From assembly GCF_029338395.1 (NCBI RefSeq), contig NZ_CP119809.1, forward strand, positions 1,426,001-1,490,000: DNA of 64,000 nt. The letters run 5' to 3'. Every line of letters starts with the position of its first letter. Positions within the stretch are counted from its first letter, which is position 1. A program made the position numbers and the translations under genes. Below are positions 1 through 64,000 of this stretch, in pieces. The stretch comes from Halorussus caseinilyticus (GTDB taxonomy: Archaea; Halobacteriota; Halobacteria; Halobacteriales; Haladaptataceae). The notes below the pieces were generated by a model. That model saw only the letters and a list, made by a program, of their open reading frames with translations, ran no database searches and was not told the origin of the DNA.

Positions 1-640
1 TCTCGGTCGCGGTCCGCTGTCCGGCGGCTATCGCGTCGGCGAGTCCGTCGGGCGAAATCGTCGCGTCGTCGGTCTCGGTGGTCCGGTCGGCGGCGGGTTC
101 GGACTTCGGGGCGTAGAACTCAGTCACGAGTCGCTCGGCGATACCGGGGAGACGGGTCTCCGATTCGGCGTCCACGGCGACCGCTCGCAGGAACTGGGTC
201 TGGTACTCGCTGACGGTTTCGACGCCGATTCGGACGAACGCACAGACCCCCGTCCGGTCGTAGTAGGGGTGAAACGTCGCGTCGGCGACTTCGGCGCTCC
301 CGGCGGTAATCCACGCGGGGTACCGATAGTCTCCAGCGAGGTGGTCCTCGGTCAGGGCGAGTCGTCCCACCCTCGCCATCTCGGACGCTTCGGCGAGCAA
401 CTGCTGGGCGAACTCGCTGTCGGGGGTCAGCAGGTGCGACTCGTCGGTGTCGTCTCGTCGCTCGTCGCCGAGGACGACTTCGAACTCCCGGTCGTCGCTG
501 AAGCCGACATCGACGTGGGAGGGCAAGCGAACGCGCCACCGGTTGCCGTCTTCGCGGAGCGACGCCCCGAGACCGGCGAGGTACTCGCGGGCGAACGCCC
601 GTAGCGCCGACTGCGTTATCGGGTGGGTCGCGTCAGTCAT
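1..640 (-). CDS. Helicase-partner protein, N-terminal part (gene runs off left edge)
   Basis: An open minus-strand frame starts with ATG at 638-640 and stays open to base 1, so at least 213 residues are encoded and the C-terminus is missing. Its start overlaps the end of the SNF2 helicase gene by three bases, which implies translational coupling and one operon. The product begins MTDATHPITQSAL and is acidic, with no transmembrane segment. The stretch around residues 68-150 (LLTPDSEF, then RYPAWITAG and FVRIGVE) resembles the region that follows the motor in large RapA/HepA-type helicases. It may therefore be the detached C-terminal half of a split helicase; that is inference. It could also be a separate effector whose catalytic part lies beyond the window. 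Confidence 0.75.
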   Translation of the reverse strand, partial: MTDATHPITQSALRAFAREYLAGLGASLREDGNRWRVRLPSHVDVGFSDDREFEVVLGDERRDDTDESHLLTPDSEFAQQLLAEASEMARVGRLALTEDHLAGDYRYPAWITAGSAEVADATFHPYYDRTGVCAFVRIGVETVSEYQTQFLRAVAVDAESETRLPGIAERLVTEFYAPKSEPAADRTTETDDATISPDGLADAIAAGQRTATE

Positions 641-2390
641 CGTCGGCCCCCAAATCGAAGCTCTCGAAGACGCCGGTGTTGAACTGCTCGACTTTCCGGG
701 AGAGGTCCCGCTGTTCTTCGAGGTCGATTGCCATCCCCTCGAAGTCGTTTTCGAGGTCGATTTCCGAGTCGGCGTCTACGAGTCGGTCGAAGATTTCGTC
801 CTCAAAGCTCCGTCCGGAGTCTTCGAGGCGGGTGAGGATGGTACTCAACTCGCCGACGGTCTGCTGGAAGAGGTCGATTTTGTGGTAGAGTTTGTCGAGA
901 ACGTACTCCTCTACGGTGTCGTTCAGCGCCACGTTGAAGACGTACACCTCGCGCTTCTGGCCGATGCGGTGAATCCGGCCGATGCGCTGTTCGACCTTCA
1001 TCGGGTTCCACGGCAGGTCGTAGTTGACCATCACGTTGCAGAACTGGAGGTTGCGCCCCTCGTTCATCGCGTCGGTCGAGACCAAAACGCCGCCGTCCTC
1101 GCGGAAGTCGTCCACGATTCGCTCTTTCTCGTCGCTCGAATGGCCGCCGTGGAAGGCGTGGGTCTCGTAGCCCCGTTCGTCTAAGGCGTCTAGGACCCGC
1201 CGCTGGGTCTCGCGGAACTGGGTGAACACGATGACCCGGCCCATCTCGACGCGTTCGCGGGCCTCCTCCACGATGTCGAACAGTCGGCGTTGCTTGGTGG
1301 GGGTGTCGATGGCGGCTATCTCGTCCAGAATCGTTTCGAGTTCGTCGCGGTGGGCGAGTTCTCGGTGGTCGTCGAGTTGCTCGCGGATGGTCCGCTCTAA
1401 GGCGGCCGGACTGCTGACGACTTCCTTCTGGAGGAGCATCAGGACGAGCTTCTGGCCGCCGTCCTCGCTGTACGCGGACCGAACGTAGTCCGAAACCGAC
1501 TCGTAGAGGTCCATCTCGGCCTCGGTCGGGTCGAAGCGCCGGGTGTCGATAACCCGGTCGGTGAAGTCGATGTCGGTCTCGGCCCGGCGGTTTCGAATCA
1601 TCACCTGACTCAGACGCCGCTGGAGTTCGTCGCGGTTCACCAGCGTCTCCTCGTCGCGTTCCACGAAGTAGCGGTGGAACGTCTCCCGACTGCCGAACAG
1701 TCCGGGCCGCAGGAGCGAGACGATGTTGTAGAGGTCGGCGAGTTCGTTCTGGATGGGGGTCGCGGTGAGGAAGAAGGCGTAGTCGTAGGTGAGACCGTCC
1801 ACGAGGGCGTAGCGGTCGGTCTCCTCGTTTTTGACGTAGTGGGCCTCGTCCAACACGAGAACGTCCCAGTCGCGCGCGAGGACGGCGGCGCGGTGGCGGT
1901 CGCTCTTTGCGGTGTCGATGCTGGCGATAACGCGGTCGTGGGCGTCGAAGCCTCGAAACTCGTCGTCGTAGTTGCAGACGAACTCCAGACCGAACTTCTC
2001 GCGGAGTTCGCCCTGCCACTGCTTGGCGAGTTGGGCGGGGGTGAGAACCAGCACCGAGTCGTCGGTCTGGCGGTAGTGCATCTCCTTGAGAATCATCCCG
2101 ACTTCGATGGTCTTGCCCAGTCCCACCTCGTCGGCAAGTAGCGCCTTGCCGTCCATCTCGAAGAGCGCGCGGTGGGCGGCCTCTACCTGATGTTCGAGGA
2201 GTTTGACCTGCTCGTCGTCCACGCTGGCGAGCGACCGGAGTTCGGCGTCGGGTTGCCCGGCCGAGAGGCGATTCGCGACCACGGTGTGGCGGTGAAACGA
2301 GAAGTCCGCGCTCCCGGCGGCGTAGTCGGCCACCACCTCCTCGGGGTCGTCGTGCGTGACCTCGATGTCCACGAGGTCGCTATCGTTCAT
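633..2390 (-). CDS. SNF2-family (HepA/RapA-like) helicase/translocase
   Basis: A 585-residue superfamily 2 ATPase of the SNF2 group that should translocate on double-stranded DNA or remodel protein-DNA complexes. Visible motifs are Walker A DEVGLGKT (87-94), the DEAH box (181-184), TATPIQN (209-215), then the second RecA lobe with EGRNLQ, DLPWNP and QRIGRIHRIGQ carrying the arginine finger. It is shorter than typical RapA/HepA proteins (over 900 residues) and lacks their C-terminal region, which may be supplied by the overlapping downstream gene. Helicases of this type recur in DISARM class 1 (DrmD) and other modification-linked defence loci. Here it lies 76 bp downstream of the Fic gene on the same strand, so the two may be co-transcribed. 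Confidence 0.93.
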   Translation of the reverse strand: MNDSDLVDIEVTHDDPEEVVADYAAGSADFSFHRHTVVANRLSAGQPDAELRSLASVDDEQVKLLEHQVEAAHRALFEMDGKALLADEVGLGKTIEVGMILKEMHYRQTDDSVLVLTPAQLAKQWQGELREKFGLEFVCNYDDEFRGFDAHDRVIASIDTAKSDRHRAAVLARDWDVLVLDEAHYVKNEETDRYALVDGLTYDYAFFLTATPIQNELADLYNIVSLLRPGLFGSRETFHRYFVERDEETLVNRDELQRRLSQVMIRNRRAETDIDFTDRVIDTRRFDPTEAEMDLYESVSDYVRSAYSEDGGQKLVLMLLQKEVVSSPAALERTIREQLDDHRELAHRDELETILDEIAAIDTPTKQRRLFDIVEEARERVEMGRVIVFTQFRETQRRVLDALDERGYETHAFHGGHSSDEKERIVDDFREDGGVLVSTDAMNEGRNLQFCNVMVNYDLPWNPMKVEQRIGRIHRIGQKREVYVFNVALNDTVEEYVLDKLYHKIDLFQQTVGELSTILTRLEDSGRSFEDEIFDRLVDADSEIDLENDFEGMAIDLEEQRDLSRKVEQFNTGVFESFDLGADDD

Positions 2391-2466
2391 ACTAACGGGA
2401 AGTGGACTAGCTTGACAAATAGGTTGTGTAGCGCGGTTGGCCTACTCGTAGCCGGTCGGTAGTGCG

Positions 2467-3648
2467 TCAGTAGGTCTGTGGCGGTCGTTCGAGAATGTCG
2501 AATATCTCGGTCGCACGGAACTCCTTGTACCGCTCCTTTCCAGTGACTTCCTCGAGCACACCGTCGTCTCGGAGCGTCTCTATCGCTCGGTAGGCGGTCG
2601 AGCGCTCGACATCTAGCATCTCGGCGACCTCGGACGCAGTAAAATACGGGTTCTCGAACAGTCGTCTGGCCAAGCGTGCGTCGGAGCGGGTACTTCCGCC
2701 GTAATCGTCCTCGTACTGTTGTTGAAGCCGACGGAGTTCGCGCAACCGTTCGACGGATTCACGCGCTTGGTTTTTGAGTCCCGTAACGAAGAACGTGAGC
2801 CATTCCTCCCACGCCCCCGAATCTCTGACCGCTCCCATCCGGTCAACGTAGGTCTGTTTGTTCCGGTTGAGGTACTCGCTCAGATAGAGGTTCGGGTGTT
2901 CGAGGTATCCCGAGTCGTACAACTGGAGAACGACGAGGAGGCGACCGACGCGTCCGTTACCGTCGCCGTAGGGGTGAATCGTCTCGAACTGGTAGTGGGC
3001 GAGCGCAAGGTCAACGAGCGGATGGTAGCTACCGCCGGTCTGGAGGTAGGTCACGAACGCGTCCATCATCCCTTCGACCTTCCCCGGTGGCGGTGGGAGA
3101 AACGACCCGACGACGTTCGGCGTTCGCTTGAATTCGCCGATAGTGTCGGTTTCACACCGGGAATCGGGCAACCCACTCATGAGCGTCTCGTGGAGCGAAT
3201 GGAGGAGGTCGGTCGTGATGGTCCCGCCCTCGTCGAGGGTCGCAATTCCGTTTTCGAGGGCGGTTTCGTAGTTCAGGATTTCTCGGGCGTTCTTGGTCGC
3301 GTCCGACTCGCCTGAGTGGGACGGAGCAGACGGGTCGTCGGTCTCGACGCGCGACTGCGTTTCGGCGCTGAAGACCGTATTGAAATCAACGTCGGCCCCC
3401 TCTATCTCGGCGGACTCCATCGCTTCCTTTCTGCGTAGCGACGTGTACAGGACCGGGGAGAAATCCACCGTCGTACTGAGTCCGTCGAGTTTCCCCAACC
3501 AGAAGGTCGCGTCGGACAACAACTCGTAGAACTCCGGACTCAACGCTAACTCGGGGGTGGGCGGCAGTGGGTCGGGTCTGTAGTACGGCCGCCGTCCGTA
3601 GGGAACGAGTTCGCCCGGAGCCGAATCCGCCAGTTCGTCGGTGTTCAT
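2467..3648 (-). CDS. Fic/DOC family protein with C-terminal winged helix
   Basis: A 393-residue Fic protein, predicted to transfer AMP (or another nucleotide phosphate moiety) to a target hydroxyl. The complete active-site loop HPYGDGNGRVGR is at 225-236, with catalytic H225. An N-terminal inhibitory motif S79-AEI-E83-G84 fits (S/T)xxxE(G/N), placing it in the self-inhibited class with an N-terminal helix. Residues about 336-385 form a winged helix (FTASEVAEML, then RSTAYRAIETL), so it may bind its own promoter. I chose the ATG at 3648: the frame stays open to 3825, but that extension covers an AT-rich promoter-like stretch and lacks family features. It could be a toxin-type guard of the island or a stand-alone regulator. 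Confidence 0.92.
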   Translation of the reverse strand: MNTDELADSAPGELVPYGRRPYYRPDPLPPTPELALSPEFYELLSDATFWLGKLDGLSTTVDFSPVLYTSLRRKEAMESAEIEGADVDFNTVFSAETQSRVETDDPSAPSHSGESDATKNAREILNYETALENGIATLDEGGTITTDLLHSLHETLMSGLPDSRCETDTIGEFKRTPNVVGSFLPPPPGKVEGMMDAFVTYLQTGGSYHPLVDLALAHYQFETIHPYGDGNGRVGRLLVVLQLYDSGYLEHPNLYLSEYLNRNKQTYVDRMGAVRDSGAWEEWLTFFVTGLKNQARESVERLRELRRLQQQYEDDYGGSTRSDARLARRLFENPYFTASEVAEMLDVERSTAYRAIETLRDDGVLEEVTGKERYKEFRATEIFDILERPPQTY

Positions 3649-3843
3649 CGAACGTAGAAACCGTTCGAAGTCTCTAAGTAAAAAGTTGGCGGGGTGAATC
3701 GAACTCGAAGCTAAGTTTCGGCACGTAAATTGCATTCTCTGGAGTAAATCGAATGCAGATGCTCCCGACCCCGCGCCACCTGCACTGTCGAGTTGGAGTG
3801 CAACGAGCGTCGTGCAGTCGGCCATCGAACTCCCCGCCCGTGG

Positions 3844-3902
3844 GTCCGCGTCGTCTGCACGCCGCCCGCGTCCGCGTCGTCTGCACGCCGCCCGCGTCCG
3901 CG
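3844..3902. repeat. 26-bp direct tandem repeat, 2.3 copies
   Basis: The unit beginning gtccgcgtcgtctgcacg starts at 3844 and 3870, each copy exactly 26 bp and identical. A third partial copy starts at 3896 and matches for 8 bases. It sits upstream of the Fic start, and its exact copies suggest recent slippage. Confidence 0.9.
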
Positions 3903-3977
3903 TGGCCGCGGCCGTGGTCGTGCCCGTCCCGCCCGTACGCGACCCGGAAAAGAACGACAGAGGTTGCTCTCAAAATT

Positions 3978-3999
3978 GTATAGACACGTTAGAGAACGG
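3978..3999 (+). repeat. Left member of a degenerate 22-bp inverted pair bracketing the methyltransferase block
   Basis: gtatagacacgttagagaac followed by gg matches the reverse complement of 19448-19469 at 18 of 22 positions. The two copies face inward and bracket methyltransferase 1 through methyltransferase 3. The match could be chance between AT-rich promoter-like sequences, so the terminal-repeat reading is tentative. Confidence 0.35.
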
Positions 4000-4058
4000 A
4001 ATAGAATGCCGAAGTAAATAGATAGATGGGTTAGTCCCGCGGTCGGCGAGCGTCGAAA

Positions 4059-6785
4059 CTACTCGTCGGTGAAGTCCGCGAGCGATTCGTCCACGCCGAG
4101 CATCTTGAGGTACGTCCCGTCGCCCGTCGCCTCCGCCAGACCCTCGCAGAGTTCCTGTAACTCGTCGGCGTCCCACCGTTCGAGGTAGTCGGCGGTGGAC
4201 TTGTCGTGTTCGTAGCGGTAGCGCAGGAAGTGCGCGCGGTCCAAGTCGGTCAGGTCGCCGTTGTCCTCCTCGACTTTCGTCTGGACGTAGGCCTGTCGTC
4301 GTTCGTCGCGCCAGTCGTAGCGTTCGAAGTCCCCGCCCGCGGAGACGAGTTTCATCTCCTGCATCTGCTCTTCGGAGGCGTCGGAGCGCCGCAGGAGTTT
4401 GCTCAGGTCGTCGTAGGTCGGGTCGGACGCTTCGAGCAAGTCGAGGTACACGTCCTGTTCGCCCACTTCACCGCCTTGGATGATGCCGTAGATTTCCTGT
4501 ACGACCTCCTTGGCTTTCATCGAGTCGCCGCCGCGTCGGACCGCCCCGTGGTGTTTCGAATACTCTTGGAAACACTTGCCCATCTCCACGACGCCGATGT
4601 CGCCGCTGGCGAGTTCGCGGTTGTTCTCCAACGTCTCGCGGGTCTCCTTCGCCGTGCGGACGATGCGCCGCCGGAGGGAGTTCCACGAAATCGGCGTCCG
4701 GTCTTCGACCGGACGCGCGACGATTACGATGTCGAAGGCGACTGCTTCGCCGGTGATGAACTTCGTCAAATCGGAGTTTATCGGATACGTGGCCGTCACT
4801 TCGAAGCCAGTTTCGCAGAGCGATTCGAGCAGTTCGCCCCACGACTCTTCGTCGCTGTGGTGGTAGGTGAACGCCAGCATTCCGTCGTCCTTGAGGGCGC
4901 GGTTGACTACCTCCAGTGCTTGGCCCATCTCGTGTTCGAAGTCCTCGGCGGTCTTGTCGAGGTAGGGGTTCGTGACGATGGATTCGGCTCTCGGGGTCTT
5001 CTCGCGGTCGAATCCGGGGTACTCGTCTTCGAGTAGAATCTTCTGCCAGACGTAGAAGAAATCGGCAACTTCGGAGTAGATGATGTTGTCGTAGTACGGC
5101 GGGTCCGTGATTACCGCATCGTACTCGTCTTCGTCGGTGATGTTGCGCATGTCGCCTTGGTGAACTTCGGAATTCAGGCCGATTGGTTGGGCGAACTCAC
5201 CGGTTTCTTTGGTTTCGCCGTCTTCGATGTGGCGGTCTGTCGGGGCGTTGGCGTACTCGACGCCCTTTTTCACCATATCGAACATGTTAGTGAAGTTGCC
5301 ACGACCGAACTCCGCACCCCACGGATTCCCTTCGATTAAATCGTTCTGCGGAGGGAAAGCCTTCATCCGATGAAGAGCAGACTCAATCTTGTTTGCAGTA
5401 TAGTTATACATAGTCAACAGATTATAGAAAAGGATTGAATCTGTGAGAGCCAGCAGTAGGTAGTCCCTAGCCTCTCCATCAATAGATTCGACCGAACGCA
5501 TCAACTTCGCCAGACAAAGTAACTGCCGCTCGTTGAACATGTCCGTCCAATCTTCTAACCCGTGCTGGAACACGTCGTTTCCGCTCACCGACGACGCCGC
5601 GGTTATCGCACCTTCCGGAATCTCTTCGTCGGGGACGTACTCGTGGAGGTCCGTCCGCGTGTTCCACTCTCGCTTTGCTTCCTCGAAAAGCCGTTTATCC
5701 GCACCCTCCGCTCCTTTGTATCCTTTATAAGAACTCTTCTCTTGACCTCGCTGGTCGCATTCCTCACAGTAGTACTCCACCGCGTAGAGACGGGTATCAG
5801 GTTTCCCCTGTTCCGCAATCCCGTCCGTAATCGACTCCTTCTGCCCGCACTCCGGGCAGTTGTAGTATCCGCCGCGACTCACGTTCCCCTCTTTGGGCAC
5901 CCACTCGTTGCCGCAGTCGTCGCACTCGCTCTCTTCCTGCCAGTCCTCGACTAGCGTGACCGCGCCGCAGTCCGGGCAGAGGCAGTTGTACTTGTCGTCG
6001 TTGTCGTAGCGTCCCGCCGCGACCCGGTAGTCCTTGAACAGGGGGACCGTGTGGCCGCAGGAAACGCAGTCGAGTTCCTTCACCCAGAAGTTGTACATCA
6101 CGTCGGCGTCGTGGCCCTCGTGTCCGGCGTCGGTGTGACCCCCGTCCACGTCGTGGTTCCCGTCGGCGTCACCGTGGGTCGCGTTCGGGCAGGGCGTCCG
6201 GTAGTACTGGGTAATCTCGTCGGCCACGTCGTCGCGGACTCGCTCGAAGGCGCGTTCGAGTTCCGCCACGTCGGTCCCGCCCGCTTCGAGTTCCTTCTTG
6301 GTGACGAACCACGCCACCGGGTTGAGGTCCACGCCCACCGTCTCCGCGCCGAACCGGGAGGCTTCCACCAGCGAGGTTCCCCCGCCCATGAACGGGTCGA
6401 GAATCTTCTTGTCTTTCACCCGCACGTCCTTGGGGTAGAACTCCCACAGCGACTCGGGGTCTTCCATGTCCACGTCCGCAATCTTGCGTTTCAGGTCCTC
6501 GCGGCGACTCCCCGCGCCCCCGAGGGTCTGGTTCCGGCCCGGTTCGTACACCTCGAAGTCCTCGGCGTCCATCTCCTCGTCCAGAAGCGAGTACAGCGAG
6601 ATGGCCCGGAACAGACACCCCGGCCGTCGCGCCCACCACTTGTGCATCGTGTAGATTGGCCGGTAGTACTGCTTGGCCCGACTCTCCTTGGCCGCGATTT
6701 CGTTGACGCGCTCTATCGGAAACCCCTTCTCGATTGGAAGCTGTGTCCGTTCCCCGGACCGCTCGCCGGACTCGTCGTGGGACAT
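4059..6785 (-). CDS. DUF1156-type Zn-ribbon DNA methyltransferase (copy 1)
   Basis: A 908-residue amino-methyltransferase of the DUF1156/COG1743 type, expected to methylate an exocyclic amine (N6-adenine or N4-cytosine) in DNA. The N-terminal DUF1156 signature YTMHKWWARRPG is near residue 45. The SAM motif DPFMGGG is at 130-136 and catalytic DPPYYDN at 561-567. Between them lie Zn-ribbon cysteines C240/C243, C268/C270/C273, C288/C291, C310/C313 and C340/C343. Residues about 429-492 differ sharply from copy 3 although the flanks are nearly identical, and the matching DNA is AT-rich (37% GC over 5401-5460). COG1743 methylases replace PglX in some BREX loci. A His/Asp-rich linker (residues 204-227) is longer than in copy 3. 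Confidence 0.93.
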   Translation of the reverse strand: MSHDESGERSGERTQLPIEKGFPIERVNEIAAKESRAKQYYRPIYTMHKWWARRPGCLFRAISLYSLLDEEMDAEDFEVYEPGRNQTLGGAGSRREDLKRKIADVDMEDPESLWEFYPKDVRVKDKKILDPFMGGGTSLVEASRFGAETVGVDLNPVAWFVTKKELEAGGTDVAELERAFERVRDDVADEITQYYRTPCPNATHGDADGNHDVDGGHTDAGHEGHDADVMYNFWVKELDCVSCGHTVPLFKDYRVAAGRYDNDDKYNCLCPDCGAVTLVEDWQEESECDDCGNEWVPKEGNVSRGGYYNCPECGQKESITDGIAEQGKPDTRLYAVEYYCEECDQRGQEKSSYKGYKGAEGADKRLFEEAKREWNTRTDLHEYVPDEEIPEGAITAASSVSGNDVFQHGLEDWTDMFNERQLLCLAKLMRSVESIDGEARDYLLLALTDSILFYNLLTMYNYTANKIESALHRMKAFPPQNDLIEGNPWGAEFGRGNFTNMFDMVKKGVEYANAPTDRHIEDGETKETGEFAQPIGLNSEVHQGDMRNITDEDEYDAVITDPPYYDNIIYSEVADFFYVWQKILLEDEYPGFDREKTPRAESIVTNPYLDKTAEDFEHEMGQALEVVNRALKDDGMLAFTYHHSDEESWGELLESLCETGFEVTATYPINSDLTKFITGEAVAFDIVIVARPVEDRTPISWNSLRRRIVRTAKETRETLENNRELASGDIGVVEMGKCFQEYSKHHGAVRRGGDSMKAKEVVQEIYGIIQGGEVGEQDVYLDLLEASDPTYDDLSKLLRRSDASEEQMQEMKLVSAGGDFERYDWRDERRQAYVQTKVEEDNGDLTDLDRAHFLRYRYEHDKSTADYLERWDADELQELCEGLAEATGDGTYLKMLGVDESLADFTDE

Positions 6786-6884
6786 GGTGAATGTGTGTCT
6801 ACAAGATAGCTACCGCCCATAAATGTATGCGACATCGCCCCGACGCCCGCGGGCGACTCCCCGCGGTCGGTCCCCGCGATTCCC

Positions 6885-6979
6885 CCGATTCCCGAGACTC
6901 GCCGCCGATTCCCGAGACTCGTTGCCGACTCCCGAGAACCCCGCCGATTCCCCAGAACCCCCCGACTCCCGAGACGCCG
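6885..6979. repeat. Five degenerate 18-20 bp direct repeats
   Basis: Copies of ccga(t/c)tccc(g/c)aga(a/c) begin at about 6885, 6905, 6925, 6944 and 6962. The first two are 20 bp and differ at two positions; the others are 18-19 bp. They lie midway between two divergent starts, so they could be regulator sites or simple slippage products. Confidence 0.75.
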
Positions 6980-7072
6980 AATCGAACGGCGTGCCCTCTC
7001 GCCGGAGACGCCCCGGACCGATGTCGGGTTCGTCGGCCGGTCGAACCCGGAGGGACTTCGACCGGACATGTT

Positions 7073-7082
7073 GTTTTATGAT
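7073..7082 (+). promoter_or_regulatory. TATA-like box of the McrBC-like operon
   Basis: gttttatgat lies 24-33 bp before the ATG at 7106. That is the spacing expected for a leaderless haloarchaeal transcript and indicates that the McrBC pair is transcribed independently of the flanking minus-strand genes. Confidence 0.5.
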
Positions 7083-7105
7083 ACCCCCGCAGAATCCAAC
7101 AGGTA

Positions 7106-8338
7106 ATGAACGAAGGGAAACCGAGATTCGAACGATACGACCGGGAGGAGGCCGAGGAACACAGCCACTACATCACAATCGCTCTGGAGACGGCCAAGGA
7201 GTTCATCGAGAGGACCGAGGACCCGAGCGCACTGGAGTTTCTCGTAGAGGAGCAGAACATCGACACCGACGTACCCGGTGGCGGGACGATAATCAAGAAC
7301 AAACTCCTCACCTCGTCGGTCGCACCCCTCGAAGTCAAACAGACCGTCGCCCAGCGCAATCAGGACTTGGGCGACATCCTCGTCCCCGACACCGTGAAGA
7401 AGAACGCGAAGACGGCCGTGAGCGTCGGCAAGCCCATCGTCCTCTACGGACCCACCGGGACCGGAAAGACCTACTTCGCCAAGCAACTCGCGCTGGAGAC
7501 CTGTATCGACTACTCCATCCACACCGCGACCCCGACGTGGACGCCCGGCGACATCACCGGGAGCATCCAACCCGAGACCGAAGACGGCGAAATCGAGTAC
7601 CGACGCCGCGCGGGGTGCGTCTCACAGGGCATCGAGAAGGCCGACGAGTACGGCGACAACTGGGCGGTCATCGTGGACGAAATCACCCGCGCCGACATCT
7701 CGCAGGTGTTCGGGCCGCTCTACACCGCCATCGAGGACGAGGACCAAGTGGTCTTCCGGAACGACGACGGCGAGAGTCTCACCCTCGACGACGACGTGAA
7801 AATCATCTGCACGATGAACATGTCCGACCGGACGGTGAACGAACTCGACGACGCCATCACCCGCCGGTTCGCGATGATAGAACTCAGTCGGTACGGCGAC
7901 GACGAACGCGCGTCGTTGTTCGACCGCTGGATTGGGGGTCTCGGGTCGGAAGTCGAAATCGACCGCGACGAACTCCGGAGACTCTTCGAGCGCCACCACC
8001 GGGGAATCAACGAGGGCACGACCACGAGTAGCGGGGACGCCATCATGGAGTTCGGGCCGATGCACTACGAGGACGTGACGAAGTTTCTCGCCCACGCCTG
8101 CGCGAGCGACGGTCCCTACGAGGGCGAGCAAGCCACTGCGGTCGGACAGGCGTTCGCCACCTACGTCGCCCCGCGCCTCCTGAACGCGGCCGCACTCCCC
8201 CAAATCAATCGGCTGGCGAGCCATTACGAGACCTTGGACGACCAGTTCGAGGCGTTCGACCTCGGTCCGGCGGTGGACCTCGCGACCCGGCAGGCCGAGG
8301 CCGAAGAGCGCGAGATGGGCGTCAGCGCGTATGAGTGA
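7106..8338 (+). CDS. McrB-like AAA+ ATPase/GTPase
   Basis: A 410-residue AAA+ motor. Walker A GPTGTGKT lies near 115-122, Walker B VIVDEITRA near 188, and MNMSDRT near 236-242. The last fits the MNxxDR signature that separates McrB-type motors from MoxR ATPases. McrB hydrolyses GTP (some relatives ATP) to translocate DNA for cleavage by McrC. The roughly 90 residues before the AAA core do not resemble the modified-base-reading domain of E. coli McrB, so DNA recognition may lie in the partner or in a different N-terminal fold. The gene overlaps the McrC-like gene by 8 bp (ATGAGTGA), indicating tight coupling. It lies opposite in strand to all neighbouring island genes. Confidence 0.9.
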   Translation: MNEGKPRFERYDREEAEEHSHYITIALETAKEFIERTEDPSALEFLVEEQNIDTDVPGGGTIIKNKLLTSSVAPLEVKQTVAQRNQDLGDILVPDTVKKNAKTAVSVGKPIVLYGPTGTGKTYFAKQLALETCIDYSIHTATPTWTPGDITGSIQPETEDGEIEYRRRAGCVSQGIEKADEYGDNWAVIVDEITRADISQVFGPLYTAIEDEDQVVFRNDDGESLTLDDDVKIICTMNMSDRTVNELDDAITRRFAMIELSRYGDDERASLFDRWIGGLGSEVEIDRDELRRLFERHHRGINEGTTTSSGDAIMEFGPMHYEDVTKFLAHACASDGPYEGEQATAVGQAFATYVAPRLLNAAALPQINRLASHYETLDDQFEAFDLGPAVDLATRQAEAEEREMGVSAYE

Positions 8339-10124
8339 GACCCCCCACTACGACTACGGTACCTCCCTCTGTCCCGTCGAGGAGAGCCGGAAACTCGTCG
8401 TCGAGAACTGTCCCGAGACCGTCCGGTCGGAACTTCGCGCCGCGAACTTCGTCCGAGAGGGGAGCAAGTTCGTCAAAAAGCGCCCCAGACTGCGAACCGG
8501 GTCCGGCCGGGACGACGAACCGGACGGGCTTCAGGTCCTCACGGTCCGCGTCGTAGACGACACACTCCACGTTGAACCCGCCGACGTTGTGGGCATGGTG
8601 CGGTTGGTTCCGGGGACGAGCGTCCAAATCGAACCCAAAGTGAAGTGGGAGCACGTCGTTCAGATGTTGCTCACGGTCTACGACATCGACCGAACCCAGT
8701 CGTACTACGGCGTTCCCTTGGACGAGTTGGTCTCGGGCGGCGTCGAGTCTACCCGCATCCTCGCAATCTTGGCGATTAACTACCTCCGCGGCGTCCGGAC
8801 CGTCCGCCGGAAGGGGTTCATCCGGGACCTGAACGTCCGCCGACGGGACGGGTTCGAGGGGTTCGGTTCCGTGGACGTAGAACGGACGCTGATGAACCAC
8901 GCCTCCGGAAACCCCTCGCCCGCGTGGATAGAGACGAACGTCGAGTACGCCAACCCCGTGAACGCCGCGGTCCACATGGCCGGGAAACTCCTCCTCCGGT
9001 TGCTCCAACAGGACCGGGACGGCAACCGACATCCCCGACAGGACCTGCTCGTCTCGATGGTGCATCGGGAAGTCGAACGCATGGAGGAGATGGGAATCGA
9101 GAGCAGTCGGAAGCGAATCGGCGAGTACCGTCGCCTCTCGCTGGGCGACCTGCCGCGACAGCGCCGCTACTACCGGCGCGCGTTCCACACCGCCCAGTCG
9201 ATTCTCGCCTCGACCTTGCTCGGCCAAATCGGAGGCGGTCCCGAGGAACTGCTCGTGGACTACGCGCTCAGCATGGAAACGCTGTTCGAGGACTACTCTC
9301 AGCGAGTCCTGAAGCAGACGGTGAACTCCGTGGGCGACATCGACTACCTGAATCAGCTTTCGTCGGTGGAGTGTAAACACGAACCGTCGCTGTACCCCTT
9401 CGGACGCGACGTGAACAGCTATCACGAACCCGACCATCTCCTCTGTGACGACGGCGAGGCGCTCGCGGTGCTGGACTCGAAGTACTACCGCGAGGGCGAG
9501 AACCCGGCGACCGATTCCGGGCCTCGGTCCCGGATGTTCGCGTACGCCTACCTGACCGACACGGACCGGATGGCGTTTCTCTGTCCCCACCACCGGCCGG
9601 ACCGACTCCCGGTCCGGCAGACCGGCGGGGAAATCCGACTCGTCTCGCCGCGCGAGGACTTCACCTGCGAGGAGTACGAGAACCGCGTCTACGAGTACGT
9701 CTTCGAGACGCTGGCGCTCCGGTATCCGGAACTCCGGATATTCGAGGCCGCGACCGACGACTACCTCTGTCTCAAGGTCACGGACGAGGACCTCTCGAAG
9801 GTCCGCGACCCGAACGGGCCGTTCGGCATCAGCAATCCCGCGACGTTCGCCGACCGCATCATCTCGGCAATCACGTTCTCGTCCTACGGACCGAACAAAC
9901 CCGAGTTGGACCACCAGAGCAGATGGACGAAAGACCGAATCCGGGACGCCTGCGAGAAAACCGACGACGAGGGCCGTCGGACGTATCCCCAACACGAGAC
10001 GACCTGCGTCCCTATCTACGACCCCGACGGCAACGACGACCACGGGACGGTCACGCTCTACTTCCTCGAATCCGGCGACGAGGGCGCTTCGGTCAGCACG
10101 GAGGGACCGTGGGCGCTCATGTGA
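8331..10124 (+). CDS. McrC-like restriction nuclease subunit
   Basis: A 597-residue protein of the McrC/LlaJI group, the nuclease partner of the preceding AAA+ motor. The PD-(D/E)xK site is visible as EPD (D368) followed by VLDSKYY (D382, K384), with further acidic residues upstream near ECKHEPSLY. The region before about residue 330 probably mediates DNA binding and motor contact. McrBC systems cut DNA carrying modified cytosines at two separated sites. The protein is longer than E. coli McrC (about 350 residues), with a C-terminal extension of unknown role beyond about residue 450. It ends 4 bp from the convergent stop of the small gene at 10129. Confidence 0.88.
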   Translation: MSETPHYDYGTSLCPVEESRKLVVENCPETVRSELRAANFVREGSKFVKKRPRLRTGSGRDDEPDGLQVLTVRVVDDTLHVEPADVVGMVRLVPGTSVQIEPKVKWEHVVQMLLTVYDIDRTQSYYGVPLDELVSGGVESTRILAILAINYLRGVRTVRRKGFIRDLNVRRRDGFEGFGSVDVERTLMNHASGNPSPAWIETNVEYANPVNAAVHMAGKLLLRLLQQDRDGNRHPRQDLLVSMVHREVERMEEMGIESSRKRIGEYRRLSLGDLPRQRRYYRRAFHTAQSILASTLLGQIGGGPEELLVDYALSMETLFEDYSQRVLKQTVNSVGDIDYLNQLSSVECKHEPSLYPFGRDVNSYHEPDHLLCDDGEALAVLDSKYYREGENPATDSGPRSRMFAYAYLTDTDRMAFLCPHHRPDRLPVRQTGGEIRLVSPREDFTCEEYENRVYEYVFETLALRYPELRIFEAATDDYLCLKVTDEDLSKVRDPNGPFGISNPATFADRIISAITFSSYGPNKPELDHQSRWTKDRIRDACEKTDDEGRRTYPQHETTCVPIYDPDGNDDHGTVTLYFLESGDEGASVSTEGPWALM

Positions 10125-10128
10125 CCGC

Positions 10129-10524
10129 CTACACCCGGAACGGGACGACCAGCCAACCCGACTTCCGTCTCTTGATTCGGCGACCGAAAATCGGTTCCAG
10201 CGAGTGAAACTCGCCGTCGACTTCCACGTCGAAGGTGTCACCGGCACCTTGGACATCGCCGCCGACGACGAACTGAATCGCCGGAAGCGGGCGTTGACTG
10301 TTGAGGTAGTCCATCTCCCGACGCATCGTCGAGACGAGTCGGTCCCGGCGGTCCTCCTCGCCCGTGAGGACTTCTTCGAGACCGGTCACGCAGATTTCGT
10401 CGGGGAGGTCCCGACTCTCCAACTTGGAGACGAACTCGTCTACGGGCACCCTGTAGTCGGCCGACTCCCACTCGTCGACGACGACGACGTTGTACATCCC
10501 GGCTACCGCGTCGGTGTCACTCAT
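10129..10524 (-). CDS. Small unknown protein of the DUF499/DUF1156 operon
   Basis: A 131-residue soluble acidic protein (begins MSDTDAVAGMYNVVVVDEW) that I do not recognise. It has an alternating beta-rich pattern near residues 11-16 and 80-95 and a basic patch IKRRKSGW near its end, with no cysteine cluster or membrane segment. It starts 35 bp after methyltransferase 2 on the same strand, so it is probably the last gene of the DUF499-methyltransferase operon. Short accessory proteins such as DUF3780 are known beside DUF499/DUF1156 genes; whether this belongs to that family cannot be decided here. Confidence 0.75.
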   Translation of the reverse strand: MSDTDAVAGMYNVVVVDEWESADYRVPVDEFVSKLESRDLPDEICVTGLEEVLTGEEDRRDRLVSTMRREMDYLNSQRPLPAIQFVVGGDVQGAGDTFDVEVDGEFHSLEPIFGRRIKRRKSGWLVVPFRV

Positions 10525-10559
10525 GTCAGTCGGGACGACTCACCGGAGGGTGAAATACG

Positions 10560-13184
10560 TTAGTCCCGGAAGAGGTTCCGGTACTCCTCGTCGCCGGTAC
10601 GCTCGGCGAGGTCGGTCGCAACGTCGATTAGCTCCCCCGTCACCTCGATGTCGCGGCGTTCGTCTATCGGTTCGGTCCTCCGGTCGGCGTCGTAGCGCAG
10701 GAGTTGGACCAGTCCGAGCGCCGACAACTCGTCGCGGGCCTTCCCGCGGAGGTACGAGAGGCGTTCGTCGTCGTCCCACCGGGTCAGTCGAAAGCCGTCG
10801 TCGGCGTCGAACAGCGCCCGGTCGCGGAGGTCCTCGGGGTCGATTTCCGTCCCGCGACAGAGGCGGGTCACGTCCTCGCGCGTGGGGCGGTCCATCGCCG
10901 AGAGTTGGAGGTAGATGTCGTCGGGCGAGACGTTCCCGGCCACGATGTCGTACATCTCGCCGACGACTTCGCCGACGGTCATGACCGACCCGTCGCGGTG
11001 GACTTTCGCGTGGTGTTTGGAGTACTCCCGGAAGCATCGGCCGAGTTCCACGACGCCGATGTCGCCCTCCGAGAGGGTCTGGCCCTCCCGAATCTCGTCT
11101 CGCGCTCGCTTGGCGGCGAGGTGCATCCGTCGTCGAAGCGACGACCAGCTAATCGGTTCGCGGTCCGCGGCGGGTCGGGCGACGACGACGACGCTAAAGC
11201 TGAGTTCGTCGCCCATCACGAAGTCGCTGAGGTTCGCCGAAATCGGGTACGTCGCGGTCACGTCGAATCCCTCCTCGCAGAGCGACCCGAGCAGACTCGC
11301 CCACGACTCCGTTCCGGTGTGTCGGTAGGTGAACGCGAGAACGCCGTCGTCTTTCAACACGTCGCGTATCTTCGAGAACGCTTCGCCGAGTTCCGACTCG
11401 AAGTCGGCGGCGTCCTTGCCGACGGCCGGATTCTCCACGATGCTCTCCTCGCGGGGCGTCGTCTCGGACTCGAAGCAGGGGTACTCGTCGGCCAGAAGCA
11501 GTCGTTGCCAGACGTAAAAGAAGTCCGACACCTCCGAGTAGACGACGTTGTCGTAGTGGGGCGGGTCGGTGATGACCGCGTCGTACTCCGAGTCGAGGGC
11601 AACGTCCCGAACGTCGCCCTGATGGAGCGTGTACTCCCCGCCGACTGGCTTGTCGAAGGGGTCGGTCCGTGCGAGTTCCCCGTCTTCGAGGTGGCGCTCC
11701 GAGGGACTGTCGGCGAACTCGACCGCCTTGCGGATTTTCTCCCACGTGTTCTCGAAGGTGCCCCGTCCCGCGCGCGTCCCCCAGACGTTGTTCTCGGCGT
11801 ACTCGACTCGGGGAGTGAACGAGTTGCGCCGGAAGATGCCCTCGATTTTCGTCCCGGTGACGTTGTAGAGCGCGAAGTCGTTCTGAAACATGAGCGAGTC
11901 GCTGAACGCGACGAGCAGGTACTCCCGAATCGTCCGGTCGTCCACGTCGTCTATCGCCGAGAGCAACGTCGAGAGACAGTAGAGTTGCCGGTCGTTGAAC
12001 ATGTCTCGCCACGTCTCGTACCCGTGACTGAACACGTCGTTGCCGTTTATCGAGGACGACGCGGTAATCGCTCCCTCCGGGATGTCGCCGCGGGGCGCGT
12101 ACTCGTCCAAGTCGTCGGCGGAGTGCCACGCCTCGCTCGCGTCGTCGAACTGGGTACGGTCTCGCTCCGTTGCGGCCTTGTACCCCTTGAACGACGACCG
12201 GTCTCCGCCTTCGTCCTCGCAGTCGGTGCAGTAGTATTCGACGGCGTAGAGGTCCGCCGAATAGGATTGCCCGTCGGCGATGGCGTCCACGAGTGGATAC
12301 TTCAGGCCGCAGGAGGGACACCCGTAGTTGCCCCCGCGCGTCACCGGGCCGTTCGCGGGGACGAACTCGTGGCCGCACTCCGAACAGGTCGAGTCGGTCC
12401 GGTAGTCGTCGGTCAGGAAGACCGACTCGCAGTCGGGACAGAAGACGTTGTACCGGTCGTCGTTCTCGTAGCGTCCCGCCGCGACCCGGTAGTCCTTGAA
12501 GAGTCGAATCGTCTCGCCACAGGAGGTGCAGTCTAGCTTCCGCACCCAGAAGGCGTACATCACGTCTGCGACGTGGCCGTCGTCGTGCGGGCAGGCCGTC
12601 TCGTACTGCGAGCGGAGTTCCTCGGCCACCGACGCTCGAACCTCCTCGAAGGCCTGTTGGAGGTCCTCAACGTCGATTCGGTGGGCTTCGAGCGCTTTCT
12701 TGGTGACGAACCACGAGACGGGATTGAGGTCGATGCCCGTCACGTCCGCGTCGAAACGGACCGCCTCCAAGAGACTCGTCCCGCCGCCTGCGAAGGGGTC
12801 GAGGACGCTCTTTCCTTCGACGCGAACGTCCTTCGCGTAGAGGTCCCAGAGGGCGTCGGGGTCTGTCAGACTCACCGAGTCGAGCAACTGGCCGATGTCG
12901 TCGCCAGCGGAGTCGGCCGAGTCGTCGCCGAAGTCCGAGAGGTCCACGTCCTCGCCGCCCGGTTCGCGGACTTCGACCGTCTCGGGGTCGTCTACCAGCG
13001 AGTAGAGCGAAATCGCCCTGAAGACGCTCCCGAGTCGTCTGGCCCACCACTTGTGGATGGTGGACAGGGGCCGGTAGTGGAGTTTCGCCCGGCCCTCGCG
13101 GTCCGCGAGGTCGTTTACCTGCTCGACGGGGAATCCCCGTTCTATCGGGAGTCGCTCCCGCGAGTCGGGGTCGGAGTCAGACAT
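10560..13184 (-). CDS. DUF1156-type Zn-ribbon DNA methyltransferase (copy 2), DPPH variant
   Basis: An 874-residue paralogue of the other two methyltransferases, but clearly more divergent. The DUF1156 signature STIHKWWARRLG is near residue 46, DPFAGGG at 129-135, and the Zn-ribbon cysteine pairs between about 219 and 322 are retained. Motif IV reads DPPHYDN (540-546) where copies 1 and 3 have DPPYYDN, so the aromatic residue that normally stacks on the flipped base is His. The enzyme could have altered activity or serve as a DNA-binding partner. The gene starts 39 bp after the DUF499 ATPase gene, so the two should be co-expressed, and it is followed by the small unknown gene. Confidence 0.92.
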   Translation of the reverse strand: MSDSDPDSRERLPIERGFPVEQVNDLADREGRAKLHYRPLSTIHKWWARRLGSVFRAISLYSLVDDPETVEVREPGGEDVDLSDFGDDSADSAGDDIGQLLDSVSLTDPDALWDLYAKDVRVEGKSVLDPFAGGGTSLLEAVRFDADVTGIDLNPVSWFVTKKALEAHRIDVEDLQQAFEEVRASVAEELRSQYETACPHDDGHVADVMYAFWVRKLDCTSCGETIRLFKDYRVAAGRYENDDRYNVFCPDCESVFLTDDYRTDSTCSECGHEFVPANGPVTRGGNYGCPSCGLKYPLVDAIADGQSYSADLYAVEYYCTDCEDEGGDRSSFKGYKAATERDRTQFDDASEAWHSADDLDEYAPRGDIPEGAITASSSINGNDVFSHGYETWRDMFNDRQLYCLSTLLSAIDDVDDRTIREYLLVAFSDSLMFQNDFALYNVTGTKIEGIFRRNSFTPRVEYAENNVWGTRAGRGTFENTWEKIRKAVEFADSPSERHLEDGELARTDPFDKPVGGEYTLHQGDVRDVALDSEYDAVITDPPHYDNVVYSEVSDFFYVWQRLLLADEYPCFESETTPREESIVENPAVGKDAADFESELGEAFSKIRDVLKDDGVLAFTYRHTGTESWASLLGSLCEEGFDVTATYPISANLSDFVMGDELSFSVVVVARPAADREPISWSSLRRRMHLAAKRARDEIREGQTLSEGDIGVVELGRCFREYSKHHAKVHRDGSVMTVGEVVGEMYDIVAGNVSPDDIYLQLSAMDRPTREDVTRLCRGTEIDPEDLRDRALFDADDGFRLTRWDDDERLSYLRGKARDELSALGLVQLLRYDADRRTEPIDERRDIEVTGELIDVATDLAERTGDEEYRNLFRD

Positions 13185-13223
13185 GGGTGGCAGTCGTCCC
13201 GTCCTCGTATTTGAACGTACGTA

Positions 13224-16200
13224 TCATTCGAACTGGACCGTCGCGTCGATGTTCGTGGCCGACTCGGGGACGTTCTCCAAGATGTCGGCGACGACTTCGT
13301 GGGACTGGCCCAGTTCGAGTTGGAGGACGGTCTGGGCCTGTTGGAACTCGCCGACTCCTTGGAGTCGGCCGGGTGCCGCGCCGTCGCCGTTCGTGGTGAA
13401 CGACAGCGACCCGTAGGAGACCGACCCGGACTCGTGGGACTCCTGCCACTCCTCGCGCATCTCCGAGGCGCTGTCGCCCTCGTACTCGAAGGTCCACCCC
13501 TCTTCGGGCGGGACGCGGAAGCCAGCGCCGGGGAACCAGTCGCCGGGGTCGTCGGACCCGGTGGCACCGACGACGTAGTGGGGACGCTCCTCGCCGAGGT
13601 TGGCGAGCAGGAAGTGTTCGACCGCGGCCTCGGACTGGTCGGGCGCACACTCGCGCCGAACCGACTGGACCTGAAACGTCTCTTCCTCGTCGAGTTCGCC
13701 GACGAAATTCAGGATGCTGTCGCCGACATCGCCGGGCACCATCGGCGCGACGACGACCGAGGTGGGGTCGCGGTCGCCGAGGGTGCCCACGTAGTCGCCG
13801 CCGGTCTTGAGCCTGTAGCCCTCCGAGAGGAGCGAACTTACCGCGGTGCGGAACGCGGCGGCGGTGTCGTCCTGCGGGAGATGGGTCTCGGTGTCGTTGC
13901 GAATCGTCGTGAGGACCTGACTCGTATCCGCCTCGCCCGCGGCCTCAATCGTCTCCTCGATTCGAGTGCGGACTTCGGTCGGACCAATCGTCTCGGCGTC
14001 CGAAACGTCCCGGAGGGTCGCGTCCGACCGCACCTTGTCGAGGATTTCGTTGCCGCTGACCAAGACGTAGTGGTCGTCGTTGGTCAGTCGCCCGGCGGCC
14101 ATCTTCACGGCGTCCTCGGGGTCTTGGTCGTGAACCCACACGTCGGTCCGCTGGCGGAGGTCGAGTTCGAACGTCGCCAAATCGACTTCCTTGGTCCCCT
14201 CACCGAACCGCCCGCGGAGTTCGGAGACGACTTCCTCGGTAGACCACTTCTCGACTTCGCTCTCCAAGGCGAGTACCGTGTCCCGACTCAGACCGCGAAG
14301 GTCGTCGGTGAAACCGCTCCCGTCGTGTGCGAGGAGGGGTTCGTCCTCCAGTCCGTCCTCGACGGCGTTGACGACTGCGCGGGCGCTTCCGGGGATGGGG
14401 TAGGTCGGTTCCATCAGGAACTGCTCGTAGATTTCGTCTATCGTCGTCTCCGAGCGACTGTCGAGTCGGTCGCTGACGAGACCCCAGACGTGACGCTGAA
14501 GGTCGAAGGGGTCGGCCTCCACCGCGGCGGCGACGTTGCTGGCGTCCAAGACGGGTTCGGCGGCGACGAAGTTCGTCAGCGACATCTCCGCCGCGTAGTC
14601 GAACTCGTTGAGCAAGTCGTCGCCGTCGATGATTTCGCCGTAGGCGCTCTCCAAGCGTTCGAGCAGGTCGTCCTCGTAGTCGTCGTGCAACTCGTCTATC
14701 CTGTCGCGGATTTCCTCGGCCAAGTTCTCGTCTCTCCCGCGGATTTCCGCGCCGATGACCTCCTTGGCCTTCCCGAGGAACTTCTCCTGTTGGGACGACT
14801 GGGAGATGGTCTTGCCGTTCCTCGGTTGGACGAAGACGAGGGTGTTTCGCCACTGGCGGCCAGCGGGTTGGTTCTTGATGACCTCCGCGACGCTATCTTG
14901 GTCCCACGGGCCGTTTTTCACGACGGTCTTGACGTTCTGGCTGTCGGGGACGCTCTCCAGTTCGCCCTCGACGTTGAACCCGACGGCGTGTGCGCCCGCA
15001 CCGAACAGTTTCTCGACGGTTTCGCCGACGAGCGCCATCGCGTCCTCGTCGGGCACGTCGCGGGCGGCGTTCTTCACGAGCGACCGGGGATTCTCGTCCT
15101 CGCGGATGACGTAGCGGTCGTCCGAGCGCCAGAGGTGATACACCTCGCCCTGCAGTCGTTCGAGGTCCACCACGATGTCGTTGATTCGGTCGCCAGCGTG
15201 GTAGGTTCCGAGTACGATGTCGGAGGTGGTCGCGCCCTCCGCGAGTCCGGGGGTCAGCGAGTAGACGAGGACGGTACTCAGGATGGGGCGACCGTAGGTG
15301 ATGTCGGCGTCGGCGAGGCGTTCCCGGATGTCGTCGTAACACCGGTCGGGCCGGGAGTGTTCGACGTTGATTCGGGTGAGTTCGTCGTTGTACTCGACCG
15401 CATCGACTTCGCCGTGGGTCAGCAGGTCGGTGTCTCGGTACTTGTCCACGAGAACTTTGGCGAAGAGATAGAGCATCCCGCGAGTGGCCCCGGACTCGGT
15501 TTCGGCGAAGTAGCGGGTCTTCAGCGAGTCGATGAGGACGGGGTGGAACGGGTAGGTGTCGTACATCTCCTCTCGGAGTCCGTCGGGGAGGTCCACGTAG
15601 TCGGTGTCGGCGTAGGCCTCGACGTAGCGGTCGACCAGCGCGCGCATCGCCGACGGGTCGTCCACCGAATCGACCAATCGGTGGCGCAGTACCTCCCGAA
15701 TATCGACCTGATTGGACATGTTGACCTGCACGCGTTCGGGTTCGCGCGAGAGGATGTCGTGAACGTCCGACCCCTCGCGGAGAACCGAGACGAACGCGAA
15801 CAGGTCTGTGGTCGGCCGAGAAGTCGTCTCGAAAAGCGCCTGTAGGAACCCCCGGTTTGCGTCCTTGCGCCGACCGGACAGCGACCCGAACCAGTCTTCC
15901 AGTTCGTCCATGAAGAACGCGACGGTCCGGTCGCCGACCGCTTCCTGAATCACGTCGATGGAGGGATAGCCGCCGTCCTCGTCGTAGCGTTCCTCGTCGG
16001 GTTCGTAGTCCAAGCGCTCGAACAGCGGTTCCCAGAGGTACTCGTACTGCTCTTTCTGGAGGGAGACGACGATGGGGAGGGCGTCGTCGGGGAGCGCATC
16101 GCCCAGACCCTCGATACGGCCGTCTGCCCAGTCTCCGACGACGCCGGGCGACCGGAAGCAGTGGTAGAGCGCCACCATCTGGTGGGACTTCCCGGTGCCG

Positions 16201-16460
16201 TAGGGACCGTACATCTCGTGGAGGCGGTTGTGGTCCTCCCCCCGGAGGGTGTCCCGAAGTCGCTTCAGCGAGTCCTCCAACCCCCCGGTCAGAAGCGTGC
16301 GGCCGAAGAATCGCTCGGCGTCGGACTCCAAGGTGTCGGCGTCGCTATCGACATCGTAGAGGCGAATCTGGCCCTTGACGAGGCTATCGCCCTCGGTGAG
16401 TTCCGGACTGAGCGTCAGCACGTCGTCGATTGTAGTATCGAGAGTTCCGTCGGCACCCAT
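13224..16460 (-). CDS. DUF499-type large P-loop ATPase (BrxC/PglY-like)
   Basis: A 1078-residue ATPase with Walker A GPYGTGKS at 85-92 and Walker B FFMDELEDW (acidic pair D185-E186). Its size, early P-loop and partnership with DUF1156 methylases fit the DUF499/COG1483 group, related in layout to BrxC/PglY of BREX systems. These ATPases are thought to act as the motor or sensor of a modification-based defence complex; the exact role is unknown. The C-terminal part alternates helical DNA-binding-like segments, and the last about 200 residues are Gly/Ser/acid-rich beta. It heads the operon that continues into methyltransferase 2. A minus-strand TATA-like stretch (ttcataag, near 16490) precedes the ATG at 16460. 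Confidence 0.88.
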   Translation of the reverse strand: MGADGTLDTTIDDVLTLSPELTEGDSLVKGQIRLYDVDSDADTLESDAERFFGRTLLTGGLEDSLKRLRDTLRGEDHNRLHEMYGPYGTGKSHQMVALYHCFRSPGVVGDWADGRIEGLGDALPDDALPIVVSLQKEQYEYLWEPLFERLDYEPDEERYDEDGGYPSIDVIQEAVGDRTVAFFMDELEDWFGSLSGRRKDANRGFLQALFETTSRPTTDLFAFVSVLREGSDVHDILSREPERVQVNMSNQVDIREVLRHRLVDSVDDPSAMRALVDRYVEAYADTDYVDLPDGLREEMYDTYPFHPVLIDSLKTRYFAETESGATRGMLYLFAKVLVDKYRDTDLLTHGEVDAVEYNDELTRINVEHSRPDRCYDDIRERLADADITYGRPILSTVLVYSLTPGLAEGATTSDIVLGTYHAGDRINDIVVDLERLQGEVYHLWRSDDRYVIREDENPRSLVKNAARDVPDEDAMALVGETVEKLFGAGAHAVGFNVEGELESVPDSQNVKTVVKNGPWDQDSVAEVIKNQPAGRQWRNTLVFVQPRNGKTISQSSQQEKFLGKAKEVIGAEIRGRDENLAEEIRDRIDELHDDYEDDLLERLESAYGEIIDGDDLLNEFDYAAEMSLTNFVAAEPVLDASNVAAAVEADPFDLQRHVWGLVSDRLDSRSETTIDEIYEQFLMEPTYPIPGSARAVVNAVEDGLEDEPLLAHDGSGFTDDLRGLSRDTVLALESEVEKWSTEEVVSELRGRFGEGTKEVDLATFELDLRQRTDVWVHDQDPEDAVKMAAGRLTNDDHYVLVSGNEILDKVRSDATLRDVSDAETIGPTEVRTRIEETIEAAGEADTSQVLTTIRNDTETHLPQDDTAAAFRTAVSSLLSEGYRLKTGGDYVGTLGDRDPTSVVVAPMVPGDVGDSILNFVGELDEEETFQVQSVRRECAPDQSEAAVEHFLLANLGEERPHYVVGATGSDDPGDWFPGAGFRVPPEEGWTFEYEGDSASEMREEWQESHESGSVSYGSLSFTTNGDGAAPGRLQGVGEFQQAQTVLQLELGQSHEVVADILENVPESATNIDATVQFE

Positions 16461-16598
16461 GTATGACCGACACCACGAACCGGTCGCTTATGAAACTGCA
16501 TATTCAACCGAGCGTCCCCGGAGAGTACTCGGAGTTTCGGACGTGAGAATTTCGCTTCGCCGAGATTAGCGGCGCGACGCGCGCGACTCCCGACGCCC

Positions 16599-19271
16599 CT
16601 ACCAGTCGCCCTCGGCGAAGGTGGTATCGACGCCGAGCATCTTGAGGTACGTCCCGTCGCCAGTGACCGCGGCGAGGTCCTCGCAGAGTTCCCGCAGGTC
16701 GTCTTCGTCCCACCGGGCGAGGAACTCCTCGCGCGACCGGTCGTGTTCGTAGCGGTAGCGCAGGAAGTGCGCGCGGTCCAAGTCGGTCAGGTCGCCGTCG
16801 TCGCCTTCGACTCTGGTCTGGACGTAGGCTTGGCGCTTCTCGTCGTCCCAGTCGCACAGCAGGAAGTCGCCGTCTTCGACGCGGAACAACTTCATCTCCT
16901 TCATCGCTTCCTCGGAGGCGTCCGAGCGCTTGAGGTGCTTGTTCAGGTCGCTGTAGGAGGGACCGCGCTCCTCGCGCAGGTCGAGGTACACGTCCTGTTC
17001 GCCGCGTTCGCCCTGCTGGATGATGCCGTAGATTTCCTCGACGACTGCCTTGGCGGTCATGGACTCGCCCGCGCGCCGGACCGCGCCGTGGTGCTTGGAG
17101 TACTCTTGGAAGCACTTGCCCATCTCCACGACGCCGATGTCGCCGCTGGCGAGGTCCCGGTTCTCTTCGAGCGATTCGTGGGTCTTCCGGGCGGTTTTGA
17201 CGATGCGCCGACGAAGCCGATTCCACGAGATGGGTTCCCGGTCGTCGGTGGGTCGCGCGACGATAACGATGTCGAACGAGACGGCTTCCCCGCCGATGAA
17301 CTTGTTCAGGTCGGAACTGATGGGGTAGGTAGCCGTCACCTCGAACCCGTTCTCACAGAGCGACTGGAGGAGTTCGCCCCACGACTCCTCGTCGCTGTGG
17401 TGGTAGGTGAACGCCAGCGTCCCGTCGTCTTTCAAGGCGTCGTTGATGACCGAGAGGGCTTGGCCCATCTCGTGTTCGAAGTCCTCGGCGGTCTTGCCGA
17501 GGTAGGGATTCGTCACGATGGACTCCTCGCGGGGCGTCTTCTCGCGGTCGAATCCGGGGTACTCGCCTTCGAGCAGAATCTTCTGCCAGACGTAGAAGTA
17601 GTCGGCCACCTCCGAGTAGATGATGTTGTCGTAGTACGGCGGGTCGGTAATCACCGCGTCGTACTCGTCCTCGGCGGAGATGTTGCGCATGTCGTCTTGG
17701 TAGACCTGCGAGTTCAGACCGATTGGCTTGGCGAACTCGTCGGTTTCGACGGTCTCGCCGTCCTCGACGTGTCGCTCGGTGGGGGCGTTGGCGTACTCGA
17801 CGCCTTTCTTGACCATCTCGAACATTGCAGTGAACGTTCCTCGTCCGAACCTTGTCCCCCAAACGTTGTTCTCTGCGGGGTACATTGGAGGGTCGAATGC
17901 GTTTGTTCGGAATATGTGGTCCATACCGTTTCTGGTCGGGTCATACGAGGTCATCATACAGTTCGTCCGAAGAGCATCAGAGAAAGCTGTGAGAAGATGC
18001 TCTTTTAAATCCCGGTCGGATACACGACCGATGGCCTGTAGGAGTTTACTCAGACACAGTAGCTGACGCTCGTTGAACATGTCCGTCCACTCTTCATACC
18101 CGTGGTCGTCAACTGGATTTCGTTCGACAGTCATGTGCCCCGGCGGAATTTCCTCGTCCGGGACGTACTCGTGGAGGTCTGTCCGCGTGTTCCACTCTCG
18201 CTTTGCTTCCTCGAACAGTTGCTTGTCGGCCGCCTCCGCCTTTTTGTACCCCTTATAAGAACTCTTCTCTAGACCCTGCTGGTCGCAGTCCTCGCAGTAG
18301 TACTCCACCGCGTAGAGTCGCAGGTCGTAGCCGTCCTGTTCGGCAATCCCGTCCGTGATGGCCTCCTTCTGCCCGCACTCCGGACAGTTGTAGTATCCGC
18401 CGCGACTCACGTTCCCGTCCTCCGGAACCCACTGGTTTCCGCACTCGTTGCACTCGCTGTCGTCCTGCCAGTCTTCGACCAGCGTCACCGCGCCGCAGTC
18501 CGGGCAGAGGCAGTTGTACTGGTCGTCGTTCTCGTAGCGACCTTTCGCCACCCGGTAGTCCTTGAACAGCGGAACCGTGTGCCCGCACGAGACGCAATCT
18601 AACTCCTTCACCCAGAAGTTGTACATCACGTCGGCGTCGTGGTCCTCCCGGCCGTCGTGGTCGGCGTTGGGACACGGCGTCCGGTAGTACTGGGTAATCT
18701 CGTCGGCCACGTCGTCGCGGACTCGCTCGAAGGCGCGTTCGAGTTCCGCCACGTCCGTCTCCCCGGCGTCGAGTTCCTTCTTGGTGACGAACCACGCCAC
18801 CGGGTTGAGGTCCACGCCGACCGACTCCGCGCCGAAGCGCGAGGCTTCCACCAGCGAGGTGCCGCCGCCAGCGAAGGGGTCGAGAATCTTCTTGTCCGCC
18901 ACGCGAACGTCCTTGGGGTAGAACTCCCACAGCGACTCCGGATTCTCCATGTCCACCTCGCCGATTGCGTCCACGAGGTCCGCCGCGTCGAGTCCGTTGG
19001 TGCCGAGTTGCTGGTTCCGACCGGGTTCGTACACCTCGACATCCTCGACGCTCGTCTCGTCGTCCAGAAGCGAGTAGAGCGAGATGGCCCGGAACAGACA
19101 CCCCGGCCGTCGCGCCCACCACTTGTGCATCGTGTAGATTGGCCGGTAGTACTGCTTCGCTCGGCCCTCCTTGGCGGCGATTTCGTTGACGCGCTCTATC
19201 GGAAACCCGCGTTCGATGGGCAGTCCCGTCCGCCCCGCCGCCGACTCGTCGGCGTGTTCCTGCTCAGACAT
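16599..19271 (-). CDS. DUF1156-type Zn-ribbon DNA methyltransferase (copy 3)
   Basis: An 890-residue close paralogue of copy 1. It has YTMHKWWARRPG near residue 46, DPFAGGG at 131-137, DPPYYDN at 543-549, and the same series of CxxC pairs in between. I chose the ATG at 19271 because the MSEQEHADES start aligns with copy 1 and a strong TATA box lies just upstream; the frame stays open to 19457, but that part has no homologous counterpart. Residues about 411-474 differ from copy 1 while both flanks match closely, and the DNA there is AT-richer (47% GC over 17941-18000). It probably methylates a different target. It lies 138 bp upstream of the DUF499 gene on the same strand. Confidence 0.93.
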   Translation of the reverse strand: MSEQEHADESAAGRTGLPIERGFPIERVNEIAAKEGRAKQYYRPIYTMHKWWARRPGCLFRAISLYSLLDDETSVEDVEVYEPGRNQQLGTNGLDAADLVDAIGEVDMENPESLWEFYPKDVRVADKKILDPFAGGGTSLVEASRFGAESVGVDLNPVAWFVTKKELDAGETDVAELERAFERVRDDVADEITQYYRTPCPNADHDGREDHDADVMYNFWVKELDCVSCGHTVPLFKDYRVAKGRYENDDQYNCLCPDCGAVTLVEDWQDDSECNECGNQWVPEDGNVSRGGYYNCPECGQKEAITDGIAEQDGYDLRLYAVEYYCEDCDQQGLEKSSYKGYKKAEAADKQLFEEAKREWNTRTDLHEYVPDEEIPPGHMTVERNPVDDHGYEEWTDMFNERQLLCLSKLLQAIGRVSDRDLKEHLLTAFSDALRTNCMMTSYDPTRNGMDHIFRTNAFDPPMYPAENNVWGTRFGRGTFTAMFEMVKKGVEYANAPTERHVEDGETVETDEFAKPIGLNSQVYQDDMRNISAEDEYDAVITDPPYYDNIIYSEVADYFYVWQKILLEGEYPGFDREKTPREESIVTNPYLGKTAEDFEHEMGQALSVINDALKDDGTLAFTYHHSDEESWGELLQSLCENGFEVTATYPISSDLNKFIGGEAVSFDIVIVARPTDDREPISWNRLRRRIVKTARKTHESLEENRDLASGDIGVVEMGKCFQEYSKHHGAVRRAGESMTAKAVVEEIYGIIQQGERGEQDVYLDLREERGPSYSDLNKHLKRSDASEEAMKEMKLFRVEDGDFLLCDWDDEKRQAYVQTRVEGDDGDLTDLDRAHFLRYRYEHDRSREEFLARWDEDDLRELCEDLAAVTGDGTYLKMLGVDTTFAEGDW

Positions 19272-19302
19272 GCGTGGTCTTACCCGTCCCTTCCCGAAGG
19301 GG

Positions 19303-19314
19303 CTATTTAAAAAG
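19303..19314 (-). promoter_or_regulatory. TATA box of methyltransferase 3
   Basis: Read on the minus strand it is ctttttaaatag, about 32 bp before the ATG at 19271. It is the clearest promoter of the island and supports the shorter start. A small hairpin (ccct/aggg arms) lies between it and the gene. Confidence 0.55.
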
Positions 19315-19447
19315 TGCGTCCCCGCTCCGGACGACAGCGTTCGGGGGCGCAGACGGGACTGGACGACCCGTCTCGAAGGCCCGCCGTCGCCGTCGTCTCG
19401 ACCCACTGCTGGACGGTCCCGCGCTCCGCGATGTAGGGAACGGAAAC

Positions 19448-19469
19448 CCGTTCTCAAACATAACTATAC
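19448..19469 (-). repeat. Right member of the degenerate 22-bp inverted pair
   Basis: The reverse complement of this segment matches 3978-3999 at 18 of 22 positions. It lies about 180 bp outside the start of methyltransferase 3, mirroring the left copy, which lies about 60 bp outside the end of methyltransferase 1. Confidence 0.35.
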
Positions 19470-19633
19470 GGAGCCTAAAGAATTGTATATCTATGTTATA
19501 GACTGATTTCGATGTCTCTACGCCGAGGGCGCGGACGCCGAGCGAGCGCCGAACGCCGAGTGAGCGCCGACCCGCCGAGGTGTCGGCCACCGAAGTGGAA
19601 AGATTCCAATACTCGCGTTCGTACACTCGGACG

Positions 19634-20554
19634 ATGGACCTCCCACTCGACCCGACGGAGAACGACGCACCACCGCAGGAACTCGTCCGAAGGCTTCCCT
19701 CGCAGGCGGCGCGCCGCCGCGTCCTCCGGGCGGCCGACGTATCCATCGACGTTGACGACCGGAACTTCGCCGAGACGCTAGACGAACTCTCGCAAATCCA
19801 ACTCCGGCGGGCGGCGTCCCAACTCCGCTTCGCGGGAGCGCGGACCGTCTACTACTACCGAATCGACGGCCTGCGTCGGGTCTCCCCCGACGGTGCGACC
19901 GGACCGACCGGCGACGTGGGGTCGCCCGGCGCGTACGGTCCCGAGGTCCAGACCGCCGTCAGGGACCACGACCGAATCTACGTGGTCTGCAACGTCCCCG
20001 AGACCGGAACCCAGACGCAACTGACGCTCTCGAAGGAGAACCGGCCCACGACCGTCGCTACCTTCGAACCGGGCACGGACCTGCTGGCGGTCCGCGCGCC
20101 CGACGACGGCACCGCGGACGCGACTGTCCGGGCCGTGACGCGGTATCTCGACGCCGACGGCGCGACCCGCGTCTCGTTCCTCGACGGCGGATTCCGCGGG
20201 CGCTTCGAGGACGCCTGCGTGGACGGCTATTCGACGCTCCGGCTTCGAAACACCAACGCGGGGGACAACACGCGGGAGATAGAAGTCCGCTCGGAGGAGT
20301 CCGACGACGGGCGAGTCTCGGACGTTCGCCACGACGCTATCGTCCGGACCCTGCTTCGGCGCGGCGACTGCGAAATCGACGCCGCGACGGGACTCGTCAC
20401 CGTCGCCGACGACGCCGCGACGGACCGCGACGACTCCCCGCGCCGACGGGTGACGATTGGGTTCCCCGACGGCCGCGTCACCTTCGACCAGTTCGTCCCC
20501 GAGCGAGTGCTGATTCGATTCGACAACGTTGTGCGAACGTCGCTGAGACGGTGA
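19634..20554 (+). CDS. Unknown haloarchaeal protein
   Basis: A 306-residue acidic, probably cytosolic protein that I do not recognise. An N-terminal helical part contains two short arginine-rich stretches (AARRRVLRAA, then IQLRRAASQLRF), followed by beta-rich segments. It has no signal peptide, membrane helix, cysteine pair or obvious catalytic motif. I took the ATG at 19634; an in-frame GTG at 19580 would add 18 residues, but the AT-rich stretch at 19600-19612 fits a promoter for a leaderless transcript. It is the first gene outside the island and is followed by a tRNA. Confidence 0.7.
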   Translation: MDLPLDPTENDAPPQELVRRLPSQAARRRVLRAADVSIDVDDRNFAETLDELSQIQLRRAASQLRFAGARTVYYYRIDGLRRVSPDGATGPTGDVGSPGAYGPEVQTAVRDHDRIYVVCNVPETGTQTQLTLSKENRPTTVATFEPGTDLLAVRAPDDGTADATVRAVTRYLDADGATRVSFLDGGFRGRFEDACVDGYSTLRLRNTNAGDNTREIEVRSEESDDGRVSDVRHDAIVRTLLRRGDCEIDAATGLVTVADDAATDRDDSPRRRVTIGFPDGRVTFDQFVPERVLIRFDNVVRTSLRR

Positions 20555-20907
20555 GATACGACTCGTCTACTTCAGAAGCCCTTCGGTGCGCGTCTCTCCT
20601 CGCTCACTACGTTCGCTCAGAAGAGTGCTCCGTCAGGGATTTGAACCCTGGTCCTTGCCGTGAGAGGGCAAGATGATTGGCCGGACTACACCAACGGAGC
20701 GCGTCTGCACTCAATCGTAGTTGGACGGACTGTTTAACAGTTGCGCTTTCCCGTCGCCGTGTTTCGGTCCCGCACGTTCGCGCCGGTCCCGAATCGTTCA
20801 GCGCGCGAAACCACCGATTTACGCCGTTCGGCAGGGATACATTCCGAGTTACCAGTCAGCGTGAACGGAGGTGAACGATGCGCGTCGGCGGGTGAGGACC
20901 GCGAGTC
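20555..20907. other. Spacer around tRNA-Glu
   Basis: This spacer separates the unknown gene at 19634-20554 from the membrane HTH gene. Apart from the tRNA it contains only a short low-complexity stretch of the ctcgctcactacgttcgctc type at 20600-20619, which is common between haloarchaeal genes. No protein gene was identified. Confidence 0.6.
20628..20702 (-). tRNA. tRNA-Glu (anticodon CTC)
   Basis: The minus strand folds as a 75-nt tRNA: acceptor GCTCCGT pairs with ACGGAGC, followed by discriminator A. The anticodon stem is TTGCC/GGCAA with loop CTCTCAC giving anticodon CTC, and the T-arm is CAGGGTTCAAATCCCTG. CCA is not encoded and no intron is apparent. It would be charged by the GltX encoded at 58743. 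Confidence 0.95.
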
Positions 20908-22113
20908 CTACTCGCCTTCGAGGGGCGACCCGGCGGCGTCGGGTTCGTGACCTTCGAGACTGATGATGTTCTCCCGGCCGACCCGGAGTTTGCTGATGTC
21001 GCCATCCTCCTCCATCTCCGAGAGGAGCATGCTTACTTTCGACTTCGACCATCCCGTCTCTTCGACGATGTTGACCTGCTTCATCCGGCCGCCGTTCTCG
21101 TCCAAGAGTTTCTTCACGCGCGCTTCGTCGGTGAGCAGTTCCTCGTCGCTGACCGACGGTTCGGTCGTCTGGGTCCCGCCGTTTCCGGCAGTCGCGGACC
21201 CGCCGCCGCCGTCGCCGCCCGAGGTGTCGCTGTCGGCGGAGAACGACCCGAAGTCGCCCTGTCGCCACGCGAACGCGGCCGCGAGACCGAGCAAGACGAC
21301 GACCGCCGCGATGAACGCCATCAGGAGCGACCAGTCGTCGCCGCCGGTGGGTGGCTGAGTCGCGTTCTTGGGTTTCTCGACAGTCGTCGCATTCCCGTCG
21401 CCGGATTCTGTCGTCGTTGTTGTCGTTCCTTTGATAGGTTCGAACTTCACGCGGGGGCGCTGGTCGGTGAAGTCACGTTCGCCCTGCCACGTCACCGATT
21501 CGCTGGCCGTCAGGGTGTCACCCGAGGGCGTCGCCGACCGCTGGGGGCCTACCGACTCGAACTTGAGACCGGGACCGCTGTGGACGACCAGCGACTGGTT
21601 CGGCCCGATGTAGAGTCCCCCCTCGAACACGTCGCCTATCATGATGTTGCCGCTGTCGTCCTCGGAGTAGCCGAATCCGGTCCACTGGAAGGACATCTTC
21701 ACGATGCCACGGTTGTTGTTGACGAGTCCGCCGATGTAGGCCTTCTTCGAGAAGCTTTCGGCCTTCATCACGCGGTCGGTGGTGTTGTGCCCGGCGCTGG
21801 TCAACTGGCGTGCCTGCTCTCTGAAGTTCTCGTACAGTCGCGTGGAGTTGTTGTTGAACTCGTCGGCGAACTGCTCGAACTGCTGGCGCTCGGTGTCGTT
21901 GTTGAGGGTCCGCTGGTAGGTAAACGTCCACTCTGCGGTGCCGTTCTCGTAGACGGTGATGTGGAATTCAACGCTGTCGAAGTTCTCGGTCACGGCAAGC
22001 GTCTGCGGGGCGGCGGACACCTCGCGGGCATCGTGACTGCCCGAAGCCGTCGCTACGGGGGCCGTCCCGACGAGTATCACGACTACAAGGGCGACAGCCA
22101 GCAGCCGTCTCAT
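20908..22113 (-). CDS. Membrane-anchored protein with secreted N-domain and cytoplasmic winged helix
   Basis: A 401-residue haloarchaeal protein. It has an N-terminal signal peptide (hydrophobic residues about 4-22, then ATASGS), an extracytoplasmic beta-rich domain to about residue 240, a Thr-rich linker, and one transmembrane helix near 263-285. A Gly/Ser/Asp-rich linker leads to a C-terminal winged helix (LLDENGGRMKQ, TGWSKSKVSML). This matches the DUF7345/DUF7343 type of membrane-tethered HTH proteins found across Halobacteria. It may pass an outside signal to a promoter directly, but no target is evident. It lies alone, between the tRNA and the amidohydrolase. Confidence 0.88.
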   Translation of the reverse strand: MRRLLAVALVVVILVGTAPVATASGSHDAREVSAAPQTLAVTENFDSVEFHITVYENGTAEWTFTYQRTLNNDTERQQFEQFADEFNNNSTRLYENFREQARQLTSAGHNTTDRVMKAESFSKKAYIGGLVNNNRGIVKMSFQWTGFGYSEDDSGNIMIGDVFEGGLYIGPNQSLVVHSGPGLKFESVGPQRSATPSGDTLTASESVTWQGERDFTDQRPRVKFEPIKGTTTTTTESGDGNATTVEKPKNATQPPTGGDDWSLLMAFIAAVVVLLGLAAAFAWRQGDFGSFSADSDTSGGDGGGGSATAGNGGTQTTEPSVSDEELLTDEARVKKLLDENGGRMKQVNIVEETGWSKSKVSMLLSEMEEDGDISKLRVGRENIISLEGHEPDAAGSPLEGE

Positions 22114-22164
22114 GTACCTTAATCCTCCATTGCCCGGTATAAAAGACCTTTTGACGTGGGCCTG

Positions 22165-23319
22165 TCACCGAACCACGGTTCCACGCCTCACGACACGTGT
22201 TGGCGACTGCCACGCGGTCACGTCGTCCAGCGGGTCGTCCCCGAGGACCACGAGGTCCGCACGAGTGCCTTCGGCGACCGTTCCGACGCCCTCTACTCCG
22301 AGCAAGTCCGCGGCGTTGACCGTCGCCGCCTCCAACGCGGCTCGCTCCGAGAGACCGTGACGGACCATCAACTCCAGTTCCTCGGGGATGTCGCCGTGGT
22401 AGTTGAACGGCGTCCCGGCGTCGGTCCCCATGGCGATTTCGACGCCAGCGTCGAGCGCGTACTCGAACGCCTCGTCCCACGCTTCCTTGGCTTTTTCGGC
22501 CTTCTCGACGGCGAACTCGGGGATTCCGGCTTCGGTCCCGGCCTCCACGATGCCGTAGAGCGCCTTCCCGGTCGGCACCCAGTAAGTGCCCCGGTCGGCC
22601 ATCAGTTCGGCCGCCTCACGGTCCATGAACGTGCCGTGTTCGACGCTCGAAATCCCGGCCCGGACCGCGTTCTTGATGCCCGCGGTGCCGTGGGCGTGGG
22701 CCGCCGTGGGAACCCGTTTGGCGTCGGCCACGTCCACGAGGGCGTCGAGTTCCGCCTCGTCGAGTTCGGGCGCGCCCGTCAGCGCGCCCTCGGTCAGGAC
22801 GCCGCCGGTCGCCATGCACTTCACCACGTCGGCACCGCGCTTGAGTTGCTCGCGGACCGCCTTCTTCACCTCGGCCACGCCGTCGGCCTCCCGGCCGAAC
22901 CAGTGGCCGTGTCCGCCGGTCATCACGACGTTCTCGCCGCAGGCGAGAACTCTCGGTCCCTCCAGTACGCCGCGCCCGACGGCGGTTCCGGCGTCGAGCG
23001 CGAGCGACCCGGGTGCGCCGAGGTCCCGGACCGTCGTCACGCCCGCGTCGAGTGCGTCCCGGAGGTTGGCCGTCGCGCGGTAGGCCAGTGTCGCCTCGCT
23101 GTCGTCGTGGACCTCGCTCGGGTCGGGCCGACCGTCCATCATGAGGTGGACGTGGGCGTCTACGAGTCCCGGCGCGACGAACTGGCCGGTCGCGTCGATT
23201 TCCTCGTCGGATTCGTCCGGTACGTCACCGACTGACACGACTTCGCCGTCTTCGACCGCCACGTCCGCCTCTCGCCGCCCGTCGGCGTCCACGACGGTCC
23301 CGCCTCGAAGTATGAGCAT
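22165..23319 (-). CDS. Amidohydrolase family protein (prolidase/imidazolonepropionase-like)
   Basis: A 384-residue metal-dependent hydrolase of the amidohydrolase superfamily. Metal ligands are visible in order: DAHVHL (HxH), a Lys in VVKCMATGG that could be carboxylated, HAHG, VEHG, and the final Asp in MGTDAGTP. The closest pattern is the Xaa-Pro dipeptidase-like clade, which includes cytosolic dipeptidases and deacetylases; substrate is unknown. I prefer the ATG at 23319; an in-frame GTG three codons upstream (23328) is also possible. A 51-bp gap separates it from the downstream membrane HTH gene, so co-transcription is possible. Confidence 0.88.
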   Translation of the reverse strand: MLILRGGTVVDADGRREADVAVEDGEVVSVGDVPDESDEEIDATGQFVAPGLVDAHVHLMMDGRPDPSEVHDDSEATLAYRATANLRDALDAGVTTVRDLGAPGSLALDAGTAVGRGVLEGPRVLACGENVVMTGGHGHWFGREADGVAEVKKAVREQLKRGADVVKCMATGGVLTEGALTGAPELDEAELDALVDVADAKRVPTAAHAHGTAGIKNAVRAGISSVEHGTFMDREAAELMADRGTYWVPTGKALYGIVEAGTEAGIPEFAVEKAEKAKEAWDEAFEYALDAGVEIAMGTDAGTPFNYHGDIPEELELMVRHGLSERAALEAATVNAADLLGVEGVGTVAEGTRADLVVLGDDPLDDVTAWQSPTRVVRRGTVVR

Positions 23320-23491
23320 ATTTACCACTTTGCACGCTCCACCCTAAACCTCGGGGTAGCGGCATCTCGGCGTCGTCTCCTCGGAGAGTCGGCGGTTAAC
23401 TCTGGCTTAACTCGCCGCGAGAACTGGTCGGGGAGGGTCCGCAACTCGGCCCCGGCGAAAGAGCCAACCCCTTCGCCGTCGCATCGAGGGT

Positions 23492-24232
23492 ATGGCAGAC
23501 GACCCGCTCGACGGAAAGGTAGCACTGGTCACGGGCGCGAGTTCGGGTATCGGGGAGGCGACGGCCCACGCGCTTGCGCGCGACGGCGCGCGGGTCGCGC
23601 TCGCGGCCCGCCGCCAGAAGGCGCTGAACGACGTGGCGAAGAAGATAGAGCGCGAGTGGGACGCCGAGACGCTGGCGGTCCAGACCAACGTCCGCGACGA
23701 GGATTCGGTCGAAGGGACCGTCGAGTCGGTCGTCTCGGAGTTCGGCCGACTCGACGTGCTGGTGAACAACGCGGGGATGGCCTGCGGCGAGTCGGTGGCG
23801 GACCTCGGCACCGACGAGTACCGCCGGATGATGGAGACCAACGTAGACGGCGTGTTCTACGCCACGCGCGCGTCGGTTCCTCACCTCCGAGAGACCGAGG
23901 GCAACCTCGTCTTCGTCGGAAGTTTCGCCGGGCAGTACCCCCGGCCGTTCAACCCGGTCTACGCCGCCACTAAGTGGTGGGTCCGGGGGTTCGCCCACAG
24001 CATGGAGGGCAACGTCGGCGCGGACGGCGTGGCGGTCACGGTGGTCAACCCCTCGGAGGTCCGGACCGAGTTCGGCGGGGCCTACGGCGAGTCGTTCGCC
24101 GAGCGATTCGCGGAGGGCGAAGTCACCGAACCCGAGGAGGTGGCGGAGGCCATCGCGTTCGCGGCCGAACAGGAGAAATCCACGATAAGCGAACTCGACA
24201 TCTACCGGCGCGACAAGTTCAGCGGGTTCTGA
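23492..24232 (+). CDS. Short-chain dehydrogenase/reductase
   Basis: A 246-residue NAD(P)-dependent SDR. The Rossmann motif TGASSGIG is at the N-terminus, NNAG near residue 91, and the catalytic dyad is in YAATK. The preceding Ser is in VFVGSFAG. An Arg pair just after the glycine motif (AARRQK) favours NADPH. The substrate cannot be inferred. The gene ends one base before the convergent archaellin stop codon. Confidence 0.9.
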   Translation: MADDPLDGKVALVTGASSGIGEATAHALARDGARVALAARRQKALNDVAKKIEREWDAETLAVQTNVRDEDSVEGTVESVVSEFGRLDVLVNNAGMACGESVADLGTDEYRRMMETNVDGVFYATRASVPHLRETEGNLVFVGSFAGQYPRPFNPVYAATKWWVRGFAHSMEGNVGADGVAVTVVNPSEVRTEFGGAYGESFAERFAEGEVTEPEEVAEAIAFAAEQEKSTISELDIYRRDKFSGF

Positions 24233-24233
24233 C

Positions 24234-24983
24234 TCAGAGCGAGACCGACGACTTCTCGGTCAGCGACACCGGGACGGCGAGGCGGTGGAGTGTACTCGCG
24301 CCCGACGCGGTGGTGATGCGGAGCGTCACTTCCGAACCCGACGGGAGGGGTTCGGAGTACGGCGGCGTGAGCGGGTCGCGGGTGCCCGCCTCGACGAGTC
24401 CGGCGTTGACGCGTATCTCGATTTGGTCGTCTTGCTCGGTGAGGACGGTGCCGTCGCCGCCGTCGAGTGCGTGGGTGTTGAACACCTCGTGAGCGTGGCT
24501 CTGGTCGTCGGTCTGACTACCGCCACCGCCGCCACCGACGCCGAACGTCCCCGGTTCGCCGCGGTCCACGACGCCCGGCGCGTAGGACGCGACTTTCCCG
24601 TGGACGAGCGTGGTCGAGTTCTCCGGACCGACCCACGAGATGGTCGCCCGCGAGAGGTTGACCGGCCCGGACCCCGGCGAGAGTTTCACAGTCAACTCCA
24701 CGGTATCGACGCTCTCGTTCGGCATGATGTCCCCGCTCGACTTCGGTGCCGAGTTCTTCACGTCGTCGGTGACGTGGCCGTACGAACTGACCACCGTCAG
24801 TCGGTTCGAAACTTGGTCGGTCGCCTCCCGACCGGTCTGTTCGGCCCGGTTCTGTAACGTTCCGGCCGTCTCCAGCAAGACGCCCGCGGCTATCGCGGCG
24901 ACGAGTACCATGGCGATGAAGACGACGAGGGTGCCGATACCGACTTGGCCCCTGTCGGACTCCGCCCGCGTGTCAAATCCCAT
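24234..24983 (-). CDS. Archaellin / type IV pilin-like secreted filament protein
   Basis: A 249-residue precursor with a class III signal. The charged leader ends in RG, and the predicted prepilin peptidase cut lies before [10 protein letters not shown] (residue 13). The hydrophobic helix at residues 13-40 follows. The mature N-terminus is typical of archaellins (FlaB/ArlB). The rest is a beta-rich, Ser/Thr- and Gly-rich surface domain with a poly-Gly stretch (GVGGGGGG) near residue 150. It is encoded alone, without arl operon partners, so it may be a minor archaellin or an adhesion pilin. Confidence 0.85.
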
Positions 24984-25057
24984 ATTTTTCGCTCCGTAGC
25001 TCGACAGGTACGGAAATATTGTCGTCTCTGTTATTTAAAACAACGGGTATTTACGCC

Positions 25058-28000
25058 CTACCGGAGCGCGGTTTCGACCTTCTCGATTGGGTGGGGCGGT
25101 TCGCCATCGGTCCCCTCTCTGTCGCCGAGTTGCGCCCGACAGGACGCGCCCGGCGCGACCACGGCGTCGCCGTCGCTCGATTCGACCTGCTCGAACAGAA
25201 TCTCACCGATTTTCCGACTCATCGAGTAGTGTTCGGCCTCGTAGCCGAAACTCCCGGCCATCCCGCAACACCCCGAGTCGAGTGCGTCCACTTCGTAGCC
25301 AGCGTCCCGGAGGACGCTGGCGGCGTAGGTGTCCTTCTTGGTCGACTTCTGGTGGCAGTGGCCGTGGTAGGTCAGCGTCTCGTCGGGCGCGTCGAACGAG
25401 AGGTCGAACTCGAAGATGTCCAGATACTCGCAGATTCCGTAGGTGTTCGCGGCGACCCGTTCGGCCGCGGTTCCGATTTCCTCCCCGGAGTCGTCCAGTC
25501 GCTCCTCCGGGTCGGCGGTCCGGGGTTCGGCGTACTGCTCGCCCGAGCGACTCGACTCGGGGCCTCGCTCGCCGAGCAAGTCGAGGTAGTCCGACTGAAT
25601 CATCACGGCGTCGGAGGGTTCGACGACTACCACGTCCCACCCGTCGCGGACGCGCGCCGAGAGCGCGGACACGTTCGTCTGCGCGCGTTCGCGCGAGGCG
25701 TCGAGGAAGCCCTTCGAGTGGGCGGGGCGTCCGCTGTCGGTCACGCCGTCGGGAATCTCGACGCGGACGCCCGCCGCTTCGAGGACCCGGACCGCGGCTT
25801 TCCCGGCGTCGGGGTGGTTGTAGTTGGTGTAGGCGTCGGGGAACAGCGCGACCTTCCGGATGGCTTCCGACTCCGGAATCCGGGCACCGCCGCGCGACTC
25901 GAACCAGTCTTCGAGGGTCTCTCGGTGGAAGGTCGGGAGACTGCGCTCGCTGGCGATGCCGAGAGTGCGCTCCAGCAGGCCTCGCGCGCCGGGAACCTTG
26001 CTGGCCCAGTTCGAGAGGGGTGCCAGCGCGCTCCCGACCGAAGAGAGGGCGGCGACGTTGGCGAAGAGTCGCTCGCGCAGGTCCGACCCGTGGCGCTGGT
26101 GGTACTCGTGTTCGACTTCGGCCTTGAGTTTGGCCATGTCAACCTCGCTCGGGCAGTCGCGGGCGCACCCCTTGCACCCGATGCAGAGGTCCATCACCTC
26201 GGCCATAAACTCCACGTCGAACTGCTCGCCCTCCGGGAGTTCTCCGCTCATCGCCTGACGGAGCATGTTGGCCCGGCCTCTGGTACTCGTGACTTCCTCG
26301 TCCGCGGCCCGGTAGGTCGGACACATCACGCCGCCGGTCGTCACCTGCCCGCCGCGACATCCTCCGCACCCGTGACAGAGTTCGACCATCCCCTGAAAGC
26401 CGTTCTCGTTCTCCCACTGGAGTTCGGGCGCGAACCCGGCCGAGAACTCGTAGTCGGGGTCGAACCGCAGGTTCTCGGTCATCCCGTGGTCGCCACAGAC
26501 GTTGCCCGGATTCAGCAACCAGTCGGGGTCGAAGGCCGATTTGAGGTCGCGGAACACCTGCCAGACTTCCTCGCCGTAGAGTTTCCGGTTCCACTGGGTC
26601 CGGGCGCGGCCGTCGCCGTGTTCGCCCGAGACCGACCCGCCGTACTCGACCACGAGGTCGGTGGCTCGGTCCGCGATGTTCTCCATCTGGTTGACGCCCG
26701 CGGGGGACTTGGTGTTCACGAGCGGTCGGATGTGGAGACACCCCGGCCCGGCGTGGGCGTAGAAACTGGCGAAGGTGTCGTTGTCTTCGAGGACTCGCCG
26801 GAAGTCGGCGACGTACTCGGGCAGGTTCTCGGGGGGCACCGCGGCGTCCTCGATGAACGAGATGTGCTTTTCGTCGGAGGTGCGCGAGAGCAGGATGGGA
26901 AGCCCGGACTTCCGGAGCTTCCAGAACCGGGCGCGTTCGGCCTCGTCGTGGGCCTCCATCCCGGCGAAGGCGAGTTCGCCCTCGCGGTCCTCGCGCAGGG
27001 TCGCGACCTTCTGGCGGCCTTCCTCGTCGCTCTCGGCGTAGAACTCCACGAGCAGGACCGAGTCGGTGCCCTCGGGAAGCATCCCCACCACGTCGGCGAA
27101 CTCCTCGGTGTCGCGTGCGAGGTCGATAAGAACGTCGTCCAGCACTTCGACCGCCGAGGGGTCGTGGTCGAGGATGGGGGCCACGTCCTCCATCGCGTCG
27201 AGCAGGTCGTCGTAGGCGAACAGCGCCATCGACTTGGTTTCGGGGACGGGTTCGAGTCCGACCGTCGCCTCGGTCACGATTGCCAGCGTCCCCTCGCTCC
27301 CGGCGAGCAGGCGCGCGAGGTTGACCGCGCCATCCTCGCTCGCGGTTTCACCGCTCGCATTCGAGGCGCGTTGCGCCTCGCGCGTCTCGTCCACGAGCCG
27401 GTCGAGGTTGTACCCCGAGACGTTCCGCTTGAGTTGGGGATACGCCTCCGCGATGGTCTCGGTCTCCTCGTCGAGAATCCGGGCGACTTCGGCGTAGATA
27501 CGGGCTTCGAGGTCCCCGTCGGAGTCGGCGCGCTCGCGGAGTTCTGCGAGTTCGACCTCGCCGAAAGTGGTGACGGTGCCGTCGGCGAGGACGACCTCGA
27601 CTTCTTCGACGTAGGCGTCGGTCTTGCCGTACTTCAGCGAGTGGCTTCCGGTCGAGTTGTTGCCGATTGCGCCGCCGAGCGCCGACTTGTCGCCCCACGC
27701 GGGGTCGGGAGCGAACTTCAGACCGTGGGGCGCGAGTTCGTCGTTCAACTCCGCCAGCACCGCGCCGGGTTGAGCGCGGGCGGTCGGCGTCTCGGCGTCG
27801 GGCGAGACTTCGAGGACAGAATCCATGTGTCGCGTGAAGTCGAGAACCACCGCCTCGTTGACGGCCTGTCCCGCGAGGCTCGTCCCGCCGCCGCGGGGGA
27901 GGACCGGAATCTCCCGGTCGGCGCAGTAGTCCATCACCGCCGCCACGTCGCCGGTGTCGGTGGGGAAGACGACGCCGATTGGCGTCACCTCGTAGGCGCT

Positions 28001-28165
28001 GGCGTCGGTCGCGTAGAGCTGTCGAGAGTAGCTGTCGAAGCGCACGTCGCCGTCCACGAGCGACTGCAGGTCCGACACCAACCCCGTGCGTGCGACCTCG
28101 TCGGACCGGTAGTCGTAGTCCGCGCGGGGGTCGCGGGCGGGGTCTCCCGCGTCGTGCGTAGCCAT
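25058..28165 (-). CDS. FAD/Fe-S 2-hydroxyacid dehydrogenase (D-lactate/glycolate type, GlcD-GlcF fusion)
   Basis: A 1035-residue fusion. The N-terminal FAD-binding (type 4) domain has PRGGGTSLAGQ and GNNSTGSHSLKYG, followed by the FAD-oxidase C-domain with HAGPGCLHIRP and GEHGDGR. The Fe-S part follows, with CHGCGGC and CIGCKGCARDC cysteine clusters, then CCG-domain motifs HGHCHQK and DSGCCGMAGSFG. Such fusions oxidise D-lactate or glycolate and pass electrons to the quinone pool at the membrane. Separate glcD and glcF genes do this in bacteria; the single-chain form is usual in haloarchaea. It is about the usual length and intact. Confidence 0.92.
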   Translation of the reverse strand: MATHDAGDPARDPRADYDYRSDEVARTGLVSDLQSLVDGDVRFDSYSRQLYATDASAYEVTPIGVVFPTDTGDVAAVMDYCADREIPVLPRGGGTSLAGQAVNEAVVLDFTRHMDSVLEVSPDAETPTARAQPGAVLAELNDELAPHGLKFAPDPAWGDKSALGGAIGNNSTGSHSLKYGKTDAYVEEVEVVLADGTVTTFGEVELAELRERADSDGDLEARIYAEVARILDEETETIAEAYPQLKRNVSGYNLDRLVDETREAQRASNASGETASEDGAVNLARLLAGSEGTLAIVTEATVGLEPVPETKSMALFAYDDLLDAMEDVAPILDHDPSAVEVLDDVLIDLARDTEEFADVVGMLPEGTDSVLLVEFYAESDEEGRQKVATLREDREGELAFAGMEAHDEAERARFWKLRKSGLPILLSRTSDEKHISFIEDAAVPPENLPEYVADFRRVLEDNDTFASFYAHAGPGCLHIRPLVNTKSPAGVNQMENIADRATDLVVEYGGSVSGEHGDGRARTQWNRKLYGEEVWQVFRDLKSAFDPDWLLNPGNVCGDHGMTENLRFDPDYEFSAGFAPELQWENENGFQGMVELCHGCGGCRGGQVTTGGVMCPTYRAADEEVTSTRGRANMLRQAMSGELPEGEQFDVEFMAEVMDLCIGCKGCARDCPSEVDMAKLKAEVEHEYHQRHGSDLRERLFANVAALSSVGSALAPLSNWASKVPGARGLLERTLGIASERSLPTFHRETLEDWFESRGGARIPESEAIRKVALFPDAYTNYNHPDAGKAAVRVLEAAGVRVEIPDGVTDSGRPAHSKGFLDASRERAQTNVSALSARVRDGWDVVVVEPSDAVMIQSDYLDLLGERGPESSRSGEQYAEPRTADPEERLDDSGEEIGTAAERVAANTYGICEYLDIFEFDLSFDAPDETLTYHGHCHQKSTKKDTYAASVLRDAGYEVDALDSGCCGMAGSFGYEAEHYSMSRKIGEILFEQVESSDGDAVVAPGASCRAQLGDREGTDGEPPHPIEKVETALR

Positions 28166-28646
28166 ACCGCGGCATACGGACGGGGGGCCGAAAAGTGGTG
28201 CGCTCGGCGCAGAATCGCCCGGCGGTGGGCCGGGAGTGGGGTGGTGGAGGGTGTCGGTCGATGGTGCGACGACGGCTCGGAAGACAAACGGCGTCTTCCG
28301 ATGTCTGCGCTCACGTCAGTTCGCGCAGGCTCGTCAGAGCGTGCCACTGACGGCGGACGACTGAGCGACCGCAGGGAGCGAAGGAGTCGGTCGGGGAGGG
28401 TGTGGCCCATGGTCGTAGTGCGGGTGCGGTCCCACAGGAGTCGGGAGAGGCTAGCACCCCGGATTTCCGTCGTCGTGGTGCAGTCGTAGCACGGTCGCGG
28501 TGCAGTCGGGTTCGCTTACAGATGGCTAGCCTTTTTCACCACTGCCGACAACAGATTTACAGACTATTTAGGTGTAATCGTCGTAGTCATGACGTGGATG
28601 GCTAGTCACAACATCTATCCTCGTGGAGCAAGTACGTCAAGATACG
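28166..28646. other. Intergenic region upstream of toxin-antitoxin pair
   Basis: This 480-bp divergent spacer has its GC-rich left half shared with the promoter side of the dehydrogenase gene and an AT-rich right half (28540-28620) that should hold the promoter of the RHH gene. Short frames are low-complexity and no gene was accepted. Confidence 0.55.
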
Positions 28647-28955
28647 ATGGCGATGGAGAACGACAAAATCCAGTTCCGTGGAGGGGCCGAAAAGCGCGCG
28701 AGTCAGCTACTCGACCAGATGCGACTCGGCGGTATCAACGTCAGCGAACTCGCTCGTCGGGGACTCCAAGAAAAACTGCGTGAGACGCTCTCGGACGAGG
28801 AGAAAATCCAACTCCACCAACAGTACGAACGGGGCGAAATTTCCGACCCGGTTGCCGAAATCCTGCTCGGTGACGCCATCGAAGAAATCGAACGCGAGCG
28901 GACTGCCTTCGAAGACGCGGCAGAACTCGACACCGACGGAGTTTTTCAGGACTGA
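28647..28955 (+). CDS. Ribbon-helix-helix-like putative antitoxin
   Basis: A 102-residue protein from the ATG at 28647. An in-frame GTG at 28623 would add 8 residues, and a further ATG is at 28653. Residues 3-40 (DKIQFRG, GGINVSELARRGL) read as one beta strand and two helices of a ribbon-helix-helix DNA-binding fold. The acidic C-terminal half is the kind of tail that wraps a toxin. The stop is 6 bp before the PIN-like gene, giving an antitoxin-toxin operon that probably autorepresses. Confidence 0.8.
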   Translation: MAMENDKIQFRGGAEKRASQLLDQMRLGGINVSELARRGLQEKLRETLSDEEKIQLHQQYERGEISDPVAEILLGDAIEEIERERTAFEDAAELDTDGVFQD

Positions 28956-28961
28956 GACTGT

Positions 28962-29567
28962 GTGGACGACGAGGTTCGACATCCGATAATCGTAGATACT
29001 GACGCACTCATCGCCGTGGCCAACACGGGTCTCTGGCCGCGACTCACCGACAACCTACACGTCACGACGACGAACGTTTGCTACCACGAACTCGAACGAC
29101 ACGTCCGCGAGAAGTCAGCTTACGCACCGGAAGGGACACGAGAACGGTGGGTCCACGACGGAAGTGAGACCGCACTCCGACCGTTCGCCGACGAGGAGAA
29201 CGGGGCGTTCACCACCGTCTCGTGTGTCCCTCGCCCGCACGGAGAGGACGCCGGAGAGAAAGCAGTAAGACGAGAAGTCGAACAGAACGCAACAACGTAC
29301 ACCTACGCTATCCTGATGGACAAACACGGTCGGAGAGCGATTAACCGAGTGTTCGATAGGAGAGACGAGACCGGAAAAGCCGTCGCTCCGCCGTTTCTCC
29401 TGTACCTTCTCCTCGATAGCGGTGCGTGTACGAAAGCCGAGTTCTGCCGTGCGTGCGGTGACATCCTAAAAGGAGAAGGATGGACTGGGTATCAGGCCGT
29501 CCAAGCCGCGTGGGAGGCAATTCCGATAGACTGTGGTGACTACCTCTCGGACGACCTGCTTCCGTGA
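28962..29567 (+). CDS. PIN-domain-like putative toxin ribonuclease
   Basis: A 201-residue protein starting at GTG 28962. The N-terminal IIVDTDALIAV supplies the first PIN-type Asp; a conserved Glu in CYHELERHV and acidic residues in DAGEKAVRREVE could complete the metal site. PIN toxins cleave RNA. The protein is longer than common VapC (about 130-150 residues), with an insert at about 60-95 and a C-terminal tail containing CRACG. Pairing with the upstream RHH-like gene supports a toxin-antitoxin module. Confidence 0.75.
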   Translation: MDDEVRHPIIVDTDALIAVANTGLWPRLTDNLHVTTTNVCYHELERHVREKSAYAPEGTRERWVHDGSETALRPFADEENGAFTTVSCVPRPHGEDAGEKAVRREVEQNATTYTYAILMDKHGRRAINRVFDRRDETGKAVAPPFLLYLLLDSGACTKAEFCRACGDILKGEGWTGYQAVQAAWEAIPIDCGDYLSDDLLP

Positions 29568-29684
29568 CGAAGGGACTTACGGTTGAAAAGTCCCTTTCGG
29601 ACACGGAAAACACCAGCTTGGACAGTTCTATGGATATGTTTAGGAAATATATACGAGGCTAAAACAACGACTAAGAAGGCCAAA

Positions 29685-30722
29685 TCAGTCGTCCGCGGGA
29701 CCCGCGGACCCCGACCACGCGCTCTCGCCCGACTCCGAATCGGCGGCGTCTGGCGCGCCGCGTCCGACCGACGAGCGAACCGAGTCCGCAAACGCCGACT
29801 CCCGAACTGAATCCGCGAGCGACCGAATCGCGCCCCGATGCAGGACCGCGAACCCGGCGAAGATGGCGGCGAACCCGACTAGCGTCGAAGACGAGACCAA
29901 CTCGCCCAACAGCGCCCAACTCACGAGGGTCGCCACGACCGGTTCGAGGTAGCCCACGAGGTGGAGTTTCGTCGGCCCGATTTGTTCGAGCAGTCGGAAG
30001 TACAGCAGGAACGCCACGACGCCCGACAGGAGCGTCAGGTAGGCGAACGACGCCAGCGCGGTGGGTGTCAACCGAATCGCAGACAGCGACTCGCCCCGTA
30101 GCGCACCCCCGCCGAACAGCAGGACCGCCCCGCCGAGCATCGCCCACGCCTGCAACGACGCGGCGGGCAGGTCGTGTCGGAGCGGCCGGGTCAGGACCGC
30201 GCCGAGGGCGAAGCAGACGCCGCCGAGGAAGACCAGACCCACGCCGAGGACGTTCGCCGAGAGCGCACTCGCGGGGTTCAGGCCCGCGACGACCGCCACG
30301 CCCGCGATGCCGAGGGCGAAGCCCACGCCCTTCGTGAGCGTCAGGCGTTCGTCAAGCACCACGGCCGCGAACCCGGCGGTCAGGACCGGCGAGAGACTGA
30401 CTACGACCGCCGCAATCGCGCCCGAGACGTGTCGCTCGCCGAGGTAGAGCAAGGCGTGGTAGCCAGCGATGACCAGCGCGCCGACCACGCCGACGGCGAG
30501 GTACTCCCCGCGTGCGCGTGGCCGCCAGCGGTCGGTCCTGAGCGCGGCGTAGGCCAAGATGACCGCGCCCGCGACGGCGTACCGAAGCCCGGCGAACACC
30601 AACGGCGGGAAGTAGTGGAGTCCGACTTCGATGGCGACGAACGACCCGCCCCAGAAGATTGCAAGCAGTGCGAACATCAGGGCTGGAAGTGGAATTCGAC
30701 TTTCAATATCTCCGTAAATCAT
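29685..30722 (-). CDS. EamA/DMT-family transporter
   Basis: A 345-residue integral membrane protein with about ten hydrophobic helices in two EamA repeats (first FWGGSFVAIEVGL, second from about residue 155). Members export amino acids, metabolites or drugs. The C-terminal about 50 residues are hydrophilic, Ser/Asp-rich and cytoplasmic. It is divergent from an Lrp/AsnC regulator with a phased repeat in the shared promoter region, which suggests that the regulator controls this exporter and that an amino acid is the likely substrate (inference). A TATA-like cttaag lies about 30 bp before the start. Confidence 0.92.
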   Translation of the reverse strand: MIYGDIESRIPLPALMFALLAIFWGGSFVAIEVGLHYFPPLVFAGLRYAVAGAVILAYAALRTDRWRPRARGEYLAVGVVGALVIAGYHALLYLGERHVSGAIAAVVVSLSPVLTAGFAAVVLDERLTLTKGVGFALGIAGVAVVAGLNPASALSANVLGVGLVFLGGVCFALGAVLTRPLRHDLPAASLQAWAMLGGAVLLFGGGALRGESLSAIRLTPTALASFAYLTLLSGVVAFLLYFRLLEQIGPTKLHLVGYLEPVVATLVSWALLGELVSSSTLVGFAAIFAGFAVLHRGAIRSLADSVRESAFADSVRSSVGRGAPDAADSESGESAWSGSAGPADD

Positions 30723-30772
30723 GATTCTGTTACAACTATCGTGGGTTCGCGGCCTTAAGTCCTTCTACAAAG

Positions 30773-30803
30773 AATCGCTATCTAATCGAATACGAATCGA
30801 ATA
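30773..30803. promoter_or_regulatory. Candidate Lrp-type operator: three 11-bp-phased repeats
   Basis: aatcgcta (30773), aatcgaata (30784) and aatcgaata (30795) recur at exactly 11-bp spacing, one helical turn. They lie just upstream of the exporter's TATA-like element within the divergent region shared with the Lrp/AsnC gene. Confidence 0.5.
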
Positions 30804-30906
30804 TTGAGATAGTTCTGAGAAAAATAGTTAACGTTATCGCGCTCGGCCGACTTCTGACGACGGGGAGAAAATCGGCGTCGTCGGCAGTCGTGCCGACAAA
30901 ACGGAC

Positions 30907-30913
30907 GTTAAGT
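30907..30913 (+). promoter_or_regulatory. TATA-like box of the Lrp/AsnC gene
   Basis: gttaagt lies 27-33 bp before the ATG at 30940, consistent with a leaderless transcript. Confidence 0.45.
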
Positions 30914-30939
30914 AGGCGGGGGCGCAACGTGGACGAACG

Positions 30940-31425
30940 ATGGACGAGCGCGACGTGACCATTCTGAAGGCCATCGCCGACCTCGGGACCGGAAGTCCCG
31001 AGAAACTGAGCGAAGAGACCGACATCCCGGTCTCGACCATCCACTACCGCCTGAACAACCTGCGCGAGGAGGGCGTCATCAAAAACGACCTCTACGACAT
31101 CGACTTGGAGCGGGCGGGACTCGGCGTCACGGTCCTCGTGGAAGTACTGGCCGACTACAGCGACTCCTACGAGGAGTTCGGCGAGAAACTGCTCGAAGTC
31201 GAGGGCGTGACCCAAGCCTACTTCGCCATGGGCGAGACCGACTTCATCGTCGTCGCGCGCCTCCCCGACAGCGACGCGGTTGAACGCCTCATCAGCGACT
31301 TCGAGGCCGTAGAGGGCGTCGAGCGCACCAACTCGACGTTCGTAATTTCGTCGTTGCGGGACACGGACAATCCGCTGGAGAGTTACAGTTTGGAGACGCT
31401 GGTCGAAGAGTTGGCCGACGAGTGA
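30940..31425 (+). CDS. Lrp/AsnC family transcriptional regulator
   Basis: A 161-residue regulator. The N-terminal winged helix at residues 3-50 has the typical PVSTIHYRLNNLREEGVI recognition region. The C-terminal RAM/AsnC ligand-binding domain has the ferredoxin-like pattern (VTVLVEVL, GVTQAYFAMGETDFIVVARL). Such proteins form octamers that bind amino acids. The divergent EamA exporter is the most likely target. The gene ends 4 bp before the convergent thyX stop. Confidence 0.92.
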   Translation: MDERDVTILKAIADLGTGSPEKLSEETDIPVSTIHYRLNNLREEGVIKNDLYDIDLERAGLGVTVLVEVLADYSDSYEEFGEKLLEVEGVTQAYFAMGETDFIVVARLPDSDAVERLISDFEAVEGVERTNSTFVISSLRDTDNPLESYSLETLVEELADE

Positions 31426-31429
31426 GACG

Positions 31430-32173
31430 TTAGGGCGCGAGTCGGTTCTTCCGGTTCTTCATGTTCTCCTCGTAGTAGTCGAACGTGATGGGACACCACT
31501 CCTTCGCCAAGTCGAGGACTTCTTCCGTCATGTTCCGAATCTCCCACTGACTATCGGCCGCGGCCCGTAGGTCAGCCACGTGCATCAGCATCCGAGCGTT
31601 CATCGACATGACCATGTTAACCTCTGTCCCGATAGGAAGGACGAACCGAGCGTCCTCGGGCGGCATCCCGAGGTCAAGGAGTTCCTGATAATCCTCGACC
31701 GAACGCTTGACTGATTTTTGGAAGACTGCCTCACGCTCTTCGACCGTCTCGTCGTCCACCGCTCCGCCCTCCTGATTCCGACCAATCCAATCGGGGTCGG
31801 TCGCCGACGGCGGCGTGACGACCAGTTCACCCTCGGCCACGTCTTCCGGGTCCACGTCGTCGAACGAGACGTAGCGCATGCTTCGCACGTCGAACGAGAC
31901 GTGACGATGGCGCGTGATTTGGGCCATGCAGGACCGACTGATGCCCTTCACGGCGAAAGTGGCTTGAGGGTGTTCGAAGGGACCGAAGTGACCCTGTTTC
32001 AGGAGGTGTCCGATGAGGGTCTCTTTCTTCTCCTCGATGGTCTCGCCCTCTATCGTCGCCATGACCTCCTTGAACGATTTGTCCCCGACGAACTCCTCCA
32101 TGTAGTCGTTGCGCGCCGCCGAACAGACGACCTCCTCCGGGTCGTCGGTGGCCTCCAGCAGTTGGACTTCCAT
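31430..32173 (-). CDS. thyX: Flavin-dependent thymidylate synthase
   Basis: A 247-residue ThyX, which makes dTMP from dUMP using methylene-tetrahydrofolate and reduced FAD. The family signature RHR(X)7S is present at 88-98 (R88-H89-R90 ... S98). The length is normal for the family. No ThyA or DHFR is seen in the window; the FolP and MptE genes further right belong to the same folate/pterin economy. The ATG at 32173 is divergent from the MBL gene, with a 92-bp shared promoter region. Confidence 0.95.
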   Translation of the reverse strand: MEVQLLEATDDPEEVVCSAARNDYMEEFVGDKSFKEVMATIEGETIEEKKETLIGHLLKQGHFGPFEHPQATFAVKGISRSCMAQITRHRHVSFDVRSMRYVSFDDVDPEDVAEGELVVTPPSATDPDWIGRNQEGGAVDDETVEEREAVFQKSVKRSVEDYQELLDLGMPPEDARFVLPIGTEVNMVMSMNARMLMHVADLRAAADSQWEIRNMTEEVLDLAKEWCPITFDYYEENMKNRKNRLAP

Positions 32174-32265
32174 GGGTGAGACGAGTAGCGCCCGACTACA
32201 TAAATCGACTCATCGTCCAAACTGACAACGACACCCACAAACCCCCTCCATCCCTACTCCCGAGC

Positions 32266-32844
32266 ATGATTACGAACATCGCGCGCGGCGTGCAGGCGTT
32301 CACGAGCAACGCCTTCCTCGTGGAGGGCGACCGGACCGTGTTGGTAGACACCGGGTCGAACTTCGACGCGGTGAGCAGAATCCGCGACCGGGATGCCGAA
32401 CTCGACGCAATCGTCCTCACGCACACCCACCCGGACCACGTGGGGAACCTCGAAGCCGTCAAAGACGCCTTCGGCGTCGAAGCGTGGGGCTACGACACCG
32501 ACCAACCGGGCGTAGACCACGCCATCGCCGACGAGGAGCGCGTCCGAATCGGCGACCACGACTACACCTCGCTCCACACGCCCGGTCACAAGAACGACCA
32601 CTTGTGCTTTTACTCCGACAGCGCGAGCGTCCTGTTCGCTGGCGACCTCGTCTTCCAGAACGGGAGTTTCGGCCGCACGGACCTCGAAGAGGGCGACCGG
32701 GACCGACTCGTCGAGAGCATCGACCGGGTGAGCGAGCGAGTAGACGAACACCTCGCGGCGATGTACGTCGGCCACGGCCCGAGCGTCACCACCGACCCGT
32801 ATCACGACGTGGAGTTGGCGGGGCGAGCGGCCCGGATGCGGTGA
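32266..32844 (+). CDS. MBL-fold metallo-hydrolase
   Basis: A 192-residue zinc hydrolase of the metallo-beta-lactamase fold. The HxHxDH motif is THTHPDH (H53, H55, D57, H58), followed by a further His in LHTPGHKNDH, the Asp in FAGDLVF, and a final His in YVGHGPS. It resembles glyoxalase II-like hydrolases; substrate is unknown. I chose the ATG at 32266; the frame is open upstream to 32176 but the extension is not family-like. Confidence 0.9.
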   Translation: MITNIARGVQAFTSNAFLVEGDRTVLVDTGSNFDAVSRIRDRDAELDAIVLTHTHPDHVGNLEAVKDAFGVEAWGYDTDQPGVDHAIADEERVRIGDHDYTSLHTPGHKNDHLCFYSDSASVLFAGDLVFQNGSFGRTDLEEGDRDRLVESIDRVSERVDEHLAAMYVGHGPSVTTDPYHDVELAGRAARMR

Positions 32845-32887
32845 CGAGTCGGCCAGTTTTATTTTCCGTCGATTCGTTGCTCGCGGC

Positions 32888-33397
32888 GTGACCGGGAGAA
32901 CCCGACTCACGACGACCGAGACGGTCCGCGACGAGGGGTCGTGGCTGTTCACGGTCCGTGACCCATACGACGAACTGGACGAAGTGCTTCTCGTGCCCTG
33001 CGAAGACGGCGAGCGAGCGGATTCGGCGGCCGAGAACTCGGCCCCTGAATCCGGCGTCGAGGCGTGGGTCAACCGATGCACTCACGAGGCCCAGCGGTTC
33101 GACCGGGGATTCGGCGCGCCGGTTCGGAACGGCCAACTCGTCTGTCCGAAACACGGGTCGCTGTTCGACACCTGTTCGGGCCACTGCGACAACGGCGAGG
33201 CCGCGGACACGACGCTCGTCTCGGTCGAAGTCGAAGTCGAGGACGGCGCGGTCTACCTCGCCGACGAGGACTACGAGTTCGCCCACGAGGGCAGTATCGA
33301 GAACGGCGGAGACGAGTCGGGCGAGTCGAGGTCGGACGACTTGAACGACGGTGATGACGACGGCATGCCGAGTTCGACCTCACACATCGGCTTCTGA
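32888..33397 (+). CDS. Rieske [2Fe-2S] protein
   Basis: A 169-residue soluble protein starting at GTG 32888. The Rieske ligands are C64-x-H66 (CTHE) and C86-x-x-H89 (CPKHG). The layout is that of the small Rieske ferredoxin or nitrite-reductase small-subunit type. An acidic insert at about 40-58 and an acidic, Ser/Gly-rich tail are unusual but fit halophilic adaptation. No oxygenase partner is adjacent, so its redox partner is unknown. Confidence 0.88.
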   Translation: MTGRTRLTTTETVRDEGSWLFTVRDPYDELDEVLLVPCEDGERADSAAENSAPESGVEAWVNRCTHEAQRFDRGFGAPVRNGQLVCPKHGSLFDTCSGHCDNGEAADTTLVSVEVEVEDGAVYLADEDYEFAHEGSIENGGDESGESRSDDLNDGDDDGMPSSTSHIGF

Positions 33398-33398
33398 C

Positions 33399-34217
33399 TC
33401 ACTGCTCGGCGACTGCGAGCAGTTCGTCGTAGGCCTCTTCGTAGGCCCGCGCGACTGCGTTCGGGTCGCGGCGGTCGTCGTCCGGAAGCGCGGACAGCGA
33501 GGCAGTCGCCTTCGGGTCGGTGAGTTCGGTCACGTCCGGCGTGTGGACTTCGAGTCGGCCGTCGCGGGGACTCCCGCCCGCGACTTCGCAGGCCTTCAGG
33601 AAGCGGTCGCCGTCGTAGGCCCGCATTCGGCCGGGTTCGACCACGGCCGCGGCGTCGAACGAGACGCCGCGAATCGGAACCGCCACGTCGCCGTAGGACT
33701 CGACCACGGCGTCGCCGCCGGTCTCGCCCTCGATTGCTCGGAGGCGGTCGGCGAACCCCTCGAACATCGGGAGGTGCAACTGGCGGGTAATCTCGTTCAA
33801 CTCCTCGACGGACTCGACGGTCGGCGCGTCTTCGAGCGGGAGATTTTCGCGGGCGGACTCGGGCACGTCGGCGCGGGCGTTCACGACGAACGACTCGCCA
33901 ACCCTGTCGAGGACGAACTCGCGGTGGACCTGCCCGACGAGTCCGGTGTCGGGACCGGGCGAGGGTCGCCAGAGTCGGTGGACGGGGTTCAGGTCCTCGG
34001 GTGCGAAGTCGCCGGAACTCGCCGCCGCGAGGCGCTTGGCGTCCTTACCGTAGAGTCGGCCGTCGCCGACCGCCCGGCGGTAGTCGTCGTGGTCGAACCA
34101 GTGGTCGTTGCCCGCGCGGGGCTTGAACCCGACCGCGCCGAGTCGGTTGAGTAGGCCGGTGGTGAACGTAGTCTTCCCGGCGTCCACCCGGTCGCCGCCG
34201 GTGACGAGTAGTCTCAC
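33399..34217 (-). CDS. P-loop NTPase, conserved haloarchaeal
   Basis: A 272-residue protein with an N-terminal P-loop GGDRVDAGKTTF (residues 7-18). This resembles the deviant loops of dethiobiotin synthetase/MinD-like enzymes and small-molecule kinases. I chose GTG 34217 because the P-loop then lies at the usual distance from the start; the open frame reaches 34898, but the extension is arginine/proline-rich shadow sequence. The rest is alpha/beta and soluble. It starts 5 bp after the preceding small gene, forming a two-gene operon. The substrate is unknown. Confidence 0.82.
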   Translation of the reverse strand: MRLLVTGGDRVDAGKTTFTTGLLNRLGAVGFKPRAGNDHWFDHDDYRRAVGDGRLYGKDAKRLAAASSGDFAPEDLNPVHRLWRPSPGPDTGLVGQVHREFVLDRVGESFVVNARADVPESARENLPLEDAPTVESVEELNEITRQLHLPMFEGFADRLRAIEGETGGDAVVESYGDVAVPIRGVSFDAAAVVEPGRMRAYDGDRFLKACEVAGGSPRDGRLEVHTPDVTELTDPKATASLSALPDDDRRDPNAVARAYEEAYDELLAVAEQ

Positions 34218-34222
34218 GCGTC

Positions 34223-34498
34223 TCACTCGCCGTCGGTCTTCAGACCGTAGTAACCCGGTTCGTCGTCGGCCTCGGGTTCGGCGATAACGAGGTCGGCGGC
34301 GTTGGTCATCACCCACGGGATGGCCCAGTCGAGCAGGATGTCCTCGGTCTGGGCCTCCAGTTCGGCGTCGGGGTCGAGTTCTTGGAGGAGTCGGGCGATT
34401 TCGTAGACCGTGTACATCCGGTCCGGTTCGAGCAACTCTTCGGCGGTGTAGAAGTCGCAGGGGTGCAACTGGTCGAAATCCGACTTCGGTCGGGGCAT
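34223..34498 (-). CDS. Small conserved haloarchaeal protein (DUF5827-like)
   Basis: A 91-residue protein beginning MPRPKSDFDQLHPCDFY, with a compact helical middle (TVYEIARLLQEL) and an acidic end. From memory this resembles the haloarchaeal DUF5827 proteins, whose function is not established. I used the ATG at 34498; the longer frame to 34615 adds an arginine-rich stretch covering the AT-rich promoter. It is directly upstream of the P-loop NTPase gene and probably cotranscribed. Confidence 0.82.
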   Translation of the reverse strand: MPRPKSDFDQLHPCDFYTAEELLEPDRMYTVYEIARLLQELDPDAELEAQTEDILLDWAIPWVMTNAADLVIAEPEADDEPGYYGLKTDGE

Positions 34499-34679
34499 GG
34501 CCGGACGTACGACCGAGCGCGGGGTAAATCGTTCGTCTCTTCGTCGGCGACGGCGACGGAACGCGACGGGAATTGTTTTTATTTCTTTTTCGTGGGTAGA
34601 CATTTCTTTCAGCAATGTATCTCGTTCCTTCAGGGTTATCGACTTCGACGGCGGCGTCCGGACGCGCTCGGTGAACCAA

Positions 34680-34724
34680 CCGACAGGATGCGCTCGGCCA
34701 ATCAGCCGACAGGATGCGCTCGGC
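34680..34724. repeat. 19-bp direct repeat pair, 26-bp period
   Basis: ccgacaggatgcgctcggc occurs at 34680-34698 and, identical, at 34706-34724. A related motif stands at the edge of the other dispersed repeat copies (near 46640, 47700 and 58680). Confidence 0.85.
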
Positions 34725-34739
34725 GGACCGGCCGCCGTG

Positions 34740-34840
34740 GGTGGGATAAAGGGGCCGCCCGCTCGCGGGGGCTTTCGAGGACTTCTTCGCCCCGATTATG
34801 GCAATTTCTGTGTTGACACGTAGCGAGCGGGCGGGAGCTT
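34740..34840 (+). repeat. Dispersed intergenic repeat, copy A (collapsed)
   Basis: It contains gggataaaggggccgcccgctcgcgg joined directly to gggggctttcgaggacttc, so the central hairpin section found in copies B and C is absent. A 23-bp stretch (34767-34789) is identical to the complement of copy D. A second module, agcgagcgggcggga, follows at 34822, as in copy B. Confidence 0.7.
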
Positions 34841-35247
34841 TCGGAATCGACTCCGGGGCGACTCTTGCCGACTCTCCCCGACCGCACAGCACCGCCACCG
34901 CGCCGCGAGGACGGCGGAAGCGTCCGGGACGCTAGCTACTGCCGACTCCAGTGAGACCGCAACCGCACCGCGACCGCGGCCTCACGCCTCCCCAGCCTCG
35001 CGGCCGCCTGAACGCGGCCGCTCCCTCGCGCGGATGGGCGCGGCCACTTGCGGGCCGCGCCCGCACGCGCCGGGTCGAAGGTTCCTCTCCTACGCGCCGG
35101 GCCGGGAGTTCCACCGTTTACCGAGCGCCGACTATTCCACCGAGACGCCCACAGGACGCCCACGGAACGCACTCCGACGAGACGCTTCCCCTACGAGACG
35201 ACAGCGCCCTAATTTTTATACTCTATTGAAACGAACGTTTTCTGACG

Positions 35248-35679
35248 ATGGGAGACGACGACGGCGGTTCGACCCGAGACGCCAAGCGCGCACTCGTCGA
35301 GGCGTTCTCGGCGTTCGGGACCGACGCCCTCCGGGACGCGTGGCTGTTCGACCAACACGCCTACGAGGGCCTGTACCTCCGCGAGGACGTGGAAGAGAAG
35401 GTGGCCGACCTCGACGTGCCCCGGTTCGTGGACAACGAGCGCTACGGCTACGTCGCCAGAGACGCCTACGACGACCTCTACTACGCCTCCTACGAGTACA
35501 CCGTCCGGGGGTTCGACGGCTTCGAGCAGTTCCGGACGTTTCTGGACGACGCCGACCGGAAACTCGGCGTGTTCGCCAGTTTCGACCGCCGGGACGGGGG
35601 CTACGACTTCGGCGCGTTACACGAGACAGTCGAAGGCGTCGTGGACGACCACCCCACCGACGAGTTCGCGCCCGACTGA
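35248..35679 (+). CDS. Conserved haloarchaeal protein of unknown function
   Basis: A 143-residue soluble, acidic and aromatic-rich protein (DDLYYASYEYTV near residue 75). It has mixed alpha/beta pattern with no cysteines, membrane helix or recognisable catalytic motif. It is of the type often labelled DUF in Halobacteria; I do not assign a family. An AT-rich promoter lies 25-40 bp upstream and the gene stands alone, 64 bp before the DUF167 gene on the same strand. Confidence 0.78.
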   Translation: MGDDDGGSTRDAKRALVEAFSAFGTDALRDAWLFDQHAYEGLYLREDVEEKVADLDVPRFVDNERYGYVARDAYDDLYYASYEYTVRGFDGFEQFRTFLDDADRKLGVFASFDRRDGGYDFGALHETVEGVVDDHPTDEFAPD

Positions 35680-35743
35680 CCGCGACTCAGCGACCCAGCG
35701 ACCCAACGCAGGGTTCATCCCGGCGCTCTACCTACCCTCGGTC

Positions 35744-36058
35744 ATGGCGACGGGCGACCCGGAAGACGCGCTGACCGAATCGGACGACGAGACGCTGGTC
35801 GCGTTCGACGTGACCCCCGGCGCGGCCGACCGGCAGGTCCCGAGCGACTTCAACGAGTGGCGCGACCGCTTCGAGGCCCGACTCTCCGAACCCGCCCGCG
35901 AGGGCCGGGCGAACGCCGAACTCACCGAAGCGGTCTCGGAACTGCTCGACGCGCCCGCGCGACTCGCGCAGGGCGCGTCGTCCTCGAAGAAGACGGTGGC
36001 GGTGTCGGCCCCCTACGAGCGCGTGCTGGCGGCGCTGACGGACGAGATTAGCGACTGA
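35744..36058 (+). CDS. DUF167 (UPF0235/YggU) family protein
   Basis: A 104-residue member of DUF167. It shows the family pattern: VTPGA near residue 24, a basic/aromatic middle, EGRANAEL, then GASSSKKTVAV, which corresponds to the usual SGxxSRxKxV. The fold is a small alpha/beta domain; its biochemical role is unknown. The length is normal. Confidence 0.88.
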   Translation: MATGDPEDALTESDDETLVAFDVTPGAADRQVPSDFNEWRDRFEARLSEPAREGRANAELTEAVSELLDAPARLAQGASSSKKTVAVSAPYERVLAALTDEISD

Positions 36059-36134
36059 AAACGGCGAAAAGTGGACGACAGATACCGCGGCGCGGCCGTC
36101 TCCGGCGGCGCGACCGACCGGCGAGGACCCGACG

Positions 36135-37235
36135 TTACTGCTCGGGTTCCGGCAGGTTGCTCGTCTGCTTTTTCTGGCGCTCGTCCGTGAGGGTCGCGTA
36201 GCCCTGAGTCTTCACGAAGTTCTCCTGCCCGAAGTCGCTGATAATCATCCGGAGGTACGCCGCTTCCTGCTTCGAGGTGCCGTCGTAGGTGTAGCAGTGG
36301 AGGTCACGCGAGAGGGGGTAGTTCTCGTCGGCGAGGTTCTCGCCGGGTTCGTACACCGTGCCGTCGAAGCTCAGTTTGACCGCGGGAACGTCGCCCGTGA
36401 CGAACGCCAGCGCCATGTACGCGATGGCGTTGTCGGACTTCGAGACCAGCGTCTTGACCTGCTGGTTCTGGCCCTTGCGCACGTCCACGCCGGGCATCTT
36501 CGCGTCGGGACCGTCCAAGAGGTTCACGCGGAACGCGGTGTCGGTGCCCGACCCCTCGGCGCGACCGACGGCCTGAATCTCGCGGTCTTCGCCGGTGTAG
36601 GCGTCGATGTCCGACCAGTTCTCGATTTCGCCAGTGTAGATTTTCCGGACCTGTTCGGCGGTCAGTTTCTCGACGCCCGCCTCGTAGATTTCCTTGCTGA
36701 CGACGATGGGTTGTGCGTCCACGCCGACCACGTGGTCGGTGTACTTCTCCAGTTCCTCCTCGCTGGCGTCGGGGAGTTCGGCCGAGACGGGTGCGCTGGC
36801 GTTGCCGAGGTCCACGAGACCGTTCTTGAGTTTCTCCAGTCCGGTCCCGGAGTGGCTCAGACCGACCGACACGTCGAACGGCGGCGCGGCGCTTCCGGTG
36901 GACTCGAACCCGTAGAGACCCGCCCAGTAGTCGGCGAGGCGGGCGTCGGTGTCGATGTCGTACTGTCCCGGTCCCCAGTACTCCTCGTCGCTGGCGGGCG
37001 GGTTCGAGGACCACACCGACCCCGCGGTACTCGTAATCGGGTACACCGTAGAGGAGCCACCGGCTTTGAGTTTGTCGCTCTGGCCGCCGCTCTTCGAACC
37101 TCCGTCCGAGTCGTCCTGTTTCCCGCCCTCGGTCGTTCCCGAACCGCCAGTACCGCCGATGCAACCCGCGAGTGCGAGTACGCTACTTGTCCCCGTAGCG
37201 GTCAAGAACTTCCGACGAGTCGATTTCCCTGTCAT
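36135..37235 (-). CDS. pstS: PstS-type phosphate-binding lipoprotein
   Basis: A 366-residue substrate-binding protein. The N-terminus carries a Tat signal (T6-R7-R8-K9-F10-L11) and lipobox LAGC with Cys25, so it is exported folded and lipid-anchored. A Gly/Ser/Asp-rich linker precedes the PstS domain, which has GGSSTVYPIT and GRAEGSGT that contact phosphate. I chose the ATG at 37235; 12 extra residues upstream are unlike a signal. No pstC, pstA, pstB or phoU gene is adjacent, so it is an orphan binding protein serving a transporter elsewhere or a phosphate sensor. The upstream region at 37260-37310 is very AT-rich. Confidence 0.9.
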   Translation of the reverse strand: MTGKSTRRKFLTATGTSSVLALAGCIGGTGGSGTTEGGKQDDSDGGSKSGGQSDKLKAGGSSTVYPITSTAGSVWSSNPPASDEEYWGPGQYDIDTDARLADYWAGLYGFESTGSAAPPFDVSVGLSHSGTGLEKLKNGLVDLGNASAPVSAELPDASEEELEKYTDHVVGVDAQPIVVSKEIYEAGVEKLTAEQVRKIYTGEIENWSDIDAYTGEDREIQAVGRAEGSGTDTAFRVNLLDGPDAKMPGVDVRKGQNQQVKTLVSKSDNAIAYMALAFVTGDVPAVKLSFDGTVYEPGENLADENYPLSRDLHCYTYDGTSKQEAAYLRMIISDFGQENFVKTQGYATLTDERQKKQTSNLPEPEQ

Positions 37236-37493
37236 CGGGTAGACGATGCCCGGACGGTAAGATAAAACCACCGAATAAAATATATATTTTCTCGTTATCT
37301 ATATATTCCTCTCTATTGGGACAGTTTCACCATGTTAGGGTAGAGTTTGGGAACTGTTGTCAGTCGTAGCTCTCGGAACGGGGACGTATCCGAACGGAGA
37401 GACGACTGTCGGACGCGCGGGAACTGCCGTCACCGCGAGCGGACGCGAGGCTACGCGGACGAACCGACCGAAAGAAAAGCGGTAGCTCCGGGA

Positions 37494-38105
37494 TTACTCG
37501 TACGTGCCAGCCACGTCGTCGTAGTTCTCCGCCACGGCGTCCCAATCGACGACCTCGAAGAAGTTGTCCACGAAGTCGCCGCGGTCCGGACCGTAGTCGT
37601 AGTAGTACGAGTGTTCCCACACGTCGAGGGCCATGATGGGGTGTGCGCCCCACAGGGCACCTTGGTCGTGCTTGTCCACGGCGAGGTTACGAAGCTGTTT
37701 GGCGACCGGATCGTAGACGAGAAGCGCCCAGCCACCGGCGGCGCTCGCGGCCGTCTCGAACTCGCCCTTCCAGCCCTCGTAGGAACCGAAGTCCTCCTCG
37801 ATGCGGTCGAGCAGGTCGCCTTCGGGTTCGCCGCCGCCGTTCGGGTCCATGTTCTCCCAGAACAGCGTGTGCAGGTAGTGGCCCGAGCCGTTGTGGGTCA
37901 CGTCGCCGAGCGCGCCCGCGGTGCCGCCGTAGTCACCGCTCTCGCGGTTCTCGGCCAGCGTCTCCTCGGCGCTGTCGAGTCCGTTTACGTAGCCCTGATG
38001 GTGGGTGTCGTGGTGCCACGTCAGCACCTGTTCGCTGATGTGGGGTTCGAGCGCGTCGTAGTCGTACGGAAGCGGTGGCAGTTCGGGGTTTGATTGCTCG
38101 GACAT
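37494..38105 (-). CDS. sod: Superoxide dismutase, Mn/Fe family (copy 1)
   Basis: A 203-residue SOD. Metal ligands fit the family: His in [11 protein letters not shown], His in HYLHTLFW, and Asp/His in [11 protein letters not shown]. It detoxifies superoxide in the cytosol. Residue choice does not settle Mn against Fe, although haloarchaeal enzymes of this type are usually Mn-dependent. A second, diverged SOD gene lies 193 bp upstream on the same strand. The intergenic part (38106-38160) contains ctatatatg and an A/T-rich box, so this copy has its own promoter. Confidence 0.93.
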
Positions 38106-38298
38106 AATTGAACCTCGTCTCTATATATGCCTCCTTTCACTCTTAAACTTTGAGAAGTCGATTGGTAACACGCCACGAGATGAGTCCCGAACCGTCGTTA
38201 TCGGTTCTCACGCCGTCGTTTGGCCACCGGCTGGTGAAGGCCATTTAAGTAAGAAAAATTATGGTTCCGCGGTGGCGTCAGACCGGGGCGACGGTCGG

Positions 38299-38931
38299 TC
38301 AGTGCGACCCGGTGTGGGTCGGAATCGCGTCGGCCTGCCGTGCCTGCTGGTAGCGCTGTTCCACGTCGTCCCAGTTCACCACGTCCCAGAAGTTGTTCAC
38401 GTACTCCCCGCGGTTGTTCTCGTACTGGAGGTAGTAGGCGTGTTCCCACACGTCACAGACGAGTAACGGCGTCGCACCCTGCGGATGCTGGTTCTGGTGG
38501 TTCTCGGCCGCCGCGACCATCGGCTTGTCGGCGATGTGGTCGTAGACCAGCATGCCCCACCCGGAACCTTCGACGCCCTTCGCGGCCTCCGAGAAGTCCT
38601 GTTTGAACTGGTCGTAGCCGCCGAAGTGGTCGTCCAGCGCGTCGGCCAACTCGCCGGAGGGTTCGCCGCCGCCGTCCGGGTGCATGTTCTGCCAGAAGAC
38701 GGTGTGATTGACGTGGCCCGAGAGGTTGAACGCGAGGCTTCGCTTGACCGCGCGCACGTCGCCCCAGTCGCCGCTCCCGCGCATCTCCTCCAGTTTGTCG
38801 AGGGCGGCGTTCGCGCCGTCCACGTAGCCCTGATGGTGCTTGTCGTGATGGAGTTCCATGATGCGCTGGTCTATCGCCGGTTCGAGCGCGTCGTAGTCGT
38901 ACGGTAGTTCCGGTAGTTCGTAAGTAGCCAT
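38299..38931 (-). CDS. sod: Superoxide dismutase, Mn/Fe family (copy 2)
   Basis: A 210-residue SOD with the same ligand pattern ([31 protein letters not shown]). It shares the N-terminal [11 protein letters not shown] segment with copy 1 but differs markedly in the middle and C-terminus, so the duplication is not recent. I chose the ATG at 38931 ([11 protein letters not shown]); the frame opens 8 codons earlier. Two SODs in tandem allow separate regulation of oxygen-stress defence. Confidence 0.93.
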
Positions 38932-39079
38932 CCTCTTCCCCCGTCTCTCGGGCAACGGCCACGCGGTTAAGTGTTAAGCCAGTAGTCGAATCGGCGATAT
39001 GCGGGTTCGCGGACAGGCACGTCCCGCCTCGGCGGAGCGAGCGCGGTCGGCGCTCTGAGAGCGCCGACCGCGCGGAAAC

Positions 39080-40528
39080 TCAGTCGTCGCCGCGCGCTCG
39101 CTCGAACATCGCGATGGCCTCCTCGCGGCGTTCGCCGTGGTCCACGATGGGCGCGGGGTAGTCCGGTGCGATTCGCTCGCGCTCTTCGGGACCGAGTTCG
39201 TGCCAGCCGTGAATCTCGTCGGGGTCGGCGTCCGCGAGTTCCGGCACGTACTCTCTGATAAACTCGGCGTCCGGGTCGTAGCGCTCGCCCTGCGTCGTGG
39301 GGTTGAAGATGCGGAAGTACGGTTGGGCGTCGGTGCCGGTCGAGGCGGCCCACTGCCACCCGCCGGTGTCGTTTGCGGTGTCGTGGTCGGCGAGTTTCTC
39401 GCGGAACCAGTCGTAACCCTCGCGCCAGTCGAGCAGGAGGTCCTTCGTGAGGAAGGAGGCGACGACCATCCGGAGGCGGTTGTGCATGTACGCCTCCTCG
39501 CGGAGTTGACGCATCGCCGCGTCCACGATGGGGTAGCCGGTCCGCCCGTCCTTCCACGCTCGCAGGGCCTCGCCGTCGTCACGCCAGTCGATGTTGTTCT
39601 CGTAGGACTTGTAGTTGCGACTCACCACGTCAGGTCGCGCCGAGAGGACGTGGGCGTAGAACTCCCGCCACGCGAGTTGGCTCTGGAACTCGCGGACAGA
39701 CGCCGCCTCGGTGCCCTCCTCGTCGGGGTCGCCGTCGGCCTGCTCCATCGCGGCGTCGGTGGCCTGCCAGACTTCCCGAATCCCGACGGTCCCCCACTTG
39801 AGGTGGGCCGAGAGCCGCGAGGTCGCGTCTCTTCCGGGGTAGTCGCGGTCCTCGGCGTACCGGAAGATGGCGTCCTCGCAGAAGGCCGACAGTCGGTCGC
39901 GGGCGGGCGAGGTTCCGCCCGCCGGAACCTCGGCCTCGGGGGCGTCGAACCCGAGGTCCGCGAGCGTCGGCAGGTCCCCGGCGTCGTCGGGCGCGACGAC
40001 TTCGCCCTCGCCGGGCGCGTCGAAGGGCGCGTCTTTCTCCCGGTCACGCCACTTCTTCCAGAAGTAGGTGAACACCGAGTAGTGTTCGCCTTTGTTCGTC
40101 CGGATACTGCCGGGTTCGTGGAGGAGTTCGTCGTGGTAGGCCGCCCGCGAGACCCCGGTGTCGTCCAGCGCGAGTCGGACCTCGCTGTCGCGTTCGCGCG
40201 CCAGTCCGGAGTAGTCGCGGTTCCAGTAGATGGCGTCCGCGCCGTGTGACTCCGCGATTCGAGGCAACTCCTCGCGCGGGTCGCCGCGGACGACCAACAG
40301 GTCGCCGCCCGACTCGCGGTAGTCGGCGCGGAGCGATTCGAGCGCGTCGAGCATGAAGGCCACCCGCGGCGGGGAGGCGTGGGCGAGGACTTCGGGGTCG
40401 AGGACGAAGACGGGCAGGACCCCGCCGTCGTCCGCCGACTCGTCGGCGGACGACTCGCCGCTCGCGGCCTCCGCGAGCGCCCGGTTGTCCGAGACCCGGA
40501 GGTCCCGGCGGTGCCAGTGGACGTTCAT
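39080..40528 (-). CDS. phr: Deoxyribodipyrimidine photolyase / cryptochrome family
   Basis: A 482-residue photolyase-type flavoprotein. The N-terminal antenna domain starts MNVHWHRRDLRVSDNRAL. The FAD-binding domain has YPIVDAAMRQL, YMHNRLRM and the C-terminal NDTGGWQWAASTGTDAQPYFRIFN region (shown here in parts), all diagnostic of CPD photolyases. It repairs UV-induced cyclobutane dimers using blue light. The length is normal. Whether it has cryptochrome-like signalling activity cannot be told. Confidence 0.92.
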   Translation of the reverse strand: MNVHWHRRDLRVSDNRALAEAASGESSADESADDGGVLPVFVLDPEVLAHASPPRVAFMLDALESLRADYRESGGDLLVVRGDPREELPRIAESHGADAIYWNRDYSGLARERDSEVRLALDDTGVSRAAYHDELLHEPGSIRTNKGEHYSVFTYFWKKWRDREKDAPFDAPGEGEVVAPDDAGDLPTLADLGFDAPEAEVPAGGTSPARDRLSAFCEDAIFRYAEDRDYPGRDATSRLSAHLKWGTVGIREVWQATDAAMEQADGDPDEEGTEAASVREFQSQLAWREFYAHVLSARPDVVSRNYKSYENNIDWRDDGEALRAWKDGRTGYPIVDAAMRQLREEAYMHNRLRMVVASFLTKDLLLDWREGYDWFREKLADHDTANDTGGWQWAASTGTDAQPYFRIFNPTTQGERYDPDAEFIREYVPELADADPDEIHGWHELGPEERERIAPDYPAPIVDHGERREEAIAMFERARGDD

Positions 40529-40589
40529 GCTCGGGAGTTAGGAACGCCGGACCGTCAAACGAGGGGGTCGGAGTCGAAGGCCCGACAGG

Positions 40590-41786
40590 TCAGTCCCGTT
40601 CGACCAGTACGCTTTCGTCCAACTTCGCCACCTCGTCGTGGCCCGAGAGCGCCAGCGTCAGGTCCACGTCCGCGAGGAAGTTCCGGACGACTTCCCGAAC
40701 GCCGTCCTCGCCGTCGATAGCCAGACCGTAGACGTAGGGGCGGCCGAGAACAACCGCGTCCGCGCCGAGCGCGATTGCCTTGATTGCGTCCGCGCCGCGC
40801 CGAATCCCGCTGTCGAAGAGGACCGCGAAGTCGTCGTCGGGATTTTCCTCCGCCACGGCGTTCACGATTCGTGGGAGCGCCTCGACAGCCGAAATCGCGC
40901 CGTCTACCTGTCGGCCGCCGTGGTTCGAGACGACGAGTCCGTCCGCGCCCCGGCGCACCGCTTCGCGGGCGTCCGCCGGGTGGAGGACGCCCTTCAGGAC
41001 GACCGGGAGGTCGGTCAGGTCGCGGACGCGCTCTACGGTCTCCCAGTCCATCGAGAGGTCGCCGAACTGCTCGATGAACCGCCAGAGGGCGGCCTGCTCG
41101 TCCTCCTCGGGCGGGGCGTCCAGCGAGTCGCGGAACGCGGGGTCCGAGAGGTAGTTCGCCACGCCCTCGCCGTCTAAGAACGGCAGGTAGGCGTTCGCAA
41201 CGTCGCGCTCGCGCCACCCCATCGTGGGCGTGTCGAGCGTGACGACGATTGCCTCGTAGTCCGCGTCCTCGGCGCGACTCACGAAACTCTCGGTCACGTC
41301 GGGGTCCGCGCTCGGGTAGAGTTGGAACCATCCCGGCGAGTCGCCCAACTCGTCGGCCACGTCCTCCATCGTGGCCGACGCCGCGGAACTGGAGACGAAC
41401 GGGACCCCGAGGTCGGCGGCGGCCCGCGCGCTGGCGAGTTCGCCGCCCTCGTGGACGATGGACTGAACGCCCACGGGCGCGAGCAGGACCGGGACGGGGA
41501 GTCTCCGGCCGAACAGTTCGACCGACAGGTCTCGCTCGGCCACGTCGCGCAACATCCGCGGGACGATGCGCCACCGGTCGAACGCCTCGCGGTTCCGGTC
41601 GGCGGTGTCCTCACCGCCCGCGCTTCCGACGACGTAGGCGTACGCTTCCTCCGAGAGAGCGTCCATCGCCTCCGCGCGGAGTTCGTCGGGCGCGATTGGG
41701 AGGTCCGGGCGCTGGTCGGCGAGCATCCCGCTGGCGTACACCTCGCGCTGGCGATTCGGGCCGTAGGGTTCCGAAGGGTCGTCCAT
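40590..41786 (-). CDS. FMN-dependent alpha-hydroxy-acid oxidase (lactate 2-monooxygenase-like)
   Basis: A 398-residue TIM-barrel flavoenzyme. The catalytic His lies in SNHGGRQVDGA, the FMN-binding end in DSGIRRGADAIKA and ALGADAVVLGRP, and the Lys in VVLKGVL. The start region VLLAPVGVQSIVHEGGE resembles lactate 2-monooxygenase more than lactate dehydrogenase. It oxidises an L-2-hydroxy acid such as L-lactate. I chose the ATG at 41786; a TATA-like gttataac lies 25-32 bp upstream. The D-hydroxyacid enzyme at 25058 would act on the opposite isomer. Confidence 0.9.
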   Translation of the reverse strand: MDDPSEPYGPNRQREVYASGMLADQRPDLPIAPDELRAEAMDALSEEAYAYVVGSAGGEDTADRNREAFDRWRIVPRMLRDVAERDLSVELFGRRLPVPVLLAPVGVQSIVHEGGELASARAAADLGVPFVSSSAASATMEDVADELGDSPGWFQLYPSADPDVTESFVSRAEDADYEAIVVTLDTPTMGWRERDVANAYLPFLDGEGVANYLSDPAFRDSLDAPPEEDEQAALWRFIEQFGDLSMDWETVERVRDLTDLPVVLKGVLHPADAREAVRRGADGLVVSNHGGRQVDGAISAVEALPRIVNAVAEENPDDDFAVLFDSGIRRGADAIKAIALGADAVVLGRPYVYGLAIDGEDGVREVVRNFLADVDLTLALSGHDEVAKLDESVLVERD

Positions 41787-41810
41787 GAAGGTTGGTGGGC
41801 GTCGTGGCGT

Positions 41811-41818
41811 GTTATAAC
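41811..41818 (-). promoter_or_regulatory. TATA-like box of the FMN hydroxyacid oxidase gene
   Basis: gttataac, palindromic and therefore readable on the minus strand, is 25-32 bp before the ATG at 41786. It supports the shorter start. Confidence 0.45.
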
Positions 41819-42024
41819 TTGGCAGTGTTCGGTCGCCTCGCTCGACGGCCTCGTGAGGTTGGCGCGGCGTCGTCGGGAGTAAAGCGACCGGCGACGCCGC
41901 GCCAGCACGCACCGTTAGACAGATAAACATTTGTTTACCATAGAAAAATAGTTTTGAAGCGATTCTATATATTTCCGAATTCGACATCATATCGGAATAA
42001 CGTCCGGCGCGGGACCCGAGTCGT

Positions 42025-42053
42025 CGCGGCGAGACGAGACTCGTCTCGCCGCG
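42025..42053. repeat. Perfect inverted repeat, 14-bp arms, 1-nt spacer
   Basis: cgcggcgagacgag, then a, then the exact reverse complement ctcgtctcgccgcg. Such a compact dyad could bind a dimeric regulator or form a cruciform. It is not followed by a T-tract on either strand, so a terminator is unlikely. Confidence 0.9.
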
Positions 42054-42257
42054 AAACAACGATTATTTGAATGTATAGTATCGTTGTGGCGAAACGTCGA
42101 ACGTCTCCGGGCTTCCGGACGGCGTTTTCGGCGTGCGATACCGTCCCCGAAATCGAGTGCCTTTTTCCGGGCGTAGACCGTTTCAGACTCCACCAGAATC
42201 GCTTCTGACGAATCATAACGAAGTCCCATCTCACCGATTCACCATCTGGTTGTTCAG

Positions 42258-43589
42258 ATGATAGAAAAGAACCGTCGCACGATACTCAAACTGCTCGGAA
42301 GTACGGCCGCACTGACTGGAACCGTCGGCACGGCGAGTGCCACCCCCGACCTCGGGTCGCTTCGTCTGTTCGGACAGCAAGCCGTGGACGGCGCGATGGA
42401 GACCGTCGCACAGGGACGGTACGCGTACGTGGCGAACGGAACCGGGATGGCCGTCGTAGACTGGGAGAACCCCGGCCGACCGCAGACCGTCGCCGTGGCC
42501 GACCTGAACGACGAACTCGCCGACCCGACCCTGAGCGTCAAGGACGTGAAGGTAGACGGCGATGTCGCCGCCCTCGCCAACGACACCGAGAATCCCGGCG
42601 GCATCGCGCTGTACGACGTGAGCGACCCTACGAACCCCGAGTACCAGTCGTTCTACGAACCCACCCCGTCGGCGAACATCCACAACTGCCACCTCGTGGG
42701 CGACTACGCCTACCTCGCGCTCGGCGAACCGTGGAACATCGACACCGACGGCGACGGTCAGCGTGACCTCGCTCGTCTGTTCGGCGACGCGGGCGTCGAA
42801 ATCGTGGACGTGAGCGACCCCGCGAACCCCACTCACGCGAGTACGTGGTATCTCAAGGACGAACTGCCCGCGTACGCGAAGGCGGGGGTCAATCCGTGTC
42901 ACGACCTCTACGCCCAAGACGGACTCGTCTACGCCGCGTTCTGGGACGCCGGGACCGTCGTCCTCGACGCGAGCGACCCGACCGACCCCGAGTTCGTGAC
43001 CCAGTTCGGCGCGGCCCCGAGAGGCGACGAAGTCATCCGACCGTGGCGCGTCGAAGAGGAGACCATCGACGAGTACTTCGCCGAGGTGTTTCCGCTGGCC
43101 CGCTACTACGCGGCCCCCGGCAACGCCCACTACGTCCAACCGTCGCCCGACGGCGACCACGTTTACGTCGGTGCCGAGACGTTCCTCGGCGGTCCCGGCG
43201 GCATCGACGTGTGGGACGTGTCGGACTTCAGCGCGCCGACGCAGGTCGGCCGCATCGACCCGCCGAACGTCAGCGGGTTCCGCACCTCCCACAACTTCGA
43301 CGTGACCGAGAACCGACTCCACGCCTCGTGGTACGAGGGCGGGGTCAGAGTCTACGACGTGACCGACCCCTCGACTCCGACTGAAGTCGCCAGCTACGAC
43401 CCCGACGGCGTGTCCTTCTGGACCGCAGTCGCCGAGCGCGGTTTCACCCTCGGCGGCGTGTACGGCGCGATGTCCGAACAGGGTGGTATGACCGTTCTCC
43501 ACACCGACGAGGGCGTCAAAGAACCGCCCGCGTTCTCCGGTGCCGACTCGCCGAGCGGTCCCGAAGTGGACCCGAAAGACCAGTCGTAG
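42258..43589 (+). CDS. Secreted LVIVD-repeat beta-propeller protein
   Basis: A 443-residue protein. The N-terminus has a Tat-like signal (KNRRTILKLLGS, then ATASAT region) for folded export. The body consists of repeated blades with the pattern (D)VSDP(T/A)NP..., such as GIALYDVSDPTNP, EIVDVSDPANP and TVVLDASDPTDP, the LVIVD repeats of a beta-propeller. Extracellular LVIVD proteins are common in haloarchaea, but no function is established. It lies 52 bp upstream of folP. Confidence 0.88.
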   Translation: MIEKNRRTILKLLGSTAALTGTVGTASATPDLGSLRLFGQQAVDGAMETVAQGRYAYVANGTGMAVVDWENPGRPQTVAVADLNDELADPTLSVKDVKVDGDVAALANDTENPGGIALYDVSDPTNPEYQSFYEPTPSANIHNCHLVGDYAYLALGEPWNIDTDGDGQRDLARLFGDAGVEIVDVSDPANPTHASTWYLKDELPAYAKAGVNPCHDLYAQDGLVYAAFWDAGTVVLDASDPTDPEFVTQFGAAPRGDEVIRPWRVEEETIDEYFAEVFPLARYYAAPGNAHYVQPSPDGDHVYVGAETFLGGPGGIDVWDVSDFSAPTQVGRIDPPNVSGFRTSHNFDVTENRLHASWYEGGVRVYDVTDPSTPTEVASYDPDGVSFWTAVAERGFTLGGVYGAMSEQGGMTVLHTDEGVKEPPAFSGADSPSGPEVDPKDQS

Positions 43590-43641
43590 CGTTCGACGCC
43601 GAATAGTCCGACTTTTTATCCGGGGGTCGCTTGGACCGTAC

Positions 43642-44778
43642 ATGCAAAACGTCATCGCCGCGGGACTGGGCATCGGCGACGACTACCCGCCGCGAATCAT
43701 GGGCGTGTTGAACGTCAGCGAGGAGTCGCCCTACGACCCGAGCGTCTACGACGACCCCGGCGAGGCCGCCGAGTACGTCGATTCCGAACTGATTGCGGAG
43801 GGCGCGGACATCGTGGACGTGGGTCTCGAATCCGCGAACAAGCGCTTCGAGGTTCTCTCGGCAGAGGAGGAACTGGACCGCCTCGACACCGCCCTCGAAA
43901 CCATCGAGAGCGTCTCGGGCGATGCCGTCTTCTCCATCGAGACGCGCTACGGCGAAGTCGCCGACGAAGCTCTCTCGCGGGGGTTCGATATGGTCAACGA
44001 CATCTGCGGGTTCGCCGACCCACGGATGCCAGACGTGTGCCGGGACCACGACGCCGCGGTGGTGAAAATGGCGAGTCCGCCGGACCTCGAACGCCCCGGC
44101 GCAATCGAGAAGGTAGACGACATCTACGACGCCCTCAAGCGCGAGGGCCTGACCGACAAGACCATCGTGGACCCGGCGTTCGGCGGGTGGTCGGAGGCCA
44201 AGACGCTCGCGGACGACCGCGAGACGTTCCGCCGCCTCCGGGAGTTCCGTGGTCTCGGCCAGCCGATTCTGGTCTCCATCAACCGGAAGAACTTCCTCCG
44301 GGAACTCGCCGACCGGAGTACCGACGAGGCCCTGCCGGTCTCGCTCGCCGCGACTTCGATGGCGGTCGAACGCGGCGCGCACGTCGTCCGGACCCACGAC
44401 GTGGCCGAGACCGCAGACGCCGCGAAAATCGGGGCGGCGTTCGCCCGCGAGCGACTGGGCGACGACGAACTCGGCGTCGAGGAGTTAGACGTGACCTCCG
44501 CGGCCGAGACTGCGCGGCACCTCGAACGTCTCGGGGCCGACCCCGACCGGGCCGACGACGCGACGACCCGCGTCTTCGAGCTCTCGGGTCTCGCCGCCGC
44601 CGAGCGCGAGACGCTGGCCGCGGCCGCCGCCGACGCCGGGGTCGTCTTCACCACCGGCACCGCGGGTGACTTGCTCGCGGGGTCGCCCGCCGCGCTCGCC
44701 CGCCTGCGAGACGCCGTAACCGGCGCTTCGGACCGTCTTGGGGCGATTTTCGATACCGTGACTCGGCCGAAACGGTAA
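43642..44778 (+). CDS. folP: Dihydropteroate synthase-related protein
   Basis: A 378-residue pterin-binding TIM-barrel protein. The N-terminal PRIMGVLNVSEESPYD resembles the DHPS substrate loop (GILNVTPDSFSDG-like), with ADIVDVGLES, MVNDICGF and PILVSINRKNF as further DHPS segments. DHPS joins hydroxymethylpterin diphosphate with pABA. The C-terminal about 110 residues form an extra helical domain of unknown role. I chose the ATG at 43642. With mptE downstream it forms a pterin/folate gene pair. Confidence 0.85.
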   Translation: MQNVIAAGLGIGDDYPPRIMGVLNVSEESPYDPSVYDDPGEAAEYVDSELIAEGADIVDVGLESANKRFEVLSAEEELDRLDTALETIESVSGDAVFSIETRYGEVADEALSRGFDMVNDICGFADPRMPDVCRDHDAAVVKMASPPDLERPGAIEKVDDIYDALKREGLTDKTIVDPAFGGWSEAKTLADDRETFRRLREFRGLGQPILVSINRKNFLRELADRSTDEALPVSLAATSMAVERGAHVVRTHDVAETADAAKIGAAFARERLGDDELGVEELDVTSAAETARHLERLGADPDRADDATTRVFELSGLAAAERETLAAAAADAGVVFTTGTAGDLLAGSPAALARLRDAVTGASDRLGAIFDTVTRPKR

Positions 44779-44883
44779 GAGAAAACTTATGCCGGGGGAG
44801 AAAGAAACCGCTGTTGGGAAGCTGGAAGGGCGCTCGCGGGTAGGGGTACTTGCAAGCGAACTTCCGGCTCAGACGGTTCTTAC

Positions 44884-45579
44884 ATGAACTACGAAACGTG
44901 GAGACCAATCTACGAGCGCGTCCTGTCGGACTTCGGGTTCGGCCGCGAGGCCGACGAGCTCGCCCGCGACGTGCTGGCCGAACTGACCCGGCCGTTCGAA
45001 CTCGCCGACCTCGACGTGTCGGGCCGGACTGTCGCCGTCGCGGGCGCTGGTCCGTCGCTGACCGACGCCGACCAGCTCGCGCGCGCTCGCGGGGCCGACG
45101 CCGTGTTCGCGGCTTCGACGGCCGCCGACGACCTGCGGGACGCGGGAATCGGGGTCGATTGCATGGTCACGGACCTCGACAAGAATCCCGAGACGGCCCG
45201 CGAGCTCACCGCGGAAGGCGTCCCGGTCGCGGCCCACGCCCACGGCGACAACGTTCCGGCGGTCCGCGAGTGGGTGCCCAAATTCGACGCCGGGAGCGTC
45301 CTGCCGACCACGCAGGCCCGGCCGGTCGCTCACGTCCGGAACTTCGGTGGGTTCACCGACGGCGACCGGGCGGCGTTTCTCGCCGACCACCTCGGCGCGG
45401 CCGAACTCCGATTCGTTGGATGGGACTTCGACGACCCCGCCGTCGGCGAGGCGAAAGCGAAGAAGTTGGCGTGGGCCGCGCGACTGCTCCGGTGGTTGGA
45501 GGTTCGGCGCGGCGAGGAGTTCGAGATTCTGGACGGTCGCCGCGAGGGAATCGACGTGACCGACTTTCCGGACGCGTGA
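44884..45579 (+). CDS. mptE: 6-hydroxymethyl-7,8-dihydropterin pyrophosphokinase (MptE-like, DUF115)
   Basis: A 231-residue member of the MptE/DUF115 family, the archaeal replacement for FolK. It has VAVAGAGPSL near residue 50, CMVTDLDKN near 97 and AHAHGDN near 121, all family landmarks. It phosphorylates 6-hydroxymethyl-dihydropterin to the diphosphate used by the adjacent DHPS. The 105-bp gap from the DHPS gene could hold a separate promoter. Confidence 0.9.
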   Translation: MNYETWRPIYERVLSDFGFGREADELARDVLAELTRPFELADLDVSGRTVAVAGAGPSLTDADQLARARGADAVFAASTAADDLRDAGIGVDCMVTDLDKNPETARELTAEGVPVAAHAHGDNVPAVREWVPKFDAGSVLPTTQARPVAHVRNFGGFTDGDRAAFLADHLGAAELRFVGWDFDDPAVGEAKAKKLAWAARLLRWLEVRRGEEFEILDGRREGIDVTDFPDA

Positions 45580-45592
45580 ACGATTTCCCGGA

Positions 45593-46564
45593 CTAGGGTT
45601 CCAACACGACTTTGCCGGTCGTCTCGCGGTTCTCGATGGCGGCGTGGGCGTCGGCCGCGTCTTCGAGGTCGAACCGCTGGCCCACGACGACTTCCAAGTC
45701 CCCGTCGGCGAGCATCGCTTCGAGTTCGGGCACCGACTGGAGGATTCGCTGTGGGTCGCGCTGGAGCGCGTTGCCGAGGTGGAAGCCGAGTACCGACTTG
45801 TTCTCGAACAGGAGTCGCGTGGTCTCGACCTCACCGGGTTCGCCGCTGGCCGCGCCGTAGGCCACGACGCGCCCGAAGTGCGAGAGGGCGTCGAGGCTCC
45901 GCGCGAACGTCTCGCCGCCCACGCCGTCGAGGACCAAATCGACGCCTCCGCCGTCGGTAACGGCGTCGATTTCCTCCGCGAAGTCCGCCGCCTCGTAGTT
46001 GATGGGGTGGTCACAGCCGAGGCGTTCGGCGAGTTCGAGTTTCGCGTCGGTGCTGGCGGTGCCGAACACCTCCGCGCCCGCGGCGCTGGCGAGTTGGACC
46101 GCGGCAGTGCCGACCCCGCCCGCCGCGGCGTGGACGAGGACGCGCTCGCCTTCCTCCAAGCCGCCCCACTCGTGGAGGACGGCGTGGGCGGTCAGGAACT
46201 GGACCGGGAACCCGGCGGCCTCCGCGAACGACATTCCCTCGGGCACCTCGAACAGCGAGTCGGCACCTGCGAGCGCGTACTCGGCGTAGGCACCCCGGCC
46301 GGTCATCCCGACCACGCGGTCCCCGACTTCGCGCTCGACACCCTCGCCCACGGCGTCTACGGTCCCCGCGGCCTCCATCCCCGGCACGTAGACCGGTTCG
46401 GGACCGCCGACGTAGTGGCCCCGGCGTTGCATGATGTCGGCGAAGTTGACGCCCGCGGCCTCGACTTCGATGCGGACCTCGCCTGCCGCCGGTTCCGGTT
46501 TCTCGGCGTCGGTCACTGCCAGTACGTCGCTGTCGCCGAACTCCCGAACTTCGACTGTTCGCAT
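45593..46564 (-). CDS. NADPH:quinone oxidoreductase, zinc-independent MDR type
   Basis: A 323-residue medium-chain reductase of the QOR type. An N-terminal GroES-like domain precedes the Rossmann fold with VLVHAAAGGVGTAAVQL and GTASTDAKLELA. Zinc-site cysteines are absent, which is normal for quinone oxidoreductases. It carries out NADPH-dependent reduction of quinones or enones. I chose the ATG at 46564; the longer frame to 46855 runs through the repeat element B. It is followed tail-to-tail by mptE. Confidence 0.9.
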   Translation of the reverse strand: MRTVEVREFGDSDVLAVTDAEKPEPAAGEVRIEVEAAGVNFADIMQRRGHYVGGPEPVYVPGMEAAGTVDAVGEGVEREVGDRVVGMTGRGAYAEYALAGADSLFEVPEGMSFAEAAGFPVQFLTAHAVLHEWGGLEEGERVLVHAAAGGVGTAAVQLASAAGAEVFGTASTDAKLELAERLGCDHPINYEAADFAEEIDAVTDGGGVDLVLDGVGGETFARSLDALSHFGRVVAYGAASGEPGEVETTRLLFENKSVLGFHLGNALQRDPQRILQSVPELEAMLADGDLEVVVGQRFDLEDAADAHAAIENRETTGKVVLEP

Positions 46565-46892
46565 GGATACGGGTTCGTGCCCGACGCGGATAAACTTCCA
46601 TGCCGTGGTCAGTTTTTCCGGGTCTCGACGAACGCGGGCGCTCGGCCGACCAACCGACGGGGTGGGATGAAGGGACCGCCCGCTCGCGGCCGAAGGCCCG
46701 TGGTCGGCTCTGCGGGCACTATTCGAGCGAGCAAAGCGAGCGAGAATATCCCGCAGAGCGACCGCGAGCGGGCGGGGGCTTTCTGGGCGTTCATCACGAC
46801 GGTTCCTGCGGTCGCGGTGAGTGTACGAAGCGAGCGGGCGGGACTTTCGAAACATCCCTCACGACAGTTTTGGATGCGACCCGACGAACGCA
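46565..46892. other. Intergenic region containing repeat copy B
   Basis: This gap between the VOC gene end and the quinone reductase start is almost filled by dispersed repeat B and its right-hand decayed extension (46790-46860). No gene was identified. Confidence 0.65.
46651..46781 (+). repeat. Dispersed 131-bp intergenic repeat, copy B
   Basis: It matches the reverse complement of copy C with about 7 differences in 131 positions. Nested inverted arms are visible: ccgcccgctcgcgg with ccgcgagcgggcgg outside, and gctctgcggg with cccgcagagc inside, so the transcript could form a long hairpin. The similarity continues in weaker form for about 60 bp to the right. Confidence 0.85.
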
Positions 46893-47384
46893 TCACTTCC
46901 CGAGTCGTCCCCCGCCGAGGTAGAGGCGGTCGGGCGCGGGCCGACCCTCCGAGAACGACTCGCGGTACTCCATCAGTTGCCAGAGGACACCCGTCGGGTT
47001 CCCCGGCGAGACGAACGCCTCGCTCCAGTCGTCGTAGTCGGTCCGGTCCACGACGCGAATCTCCTCGGACTTCAGCACCGCGATGGCGGCGTCGATGTCG
47101 GCGACTTCCAGCGTGACGTGGTGGAGTCCGGGACCGTTCGCCGCGAGGAAGTCGGTCAGGAAGGAGTCCTCGCCCGCGACGGGTTCGATGAGTTCGACCC
47201 GCGAGGCGTCCCCGAGCAGGTAGTACGCCCACCGGAACGCGCCGGTGGGGTCCTCCTCGTGGGCGAGTTTCTCGGCCCCGAGAAGATTTAGGAGGGGTTC
47301 GGCGTCGTCTACGGAGTGGACAGCGATGCCCACGTGGTCTACGCGGATTTCCGGTGGTTCGGGACTTTCTGTGGGGTCTGTCAT
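46893..47384 (-). CDS. VOC/glyoxalase family protein (methylmalonyl-CoA epimerase-like)
   Basis: A 163-residue VOC-fold protein with an N-terminal VDHVGIAVHSVDDA (His ligand) and a second half with LHHVTLEVADIDAAI. The spacing and VELIEP segment resemble methylmalonyl-CoA epimerases, which interconvert the two methylmalonyl-CoA epimers. A generic glyoxalase/dioxygenase function is also possible. It is flanked on both sides by inverted repeat copies B and C. Confidence 0.82.
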   Translation of the reverse strand: MTDPTESPEPPEIRVDHVGIAVHSVDDAEPLLNLLGAEKLAHEEDPTGAFRWAYYLLGDASRVELIEPVAGEDSFLTDFLAANGPGLHHVTLEVADIDAAIAVLKSEEIRVVDRTDYDDWSEAFVSPGNPTGVLWQLMEYRESFSEGRPAPDRLYLGGGRLGK

Positions 47385-47835
47385 GGGTTCCGTGTGTGAC
47401 TTCGGACGAGATAGGTGTTGGGTGAGTTTTGGTAGTATTTTGCTTTCGGATAATCTTATATTTGTTTTAGCAATATATTTCTTTGGTAGGCTAGTTTAGA
47501 GCAGTCTCTAGTGGCAAGATGATGAGTGCGAACCGCAGAATCGTCGCTGTGAACGTTTCTCGAAGCCCCCGCCCGCTCGCGGTCGCTCTGCGGGATATTC
47601 TCGCTCACTGCGTTCGCTCGAATAGGGCCCGCAGAGCCGACCACAGGCCTTCGGCCGCGAGCGGGCGGCCCCTTCATCCCACCCCGTCGGTTGCTTCGCC
47701 GAGCGCGTCCTGTCGGTTCCTTCGCCGGGCGTGTCCCGGTGGAAAGTCGCCCCGAGCGTTTGCCGTGGTAAGTCCCAGCGAGCGCACGCCGGGCGGCGGC
47801 CCGCGGGCCGCCGCCCGGCCGAACCCGCCGAAAGT
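47385..47835. other. Intergenic region containing repeat copy C
   Basis: This region includes an AT-rich stretch at 47435-47500 that should contain the VOC promoter (minus strand), then repeat copy C with its flanks. No gene was identified; translations of the GC-rich part are arginine-rich. Confidence 0.6.
47563..47693 (-). repeat. Dispersed 131-bp intergenic repeat, copy C (inverted relative to B)
   Basis: The reverse complement aligns base for base with 46651-46781, differing at roughly 7 positions. The hairpin arms are fully conserved while the loop region has changed, consistent with selection on, or gene conversion of, the paired structure. Confidence 0.85.
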
Positions 47836-48858
47836 TCAGTTCTCGGGTGCGAGCGCGTCGATGGTCGCTTCGAGTTCGTCCTGCTCTGCGCCGCGGGGGA
47901 ACGACACCGCCACGCGGTCCACGCCGTCGATTTCCACGAACTTTTCGAGGTCCTCGCGGGCCTCCTCGGGGGTGCCGACCGCGCCGAGGTCCTTCAGGAG
48001 TTCGTCGTCGATTGCTTTGAGCGCGGCGTCTTGGTCGCCGTTGCCCCACGCCGTGGCGACTTCCTCGGCGGTGTCCTCGTAGCCCTGCCGCGAGAGGGCT
48101 TCCCGGTAGAAGGTCCCCATCGCGCCGACGTAGAACGCGAGGTGCTGGCGCGCGAGGGTCCGGGCGCGTTCGCCGTCCTCGGACACCGCGCAGGTCAGCG
48201 AGAGCGTGACTCGCACGTCGTCGGGGTCCCGGTCGCCCAACTCGGCACCGCGCCGCAGGTCTTCGAGGCGGTCCCGAATCCCGTCGGGCGTGAGCATCAG
48301 GGCGTGCCACCCGTCGGCGAAGCGCCCCGCCAACTCGACCGACTTGGGACCCATCCCGGCGGCGTCGATTGGCACCGGTGTCTCCGGCGGGTCGGACCGC
48401 AAGCGAAAGCCGCCGATAGTGAACACGTCGCCCGCGTAGTTGACCGTCTCGCCCGAAAGGACCTTCCGGACGATTTCGACGTACTCGCGGGTCCGACGGA
48501 GCGGTCGCTCGAAGCTCTGGCCGTGCCAGCCTTCGATGACCGCGGGACCGGAGGGTCCGATGCCGAGGCGCATCCGACCGCCGGAGAGTTCTTGGAGGGT
48601 GGCGGCGGTCTGGCCCACGAGCGCGGGGGACCGCGAGTAGACGTTCAGAATCGAAGGGCCGATGCCGATGTCGTCGGTTCGCTCGGCGATGGCCGAGAGG
48701 ACGGTCGGAGCGTCCCGGCCCCACGTCTCGGGAAGCCACGCCCGGCGATAGCCGCGGTCTTCAGCGAGTTGGGCGAGCGATACGATGTCGGCGATGCTCG
48801 GTCGGGCCGCCACTGGCAGGTGAATCGTTCGGTCGGAACGGGTGGTTCGGTCGGTCAT
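47836..48858 (-). CDS. LLM-class (F420-dependent) oxidoreductase
   Basis: A 340-residue TIM-barrel flavin/F420 oxidoreductase of the luciferase-like group. Recognisable parts are LAEDRGYRRAWLPE near residue 30, RMRLGIGPSGP, RRTREYVEIVRKVLSG and DAAGMGPKSVELAGRFADGW (given in parts). In haloarchaea these proteins usually use F420; the substrate is unknown. I chose the ATG at 48858 over an upstream ATG at 48885. Confidence 0.88.
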   Translation of the reverse strand: MTDRTTRSDRTIHLPVAARPSIADIVSLAQLAEDRGYRRAWLPETWGRDAPTVLSAIAERTDDIGIGPSILNVYSRSPALVGQTAATLQELSGGRMRLGIGPSGPAVIEGWHGQSFERPLRRTREYVEIVRKVLSGETVNYAGDVFTIGGFRLRSDPPETPVPIDAAGMGPKSVELAGRFADGWHALMLTPDGIRDRLEDLRRGAELGDRDPDDVRVTLSLTCAVSEDGERARTLARQHLAFYVGAMGTFYREALSRQGYEDTAEEVATAWGNGDQDAALKAIDDELLKDLGAVGTPEEAREDLEKFVEIDGVDRVAVSFPRGAEQDELEATIDALAPEN

Positions 48859-48924
48859 GGGCGTGTGAACGAACGCCGCCACCATAGTTCCCTGCCAACT
48901 ATCGGGACCGGGAACGGAGTTGAA

Positions 48925-49713
48925 TCACACGTCGGGCGACTCCATCACGTCGGGCACGCCCGCGGCCGCAATCGTCTCGCCGACGACGAACGAGGCGGCG
49001 TCGCTGGCGAGAAACCGGGCTACGTCGGCGATTTCCTCGCTGACCCCGACCCGGCGCTCGACTTCCTCGCGGTCCACGTCGTCGGCCGAGATGCCCATCT
49101 GACTGGCGAGACCCGGCGTGGCGACGAACCCCGGCGCGATGCAGTTGACCCGCACGCCGTCTCCGGCCCACTCGAACGCGAGCGTCGAAGTGAGGTTGAC
49201 CACCGCGGCCTTCGCCGCGCCGTAGTGACTCATGTAGGGCGCACCCTGCTGGCCCGCGACGCTGGCGACGTTGATTACGCTCCCGCCGCCGTCCTTCAGG
49301 TGTTGTTCGGCGGCCTGCGTGCAGTTGTAGGTCCCGCCGAGGTTGATGTCCAGAATCTTCTGCCACCCGTTCGGGCTGATGTCCTCGAAGTTGGCCATGA
49401 AGCTCGCTCCGGCGTTGTTGACCAACACGTCGAGACTCCCGAACTTCTCGACGGTGGCCTCCACGAGCGCCTCGACCGCCTCGCGGTCGGTCACGTCGCA
49501 CTCCACGGCGAGGGCGTCGCCGCCCCGTTCTTCGGTCTGCTCGCGGATGGTCTCGGCCACGGGGTCCACGTTCTCCTGCTCGCGCGAGCAGACCACCACG
49601 TTCGCGCCGTCGGCGGCGAACTCCTCGGCGATTGCCCGCCCGATGCCGGAACTCGCGCCCGTGACGACGGCGGTTCGCCCGCCGACCGAGAAGCGGTCGG
49701 TGTGGTCGGTCAT
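48925..49713 (-). CDS. Short-chain dehydrogenase/reductase (FabG-like)
   Basis: A 262-residue SDR. TGASSGIGRA is near residue 18, NNAG near 97, the catalytic triad Ser in NVASVAG and Tyr-Lys in YGAAKAA, and the PG motif in IAPGFVATPG. It resembles 3-oxoacyl reductases (FabG-like) and other secondary-alcohol dehydrogenases. The ATG at 49713 is chosen over an upstream extension to 49824 that overlaps the promoter. It is upstream of the LLM gene by 66 bp, so the two may share a transcript. Confidence 0.9.
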   Translation of the reverse strand: MTDHTDRFSVGGRTAVVTGASSGIGRAIAEEFAADGANVVVCSREQENVDPVAETIREQTEERGGDALAVECDVTDREAVEALVEATVEKFGSLDVLVNNAGASFMANFEDISPNGWQKILDINLGGTYNCTQAAEQHLKDGGGSVINVASVAGQQGAPYMSHYGAAKAAVVNLTSTLAFEWAGDGVRVNCIAPGFVATPGLASQMGISADDVDREEVERRVGVSEEIADVARFLASDAASFVVGETIAAAGVPDVMESPDV

Positions 49714-49910
49714 CGGGACTCCTCCCGTCGCGTGACAGTGCGTGTCATCGTACTCGGGTACAGTCCGGTTCCTGATAAGGGTGGTCTGAACTGCGACCAC
49801 GCCGTGACGAGTTGTGTCGAACACACGGACCCGTGCCGAGAGGGAGAACGCGACCGAAACGCGCGTAGAACGCGCTCTTTTTCACCACCGAACTCCAAGC
49901 TATCGACCAA

Positions 49911-50504
49911 ATGGCCAAAGTCAGCATCGGACTCCGCGGCTGGCGGTTCGACGAGGACGAGGTGTTCACCGAGGAGGGGGATTTCCGGCCGATGGACGAG
50001 ATTCCCGACGACCCGCGCAAGCGACTCATCCGCTTGCAGGCGCTGGTCAACGCGCCGTGTGACGCCTGCTGGTTGATTCACGGCGACGAGGAGATTCACG
50101 AGTGCAACGTCGCCGAAGTCGTCTACGGCGAACCCCTCAGCGAAGTCGTTCTCTGTACCGACCACGAACCCGACTTCCTGTACTGGTTCACCGAAGCGGG
50201 CGGCGACCGGTTCAAGGGCGAAGACGTGCTTCAGGACGAGTTTCACGAGTGGTTCGCCGACGGCGGCCGCGCGCCCGACGGCTACGGCGGCGTCGAACAC
50301 GTCGATACCGACCCCGAGGACGTGCCGGAACCGCCCGAACCCGACCAAGACGAGTTGAACGTCGAGGTTCCCGAAGACGAACGGAAGCGCATCGACCTCC
50401 GGGAAGTCGAGACCGACGAAGGGTCCGACGAGCGCGAAGGCGAGGAAGTCGAGGACTCGGACCTCGACGACCTCGACTTGGGACAGGACTACCCGTCGTC
50501 ATGA
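49911..50504 (+). CDS. Conserved acidic haloarchaeal protein, unknown
   Basis: A 197-residue protein. An N-terminal folded part (to about 115) contains a C-x-x-C (CDACW) and later CNVAEV and LCTDHEPDF, a possible metal-binding cysteine/histidine set. The C-terminal about 85 residues are very rich in Glu/Asp and probably disordered. I do not recognise the family. Its stop codon overlaps the start of the TrmJ-like gene (ATGA), so the two are translationally coupled and may act together in RNA modification. Confidence 0.8.
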
Positions 50505-51226
50505 ATCCGCCCGCCGTCGCCGTCGTGGAACCGAAGACGCCGGGAAACGTCGGCACCATCGCGCGGGCGATGAAGAACTTCGGCATGCACGACCTCAAAC
50601 TCGTGAACCCGCCGGAGTTCGGCCGGGACAGCGAGGCCTACGGCTTCGCTGGACAGGCCCGCGAGGACATCCTGCCGAACTACGACGACGTGAGCTTCGA
50701 CCACCTCGTGGAGAACTACCACACCGTCGGCCTGACCGCGACGACCAACGAGGACGCCCGCAAGCACCGCCGATTCCCGTTCACGACCGCCGACGAGTTG
50801 GCCGACGACCTTCGGGACGTGGAGGCCGACACCTGCCTCGTCTTCGGCCGGGAGGACAACGGCCTGACCAACGACGAGATGGCCCGCGTGGACCAAGTGT
50901 GTTCGATTCCCGCCAGCGCCGACTACTCGTCGCTGAACCTCGGACAGGCCGCGACCGTCACCCTCTACGAACTCCGCGAGTTGACCCTCGAAGAGACCCA
51001 ACTGCCCGACGTGGAGCGCGAACGCGCCGACGAAGCCGAAATAGAGGGGTTCTACGACCACTTCGGCGAGTTCTTGGACGCCATCGACCACCCCGAAGAG
51101 AAGCGCGCGAAGACCCTCCGACTCGCCCGCCGACTCCTCGGGCGCGCGCATCCGACCGGCCGGGAGGTACGGACGCTCAGGGGCGTCCTCCGGCGGGCCA
51201 TCTACCACGCCGACGACGAGCGTTAG
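50501..51226 (+). CDS. trmJ: TrmJ-like SPOUT tRNA 2'-O-methyltransferase
   Basis: A 241-residue SPOUT/SpoU-class methyltransferase. The N-terminal [23 protein letters not shown] contains the motif-1 NxGxxxRxxxxFG (given in parts), followed by [11 protein letters not shown] and [15 protein letters not shown], which form the trefoil-knot SAM site. The layout fits archaeal TrmJ, which 2'-O-methylates C32 in the tRNA anticodon loop. A helical C-terminal extension follows. It is coupled by a four-base overlap to the preceding gene. Confidence 0.92.
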
Positions 51227-51401
51227 AACTCGAAAGGCGAAGTTTCGCCCGAACGGTTTTCCCTGTCGCCCGTCATACGTTTTCGAAGAGAAGCCAGTGA
51301 GAGTTCAGTCAGTGTTACGCGGTCGCACGACCGGGCGAACTCGTCGTCGGCGGACAGATAGTCAAATCTTTTATCGGATTGGTGCGTAACTACCTACGAG
51401 T

Positions 51402-52223
51402 ATGTTTGCCTCCCTCCCGCTCGGTACGCAGTTCACCCTCCTCGTCGCGGTCCCGAGCATCGCGGCCATGCTCGTGGGAAAGCGACTCTTCCTGCCCGAC
51501 GAGCGTTTCCGGACCCTCTTCGTGGAGTTTTTGAAGACCGACTGGAAGTACCTCGGTGCCGCGTGGGTCGTCACGGAAATCGTGAACACGCTGGCGCTCC
51601 ACTTCCACGTCGCCAGAACGTTCACCGGCGCGATTTACGCCGTCGAGGGCGCGACCGTCGCGGCGTTTCAGGCGGTCACGGTCGTTCCGCTCACCGTGTT
51701 AGCCACCGGCGTCTACCTCGTCGGCTTTCCGTTCGTCGTGCTGTTCACCTACTTCAAACTGAAGGCCCACGACGAGGAGGAGGCACAGCGCTACGCACTG
51801 GCGTACATCATCGTGGTCGTCTGCGCCGTGCCCTTCTTTCTCCTGTTCCCGGTGAAGGTGTCGTCGCTGTACCTCTCGACGGTCGAACCGCTGATGTACG
51901 AACTCAGTCCGGCCATCCAGTACGGCATCTTCTCGACGGATACCCTCGTGAAGGCGTTTCCGAGTCTCCACACCGGTCTGTCGGTGCTGGCGGCGCTCTA
52001 CGCCCAGAAATCCGACACCCGGTACGCCTACACCGCGGCGACCCTCGCTGTCGCCATCGTCTTCTCGACGCTGTATCTGGGAGTCCACTGGGTGACGGAC
52101 GCGGTGTTCGCGGTCGTACTGGTGTGGGTCGCCTACCGACTCTCCCAACGGGTCAGCGACCCTCGGTGGTCGGTGGTCTCCCGCGAATTCGTGTCGGGAA
52201 TCCGGCGATACGCGTGGCCCTGA
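51402..52223 (+). CDS. PAP2-superfamily membrane protein (phosphatase/phosphotransferase-like)
   Basis: A 273-residue integral membrane protein with about six hydrophobic helices. Residues near 187-191 (FPSLHTG) match PAP2 motif C2 and near 225-235 (YLGVHWVTD) match motif C3 with its His and Asp. The first motif (KxxxxxxRP) and the usual SR before C3 are not evident, as in the inositolphosphotransferase (PAP2_3/Aur1-like) subgroup. It could transfer or remove phosphate or headgroups from lipids at the membrane. Confidence 0.85.
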   Translation: MFASLPLGTQFTLLVAVPSIAAMLVGKRLFLPDERFRTLFVEFLKTDWKYLGAAWVVTEIVNTLALHFHVARTFTGAIYAVEGATVAAFQAVTVVPLTVLATGVYLVGFPFVVLFTYFKLKAHDEEEAQRYALAYIIVVVCAVPFFLLFPVKVSSLYLSTVEPLMYELSPAIQYGIFSTDTLVKAFPSLHTGLSVLAALYAQKSDTRYAYTAATLAVAIVFSTLYLGVHWVTDAVFAVVLVWVAYRLSQRVSDPRWSVVSREFVSGIRRYAWP

Positions 52224-52287
52224 GCAGGGTCGCGGTTCTTCGGCACACTCTGCCGTGGACTTTTCACGAATGATAATTTTCAGAGGC

Positions 52288-52294
52288 GTTAAGT
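52288..52294 (+). promoter_or_regulatory. TATA-like box of the HemAT gene
   Basis: gttaagt is 25-31 bp before the ATG at 52319, supporting a leaderless transcript and the chosen start. Confidence 0.45.
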
Positions 52295-52318
52295 CGCGGG
52301 GATTCCCTCCAAAGGAAC

Positions 52319-53815
52319 ATGGAAACTGCAGCACCCGACGGCCGGCTGGCCGAACAAATCGACGGTGACGCTCTTCTCGCTGACCTCGACATCGACGACG
52401 ACGAAGTTAGCTGGCGCAAGGAGTTCACCGGATTCGACGACGACGACGCCGAACGGCTTTCCGATATGTCGGGTCTCTTCGAGTCTATCGCCGACGAAGC
52501 GGTCGAGGAGTTCTACGACCATCTGACCGACTACGACCAGACGAGCGAAGTCCTCGAACGTTCGACCCGGAGCGTCGAACAACTCAAGGAGACGCAGGCG
52601 GAGTACCTCGTATCGCTAGGCGAGGGCGAGTACGACCGGGACTACTTCGCCGACCGCGCGCGCATCGGCAAGGTTCACGACATGCTCAACATGCCGATGA
52701 AACACTATCTGGGGGCCTACGCGCTCTATTTCAATTTCCTCGTTCCCCAAATCGGCGACCGAGTTATCGACCGCGCGGTCGAACGCGTGGACGACGAGGC
52801 GGCCGAAGTCGTCCGCGAGGAGTTCTCCCGCGGTATCGAGGAAATCCTCTCGCTGTTCCGCATCGTCAACCTCGACATGCAGGTCGTCTGTGACACCTAC
52901 ATCCAGTCGTACAGCGACGAGATACGCGACGCCAACGACCAACTCAAGATGCTTCAGGAGGGTATCTCGAACGACGTGGAGAGTTCGTTAGACGACCTCT
53001 CGGAGTCGGCCGAGGACGTGGCCGACAGCGCCGACGAGATGCACGAGTTGACCCGCGAACAGGCCTCGGACATAGACGAGATAGCCGAAGAGACCGAGAA
53101 CATGAGCGCCACCGTCGAGGAAGTCGCGGCCAGCGCCGAACAGGTCGAACAGACCAGTCGCCACGCCAAGAAACTGGCGACCGAGGGTCAGACGACCGCC
53201 AGCGACGCGATGGAGGCGATGGAGGACATCGAGGACGCTCGGACCGACGTGACCGGCGACATGGCCGACCTCCAGAAGACCGTCGCCGAAATCGACGAGG
53301 TGGTCGAGGTAATCGACGACATCGCCGAGCAGACCAACTTACTGGCGCTCAACGCCTCCATCGAGGCCGCACGCGCGGGCGAGGCCGGAGACGGGTTCGC
53401 GGTCGTGGCCGAGGAGGTGAAAGGTCTCGCCGAGCAGTCCAAAGAGCAGGCCAGCGAAATCGAGTCGATGGTCGGCGAGATTCAGGGCAAGACCGACGAG
53501 ACGGTCGAAAGCTTGGACCGGACCGAGCGCCGCATCCAGCAGGGCGTCGAGAACGTCGAGTCCTCGATGGAGACCCTACAGGACATCGTGGAGGCGGTCG
53601 AAGAGACCGTACACGGCATCGGCGAAGTCGCCGAGGCGACCGACGAGCAAGCGGTCGCGGCCGAACAGGTCTCGGCGATGGCCGACGAGGTGTCGCGCCA
53701 CGCCAACGACATCGCCCAAGAGGTGGCGGCGGTCGCGTCGGCGACCGACGAACAGGTCGAGCGAATCGAGGGCATCCGCGAGTCCGTAGACCGTCTGCAC
53801 GACGAGACGAAGTAG
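52319..53815 (+). CDS. hemAT: HemAT-type globin-coupled chemotaxis transducer
   Basis: A 498-residue soluble transducer. The N-terminal about 190 residues form a globin sensor; the predicted proximal haem His is H120 in RARIGKVHDML. Two coiled-coil segments follow, with the highly conserved signalling tip EQTNLLALNASIEAARAGEAG (given in parts) that binds CheA/CheW. HemAT senses oxygen and steers the cell, usually away from high oxygen. No transmembrane helix is present, as expected. The chemotaxis kinase and archaellum genes lie elsewhere, although an archaellin is encoded at 24234. Confidence 0.94.
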   Translation: METAAPDGRLAEQIDGDALLADLDIDDDEVSWRKEFTGFDDDDAERLSDMSGLFESIADEAVEEFYDHLTDYDQTSEVLERSTRSVEQLKETQAEYLVSLGEGEYDRDYFADRARIGKVHDMLNMPMKHYLGAYALYFNFLVPQIGDRVIDRAVERVDDEAAEVVREEFSRGIEEILSLFRIVNLDMQVVCDTYIQSYSDEIRDANDQLKMLQEGISNDVESSLDDLSESAEDVADSADEMHELTREQASDIDEIAEETENMSATVEEVAASAEQVEQTSRHAKKLATEGQTTASDAMEAMEDIEDARTDVTGDMADLQKTVAEIDEVVEVIDDIAEQTNLLALNASIEAARAGEAGDGFAVVAEEVKGLAEQSKEQASEIESMVGEIQGKTDETVESLDRTERRIQQGVENVESSMETLQDIVEAVEETVHGIGEVAEATDEQAVAAEQVSAMADEVSRHANDIAQEVAAVASATDEQVERIEGIRESVDRLHDETK

Positions 53816-54087
53816 CGACGGGCGTCTCCGACTCGGGTCGCAGTTTCCACAGTCCGCGGACCCACCGGCCGACCAAACCACCGGGAACGGCCGGCGAAAC
53901 TTTTCACCGGGATGCGCTCGGTGGAACGAGTCATTTGTTCAAGCAGTAGCTACTCTCCGTCTTCTGTCGGTCACGCTCGTCACCGTCTTTCTGACTCCGC
54001 CTTGCTAACCAACTATACATTTTTCTAAGCAACAAATAAAATCGTCTAAGACAGGTAAAAACACGGGAAAGAAACAGATTCGTATCT

Positions 54088-55956
54088 CTACGCTCGCTTC
54101 TGAATCTCCTCGCGCAACAACTCGCTCACGGTATCACCATCTGCCTTCCCGCCGAGCGCGCCCATCGCCTCGCCCATCAGTCCGGAGAACGCCTGCATGC
54201 CCTCCTCCTCGACTTGCTCGGCGTTGCGCTCCACGACTTCCACGACGGCCCCGCGAACCTCGTCCTCGTCCGCGCTCCCGAGACCCTCCTGTTCGACGGC
54301 CTCGGCCGCCGTCAGGTCGGGACTCTCCGCGAGGGCGGTCAGCACCTCGCCGACGTTGCCCTTCGCCGTCTCGCCGTCCTCGACCAGTTCGAGGGTGCCG
54401 AGGAAGTGGTCGTCGCGCAGGTTCTCGACCGGCACGTCGTCGCGCCGGAGTTCCGTGACGGTACTCTCGACGGTCCCGGCCGCGAGCGTGGCGTCCACGC
54501 CCGACTCGACCGCTTGCTCGAACAGGGACATGCGCTCGCCGTAGGCGACCTGTTCGGCCAGTCCCGCGTCGAGACCGTACTCGTCCTGATAGCGCTCTAC
54601 CTTCTCGGTCAGGAGTTCGGGCGTCTCGACCTCGCTCGGGTCGGGTTCGACCGGCGGCACGTCGGTCTCGGGGTACATCCGGGCCGCGCCGGGGAGCGGA
54701 CGGAGGTAGCGGGTCGTGCCGTCCTCGTTCGCGCCGCGGGTCTCCTCGGGGACGCCCTCGAGCGCCGTCTCCGCGCGCTCCGCGGCGGCCTCGATTGCGA
54801 GGTCGGCCGTCTCGGGGTCGGCGGCGACGATTGCCACCGCGTCCTCCTCGCCCGCGCCCACGGCCTCGCGCAGGGCCGCGACCTCCTCGTCGGTCACGCC
54901 GTAGGCCGGGAGTTCGTCGGTGTGGAAGATGCCGCCCGCGCCGTGGCGCTTGGCGTGGTCGGAGAGTTCGGTCCCGAGGCGGCGGTCGGGTTGAATCTCC
55001 GCGCCGACGAGTCCGTCGAAGCCGTAGAGCGGGACCGCCGTGACCTTCCCGCCGGATTCGAGCGCCGACTTGATGACGCCGCTCTCGGTGTCGGCGAAGG
55101 TGTCGGTCACGTCCACCACGTCGCCGACCGCGGCGTCGCGCTCGCGGAGTTCGTCCCGAATCTCCAGCAGGCGGACCTGCCGGTGGACCTCGTTTTCCAC
55201 GAGGTCGTCGATGTCGTCGAGGCTCTGGACGCCCTTGACCTCGACGCGCGCGCCCTCCGCGATGGAGATGTTCACGTCTTGGCGGATGGTTCCCAGTCCG
55301 CGCTTGACCTTGCCGGTAGAGCGCAAGAGCATGCCGATTTGCTCGGCCGCTTCGCGGGCCTGCTCGGGCGACCGGATGTCGGGCTTGGTACCGATTTCGA
55401 CCAACGGGATGCCGAGGCGGTCCAGCGAGTAGAGAACGCCCTCGTCGCGCTCTTCGACGCGCTGGGCGGACTCCTCTTCGAGCATCAGGTCCTCGATGCC
55501 GACCGCGCCCTCGCTGGTCGAAATCTCGCCGTCGGAGGCCATCAGCGTCGAGCGCTGGAAGCCGGAGGTGTTCGACCCGTCCACGACGATTTTCCGCATG
55601 ACGTGGGCTTGGTCCACTACGTCCATGTCCAGCAGTTGGGCGATTTCGAGGACGACCTCTCTGGCTTCGGCGTCGAGTCTGTGGGGCGGTTCGTCGTCGT
55701 CCTCGACCAGACAGGTCGTGTCGTAGGCCAAATACTCGAACTCGCGTTCGACGCGACTCTCTTCGAGGGCCGCCTCGTCGAGTTCGCCCAGTTCGCTCTT
55801 GGTCGGGTGGAGAAAGCGCGTGAACCGGCGCTCGGCCTCCTCGGGTTCCCGGAGTTCGGTCGGACAGTTGCAGAACAGTTTCGTCTCGGTGTCGAGTTGC
55901 TGGTGAATCTCCAGTCCGGCGACGAGGCCGAGGTCCTCGTAGTCGTGTTCGGTCAT
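54088..55956 (-). CDS. gatE: Glu-tRNA(Gln) amidotransferase subunit E
   Basis: A 622-residue GatE, the archaeal tRNA-binding subunit that with GatD converts misacylated Glu-tRNA(Gln) to Gln-tRNA(Gln). Early family landmarks are GLEIHQQLDTETKLFCNCP and GSNTSGFQRS, which form the kinase-like active site shared with GatB (shown in parts). The tail contains the GAD-like insertion and YqeY-like C-domain. GatD is not in the window. Together with the GltX gene at 58743 and the tRNA-Glu at 20628 it shows the indirect route to Gln-tRNA. Confidence 0.95.
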   Translation of the reverse strand: MTEHDYEDLGLVAGLEIHQQLDTETKLFCNCPTELREPEEAERRFTRFLHPTKSELGELDEAALEESRVEREFEYLAYDTTCLVEDDDEPPHRLDAEAREVVLEIAQLLDMDVVDQAHVMRKIVVDGSNTSGFQRSTLMASDGEISTSEGAVGIEDLMLEEESAQRVEERDEGVLYSLDRLGIPLVEIGTKPDIRSPEQAREAAEQIGMLLRSTGKVKRGLGTIRQDVNISIAEGARVEVKGVQSLDDIDDLVENEVHRQVRLLEIRDELRERDAAVGDVVDVTDTFADTESGVIKSALESGGKVTAVPLYGFDGLVGAEIQPDRRLGTELSDHAKRHGAGGIFHTDELPAYGVTDEEVAALREAVGAGEEDAVAIVAADPETADLAIEAAAERAETALEGVPEETRGANEDGTTRYLRPLPGAARMYPETDVPPVEPDPSEVETPELLTEKVERYQDEYGLDAGLAEQVAYGERMSLFEQAVESGVDATLAAGTVESTVTELRRDDVPVENLRDDHFLGTLELVEDGETAKGNVGEVLTALAESPDLTAAEAVEQEGLGSADEDEVRGAVVEVVERNAEQVEEEGMQAFSGLMGEAMGALGGKADGDTVSELLREEIQKRA

Positions 55957-56089
55957 TACTCGCCATTCCGAGCGCGAAGAGTAAAAAACCGTTTAGTCTG
56001 GAATCGGCGTGCGGACGCGTGACCGCGGAGCGGCCGTGCCGGTATCGGGGAACTGGAGTGCTGACGCTGTGGCCGCAGTGTCGAGTCAC

Positions 56090-56272
56090 TCAGAGCGGTT
56101 GGACGTACTTCACCTCGTCGAGCGAGAAGTAGACATCGATGCCCTCGTCGGTCGATTCGTTGAACTTGGTCGCCTTCACCCACCCGTTGTCGAGCAGTTC
56201 GACGTTGCTGTGAGGGAGATCGCTGGCGAGGTCGTCGTCCCGAAACGCTATCGTAGCTTTATCAAATTTCAC
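56090..56272 (-). CDS. Small unknown protein, 60 residues
   Basis: A 60-residue acidic protein beginning MKFDKATIAFRDDDLAS, with a plausible three-strand beta pattern and no low-complexity. It is not a shadow of another gene, has an ATG at 56272, and lies in its own 390-bp space between gatE and the PH-domain gene. I do not recognise a family. Its isolation and halophile-like composition support a real gene. Confidence 0.65.
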   Translation of the reverse strand: MKFDKATIAFRDDDLASDLPHSNVELLDNGWVKATKFNESTDEGIDVYFSLDEVKYVQPL

Positions 56273-56345
56273 GGGGAAAAGGTAACTTTCCGTAGACGGG
56301 ATGACAGTACTGGTTAAAAATTTATACCTGATGCTTCGGGCGAGT

Positions 56346-57818
56346 TCAGTCGGCGTTCCGACTCGCCGACTCGTCTACCCGGCGTCGCAGACTCTCCTGC
56401 AACTTCTCGGCGACGAACTCGCGCAACTCCGCGGCCGTCTCCGCGTCCACGTCCACCGCCGCGGCCACGCCGCCCGCCGAACTCGCGGTGTCCACGACGA
56501 CGCTGGCCAGTCGCCTGCGGCGCTGGAAGACCGTCCCGGTCTGAATCACGGTCTGGACCCGGTAGTACGGCACTACCTTCGTCGTCTGGGTCCAGAAGCC
56601 GTTCCGTGTGAAGACGTGGTTCTCGCCCGTGGCGTACCCCCGATGTCGCCACTTGAGGTGGGCCGCGACGGGCGCGAGGACGACGAACCCGAGCGGGAGC
56701 AGCGGCGCGTACCAGACGACGGGTCGGCCCGTGGCCTGCCAGAGGACCCACAGCACGCCGACCAGCGCGCCGAGACCCAGCGCGAACCGGACGGCGTACC
56801 GAGTCCGCGCGCGCTCTGGCGGGCGCGAGAACTCCGGCAACTCGAAGTCCTCCACCTCGCGAGCGAGACGAAGCACGCGCTCGCGGGTCGCCAGCGGGAC
56901 GGCCGCCTCCGACCCGCCGGAGGGGGCCTGTCCCGGCCCGTAGCCCGCGGTTTCGACCGCGAGCGTGGTGTAGCCGAACCGTCGCATCAGGACGTTGGCG
57001 TCGAGCGTGAGCGTCTGGACCTTCGCCAGCGGAATCGACCCGTCGTATCGCTGGAGCAGGCCGCGCTCGTACCGGAGTTCGTCGCCCACCCGCGTCAGTC
57101 GAAAGCCGTAGTAACGCGCGAAGGTGACGGCGGCGCTGAGCGCCCACAGCGCCGCGACGAGCAACGCCACCAGCACTATCCCGCCGAAGACGGCGAGTTC
57201 CGCCACGCCGGGTACGAACGGGAACGCCGCCGGGCCGAACGCGAGCAGAGAGAGGTACCGGAAGTCGAACTGAAGGGCGCTGAGAAGGGCGAGTTCCCCG
57301 GTCTCGAGTTCCAAGAGGAGGTCCTCGCGCTCGTCGCCCGCCTCGGTCGCTTCCGCGCCGGTCTCGGTCGCGCCGCGCTTCAGGCGCTGAATCTCGCGCT
57401 GGAGGCGCTTGGCCTCGTCGTAGCCGACGTACCGGAGACTCGCCTCGGTGCCGCCCCCGCCCGCGGTTTCGAGGTCGAGGACCGCGACGCCGAGCGCGCG
57501 CTGGACCACGTTGCGCGAGATGTCCACGTTCTGAATCCGGCGGAGCGGAATCTCGCGGTTCCGCCGGGAGACGACGCCCGACGCGATTTCGAGACCGTCG
57601 TCGGTGAGTTCGTACTCGAACCGCCGGTAGTACGCGACCTGCCAGAGCGCGGCGGCGAGGACGCCGACGGCCGCGAGCGTGACCAGTGCCGGGCCCGCGA
57701 GCGGGAACGGCAGGGCGTCGTTCCCCGAAAGCGACTGGCCGACGAAAAACAGCATGAGACCGACGCTCGCGCCCCGCGAGAGCGCCCGGTAGGGAATCGA
57801 GAGCGGGTGGAGTTTCAT
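56346..57818 (-). CDS. PH-domain membrane protein (YdbT-like)
   Basis: A 490-residue protein with bacterial-type PH domains (bPH2) on several membrane helices. Each domain shows the R(x)xRI(Q)xxD pattern, such as REIPLRRIQNVDISRNVVQRALG, and YYRVQTVIQTG (given in parts). Helices are near residues 12-28, 38-60, and about 190-235. It overlaps the small PH-domain gene by four bases (ATGA), the arrangement of ydbS-ydbT in Bacillus, where the pair is proposed to affect resistance to certain antimicrobials; no role is known in archaea. Confidence 0.87.
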   Translation of the reverse strand: MKLHPLSIPYRALSRGASVGLMLFFVGQSLSGNDALPFPLAGPALVTLAAVGVLAAALWQVAYYRRFEYELTDDGLEIASGVVSRRNREIPLRRIQNVDISRNVVQRALGVAVLDLETAGGGGTEASLRYVGYDEAKRLQREIQRLKRGATETGAEATEAGDEREDLLLELETGELALLSALQFDFRYLSLLAFGPAAFPFVPGVAELAVFGGIVLVALLVAALWALSAAVTFARYYGFRLTRVGDELRYERGLLQRYDGSIPLAKVQTLTLDANVLMRRFGYTTLAVETAGYGPGQAPSGGSEAAVPLATRERVLRLAREVEDFELPEFSRPPERARTRYAVRFALGLGALVGVLWVLWQATGRPVVWYAPLLPLGFVVLAPVAAHLKWRHRGYATGENHVFTRNGFWTQTTKVVPYYRVQTVIQTGTVFQRRRRLASVVVDTASSAGGVAAAVDVDAETAAELREFVAEKLQESLRRRVDESASRNAD

Positions 57819-58279
57819 ACTGCGTCGGACTCGCGCTCGCTCTCGATGGCGAGGCGACGGAGTTGCTCCTGCAGGTCGTCGGCCCGGTCGGGCGTCAACC
57901 CCGGAATCGTCACGTCTGCGCCGCGGGACCCGGCGGTGTAGACCACGACGCTCGCCAGTCCGAGCGCGCGCTCTACCGGCCCGCGCTGAGTATCGACGTG
58001 CTGGACGCGGACGAACGGGACCACGGTCTCGACCCGCGTCAGCACGCCGCGTTCGAGGTACACGTCGTCGTCGCGCACCTCGAACCGCCAGATTCGGTAC
58101 TTGAGGGCGACGTACACCCCGCCGAGCGCGAGCGCCGCGAGCGCGACGACCCCGCCGACCCAGAGACCGACGCCGAGGGCGAACCGGTCCACCGCCGCCG
58201 CGACGACGCCGACTATCAGCGCGGTCACGACTGCGCCGACGCTCCAGACGAGACGGACGCGCGGATTCAGCACTTCCAT
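57815..58279 (-). CDS. PH-domain membrane protein (YdbS-like)
   Basis: A 154-residue protein with two N-terminal membrane helices (residues about 12-58) and one bPH2 domain containing VVPFVRVQHVDTQRGPVERALGLASV (shown in parts). It is the upstream, small partner of the adjacent 490-residue protein and probably forms a complex with it at the cytoplasmic membrane. The start ATG is at 58279, next to a long repeat-rich spacer. Confidence 0.87.
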   Translation of the reverse strand: MEVLNPRVRLVWSVGAVVTALIVGVVAAAVDRFALGVGLWVGGVVALAALALGGVYVALKYRIWRFEVRDDDVYLERGVLTRVETVVPFVRVQHVDTQRGPVERALGLASVVVYTAGSRGADVTIPGLTPDRADDLQEQLRRLAIESERESDAV

Positions 58280-58425
58280 GCGTTGACGAACTACCTCGCG
58301 GCCGATAAGTGTCCCCGTCTGCGTCTCGGAAACATCCGCGTTCCTTATAGCAATGTCTTTGATTTCTTAAGAATTATTTTATTATGTCTCTAGACCGTGC
58401 GGCCGCGGTCGTAACTGCGGTCGTT

Positions 58426-58510
58426 GCGGTCGCTGTGGCAGTGCGGTCGCGGTTGCAGTGCGGTCGCTGTGGCAGTGCGGTCGCGGTTGCAGTGCGGTCG
58501 CTGTGGCAGT
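58426..58510. repeat. Five-unit 17-bp tandem repeat
   Basis: Units gcggtcgctgtggcagt and gcggtcgcggttgcagt alternate: starts at 58426, 58443, 58460, 58477 and 58494, so the true period is 34 bp. There are no spacers between units, so it is not a CRISPR array. Confidence 0.92.
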
Positions 58511-58614
58511 GCGGTCTGATTGGTTCGAGCGTAGTCACGGTAGCGGTCCTCGCTGTCGTCGCTGTCGTTTCGGTCGTTAGGTCGTCGCTGTCGGCGTAGA
58601 AAACTCCGACTCGT

Positions 58615-58700
58615 CCCGTACCGCGACCGCAGGAACTGCGACGAAGAAGTCCTCGAAAGCCCCCACCTGTCGGTCGGTCAGTCGAGCGCACTCGGTGGTC
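58615..58700 (-). repeat. Dispersed intergenic repeat, copy D (fragment)
   Basis: The reverse complement contains gggggctttcgaggacttc followed by ttcg (58642-58664), identical to copy A over 23 bp. It also contains gttcctgcggtcgcggt, shared with the right flank of copy B. Confidence 0.7.
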
Positions 58701-58742
58701 CGGTCAGTCGTGTCCGAAAACCCGCAGAAGAAGCCGAGAGAC

Positions 58743-60467
58743 CTACTCGTGGGCGAAGTACGCCACCGTCTCGTGGTCTTCCTCGTGGTGGTCCACGCGG
58801 GCGAACCCGACGCGCTCGAACTGGACCATCTCGCCGACTTCGGTGTCGTGGAAGCCCGGTTCGGCGTAGCCCATCACGTCGCCGCGGACGGTTCGCATCC
58901 GGGTCAGGACCGCGGTGTCGGCCGGGACCCAGTGAATCACGTCCACGCCCTCCTCGCGGACCGCCGAGATGTCGTCGCCGACGTACGCCAAGTCGTCGTC
59001 CTCGCGTCGGAAGCATCCGAAGCCTTTCAGCCAGATTCGCCCGCCGTCTTCGGGCACGTCGCCTTCCTCGATGCGGACCCGACTCCCGGCGTCGATGTCG
59101 CGGGTGCCTCGGTCCTCGTGTTCGGGGTGGACCGGCGGGTGGGCCGAGTCGGGGTGGTCGCCCGCGAGCGTGAAGTCGGCGTGGTCCTCGCGCACGAAGA
59201 AGTAGCGGTCGGCGTCGTCGTCCACGAGTTCGCGGTTGTTCGAGTAGACCGTACTCATCGCCAAATCGACGTTGGTCGTGGAGGTGCCCAGTTCGACCAT
59301 CGCGTCCACGATGGCCTCGCCGCGGATGCCCCGCCGTCGGACGCTCGGAATCGTCGGCGCGCGCGGGTCGTCCCACCCGTCGAGTTCGCCCTGCTCGATG
59401 AGTTCCCGAATCGTGGACGTGGACATCTTCACGTCGTACTCGTCCACCTGCACGTGGCCCCAGTGGATGACCTCGGGGTAGTCCCAGTCGAAGTAGTCGT
59501 AGACGAACTGCTGGCGCTTGGCGGAGTCCTGTAGGTCGATGCCCCGGATGATGTGGGTGACGCCCGTGAGGTGGTCGTCCACGCCCGACTGGAAGTCCAG
59601 CATCGGCCAGCACCGGTACTCTTCGGCCTCTTCGCGGGGATGCGGAGTGTCGATGATGCGGAAGCCCACCCAGTCGCGCAGGGCCGGGTTCTTGTGTTCG
59701 ATGTCGGTCTTGACACGCAGGACCATCTCGCCCGACTCGTACTCGCCGTCTATCATCGCCTCGAACTCGTCCATCGTGGTCTCGGCGTCCTTGTCGCGGT
59801 GCGGGCAGGCCTCGCCCGAGTTTTTGAGGTCCGAGAACTCCTCGCCCGAACACGAACAGGTGTAGGCCCCGCCCTTCTCGACGAGTCTGCGCGCGTGGTC
59901 GTAGTAGGTTTCGAGGCGGTCGCTAGCCCGCAGGACCTCGGCGGGGTCGAAGCCGAGATACTCGATTTCCTCCAGAATCTCGTCGTAGGCCCACAGCATG
60001 GGACGCTTGGTCTCGGGGTCGGTGTCGTCGAACCGGACGATGAACTCGCCGTCGTACTCCTCGGCGTAGGTCCCGATGACCGCGGGCATCCGGGCGTGGC
60101 CGACGTGCCACGGGCCGTTGGGGTTGGGCGCACACCGCATCCGAATCTCGTCGTACTCGTCGGCGTTGGGCAGGTCGGGGAGCGCGGTGTCGTCTTCCTC
60201 GTCTTCGCTCTCGATTTCCTCCAACCAGTCGGGCGCGAGTTCGGCGAGTCGCTCCCTGCGTTCTTCGACAGTCGAGTCGTTGACCTTCGAGACGACCGGT
60301 GCGATGACGCCCGGAATCTCGTCGCCGTGCTGTCGGAAGTCGGGGTTCTCGCCCATCAGCGGACCCATGACCGCGCCAACGTCTGCCTCGCTCTCGTGTT
60401 TGACCGCGTTGACGAGGGCGTGTTTCTCTGCCTCCGTCTCGATTCGCTCGCGGAGTTCGTCGTTCAT
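58743..60467 (-). CDS. gltX: Glutamyl-tRNA synthetase, archaeal type
   Basis: A 574-residue class I aminoacyl-tRNA synthetase. The HIGH motif is HVGH at 121-124 after MRCAPNPNGPW, and the KMSKS counterpart is VKMSTST. An N-terminal extension of about 100 residues precedes the catalytic core, as in archaeal-type GluRS. It charges tRNA-Glu with Glu and, in organisms using GatDE, also tRNA-Gln. A cysteine/histidine set (CSCSG ... CPH) is visible near residue 200. No GlnRS gene is present. Confidence 0.94.
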   Translation of the reverse strand: MNDELRERIETEAEKHALVNAVKHESEADVGAVMGPLMGENPDFRQHGDEIPGVIAPVVSKVNDSTVEERRERLAELAPDWLEEIESEDEEDDTALPDLPNADEYDEIRMRCAPNPNGPWHVGHARMPAVIGTYAEEYDGEFIVRFDDTDPETKRPMLWAYDEILEEIEYLGFDPAEVLRASDRLETYYDHARRLVEKGGAYTCSCSGEEFSDLKNSGEACPHRDKDAETTMDEFEAMIDGEYESGEMVLRVKTDIEHKNPALRDWVGFRIIDTPHPREEAEEYRCWPMLDFQSGVDDHLTGVTHIIRGIDLQDSAKRQQFVYDYFDWDYPEVIHWGHVQVDEYDVKMSTSTIRELIEQGELDGWDDPRAPTIPSVRRRGIRGEAIVDAMVELGTSTTNVDLAMSTVYSNNRELVDDDADRYFFVREDHADFTLAGDHPDSAHPPVHPEHEDRGTRDIDAGSRVRIEEGDVPEDGGRIWLKGFGCFRREDDDLAYVGDDISAVREEGVDVIHWVPADTAVLTRMRTVRGDVMGYAEPGFHDTEVGEMVQFERVGFARVDHHEEDHETVAYFAHE

Positions 60468-60609
60468 TACCCACCGTTTGGAGCGTCTTCGGGAAAACTC
60501 GTCCGGATTCGGTTCACTCCGAACTCCTCAGTACGCTAACCAAGACCCTTACGTTCGCGGCGGCGTAGCAACGTCCAGAAGTGACCTCCGACCGACTCTC
60601 GACCGGTCG

Positions 60610-62598
60610 ATGTCCGACCGAGCGACGCGCGACTCCGGGACGAAGACGGTTCGAGTCCTCTACGTGGACGACGAGGACCCGCCGCCCGAACTCTCGGCCG
60701 ACGACGTGTCGCTCTCGGTCGTCTCGACCGCCGAGGCCGCCCGCGACAGACTCACCGCCGACGGGAGCGTCGATTGCGTCGTCAGCGAGTACGACCTCCC
60801 CGAGGGCGACGGACTGGAACTGCTCGAATCCGTCCGCCACGACCACCCGAACCTGCCGTTCGTCCTGTTCACGGACTCGGGGAGCGAGGCGGTCGCAAGC
60901 GAGGCCGTCGGGATGGGCGCGACCGACTACCTCCCCAAAGACGTGAGCGGCGAGCGACTCCGGAAGCGAATCGGCCGCGCCGTCGCCACGACAAGCGTCG
61001 AGTCCGACTCGGGTCTCACCGGCGACCGACTCCGGGAGCTGACCAACGCGTTCCCCGACGTGGCGTTCATAATCGACGAGAACGGCCGGTATCTCGAAGT
61101 GATTTCCGGACCGGGGACCGAGGACCTCCGGACCGTCGAACAGGAGCGACTCGTCGGCAGGCGACTCCACGACGCGTTCCCCGAGTCGCAGGCCGACCGG
61201 TTTCTCGAACTCATCCGGACCACCCTCGAAACCGGCGGGGTCGAGACCATCGAGTACCGGGCCGAGACCTCGGCGGGCGACCGGTGGTACGAGGGACGGA
61301 CCGCGCCACTGGGTACCATCGACGGCCGCGAGGCGGTCGTTTGGGTGGCCCGCAACGTGACCGAACGCCGAGAGAACGAGCGCCGCCTCGCCGAGAGTCG
61401 GGACGCGCTGACTCGGCTCAACCGAATCAACGGTCTCATTCACAGCATCGTCCAGTCGCTGGTCGCGTCGGCGACCCGCGAGGAGATAGAGCGAATCGTC
61501 TGCGAGGAGTTGGCCAACTCGGAGTTCTACGAGTTCGCGTGGATTGGCGGGCCGTGGGTCAAAGACGAGCGGATGAGTCCGAGCGTGGTCGTCGGTATCG
61601 ACCGCGAGGAGGTCGAAGAACTCGTGGAGGTCACGAGCGCACGCACCGACGACGAGAACTCGCTCGCCCGAGTCGTCGCCGAGGGAACGTCGGTCGTCGT
61701 CAGCGACGTAGACGAGTCCGAGACGCTTTCGGACGACGAGAGGGAGATAATGCGCGAGTTGGGGATGTCGTCGGCGGTTCTCGTTCCGCTGACGTACGGC
61801 GACACCAACTACGGCGTCCTCGGTATCAGCGGCGCGTGTACCGGCGCGTACCGCGACCGGGAACTCACCGCACTCGAAACGCTTGGTGAGATGGTCGCGT
61901 TCGCCATGAACTCGGTCAAAAACAGGAACCTACTCTTGTCGGACACCGCGGTCGAACTCGAGTTCCGGGTCGATAGTTCCAACTCCGGGTTCGGCCGACT
62001 CTCGACCGAACTCGACTGTCGGTTCGCGCTCGAAGGCGTCGTCCCAATCGCCGAAGACCGACTGCTCGAATACGTCGCCGTCGAGGGCGCGTCGGCCTCG
62101 ACGGTCATGGACCGGTTGGAGGGGATGGAAACCGTCACGGAGGCCCGAATCGTCACCGAAGACGACGAGGAGTGTCTGCTCGAACTCGACCTCGCGTGGT
62201 CCGGCGTGGACAAACTCGTCAAGGCCGGGACCGTGGTCAAGTCGGCGGTGGCCGAGGATGGCGTCGTCCGGTACGTCGCCGAGGCGTCCTCGAACGTGGA
62301 CGTTCGGAGCGTCGTGGACAGTTTTCGGACGGCCTACCCCGACGCCGAACTCGTGAGCAAGCAGGAGGTAGACCGACCGGTCGATACCTCACACGAGTTC
62401 CGACAGCGACTCGGCGAAGACCTGACCGACAAACAGCGAACCGCGCTTCAGGCCGCCTACTTCGCCGGGTACTACGAGTATCCCCGCGAAAGTACCGGTC
62501 AAGACGTTGCCGAGTCGCTCGACATCTCGTCGCCGACGCTCCACCAGCACTTGCAGGCGGCCCAGCGCAAACTCGTCGGCACGTTCTTGGACCGATAG
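60610..62598 (+). CDS. Bat-like HTH regulator with receiver-like, PAS and GAF domains
   Basis: A 662-residue regulator. Residues 1-120 form a receiver-like domain, about 135-255 a PAS domain (AFIIDENGRYLEV), about 275-430 a GAF domain, then a Bat-type linker. The C-terminal HTH_10 domain has LTDKQRTALQAAYFAGYYEYPR (given in parts) and SPTLHQHLQAAQRKL. In haloarchaeal receivers the phospho-Asp usually follows Ser in VVSDYDMP; here it is VVSE (E60), so phosphorylation may not be used. Bat-type proteins respond to oxygen or light. I chose the ATG at 60610; the long upstream frame covers gltX antisense. Confidence 0.9.
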   Translation: MSDRATRDSGTKTVRVLYVDDEDPPPELSADDVSLSVVSTAEAARDRLTADGSVDCVVSEYDLPEGDGLELLESVRHDHPNLPFVLFTDSGSEAVASEAVGMGATDYLPKDVSGERLRKRIGRAVATTSVESDSGLTGDRLRELTNAFPDVAFIIDENGRYLEVISGPGTEDLRTVEQERLVGRRLHDAFPESQADRFLELIRTTLETGGVETIEYRAETSAGDRWYEGRTAPLGTIDGREAVVWVARNVTERRENERRLAESRDALTRLNRINGLIHSIVQSLVASATREEIERIVCEELANSEFYEFAWIGGPWVKDERMSPSVVVGIDREEVEELVEVTSARTDDENSLARVVAEGTSVVVSDVDESETLSDDEREIMRELGMSSAVLVPLTYGDTNYGVLGISGACTGAYRDRELTALETLGEMVAFAMNSVKNRNLLLSDTAVELEFRVDSSNSGFGRLSTELDCRFALEGVVPIAEDRLLEYVAVEGASASTVMDRLEGMETVTEARIVTEDDEECLLELDLAWSGVDKLVKAGTVVKSAVAEDGVVRYVAEASSNVDVRSVVDSFRTAYPDAELVSKQEVDRPVDTSHEFRQRLGEDLTDKQRTALQAAYFAGYYEYPRESTGQDVAESLDISSPTLHQHLQAAQRKLVGTFLDR

Positions 62599-62770
62599 CG
62601 GTCGGCGACCGGCCCCTCGTTTCCGCCAAACAGTTGGCTGAGTGAACGTTCGTTCGACCCCTAAGACGGTTGATATTCACCGCTTGACACTCTCTACCGG
62701 GTGTACCTCATTATTGAGGCATAGGTTTGTTGTCCCCTCTGCCTGAAGGTTCGGGCGGAGGTCAGCCGTC

Positions 62771-63172
62771 ATGAACAACGATTCCATTCGGTCGGGTATC
62801 GAGGGCAACCACGCCTTCCAGAACGGTCGCGCAGTCAAAACGCCCTCGTTCGATACGCTCTTCGACCTCCTCGCGGAGAGTCGTCGCCGCTACACGCTGT
62901 ATGCGCTCGTCGGAACCGACGACGGACTGGCCGACGTGGAGACGTTGGCCGACGAAGTGGCGATGTGGGAGGCCCGTACCGGTGACGAACCGATTACGGA
63001 CTCCCTTCGACAGAACATCGCCGACGAACTCCGGGAGACCCACCTCCCGCGCCTCGCGGAGGCCGACATCGTAGAGTTCGACGAGCGAAGCGACACGGTA
63101 CGCTACTGGCGACAACCGACGCTCGAAGAGTATCTCGAACACACCCACTACAAGGAATTTGCTAACGAGTGA
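62771..63172 (+). CDS. Small winged-helix-like haloarchaeal protein (DUF7344-like)
   Basis: A 133-residue protein with the pattern FDLLAESRRRYTLYALV near residue 30 that marks the haloarchaeal DUF7344/HalX-associated HTH proteins, then LRETHLPRLAEADIVEFDE. It is probably a transcriptional regulator or its partner. A short dyad (cctca/tgagg) lies about 50 bp upstream. It follows the Bat-like regulator gene by 172 bp on the same strand, so a functional link is possible. Confidence 0.82.
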   Translation: MNNDSIRSGIEGNHAFQNGRAVKTPSFDTLFDLLAESRRRYTLYALVGTDDGLADVETLADEVAMWEARTGDEPITDSLRQNIADELRETHLPRLAEADIVEFDERSDTVRYWRQPTLEEYLEHTHYKEFANE

Positions 63173-63343
63173 CGGAACGACGCCCGCGGCCCGTCTCCTC
63201 GTAGCGACTGCGGTTCCGTCAGTCCCCGCTGACGCTCCCTCTCCTGACTTCTCGGTCCCCTGCTGACTTCTGGCTCTGTCCCCCTCTCGAACCAGACGGC
63301 ACACGCCGGTCGCCGACGCGATTTCCCGAGAAAGCGGGCGGCG

Positions 63344-64000
63344 TCAGTAGCCGCGTTCGATGAGGTAGTCCGCAATTCCTTCGAGCAAGTCGCGGGCCTC
63401 GTTGTCCGGCAAGACCGAGAGGTGGTCTTTTCCGCTCGTGACCAATTCGTTGGCCTTGTCCTTGGCGTAGTCGATGCTCCCGGCGTCTTCGAGGCGAGCG
63501 ACCGCCTCGTCGATTTCCGCCTCGGTAACGGCGTCCACGTCGTCGGTTCCGACCAGTTCGTCCACGTCCACGCCCTGCTCGCGGGCGTGAAGCGTGATAA
63601 TCGTCTGCTTGCCCTCCACGAGGTCGCTCCCGCGCTGTTTGCCCAGTTCCTCGCTCGGAACCGTCAGGTCGAGGATGTCGTCCTGAATCTGGAACGCCCG
63701 GCCCACGTCGATGCCGTACTGGTAGAGTTCTTCGACCGTCTCGTCGTCGGCACCGAACAGGATGGCGGGAATCGCCGTCGTCGCGCCGTACAACACGGCC
63801 GTCTTGTCCTCTATCATCTCGAGGTACTCGTCGGGGAGTACGTCGGTTCGCTCCTCGAAGGCCATGTCGAGCGCCTGTCCCTCGCAGATGTCGGTACACG
63901 TCGTCGCCAACACGTCCATCGCTTCGACCACGCGGTCGGCGGGTGCGTCCGCCTCGATGAGAATCTCGAACGCCTTCGAGTAGAGGGTGTCGCCCGCCAA
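63344..64000 (-). CDS. Polyprenyl (geranylgeranyl-type) diphosphate synthase, C-terminal part
   Basis: The last 218 residues of a trans-prenyltransferase, truncated by the right edge of the window. The second Asp-rich motif is QIQDDILD, and the Lys of LGKQRGSDL and LVEGKQT follow it. The FARM region and first DDxxD must lie beyond 64000. In haloarchaea these enzymes make C20 or C25 isoprenoid diphosphates for ether lipids; chain length cannot be read from this part. The true start is outside, so the TTG at the edge is not a start. Confidence 0.9.
   Translation of the reverse strand: MAGDTLYSKAFEILIEADAPADRVVEAMDVLATTCTDICEGQALDMAFEERTDVLPDEYLEMIEDKTAVLYGATTAIPAILFGADDETVEELYQYGIDVGRAFQIQDDILDLTVPSEELGKQRGSDLVEGKQTIITLHAREQGVDVDELVGTDDVDAVTEAEIDEAVARLEDAGSIDYAKDKANELVTSGKDHLSVLPDNEARDLLEGIADYLIERGY

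Follow-up and report, generated by a model that had tools for sequence, protein, structure and literature searches.

BREX and related systems are widespread, and which of their parts destroys viral DNA is debated. The stretch of Halorussus caseinilyticus DNA analysed here (64,000 nucleotides, GCF_029338395.1 NZ_CP119809.1:1426001-1490000; hereafter the window) raises this question in a particular form, with three DUF1156 methylases, one DUF499 ATPase and, on the opposite strand, a McrB/McrC pair, all named in the original prediction and confirmed by Pfam. The textbook role of McrBC is that of a Type IV enzyme cutting modified DNA. What, then, is such a pair doing amid genes that modify DNA? 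The answer that we consider rather probable is that the locus encodes a haloarchaeal variant of the DUF499-centred BREX-related (BR) systems, whose dedicated McrBC pair takes the place that PglZ, or a nuclease fused to the helicase, has in other BR systems.

Gene content and boundaries of the locus

Positions are counted from the first letter of the window.

-544 to 640 (L008:3456-4640), minus strand: O394, 394 aa, putative RapA/BrxHII-like C-terminal helicase module (AF2 model) with a zinc-ribbon end
633-2390, minus strand: HEL, 585-aa SNF2 helicase core (Pfam SNF2-rel_dom, 2.5e-34), overlapping O394 by 8 bases
2467-3825, minus strand: Fic/Doc-family protein with a C-terminal HTH; variable cargo, not core
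4059-6785, minus strand: MTA, DUF1156 DNA methyltransferase (Pfam; motif I DPFMGGG, motif IV DPPY)
5310-5510, minus strand: predicted target-recognition segment of MTA (aa ~425-492), replaced relative to MTC (blastn break)
7106-8338, plus strand: McrB-like AAA+ GTPase subunit (AAA_5; Walker A/B, NxxD signature MNMSDR)
8331-10124, plus strand: McrC-like PD-(D/E)XK endonuclease subunit (PF10117; motif PDH...LDSKYY)
10129-10524, minus strand: O131, 131-aa alpha/beta protein between MTB and McrC, recognised by conservation; candidate inactive STAND/AAA (BrxB/BrxF-like) subunit
10560-13184, minus strand: MTB, DUF1156 methyltransferase in the canonical slot after D499 (Pfam; motif IV altered to DPPH)
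13224-16460, minus strand: D499, DUF499 AAA+ ATPase, 1,078 aa (PF04465; Walker A GPYGTGKS, Walker B MDE)
16599-19271, minus strand: MTC, DUF1156 methyltransferase, close MTA paralogue with another target-recognition segment (Pfam, homology)

All three methylases exceed the Pfam cut-off for DUF1156 (41.3, 37.4 and 43.1 bits for MTA, MTB and MTC against 24), as D499 does for PF04465 (38.2 bits, cut-off 23) and the McrC-like protein for PF10117 (26.2 bits, cut-off 23.9). The mechanical ORF start of MTC is 19457, and homology starts at the ATG at 19271. HEL, O394 and O131 are linked genes beyond those first recognised, and the borders originally drawn for the island (4059-19271) fall short on the left, where HEL and O394 are cut off. 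O394 is itself split by the edge of the window, and its remainder was read from the genome contig. Three reading frames were set aside: ORF 6823-8031 (plus strand) and a minus-strand ORF across McrC (8322-10256) were rejected as shadow frames with no family match, and O147 (19303-19746) is not counted as a gene, having no family match, a basic composition and one chance-like match elsewhere.

Beyond O394 lie queD, queE and queC, of archaeosine-pathway type. The stretch from queE-queD to a tRNA-Glu gene measures about 6.6, 7.8, 10, 21 (here) and 43 kb in related genomes, and this very different spacing among congeners marks the island (window 1-20700; L008:2135-3369) as a variable site. No repeats of at least 15 bases that would mark integration were found at its edges. 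Cargo also varies: the Fic gene present here (window 2467-3825) is sporadic in other loci, the Haloglomus halophilum locus (L146:18347-24486) contains an HNH endonuclease and a DUF262 protein, and that of Natronorubrum bangense (L145:27443-29302) a DUF4143 ATPase. Such differences between loci point to a slot in which accessory defence genes are carried as cargo.

Conservation and linkage across haloarchaea

Our survey covered 391 haloarchaeal genomes, one per species, in which D499, McrC and HEL were searched separately and then matched by position. A DUF499 protein similar to D499 occurs in 78 of these genomes. Clades I and II are two related groups that together comprise 59 D499 loci, with 58-100% and 45-54% identity, respectively, to the D499 of the window; clade III consists of 29 much more distant DUF499 matches, at about 30%. 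Because the fetched loci L039-L098 and L100-L144 come partly from the same strains, counts are limited to the 59-locus set.

McrC lies within 40 kb of D499 in 55 of the 59 clade I/II loci, on the opposite strand in every one of these 55, and HEL is found at 56 of the 59; one more McrC sits on another small contig of a D499-bearing genome (G364). None of the 29 clade III matches is near this McrC or HEL family. At the level of genomes, co-occurrence gives a Fisher p of about 3e-59, a figure inflated by shared ancestry, and the association is far beyond chance. Plasmids repeat the pattern, in that PLSDB holds McrC on 11 of 12 records with a D499 of the clade I/II type, and such a D499 on 11 of 11 records with McrC. 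The prevailing order is D499-MT-O131-(-McrC)-(-McrB), with HEL-O394 close by; hardly any clade I/II locus lacks O131, and 28 of 34 loci retain the 8-base HEL/O394 overlap. Among the carriers are Haloarcula vallismortis, Haloferax elongans, Natronorubrum bangense and species of Halorubrum and Halosimplex. The same gene set, sought elsewhere as the original prediction had proposed, is thus directly established in its content, order and co-inheritance; these genes form one system, and the independent occurrence without conserved order that was to speak against it is ruled out.

Divergence follows linkage. When identity matrices are compared over 22 complete clade II loci, those of D499, HEL, O394, McrB and McrC correlate with one another (r 0.51-0.96, p<=0.011), that is, the ATPase, the helicase and McrBC diverge together. 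The pair was originally taken for an inserted extra; a component that is near-constant and co-diverges with ATPase and helicase does not fit that description. D499 occurs without McrBC in three small lineages. One McrBC-free sublineage, represented by a Halosegnis marinus plasmid (L148:18879-20648; related G229/L081), carries a 589-aa SF1 helicase (AAA_11/AAA_12) downstream of O131, on the usual side of McrBC, which is a possible alternative effector.

PglZ, O131 and the second DUF499 clade

As first predicted, the locus has no pglZ: none was found near it or just outside the left edge of the window, and the best PglZ match in the genome, about 0.9 Mb distant, does not reach the cut-off. The relatives that do have PglZ are the clade III loci, which are Type-3 BR systems. 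In each of the eight clade III loci fetched, D499 and MT flank a PglZ-like protein of about 300 aa, called by similarity to a pHLAC01 protein (E 5e-145 to 7e-24) that itself matches the PglZ domain weakly (E 0.02); the Pfam PglZ model also matches, with low scores, a neighbour of the same size in several other clade III genomes. This pHLAC01-type PglZ is in none of the clade I/II loci. In a tree of D499, which has long branches, McrBC loci and PglZ loci form two clades with 100/100 support each, and the four label changes needed are consistent with McrBC having been gained once and lost three times.

The haloarchaeal Type-3 order is D499-PglZ-MT-O131, with a remote homologue of O131 following the methylase, and O131 is homologous to a small gene at the matching place in the PglZ-bearing loci. 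O131 has no Pfam or PADLOC match and no Foldseek match at E <= 0.001. The best structural matches of its AF2 model (pLDDT 90) are AAA+/P-loop domains, at weak scores (Z 3.8-5.4); Walker motifs are missing from the protein, whose central strands are followed by additional ones; the iSTAND subunit has been described in such terms. On this model O131 is a candidate inactive STAND/AAA (iSTAND, BrxB/BrxF-like) subunit.

Certain Type-3 BR loci have both PglZ and, close by, another McrBC of the MTaX1 type. McrBC "replacing" PglZ is thus not the sole relation between the two, and effectors may be used in layers rather than exchanged. On a Haladaptatus salinisoli plasmid (L151:8027-12518), a PglZ-type DUF499 locus stands beside a 1060-aa EVE-domain McrB-like AAA protein, together with a gene that has a weak McrC match.

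Exchange among the methylases

The methylases depart from the common pattern of divergence. Across the 22 clade II loci their identity matrix is uncorrelated with those of the other components (r -0.01 with D499 to 0.23 with McrC, p>0.1): methylases are exchangeable, and their divergence is independent of the ATPase, the helicase and McrBC. The most variable stretch of the protein is aa 341-540, upstream of motif IV. DNA identity between MTA and MTC is 81-82% on either side of a 200-bp gap without a blastn alignment (MTA nt 1276-1475), and other methylase pairs have 92% identity in the flanks against 47% in the segment. A segment with a predicted role in target recognition has, by this comparison, been replaced between MTA and MTC.

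Several methylases do accompany one ATPase, as originally observed, with two or three per locus in clade I (nine of nine intact relatives, and the window). As a mark of the system the number does not serve, being a trait of this subclade; in clade II, 36 of 37 loci have one within the stretch fetched. In clade I, MTB holds the canonical slot and differs from the other methylases in its C-terminal part. DPPY is kept in 57 of 60 methylases, and the three exceptions are all of the MTB type (DPPH in the window, DLPF in G315, HPPY in G346). To judge from these motifs, MTB in the canonical slot may be losing or changing its activity where extra methylases are present. The idea of MTB as an inactive reader in general was rejected, DPPY being retained in 7 of 10 MTB sequences.

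The order of motif I, recognition segment and DPPY is that of alpha-class m6A enzymes. This order and DPPY make the m4C chemistry first suggested unlikely, and, with the family named as N6-adenine methyltransferases (PMC12839542), the DUF1156 product is likely to be m6A.

A helicase probably split in two genes

The DEAH motif of HEL is kept in 34 of 34 sequences, and by Pfam the protein is a bare SNF2 core that ends after the helicase core. Most structural matches of the O394 model (AF2, built with 27 relatives; pLDDT 86) cover a coiled coil of about 90 residues alone. RapA is the only family that aligns over most of it (8so8, 8t0l, 6bog and 8spg; 232-239 residues, Z 9.2-9.9, rmsd 5.5-7.1); it was not among the best Foldseek rows and emerged from a second structural comparison, in which the alignment runs to the C-terminus of RapA, residue 967/968. 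BrxHII and BR helicases have the RapA layout, including a C-terminal module with long coiled-coil helices (PMC12839542). Given this layout and the fit of O394 to RapA, HEL and O394 read as a single RapA/BrxHII-like BR helicase in two overlapping, translationally coupled genes. The helicase has no Pfam match to a PLD/HKD nuclease, and O394 has no conserved D/E-X-K motif; the split helicase, as far as its motifs indicate, carries no active nuclease domain.

A sister family of SNF2 helicases (53-58% identical) occurs at L153:4601-12655, L154:8522-13674, L155, L160 and L161, where its partner is an O394-like protein of greater length (676-1125 aa) and this DUF499 is absent. At L153 the sister helicase faces another McrB/McrC pair. 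Such pairs are possibly a further undescribed defence family.

The McrB/McrC pair and its possible roles

Catalytic motifs are intact throughout: the McrC motif PDH...DSK in 45 of 45 homologues, the Walker A, Walker B and NxxD signature of McrB in 43 of 43, and Walker B of D499 in 52 of 52. Solved McrB structures are the closest structural matches of the McrB-like protein. No modified-base reader domain was detected in it, the Pfam and PADLOC searches giving AAA matches only, and the original suggestion that McrBC cuts DNA with foreign modification is unsupported.

The same genome has a second locus of interest, 39 kb left of the window (G000:C1:1381002-1387349; L007:3002-6497; L003), where its fourth DUF1156 methylase (921 aa) is followed by a 663-aa MTaX1 + AAA_5 (McrB-like) protein and then by a 503-aa protein without a Pfam match in the McrC position. 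This locus resembles a minimal methylase-McrBC system without DUF499, and relatives of the pair lie inside some DUF499 loci (L048, L049, L059, L076). A separate DUF1156-McrB-McrC-like array in the same genome supports a functional link between DUF1156 methylases and McrBC.

How might the parts work together? DUF1156 methylases would mark sites on the cell's own DNA, probably with m6A. The DUF499 ATPase, the split helicase and O131 would survey or translocate DNA and, where the marks are missing, the complex would engage McrB, which would drive the McrC nuclease. The methylases would act as exchangeable specificity subunits and, since one subclade has two or three, a single ATPase/nuclease set may serve several target sequences. 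An antiviral role is probable for the system, whose components we infer to cooperate physically, with McrBC cleaving unmarked DNA. The fullest form of the proposal, a McrBC turned into a nuclease against unmethylated DNA, with interchangeable methylases and several self-marks read at once, we put forward tentatively, as somewhat short of an even chance.

The main rival holds that the BR core restricts unmodified DNA alone and that the McrBC linked to it serves as a Type IV backup against foreign modification, the linkage being kept as each layer covers the gap of the other. Transcription from the opposite strand in 55 of 55 loci agrees with it, as does the promoter-like element of the pair: a TATA-like TTTTAT lies about 30 bp upstream of the McrB start, and a separate McrBC promoter, as predicted from this element, is plausible. 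McrBC, transcribed from the other strand, is possibly a separately regulated partner. Extra nucleases are frequent in BR loci (PMC12839542), and McrBC beside other restriction systems is a known theme (PMC11090510). This division of labour would, however, leave the core without a nuclease, there being none in HEL or O394 and no PglZ, and would give the backup role to a McrB without a detected reader domain. Unlike the variable cargo, moreover, McrBC is nearly always there and diverges in step with D499 and HEL, and loci free of it are rare. We regard two independent layers as unlikely.

McrBC could also be a post-segregational or abortive device that attacks the host chromosome when the methylase or core is lost or inhibited, and so guards against anti-restriction. 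Tight linkage and opposite-strand expression would suit such a device, and backup suicidal effectors have been proposed for BREX/BR systems (PMC12839542); yet the missing core nuclease would go unexplained, and no toxin-like or inhibitor-sensing domain was found, which makes this account improbable. Least credible of all is a chance neighbourhood of unrelated systems, for although defence islands gather systems, and the Fic gene here and the HNH/DUF262 genes of relatives vary, it is refuted as a general account by 55/59 linkage in fixed relative orientation over many genera and replicons, by co-divergence, and by the single D499 clade.

We therefore return to a BR variant with a dedicated McrBC. 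That a natural lineage has McrBC in the place of a missing PglZ argues for that position being an effector slot and, if the reading is true, McrBC here does the reverse of what textbooks assign to it. Target choice could be studied on the natural pairs that methylase swaps and segment replacement offer, in a system common in culturable haloarchaea (Haloferax, Haloarcula, Halorubrum).

Comparison with known systems

DUF499-centred systems were noted in 2013, with DUF499 likened to McrB by analogy (PMC3710099); a DUF499-centred archaeal operon was noted in 2020 (PMC7641849), Hma was named in 2021 (PMC8565338), and BR systems were classified as Types 1-3 in 2026 (PMC12839542), in a paper whose main text nowhere has Mcr. 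The system, a candidate new one in the original prediction, is not categorically new, for its core is that of the known DUF499-centred BREX-related/Hma family (PMC12839542; PMC8565338), including a DUF1156 methyltransferase with a recognition insert before motif IV, a BR feature.

Closest in layout is Type-3 BR (PMC12839542), which shares the DUF499 ATPase, the DUF1156 methylase, a helicase without a fused nuclease, and the D499-MT-O131 order with an O131-family small protein after the methylase. It differs in having PglZ, a near-universal hallmark there that is absent here, whereas the present system has McrBC, a helicase split in two genes and a D499 in its own well-supported clade. Hma/Type-1 BR (PMC8565338, PMC12839542) shares the helicase, DUF1156 methylase and DUF499-type ATPase, and the best PADLOC matches are HmaB for the methylases and HmaC for the ATPase; but the REase-helicase fusion is lacking here, the full-length HmaA architecture was not seen, and O131 and McrBC are extra. 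As a standalone nuclease lies in the vicinity of Hma/Type-1 BR in about 21% of taxa (PMC12839542), McrC could be one of these. The Type-2 feature of an HKD nuclease at the helicase N-terminus is absent, and DUF3780, also of Type 2, had no match in the genome, in a search whose control likewise matched nothing anywhere.

The archaeal COG1743-DUF499-SWI2/SNF2-nuclease operon (PMC7641849) shares methylase, DUF499 and SNF2 helicase, but its helicase forms a fusion with a nuclease of PD-(D/E)XK or PLD type and has a link to EVE proteins, whereas McrC is a separate nuclease here. Frequent links of McrBC to DNA methyltransferases and DISARM-like genes are stated in PMC11090510, which defers the details; an NxxD-type McrB and McrC beside DNA methyltransferases are common to both, but the text consulted describes no DUF499, DUF1156 or haloarchaeal system. 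E. coli McrBC has the same McrB GTPase signature and McrC PD-(D/E)XK motif, and differs in that the McrB of the window, without a detected modified-cytosine reader, is embedded in a methylase system.

Ordinary BREX, with PglZ and a BrxC-type ATPase, was rejected, as there is no PglZ near the locus. Neither DrmA (YprA helicase) nor DrmB (DUF1998) of DISARM is among the genes scanned, a set that takes in part of the small ORFs, in line with the original report of no drm gene, and the SNF2 gene is far below the DrmD cut-offs (280 bits against 610). Our literature searches, which covered few subscription papers, returned nothing on COG1743 with COG1483, no description of this system under DUF499 with McrBC, and none of the combination of D499, DUF1156 and McrBC. 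As the combination is not described in the literature searched, we file the system as a BR variant rather than under a numbered type; it is best read as BR by its core and outside Types 1, 2 and 3, a new haloarchaeal variant.

What the first reader, a model, noticed from the sequence alone, without database searches (positions are those of the whole stretch)
7073..10124. McrBC-like pair inserted head-on between methyltransferases with a non-canonical McrB N-terminus
The pair is the only plus-strand unit of the island and carries its own TATA box. The AAA core has the McrB-type MNxxDR motif, yet its 90-residue N-terminus does not look like the modified-base-binding domain of E. coli McrB. McrC is also longer than usual. 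Its recognition mode may be new.
Basis: partly seen in the sequence, partly recalled or inferred. Interest (0 to 1): 0.5.

Follow-up and report, generated by a model that had tools for sequence, protein, structure and literature searches.

The report
McrBC nuclease built into BREX-like system
A two-gene DNA-cutting machine (McrB and McrC) in a salt-loving archaeon turns out, in the relatives examined, to be a near-constant part of a larger DNA-marking defence system that has no other recognisable cutter of its own, rather than a stand-alone pair that happened to land there.

Summary
The pair is real: McrB 7106-8338 and McrC 8331-10124 (+), overlapping, behind a TATA-like box. McrB is an NxxD-type AAA+ protein (E. 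coli McrB, Z 17.2). McrC has the McrC fold (Z 18.1), an intact PD..DxK site and about 130 extra C-terminal residues. McrB residues 1-84 are predicted all-helical and match no known reader (0 of 41 homologues; E. coli McrB control positive).

The larger result lies around the finding. The neighbours (SNF2 helicase, DUF1156 methylases, DUF499 ATPase) form an Hma / DUF499 "BREX-related" system whose helicase carries no nuclease. In 391 genomes of the class, 55 of 58 close McrC genes lie within 30 kb of this DUF499, and 55 of 59 such DUF499 genes have McrC nearby. McrC and DUF499 distances co-vary (r = 0.94). No PglZ was found within 30 kb; no other gene family recurs in more than 10 of 44 systems. 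One locus without McrBC has an HNH nuclease in the slot.

Best reading: McrBC is the restriction effector of a haloarchaeal BREX-related subtype. New variant of a known kind; function untested.

The parts
7074..7081 (+). TATA-like box (TTTTATGA) before the McrB ATG; likely leaderless promoter
   Evidence: sequence; similar boxes by eye in 16 of 18 relatives printed; no experiment
7106..8338 (+). McrB-like AAA+ protein, 410 aa, NxxD motif
7106..7357 (+). McrB N-terminal helical domain (residues 1-84), no known reader family
   Evidence: searches (helices only; pLDDT block means 88-96 for residues 11-80; 0 of 41 match a reader), control
8331..10124 (+). McrC-like nuclease subunit, 597 aa; PD at residues 367-368, D382, K384
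   Evidence: these columns invariant in 41
9726..10121 (+). McrC C-terminal extension (residues 466-597), conserved in the close McrC clade and not recognisably shared by the distant group
10129..10524 (-). p131: small conserved protein of unknown fold, tail-to-tail with McrC
10560..13184 (-). DUF1156 DNA methylase 2 (motif IV reads DPPH)
13224..16460 (-). DUF499 AAA+ ATPase (HmaC / BrxC-like), no domain before the P-loop region that would be a HEPN fusion
16599..19271 (-). DUF1156 DNA methylase 3 (motif IV DPPY); start codon inferred from homologues
4059..6785 (-). DUF1156 DNA methylase 1 (motif IV DPPY)
633..2390 (-). SNF2 helicase (DrmD / HmaA-like), 585 aa, no nuclease domain found
1..640 (-). 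hC: coiled-coil CxxC protein (394 aa) that overlaps the SNF2 stop; cut by the window start (whole gene L186:13456-14640 -)

Best explanation
McrB-McrC is the restriction (DNA-cutting) module of a haloarchaeal subtype of the DUF499-centred BREX-related (Hma) restriction-modification system. The DUF1156 amino-methylase(s) mark the host's own DNA; the DUF499 ATPase, the nuclease-less SNF2 helicase with its partner hC, and p131 form the scanning and decision complex; on unmarked invading DNA they recruit or license an McrB ring, and McrC cuts through its PD..DxK site. McrB lacks a known modified-base reader, so targeting would come from the partner proteins, with the McrC C-terminal extension as the best candidate contact. 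Shown: gene content, linkage, orientation, co-divergence, folds by prediction, intact catalytic motifs. Inferred: complex formation, the target, GTP use, the direction of the methylation rule, the role of every unnamed domain.
For: Linkage: of 58 McrC places with bits >= 380 in 391 genomes, 55 have this DUF499 within 30 kb and 55 have p131 within 20 kb, 55 of 55 of these tail-to-tail; 54 of 58 have the SNF2 and 55 of 58 a DUF1156 methylase within 30 kb. Conversely 55 of 59 DUF499 places have McrC within 30 kb; the other four are a locus split between contigs (G364), two DUF499 genes with none of the other queried parts on the 20-kb stretch fetched (G338, G143) and one HNH swap (G229). Genome-level co-occurrence: 53 seen, 7.9 expected if independent. 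Control: 0 of 13 more distant McrC (bits 160-300) have the DUF499 within 30 kb. Co-divergence: McrC-DUF499 r = 0.944 (n = 37), McrC-p131 0.934 (n = 40), although the versions do not follow the hosts: three genomes of the window's genus carry McrC at 39-44% identity while genomes of three other families carry 73%, with the same pattern for DUF499 (47-48% against 84-87%). Nuclease gap: no nuclease domain in SNF2 or DUF499 (the ZorD and phospholipase-D-helicase models that match SNF2 do so over the helicase part); no lysine conserved at 90% in hC that could complete a PD..D/ExK site; no PglZ within 30 kb; no other gene family in more than 10 of 44 systems (fetched stretches only). G229, which keeps p131, DUF499, methylase, SNF2 and hC but lacks McrBC, has an HNH_2 gene about 33 bp after p131. 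Precedent: LlaJI uses McrBC-like subunits with its own methylases against unmethylated DNA (PMC1459862, abstract).
Against: No function, complex or methylome was tested. Transcription on the opposite strand from its own promoter would also fit an independent module. Two places keep McrBC without the core (G173; G290 with p131 only). One of the ten distant-group neighbourhoods (L094) has a 53% SNF2 paralogue with a 24% hC-like partner nearby, so the contrast with the distant group is not total. The HNH gene in G229 resembles a phosphorothioate-DNA, type IV-like enzyme over its HNH part, so the swap also fits a modification-dependent module. The McrB N-terminus is shared by the distant, unlinked McrB. 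Not every ORF of every locus was annotated, and single loci carry other nucleases. The distance correlations may partly reflect long shared descent of one island.
Confidence: 0.6

Rival explanations
1. McrBC is an autonomous type IV enzyme kept next to the system as a complement: it cuts viruses whose DNA modification lets them escape the methylase-based arm. Its helical N-terminus (or the McrC C-terminus) would then be a new reader of modified DNA.
For: McrBC is classically modification-dependent; own promoter-like box and opposite strand; a GmrSD-family type IV enzyme is reported to complement BREX (section 35 part 1 of PMC12839542); the HNH protein in the McrBC slot of G229 resembles a phosphorothioate-dependent enzyme in its HNH part; the N-terminus is conserved in unlinked McrB too.
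Against: An optional complement should come and go: the most frequent other accessory family is in 10 of 44 systems, whereas McrC is next to 55 of 59 DUF499. It would leave the system without a recognisable nuclease. No known reader found.
Confidence: 0.25
2. McrBC guards the methylase: it kills cells or cuts DNA when foreign or unbalanced methylation appears (epigenetic conflict), rather than serving as the routine effector.
For: Near-permanent linkage to DUF1156 methylases (55 of 58); methylation-triggered killing by E. coli McrBC is reported (PMC2614495, start of abstract in the search listing).
Against: The partner methylases would themselves make the trigger; no reader domain found.
Confidence: 0.08
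3. Coincidence of a defence island: McrBC travels in the same islands without working with the system.
For: Such islands gather defence genes; the window island also holds a Fic gene that is seen in only one other of the 40 neighbourhoods.
Against: 55 of 58 linkage with fixed orientation, co-divergence, 0 of 13 for the distant group.
Confidence: 0.05

Closest known systems
DUF499-centred BREX-related (BR) systems, Types 1-3 (= Hma; PMC12839542, PMC8565338)
   Same: DUF499 AAA+ ATPase, DUF1156 amino-methylase, SNF2 helicase in one locus; the helicase without fused nuclease as in Type 3
   Different: No helicase-nuclease fusion (Type 1), no HKD or DUF3780 match (Type 2), no PglZ nearby (Type 3); instead McrB, McrC and p131 in nearly every locus. 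McrB and McrC have 0 occurrences in the main text of PMC12839542 (supplements not readable here).
E. coli / Thermococcus gammatolerans McrBC
   Same: AAA+ with NxxD, McrC fold and PD..DxK; T. gammatolerans McrC aligns with window residues 12-461 (Z 17.8, rmsd 5.6, 372 aligned)
   Different: All-helical ~84-residue N-terminus in place of DUF3578 or YTH; about 130 extra residues at the McrC C-terminus; near-constant partner genes
LlaJI and BsuMI (McrBC-like subunits inside restriction-modification cassettes)
   Same: McrBC-like subunits encoded with methylases; LlaJI restricts unmethylated DNA (PMC1459862 abstract)
   Different: LlaJI has two 5mC methylases and a specificity-bearing McrB-like subunit; here DUF1156 amino-methylases plus DUF499, SNF2, hC and p131. 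That YdjA-YdiS, a fold match, belongs to BsuMI is recalled.
McrB branches linked to DNA methylases or DISARM-like cassettes (PMC11090510)
   Same: NxxD McrB with methylase, DISARM-like and SWI2/SNF2 neighbours is named there in general terms
   Different: No occurrence of DUF499 or DUF1156 in its main text; details deferred by the authors to a later paper

Membership tests
McrBC | McrB AAA+ with Walker A/B and Nx(xx)D motif | tested here: met
   GPTGTGKT (115-122), DE (191-192) and N238/D241 invariant in 41; E. coli McrB Z 17.2, rmsd 4.3, 263 aligned
McrBC | McrC DUF2357-type domain plus PD-(D/E)xK nuclease | tested here: met
   PF10117 over cut-off; 6hz4_M Z 18.1, rmsd 4.9, 312 aligned; P367 D368 D382 K384 in 41 of 41
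McrBC | GTP-specific hydrolysis, stimulated by McrC | not testable with these tools
   needs protein
Known McrB reader domains (DUF3578, EVE, YTH, B3) | Recognisable reader domain at the McrB N-terminus | tested here: not met
   0 of 41 in Pfam at E <= 1, control E. coli McrB positive for MrcB_N; no strand in residues 1-110 of the model. Fold comparison of this domain alone was not done (model cap reached).
Type IV restriction enzyme | Cuts modified DNA | not testable with these tools
   no biochemical or methylome data
DUF499-centred BR / Hma system | DUF499 ATPase + DUF1156 methylase + SNF2 helicase in one locus | tested here: met
   55, 55 and 54 of 58 loci. Scores lie below the NCBIfam equivalog cut-offs, so it is a divergent clade.
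BR Type 1 | PD-(D/E)xK nuclease fused to the helicase | tested here: not met
   585-aa SNF2 without nuclease domain; hC has no lysine conserved at 90%
BR Type 2 | DUF3780 gene, HKD-helicase fusion | tested here: not met
   no DUF3780 or HKD domain match in the ten window proteins scanned, nor DUF3780 in 29 p131
BR Type 3 | Stand-alone PglZ in the core locus | tested here: not met
   PF08665: none within 30 kb of McrC in 55 genomes; nearest 40.5 kb (under cut-off) and 47.8 kb
BR Type 3 | iSTAND component | tested here: inconclusive
   p131 has only chance-level family and PDB matches and was not folded
LlaJI-type restriction-modification | 5mC methylases with McrBC-like subunits, B3-type reader | tested here: not met
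   methylases are DUF1156 / N6_N4_Mtase type with DPPY or DPPH; no reader match

The most novel reading that the evidence does not exclude
A fourth subtype of BREX-related systems in which McrBC has no modified-base reader of its own and serves as a recruited nuclease for unmarked DNA: DUF499, SNF2/hC and p131 decide, McrB/McrC cut. The nuclease slot is exchangeable (McrBC in nearly all, HNH in one), which would show how BREX-like sensors are plugged into different cutters.
Probability: 0.5. Interest if true: 0.72.

Novelty: new variant of a known kind. Interest (0 to 1): 0.6.

Why it matters
How BREX and BREX-related systems destroy invader DNA is an open matter; a natural subtype in which the only recognisable core nuclease is a structurally well-understood one, McrC, makes the effector step directly testable. 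It would also show McrBC, the classic enzyme against modified DNA, working inside a self-marking system, and it would account for most of the haloarchaeal McrC genes that this query finds (58 of 72 places belong to the close clade by score, 55 of them with the DUF499 nearby).

Tried and rejected
Tried: PDB sequence search with McrC alone (no hit) and as a profile (T. gammatolerans McrC, E 4e-4). Profiles of the McrB N-terminus and McrC C-terminus against the PDB (chance-level hits only) and Pfam. p131 against Pfam and PDB (chance level). VIA-align rows for McrB cover mainly residues 64-388 and for McrC 101-468, so the two end domains remain untested by fold; their absence from the lists says nothing. 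Viral contigs gave four weak matches within residues 76-307. In genome contigs the matches outside haloarchaea were weak (best E 2e-11) and mostly on the AAA core; one, L166, spans residues 11-182 at 24% (the scan rests on two short peptide patterns, so distant relatives may be missed). p131 in a phylum sample: 9 of 246, all nine of the same class genomes as. Net charge of the McrB N-terminus is acidic like the rest of the protein; uninformative in a halophile. Sigma-70 scan irrelevant for archaea.

Rejected: island hitch-hiking; BR Types 1-3 as a full fit; HEPN fusion on DUF499 (P-loop near residue 85, no extra domain before it); the Fic gene as a core part (in the 41 neighbourhoods, window included, seen only in the window and L086).

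Rows dropped or merged before counts: fragments of G346 and of G049 merged, giving 72 places, nine partial 29-32% rows left out and two G323 pieces merged, giving 59, seven 53-57% paralogue rows left out and two G124 pieces merged, giving 58 rows, 13 of 98 rows (elsewhere, or a split piece) left out and two split genes merged, giving 83, 12 of 31 rows (ten on other contigs, two more than 0.8 Mb away) left out of the distance script. One search used 44 fetched systems and dropped matches covering under 75% of a query, so n is 30 to 41 per pair. One search used ORFs of 100 aa or more with at least 13% acidic residues in fetched stretches, minus those matching a core query.
Full report
What is there. 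The window holds two overlapping plus-strand genes, McrB 7106-8338 (410 aa) and McrC 8331-10124 (597 aa). McrB matches AAA_5, the NCBI McrB model by its core (residues 71-261, E 6.9e-16, far below that model's cut-off) and E. coli McrB in the PDB. McrC matches PF10117 over its cut-off. The genome is probably a Halorussus: G024, in the same genus as the window genome, has a contig of the same length (288182 bases) with McrB at the same place as the Halorussus marinus record L143 (inference).

Structure. An AlphaFold2 model of McrB from 41 sequences has mean pLDDT 87. VIA-align places residues 84-378 on E. coli McrB (Z 17.2, rmsd 4.3, 263 aligned). Residues 13-82 form short helices; the first strand starts at 111. 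The known readers contain strands (for EVE from a passage of PMC7641849; for DUF3578 and YTH recalled). None of 41 N-termini matches a reader in Pfam at E <= 1; E. coli McrB, used as control, matches MrcB_N. The McrC model (pLDDT 78) fits E. coli McrC (Z 18.1, rmsd 4.9, 312 aligned, residues 101-462) and T. gammatolerans McrC (Z 17.8, rmsd 5.6, 372 aligned, residues 12-461). Residues 466-597 lie beyond both. P367, D368, D382 and K384 are invariant in 41.

Relatives. In 391 genomes of the class, 66 have an McrC match. By score they fall into a close clade (58 places, bits >= 380) and a more distant group (13 places, bits 160-300, some of them fragments, plus one further fragment). The McrB N-terminus is recognisable in both (mean 34% identity to the window in 31 sequences outside the distant group, 24% in ten of it), whereas McrC 466-597 keeps 38% in the former and 14% in the latter. 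Two of the 31 (L080 of G290, L103 of G173) come from places where the system core is absent.

The system. Neighbours on the minus strand are an SNF2 helicase, three DUF1156 methylases and a DUF499 ATPase. The best PADLOC match of the helicase is DrmD, with HmaA lower; of the methylases HmaB; of the ATPase HmaC. PMC12839542 (sections 29, 33 and part 1 of 35 read, other parts as passages) treats the Hma set as DUF499-centred BREX-related systems of three types, told apart largely by their nuclease: fused to the helicase (Types 1, 2) or PglZ (Type 3). Here the helicase has no nuclease domain, and PglZ (PF08665) is not within 30 kb of McrC in any of 55 genomes, although 26 of the 55 have some match elsewhere, 13 over the cut-off.

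Linkage. Of the 58 close McrC places, 55 have the DUF499 within 30 kb, all 55 on the opposite strand; 55 have p131 within 20 kb, all tail-to-tail; 54 have the SNF2 and 55 a DUF1156 methylase within 30 kb. The misses: G364 (McrBC on a 9-kb contig; DUF499, p131, SNF2 and methylase on another), G346 (17-kb contig; no SNF2 found in that assembly), G124 (no p131 found), G290 (McrBC with p131 only) and G173 (McrBC alone). Of 59 DUF499 places, 55 have McrC; the others are G364, two DUF499 genes with no other queried part on the 20-kb stretches fetched (G338, G143) and G229. G229 keeps p131, DUF499, methylase, SNF2 and hC, lacks McrBC, and has a 401-aa HNH_2 protein starting about 33 bp after p131. 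If genomes were independent, 7.9 with both McrC and DUF499 would be expected; 53 were seen; genomes are in fact related. The distant McrC group has 0 of 13 with the DUF499; in ten of its neighbourhoods fetched, one (L094) has a 53% SNF2 paralogue with a 24% hC-like partner.

Co-divergence. Pairwise distances correlate: McrB-McrC 0.98, p131-DUF499 0.98, McrC-DUF499 0.94, McrC-p131 0.93, McrC-SNF2 0.81, McrC-methylase 0.74 (n 30 to 41; permutation p 0.001 each). The set does not follow the hosts: three genomes of the window's genus have McrC at 39-44% while genomes of three other families have 73%, and 11 haloarchaeal plasmid records carry McrC at 40-73%. The genes seem to move together.

Core gene set. 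A 394-aa coiled-coil CxxC protein (hC) overlaps the end of the SNF2 gene; it lies beside SNF2 in 33 of the 39 fetched loci that showed an SNF2 match (some loci are from the same genome); of the other six, three have SNF2 at the locus edge (L069, L070, L082), one has hC cut by the edge (L097) and two show only SNF2 paralogues (L083, L094). hC has no lysine conserved at 90% that would complete a PD..D/ExK site (37 sequences). Clustering 385 other ORFs of 44 systems found no further family in more than 10 systems. McrC is thus the only recognisable active nuclease of the core, with the caveat that single loci carry other nucleases.

Mechanism. I favour McrBC as the restriction effector of this subtype (confidence 0.6). 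The McrB N-terminus is unlikely to be the contact to the system, since unlinked McrB have it; the McrC C-terminus is the better candidate. LlaJI shows that McrBC-like subunits can serve a system that restricts unmethylated DNA (PMC1459862, abstract). The main rival, an autonomous modification-dependent enzyme as complement, is not excluded.

Literature. No paper in the held library contains both McrBC and DUF1156. Searches for McrBC with haloarchaea, BREX, DUF499, DISARM and methyltransferase showed no description of this system in the listings and passages seen. PMC11090510 (section 6 and passages) states that McrB branches associate with DNA methylases and DISARM-like cassettes, deferred to a later paper. 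Two surveys of haloarchaeal and archaeal restriction-modification (PMC6471742, PMC10609329; passages) have 0 occurrences of McrBC in their main text. Hma-embedded candidates are named in PMC12988326 (passages). Supplements could not be read, so an entry there is possible.

Verdict. Observation confirmed; interpretation partly supported; new variant of a known kind; interest 0.6.

Noticed in passing
L227:7002-13349 (window genome, about 39 kb left of the window): A second, divergent pair (McrB-like AAA_5 protein of 663 aa with an MTaX1 'methylase-associated' domain, plus a 503-aa companion without family match) in line with a fourth DUF1156 methylase (63% identical to methylase 1). Similar pairs stand beside methylases in L077:3286-6924 and L076:4730-8428. 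Looks like a compact LlaJI-style cassette.
   Followed up: partly
window 10560-13184: Methylase 2 reads DPPH at motif IV where the other sequences printed read DPPY (NPPY in one); its activity may be altered.
   Followed up: no
L209:6753-7958 (G229): HNH_2 protein resembling a phosphorothioated-DNA restriction enzyme over its HNH part, in the place where McrBC normally stands.
   Followed up: partly
window 2467-3825: SoFic-like Fic protein with winged-helix end inside the island; among 41 neighbourhoods (window included) seen only here and in L086.
   Followed up: no
44 fetched systems: A family of about 632 aa (by eye DUF262/GmrSD-like, not searched) accompanies 10 of 44 systems, the most frequent accessory gene found.
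   Followed up: no
window 10129-10524: p131 has only chance-level family matches yet is as constant as McrC; in one branch (such as L098-L101) it follows DUF499 directly, with a gap of a few bases.
   Followed up: partly
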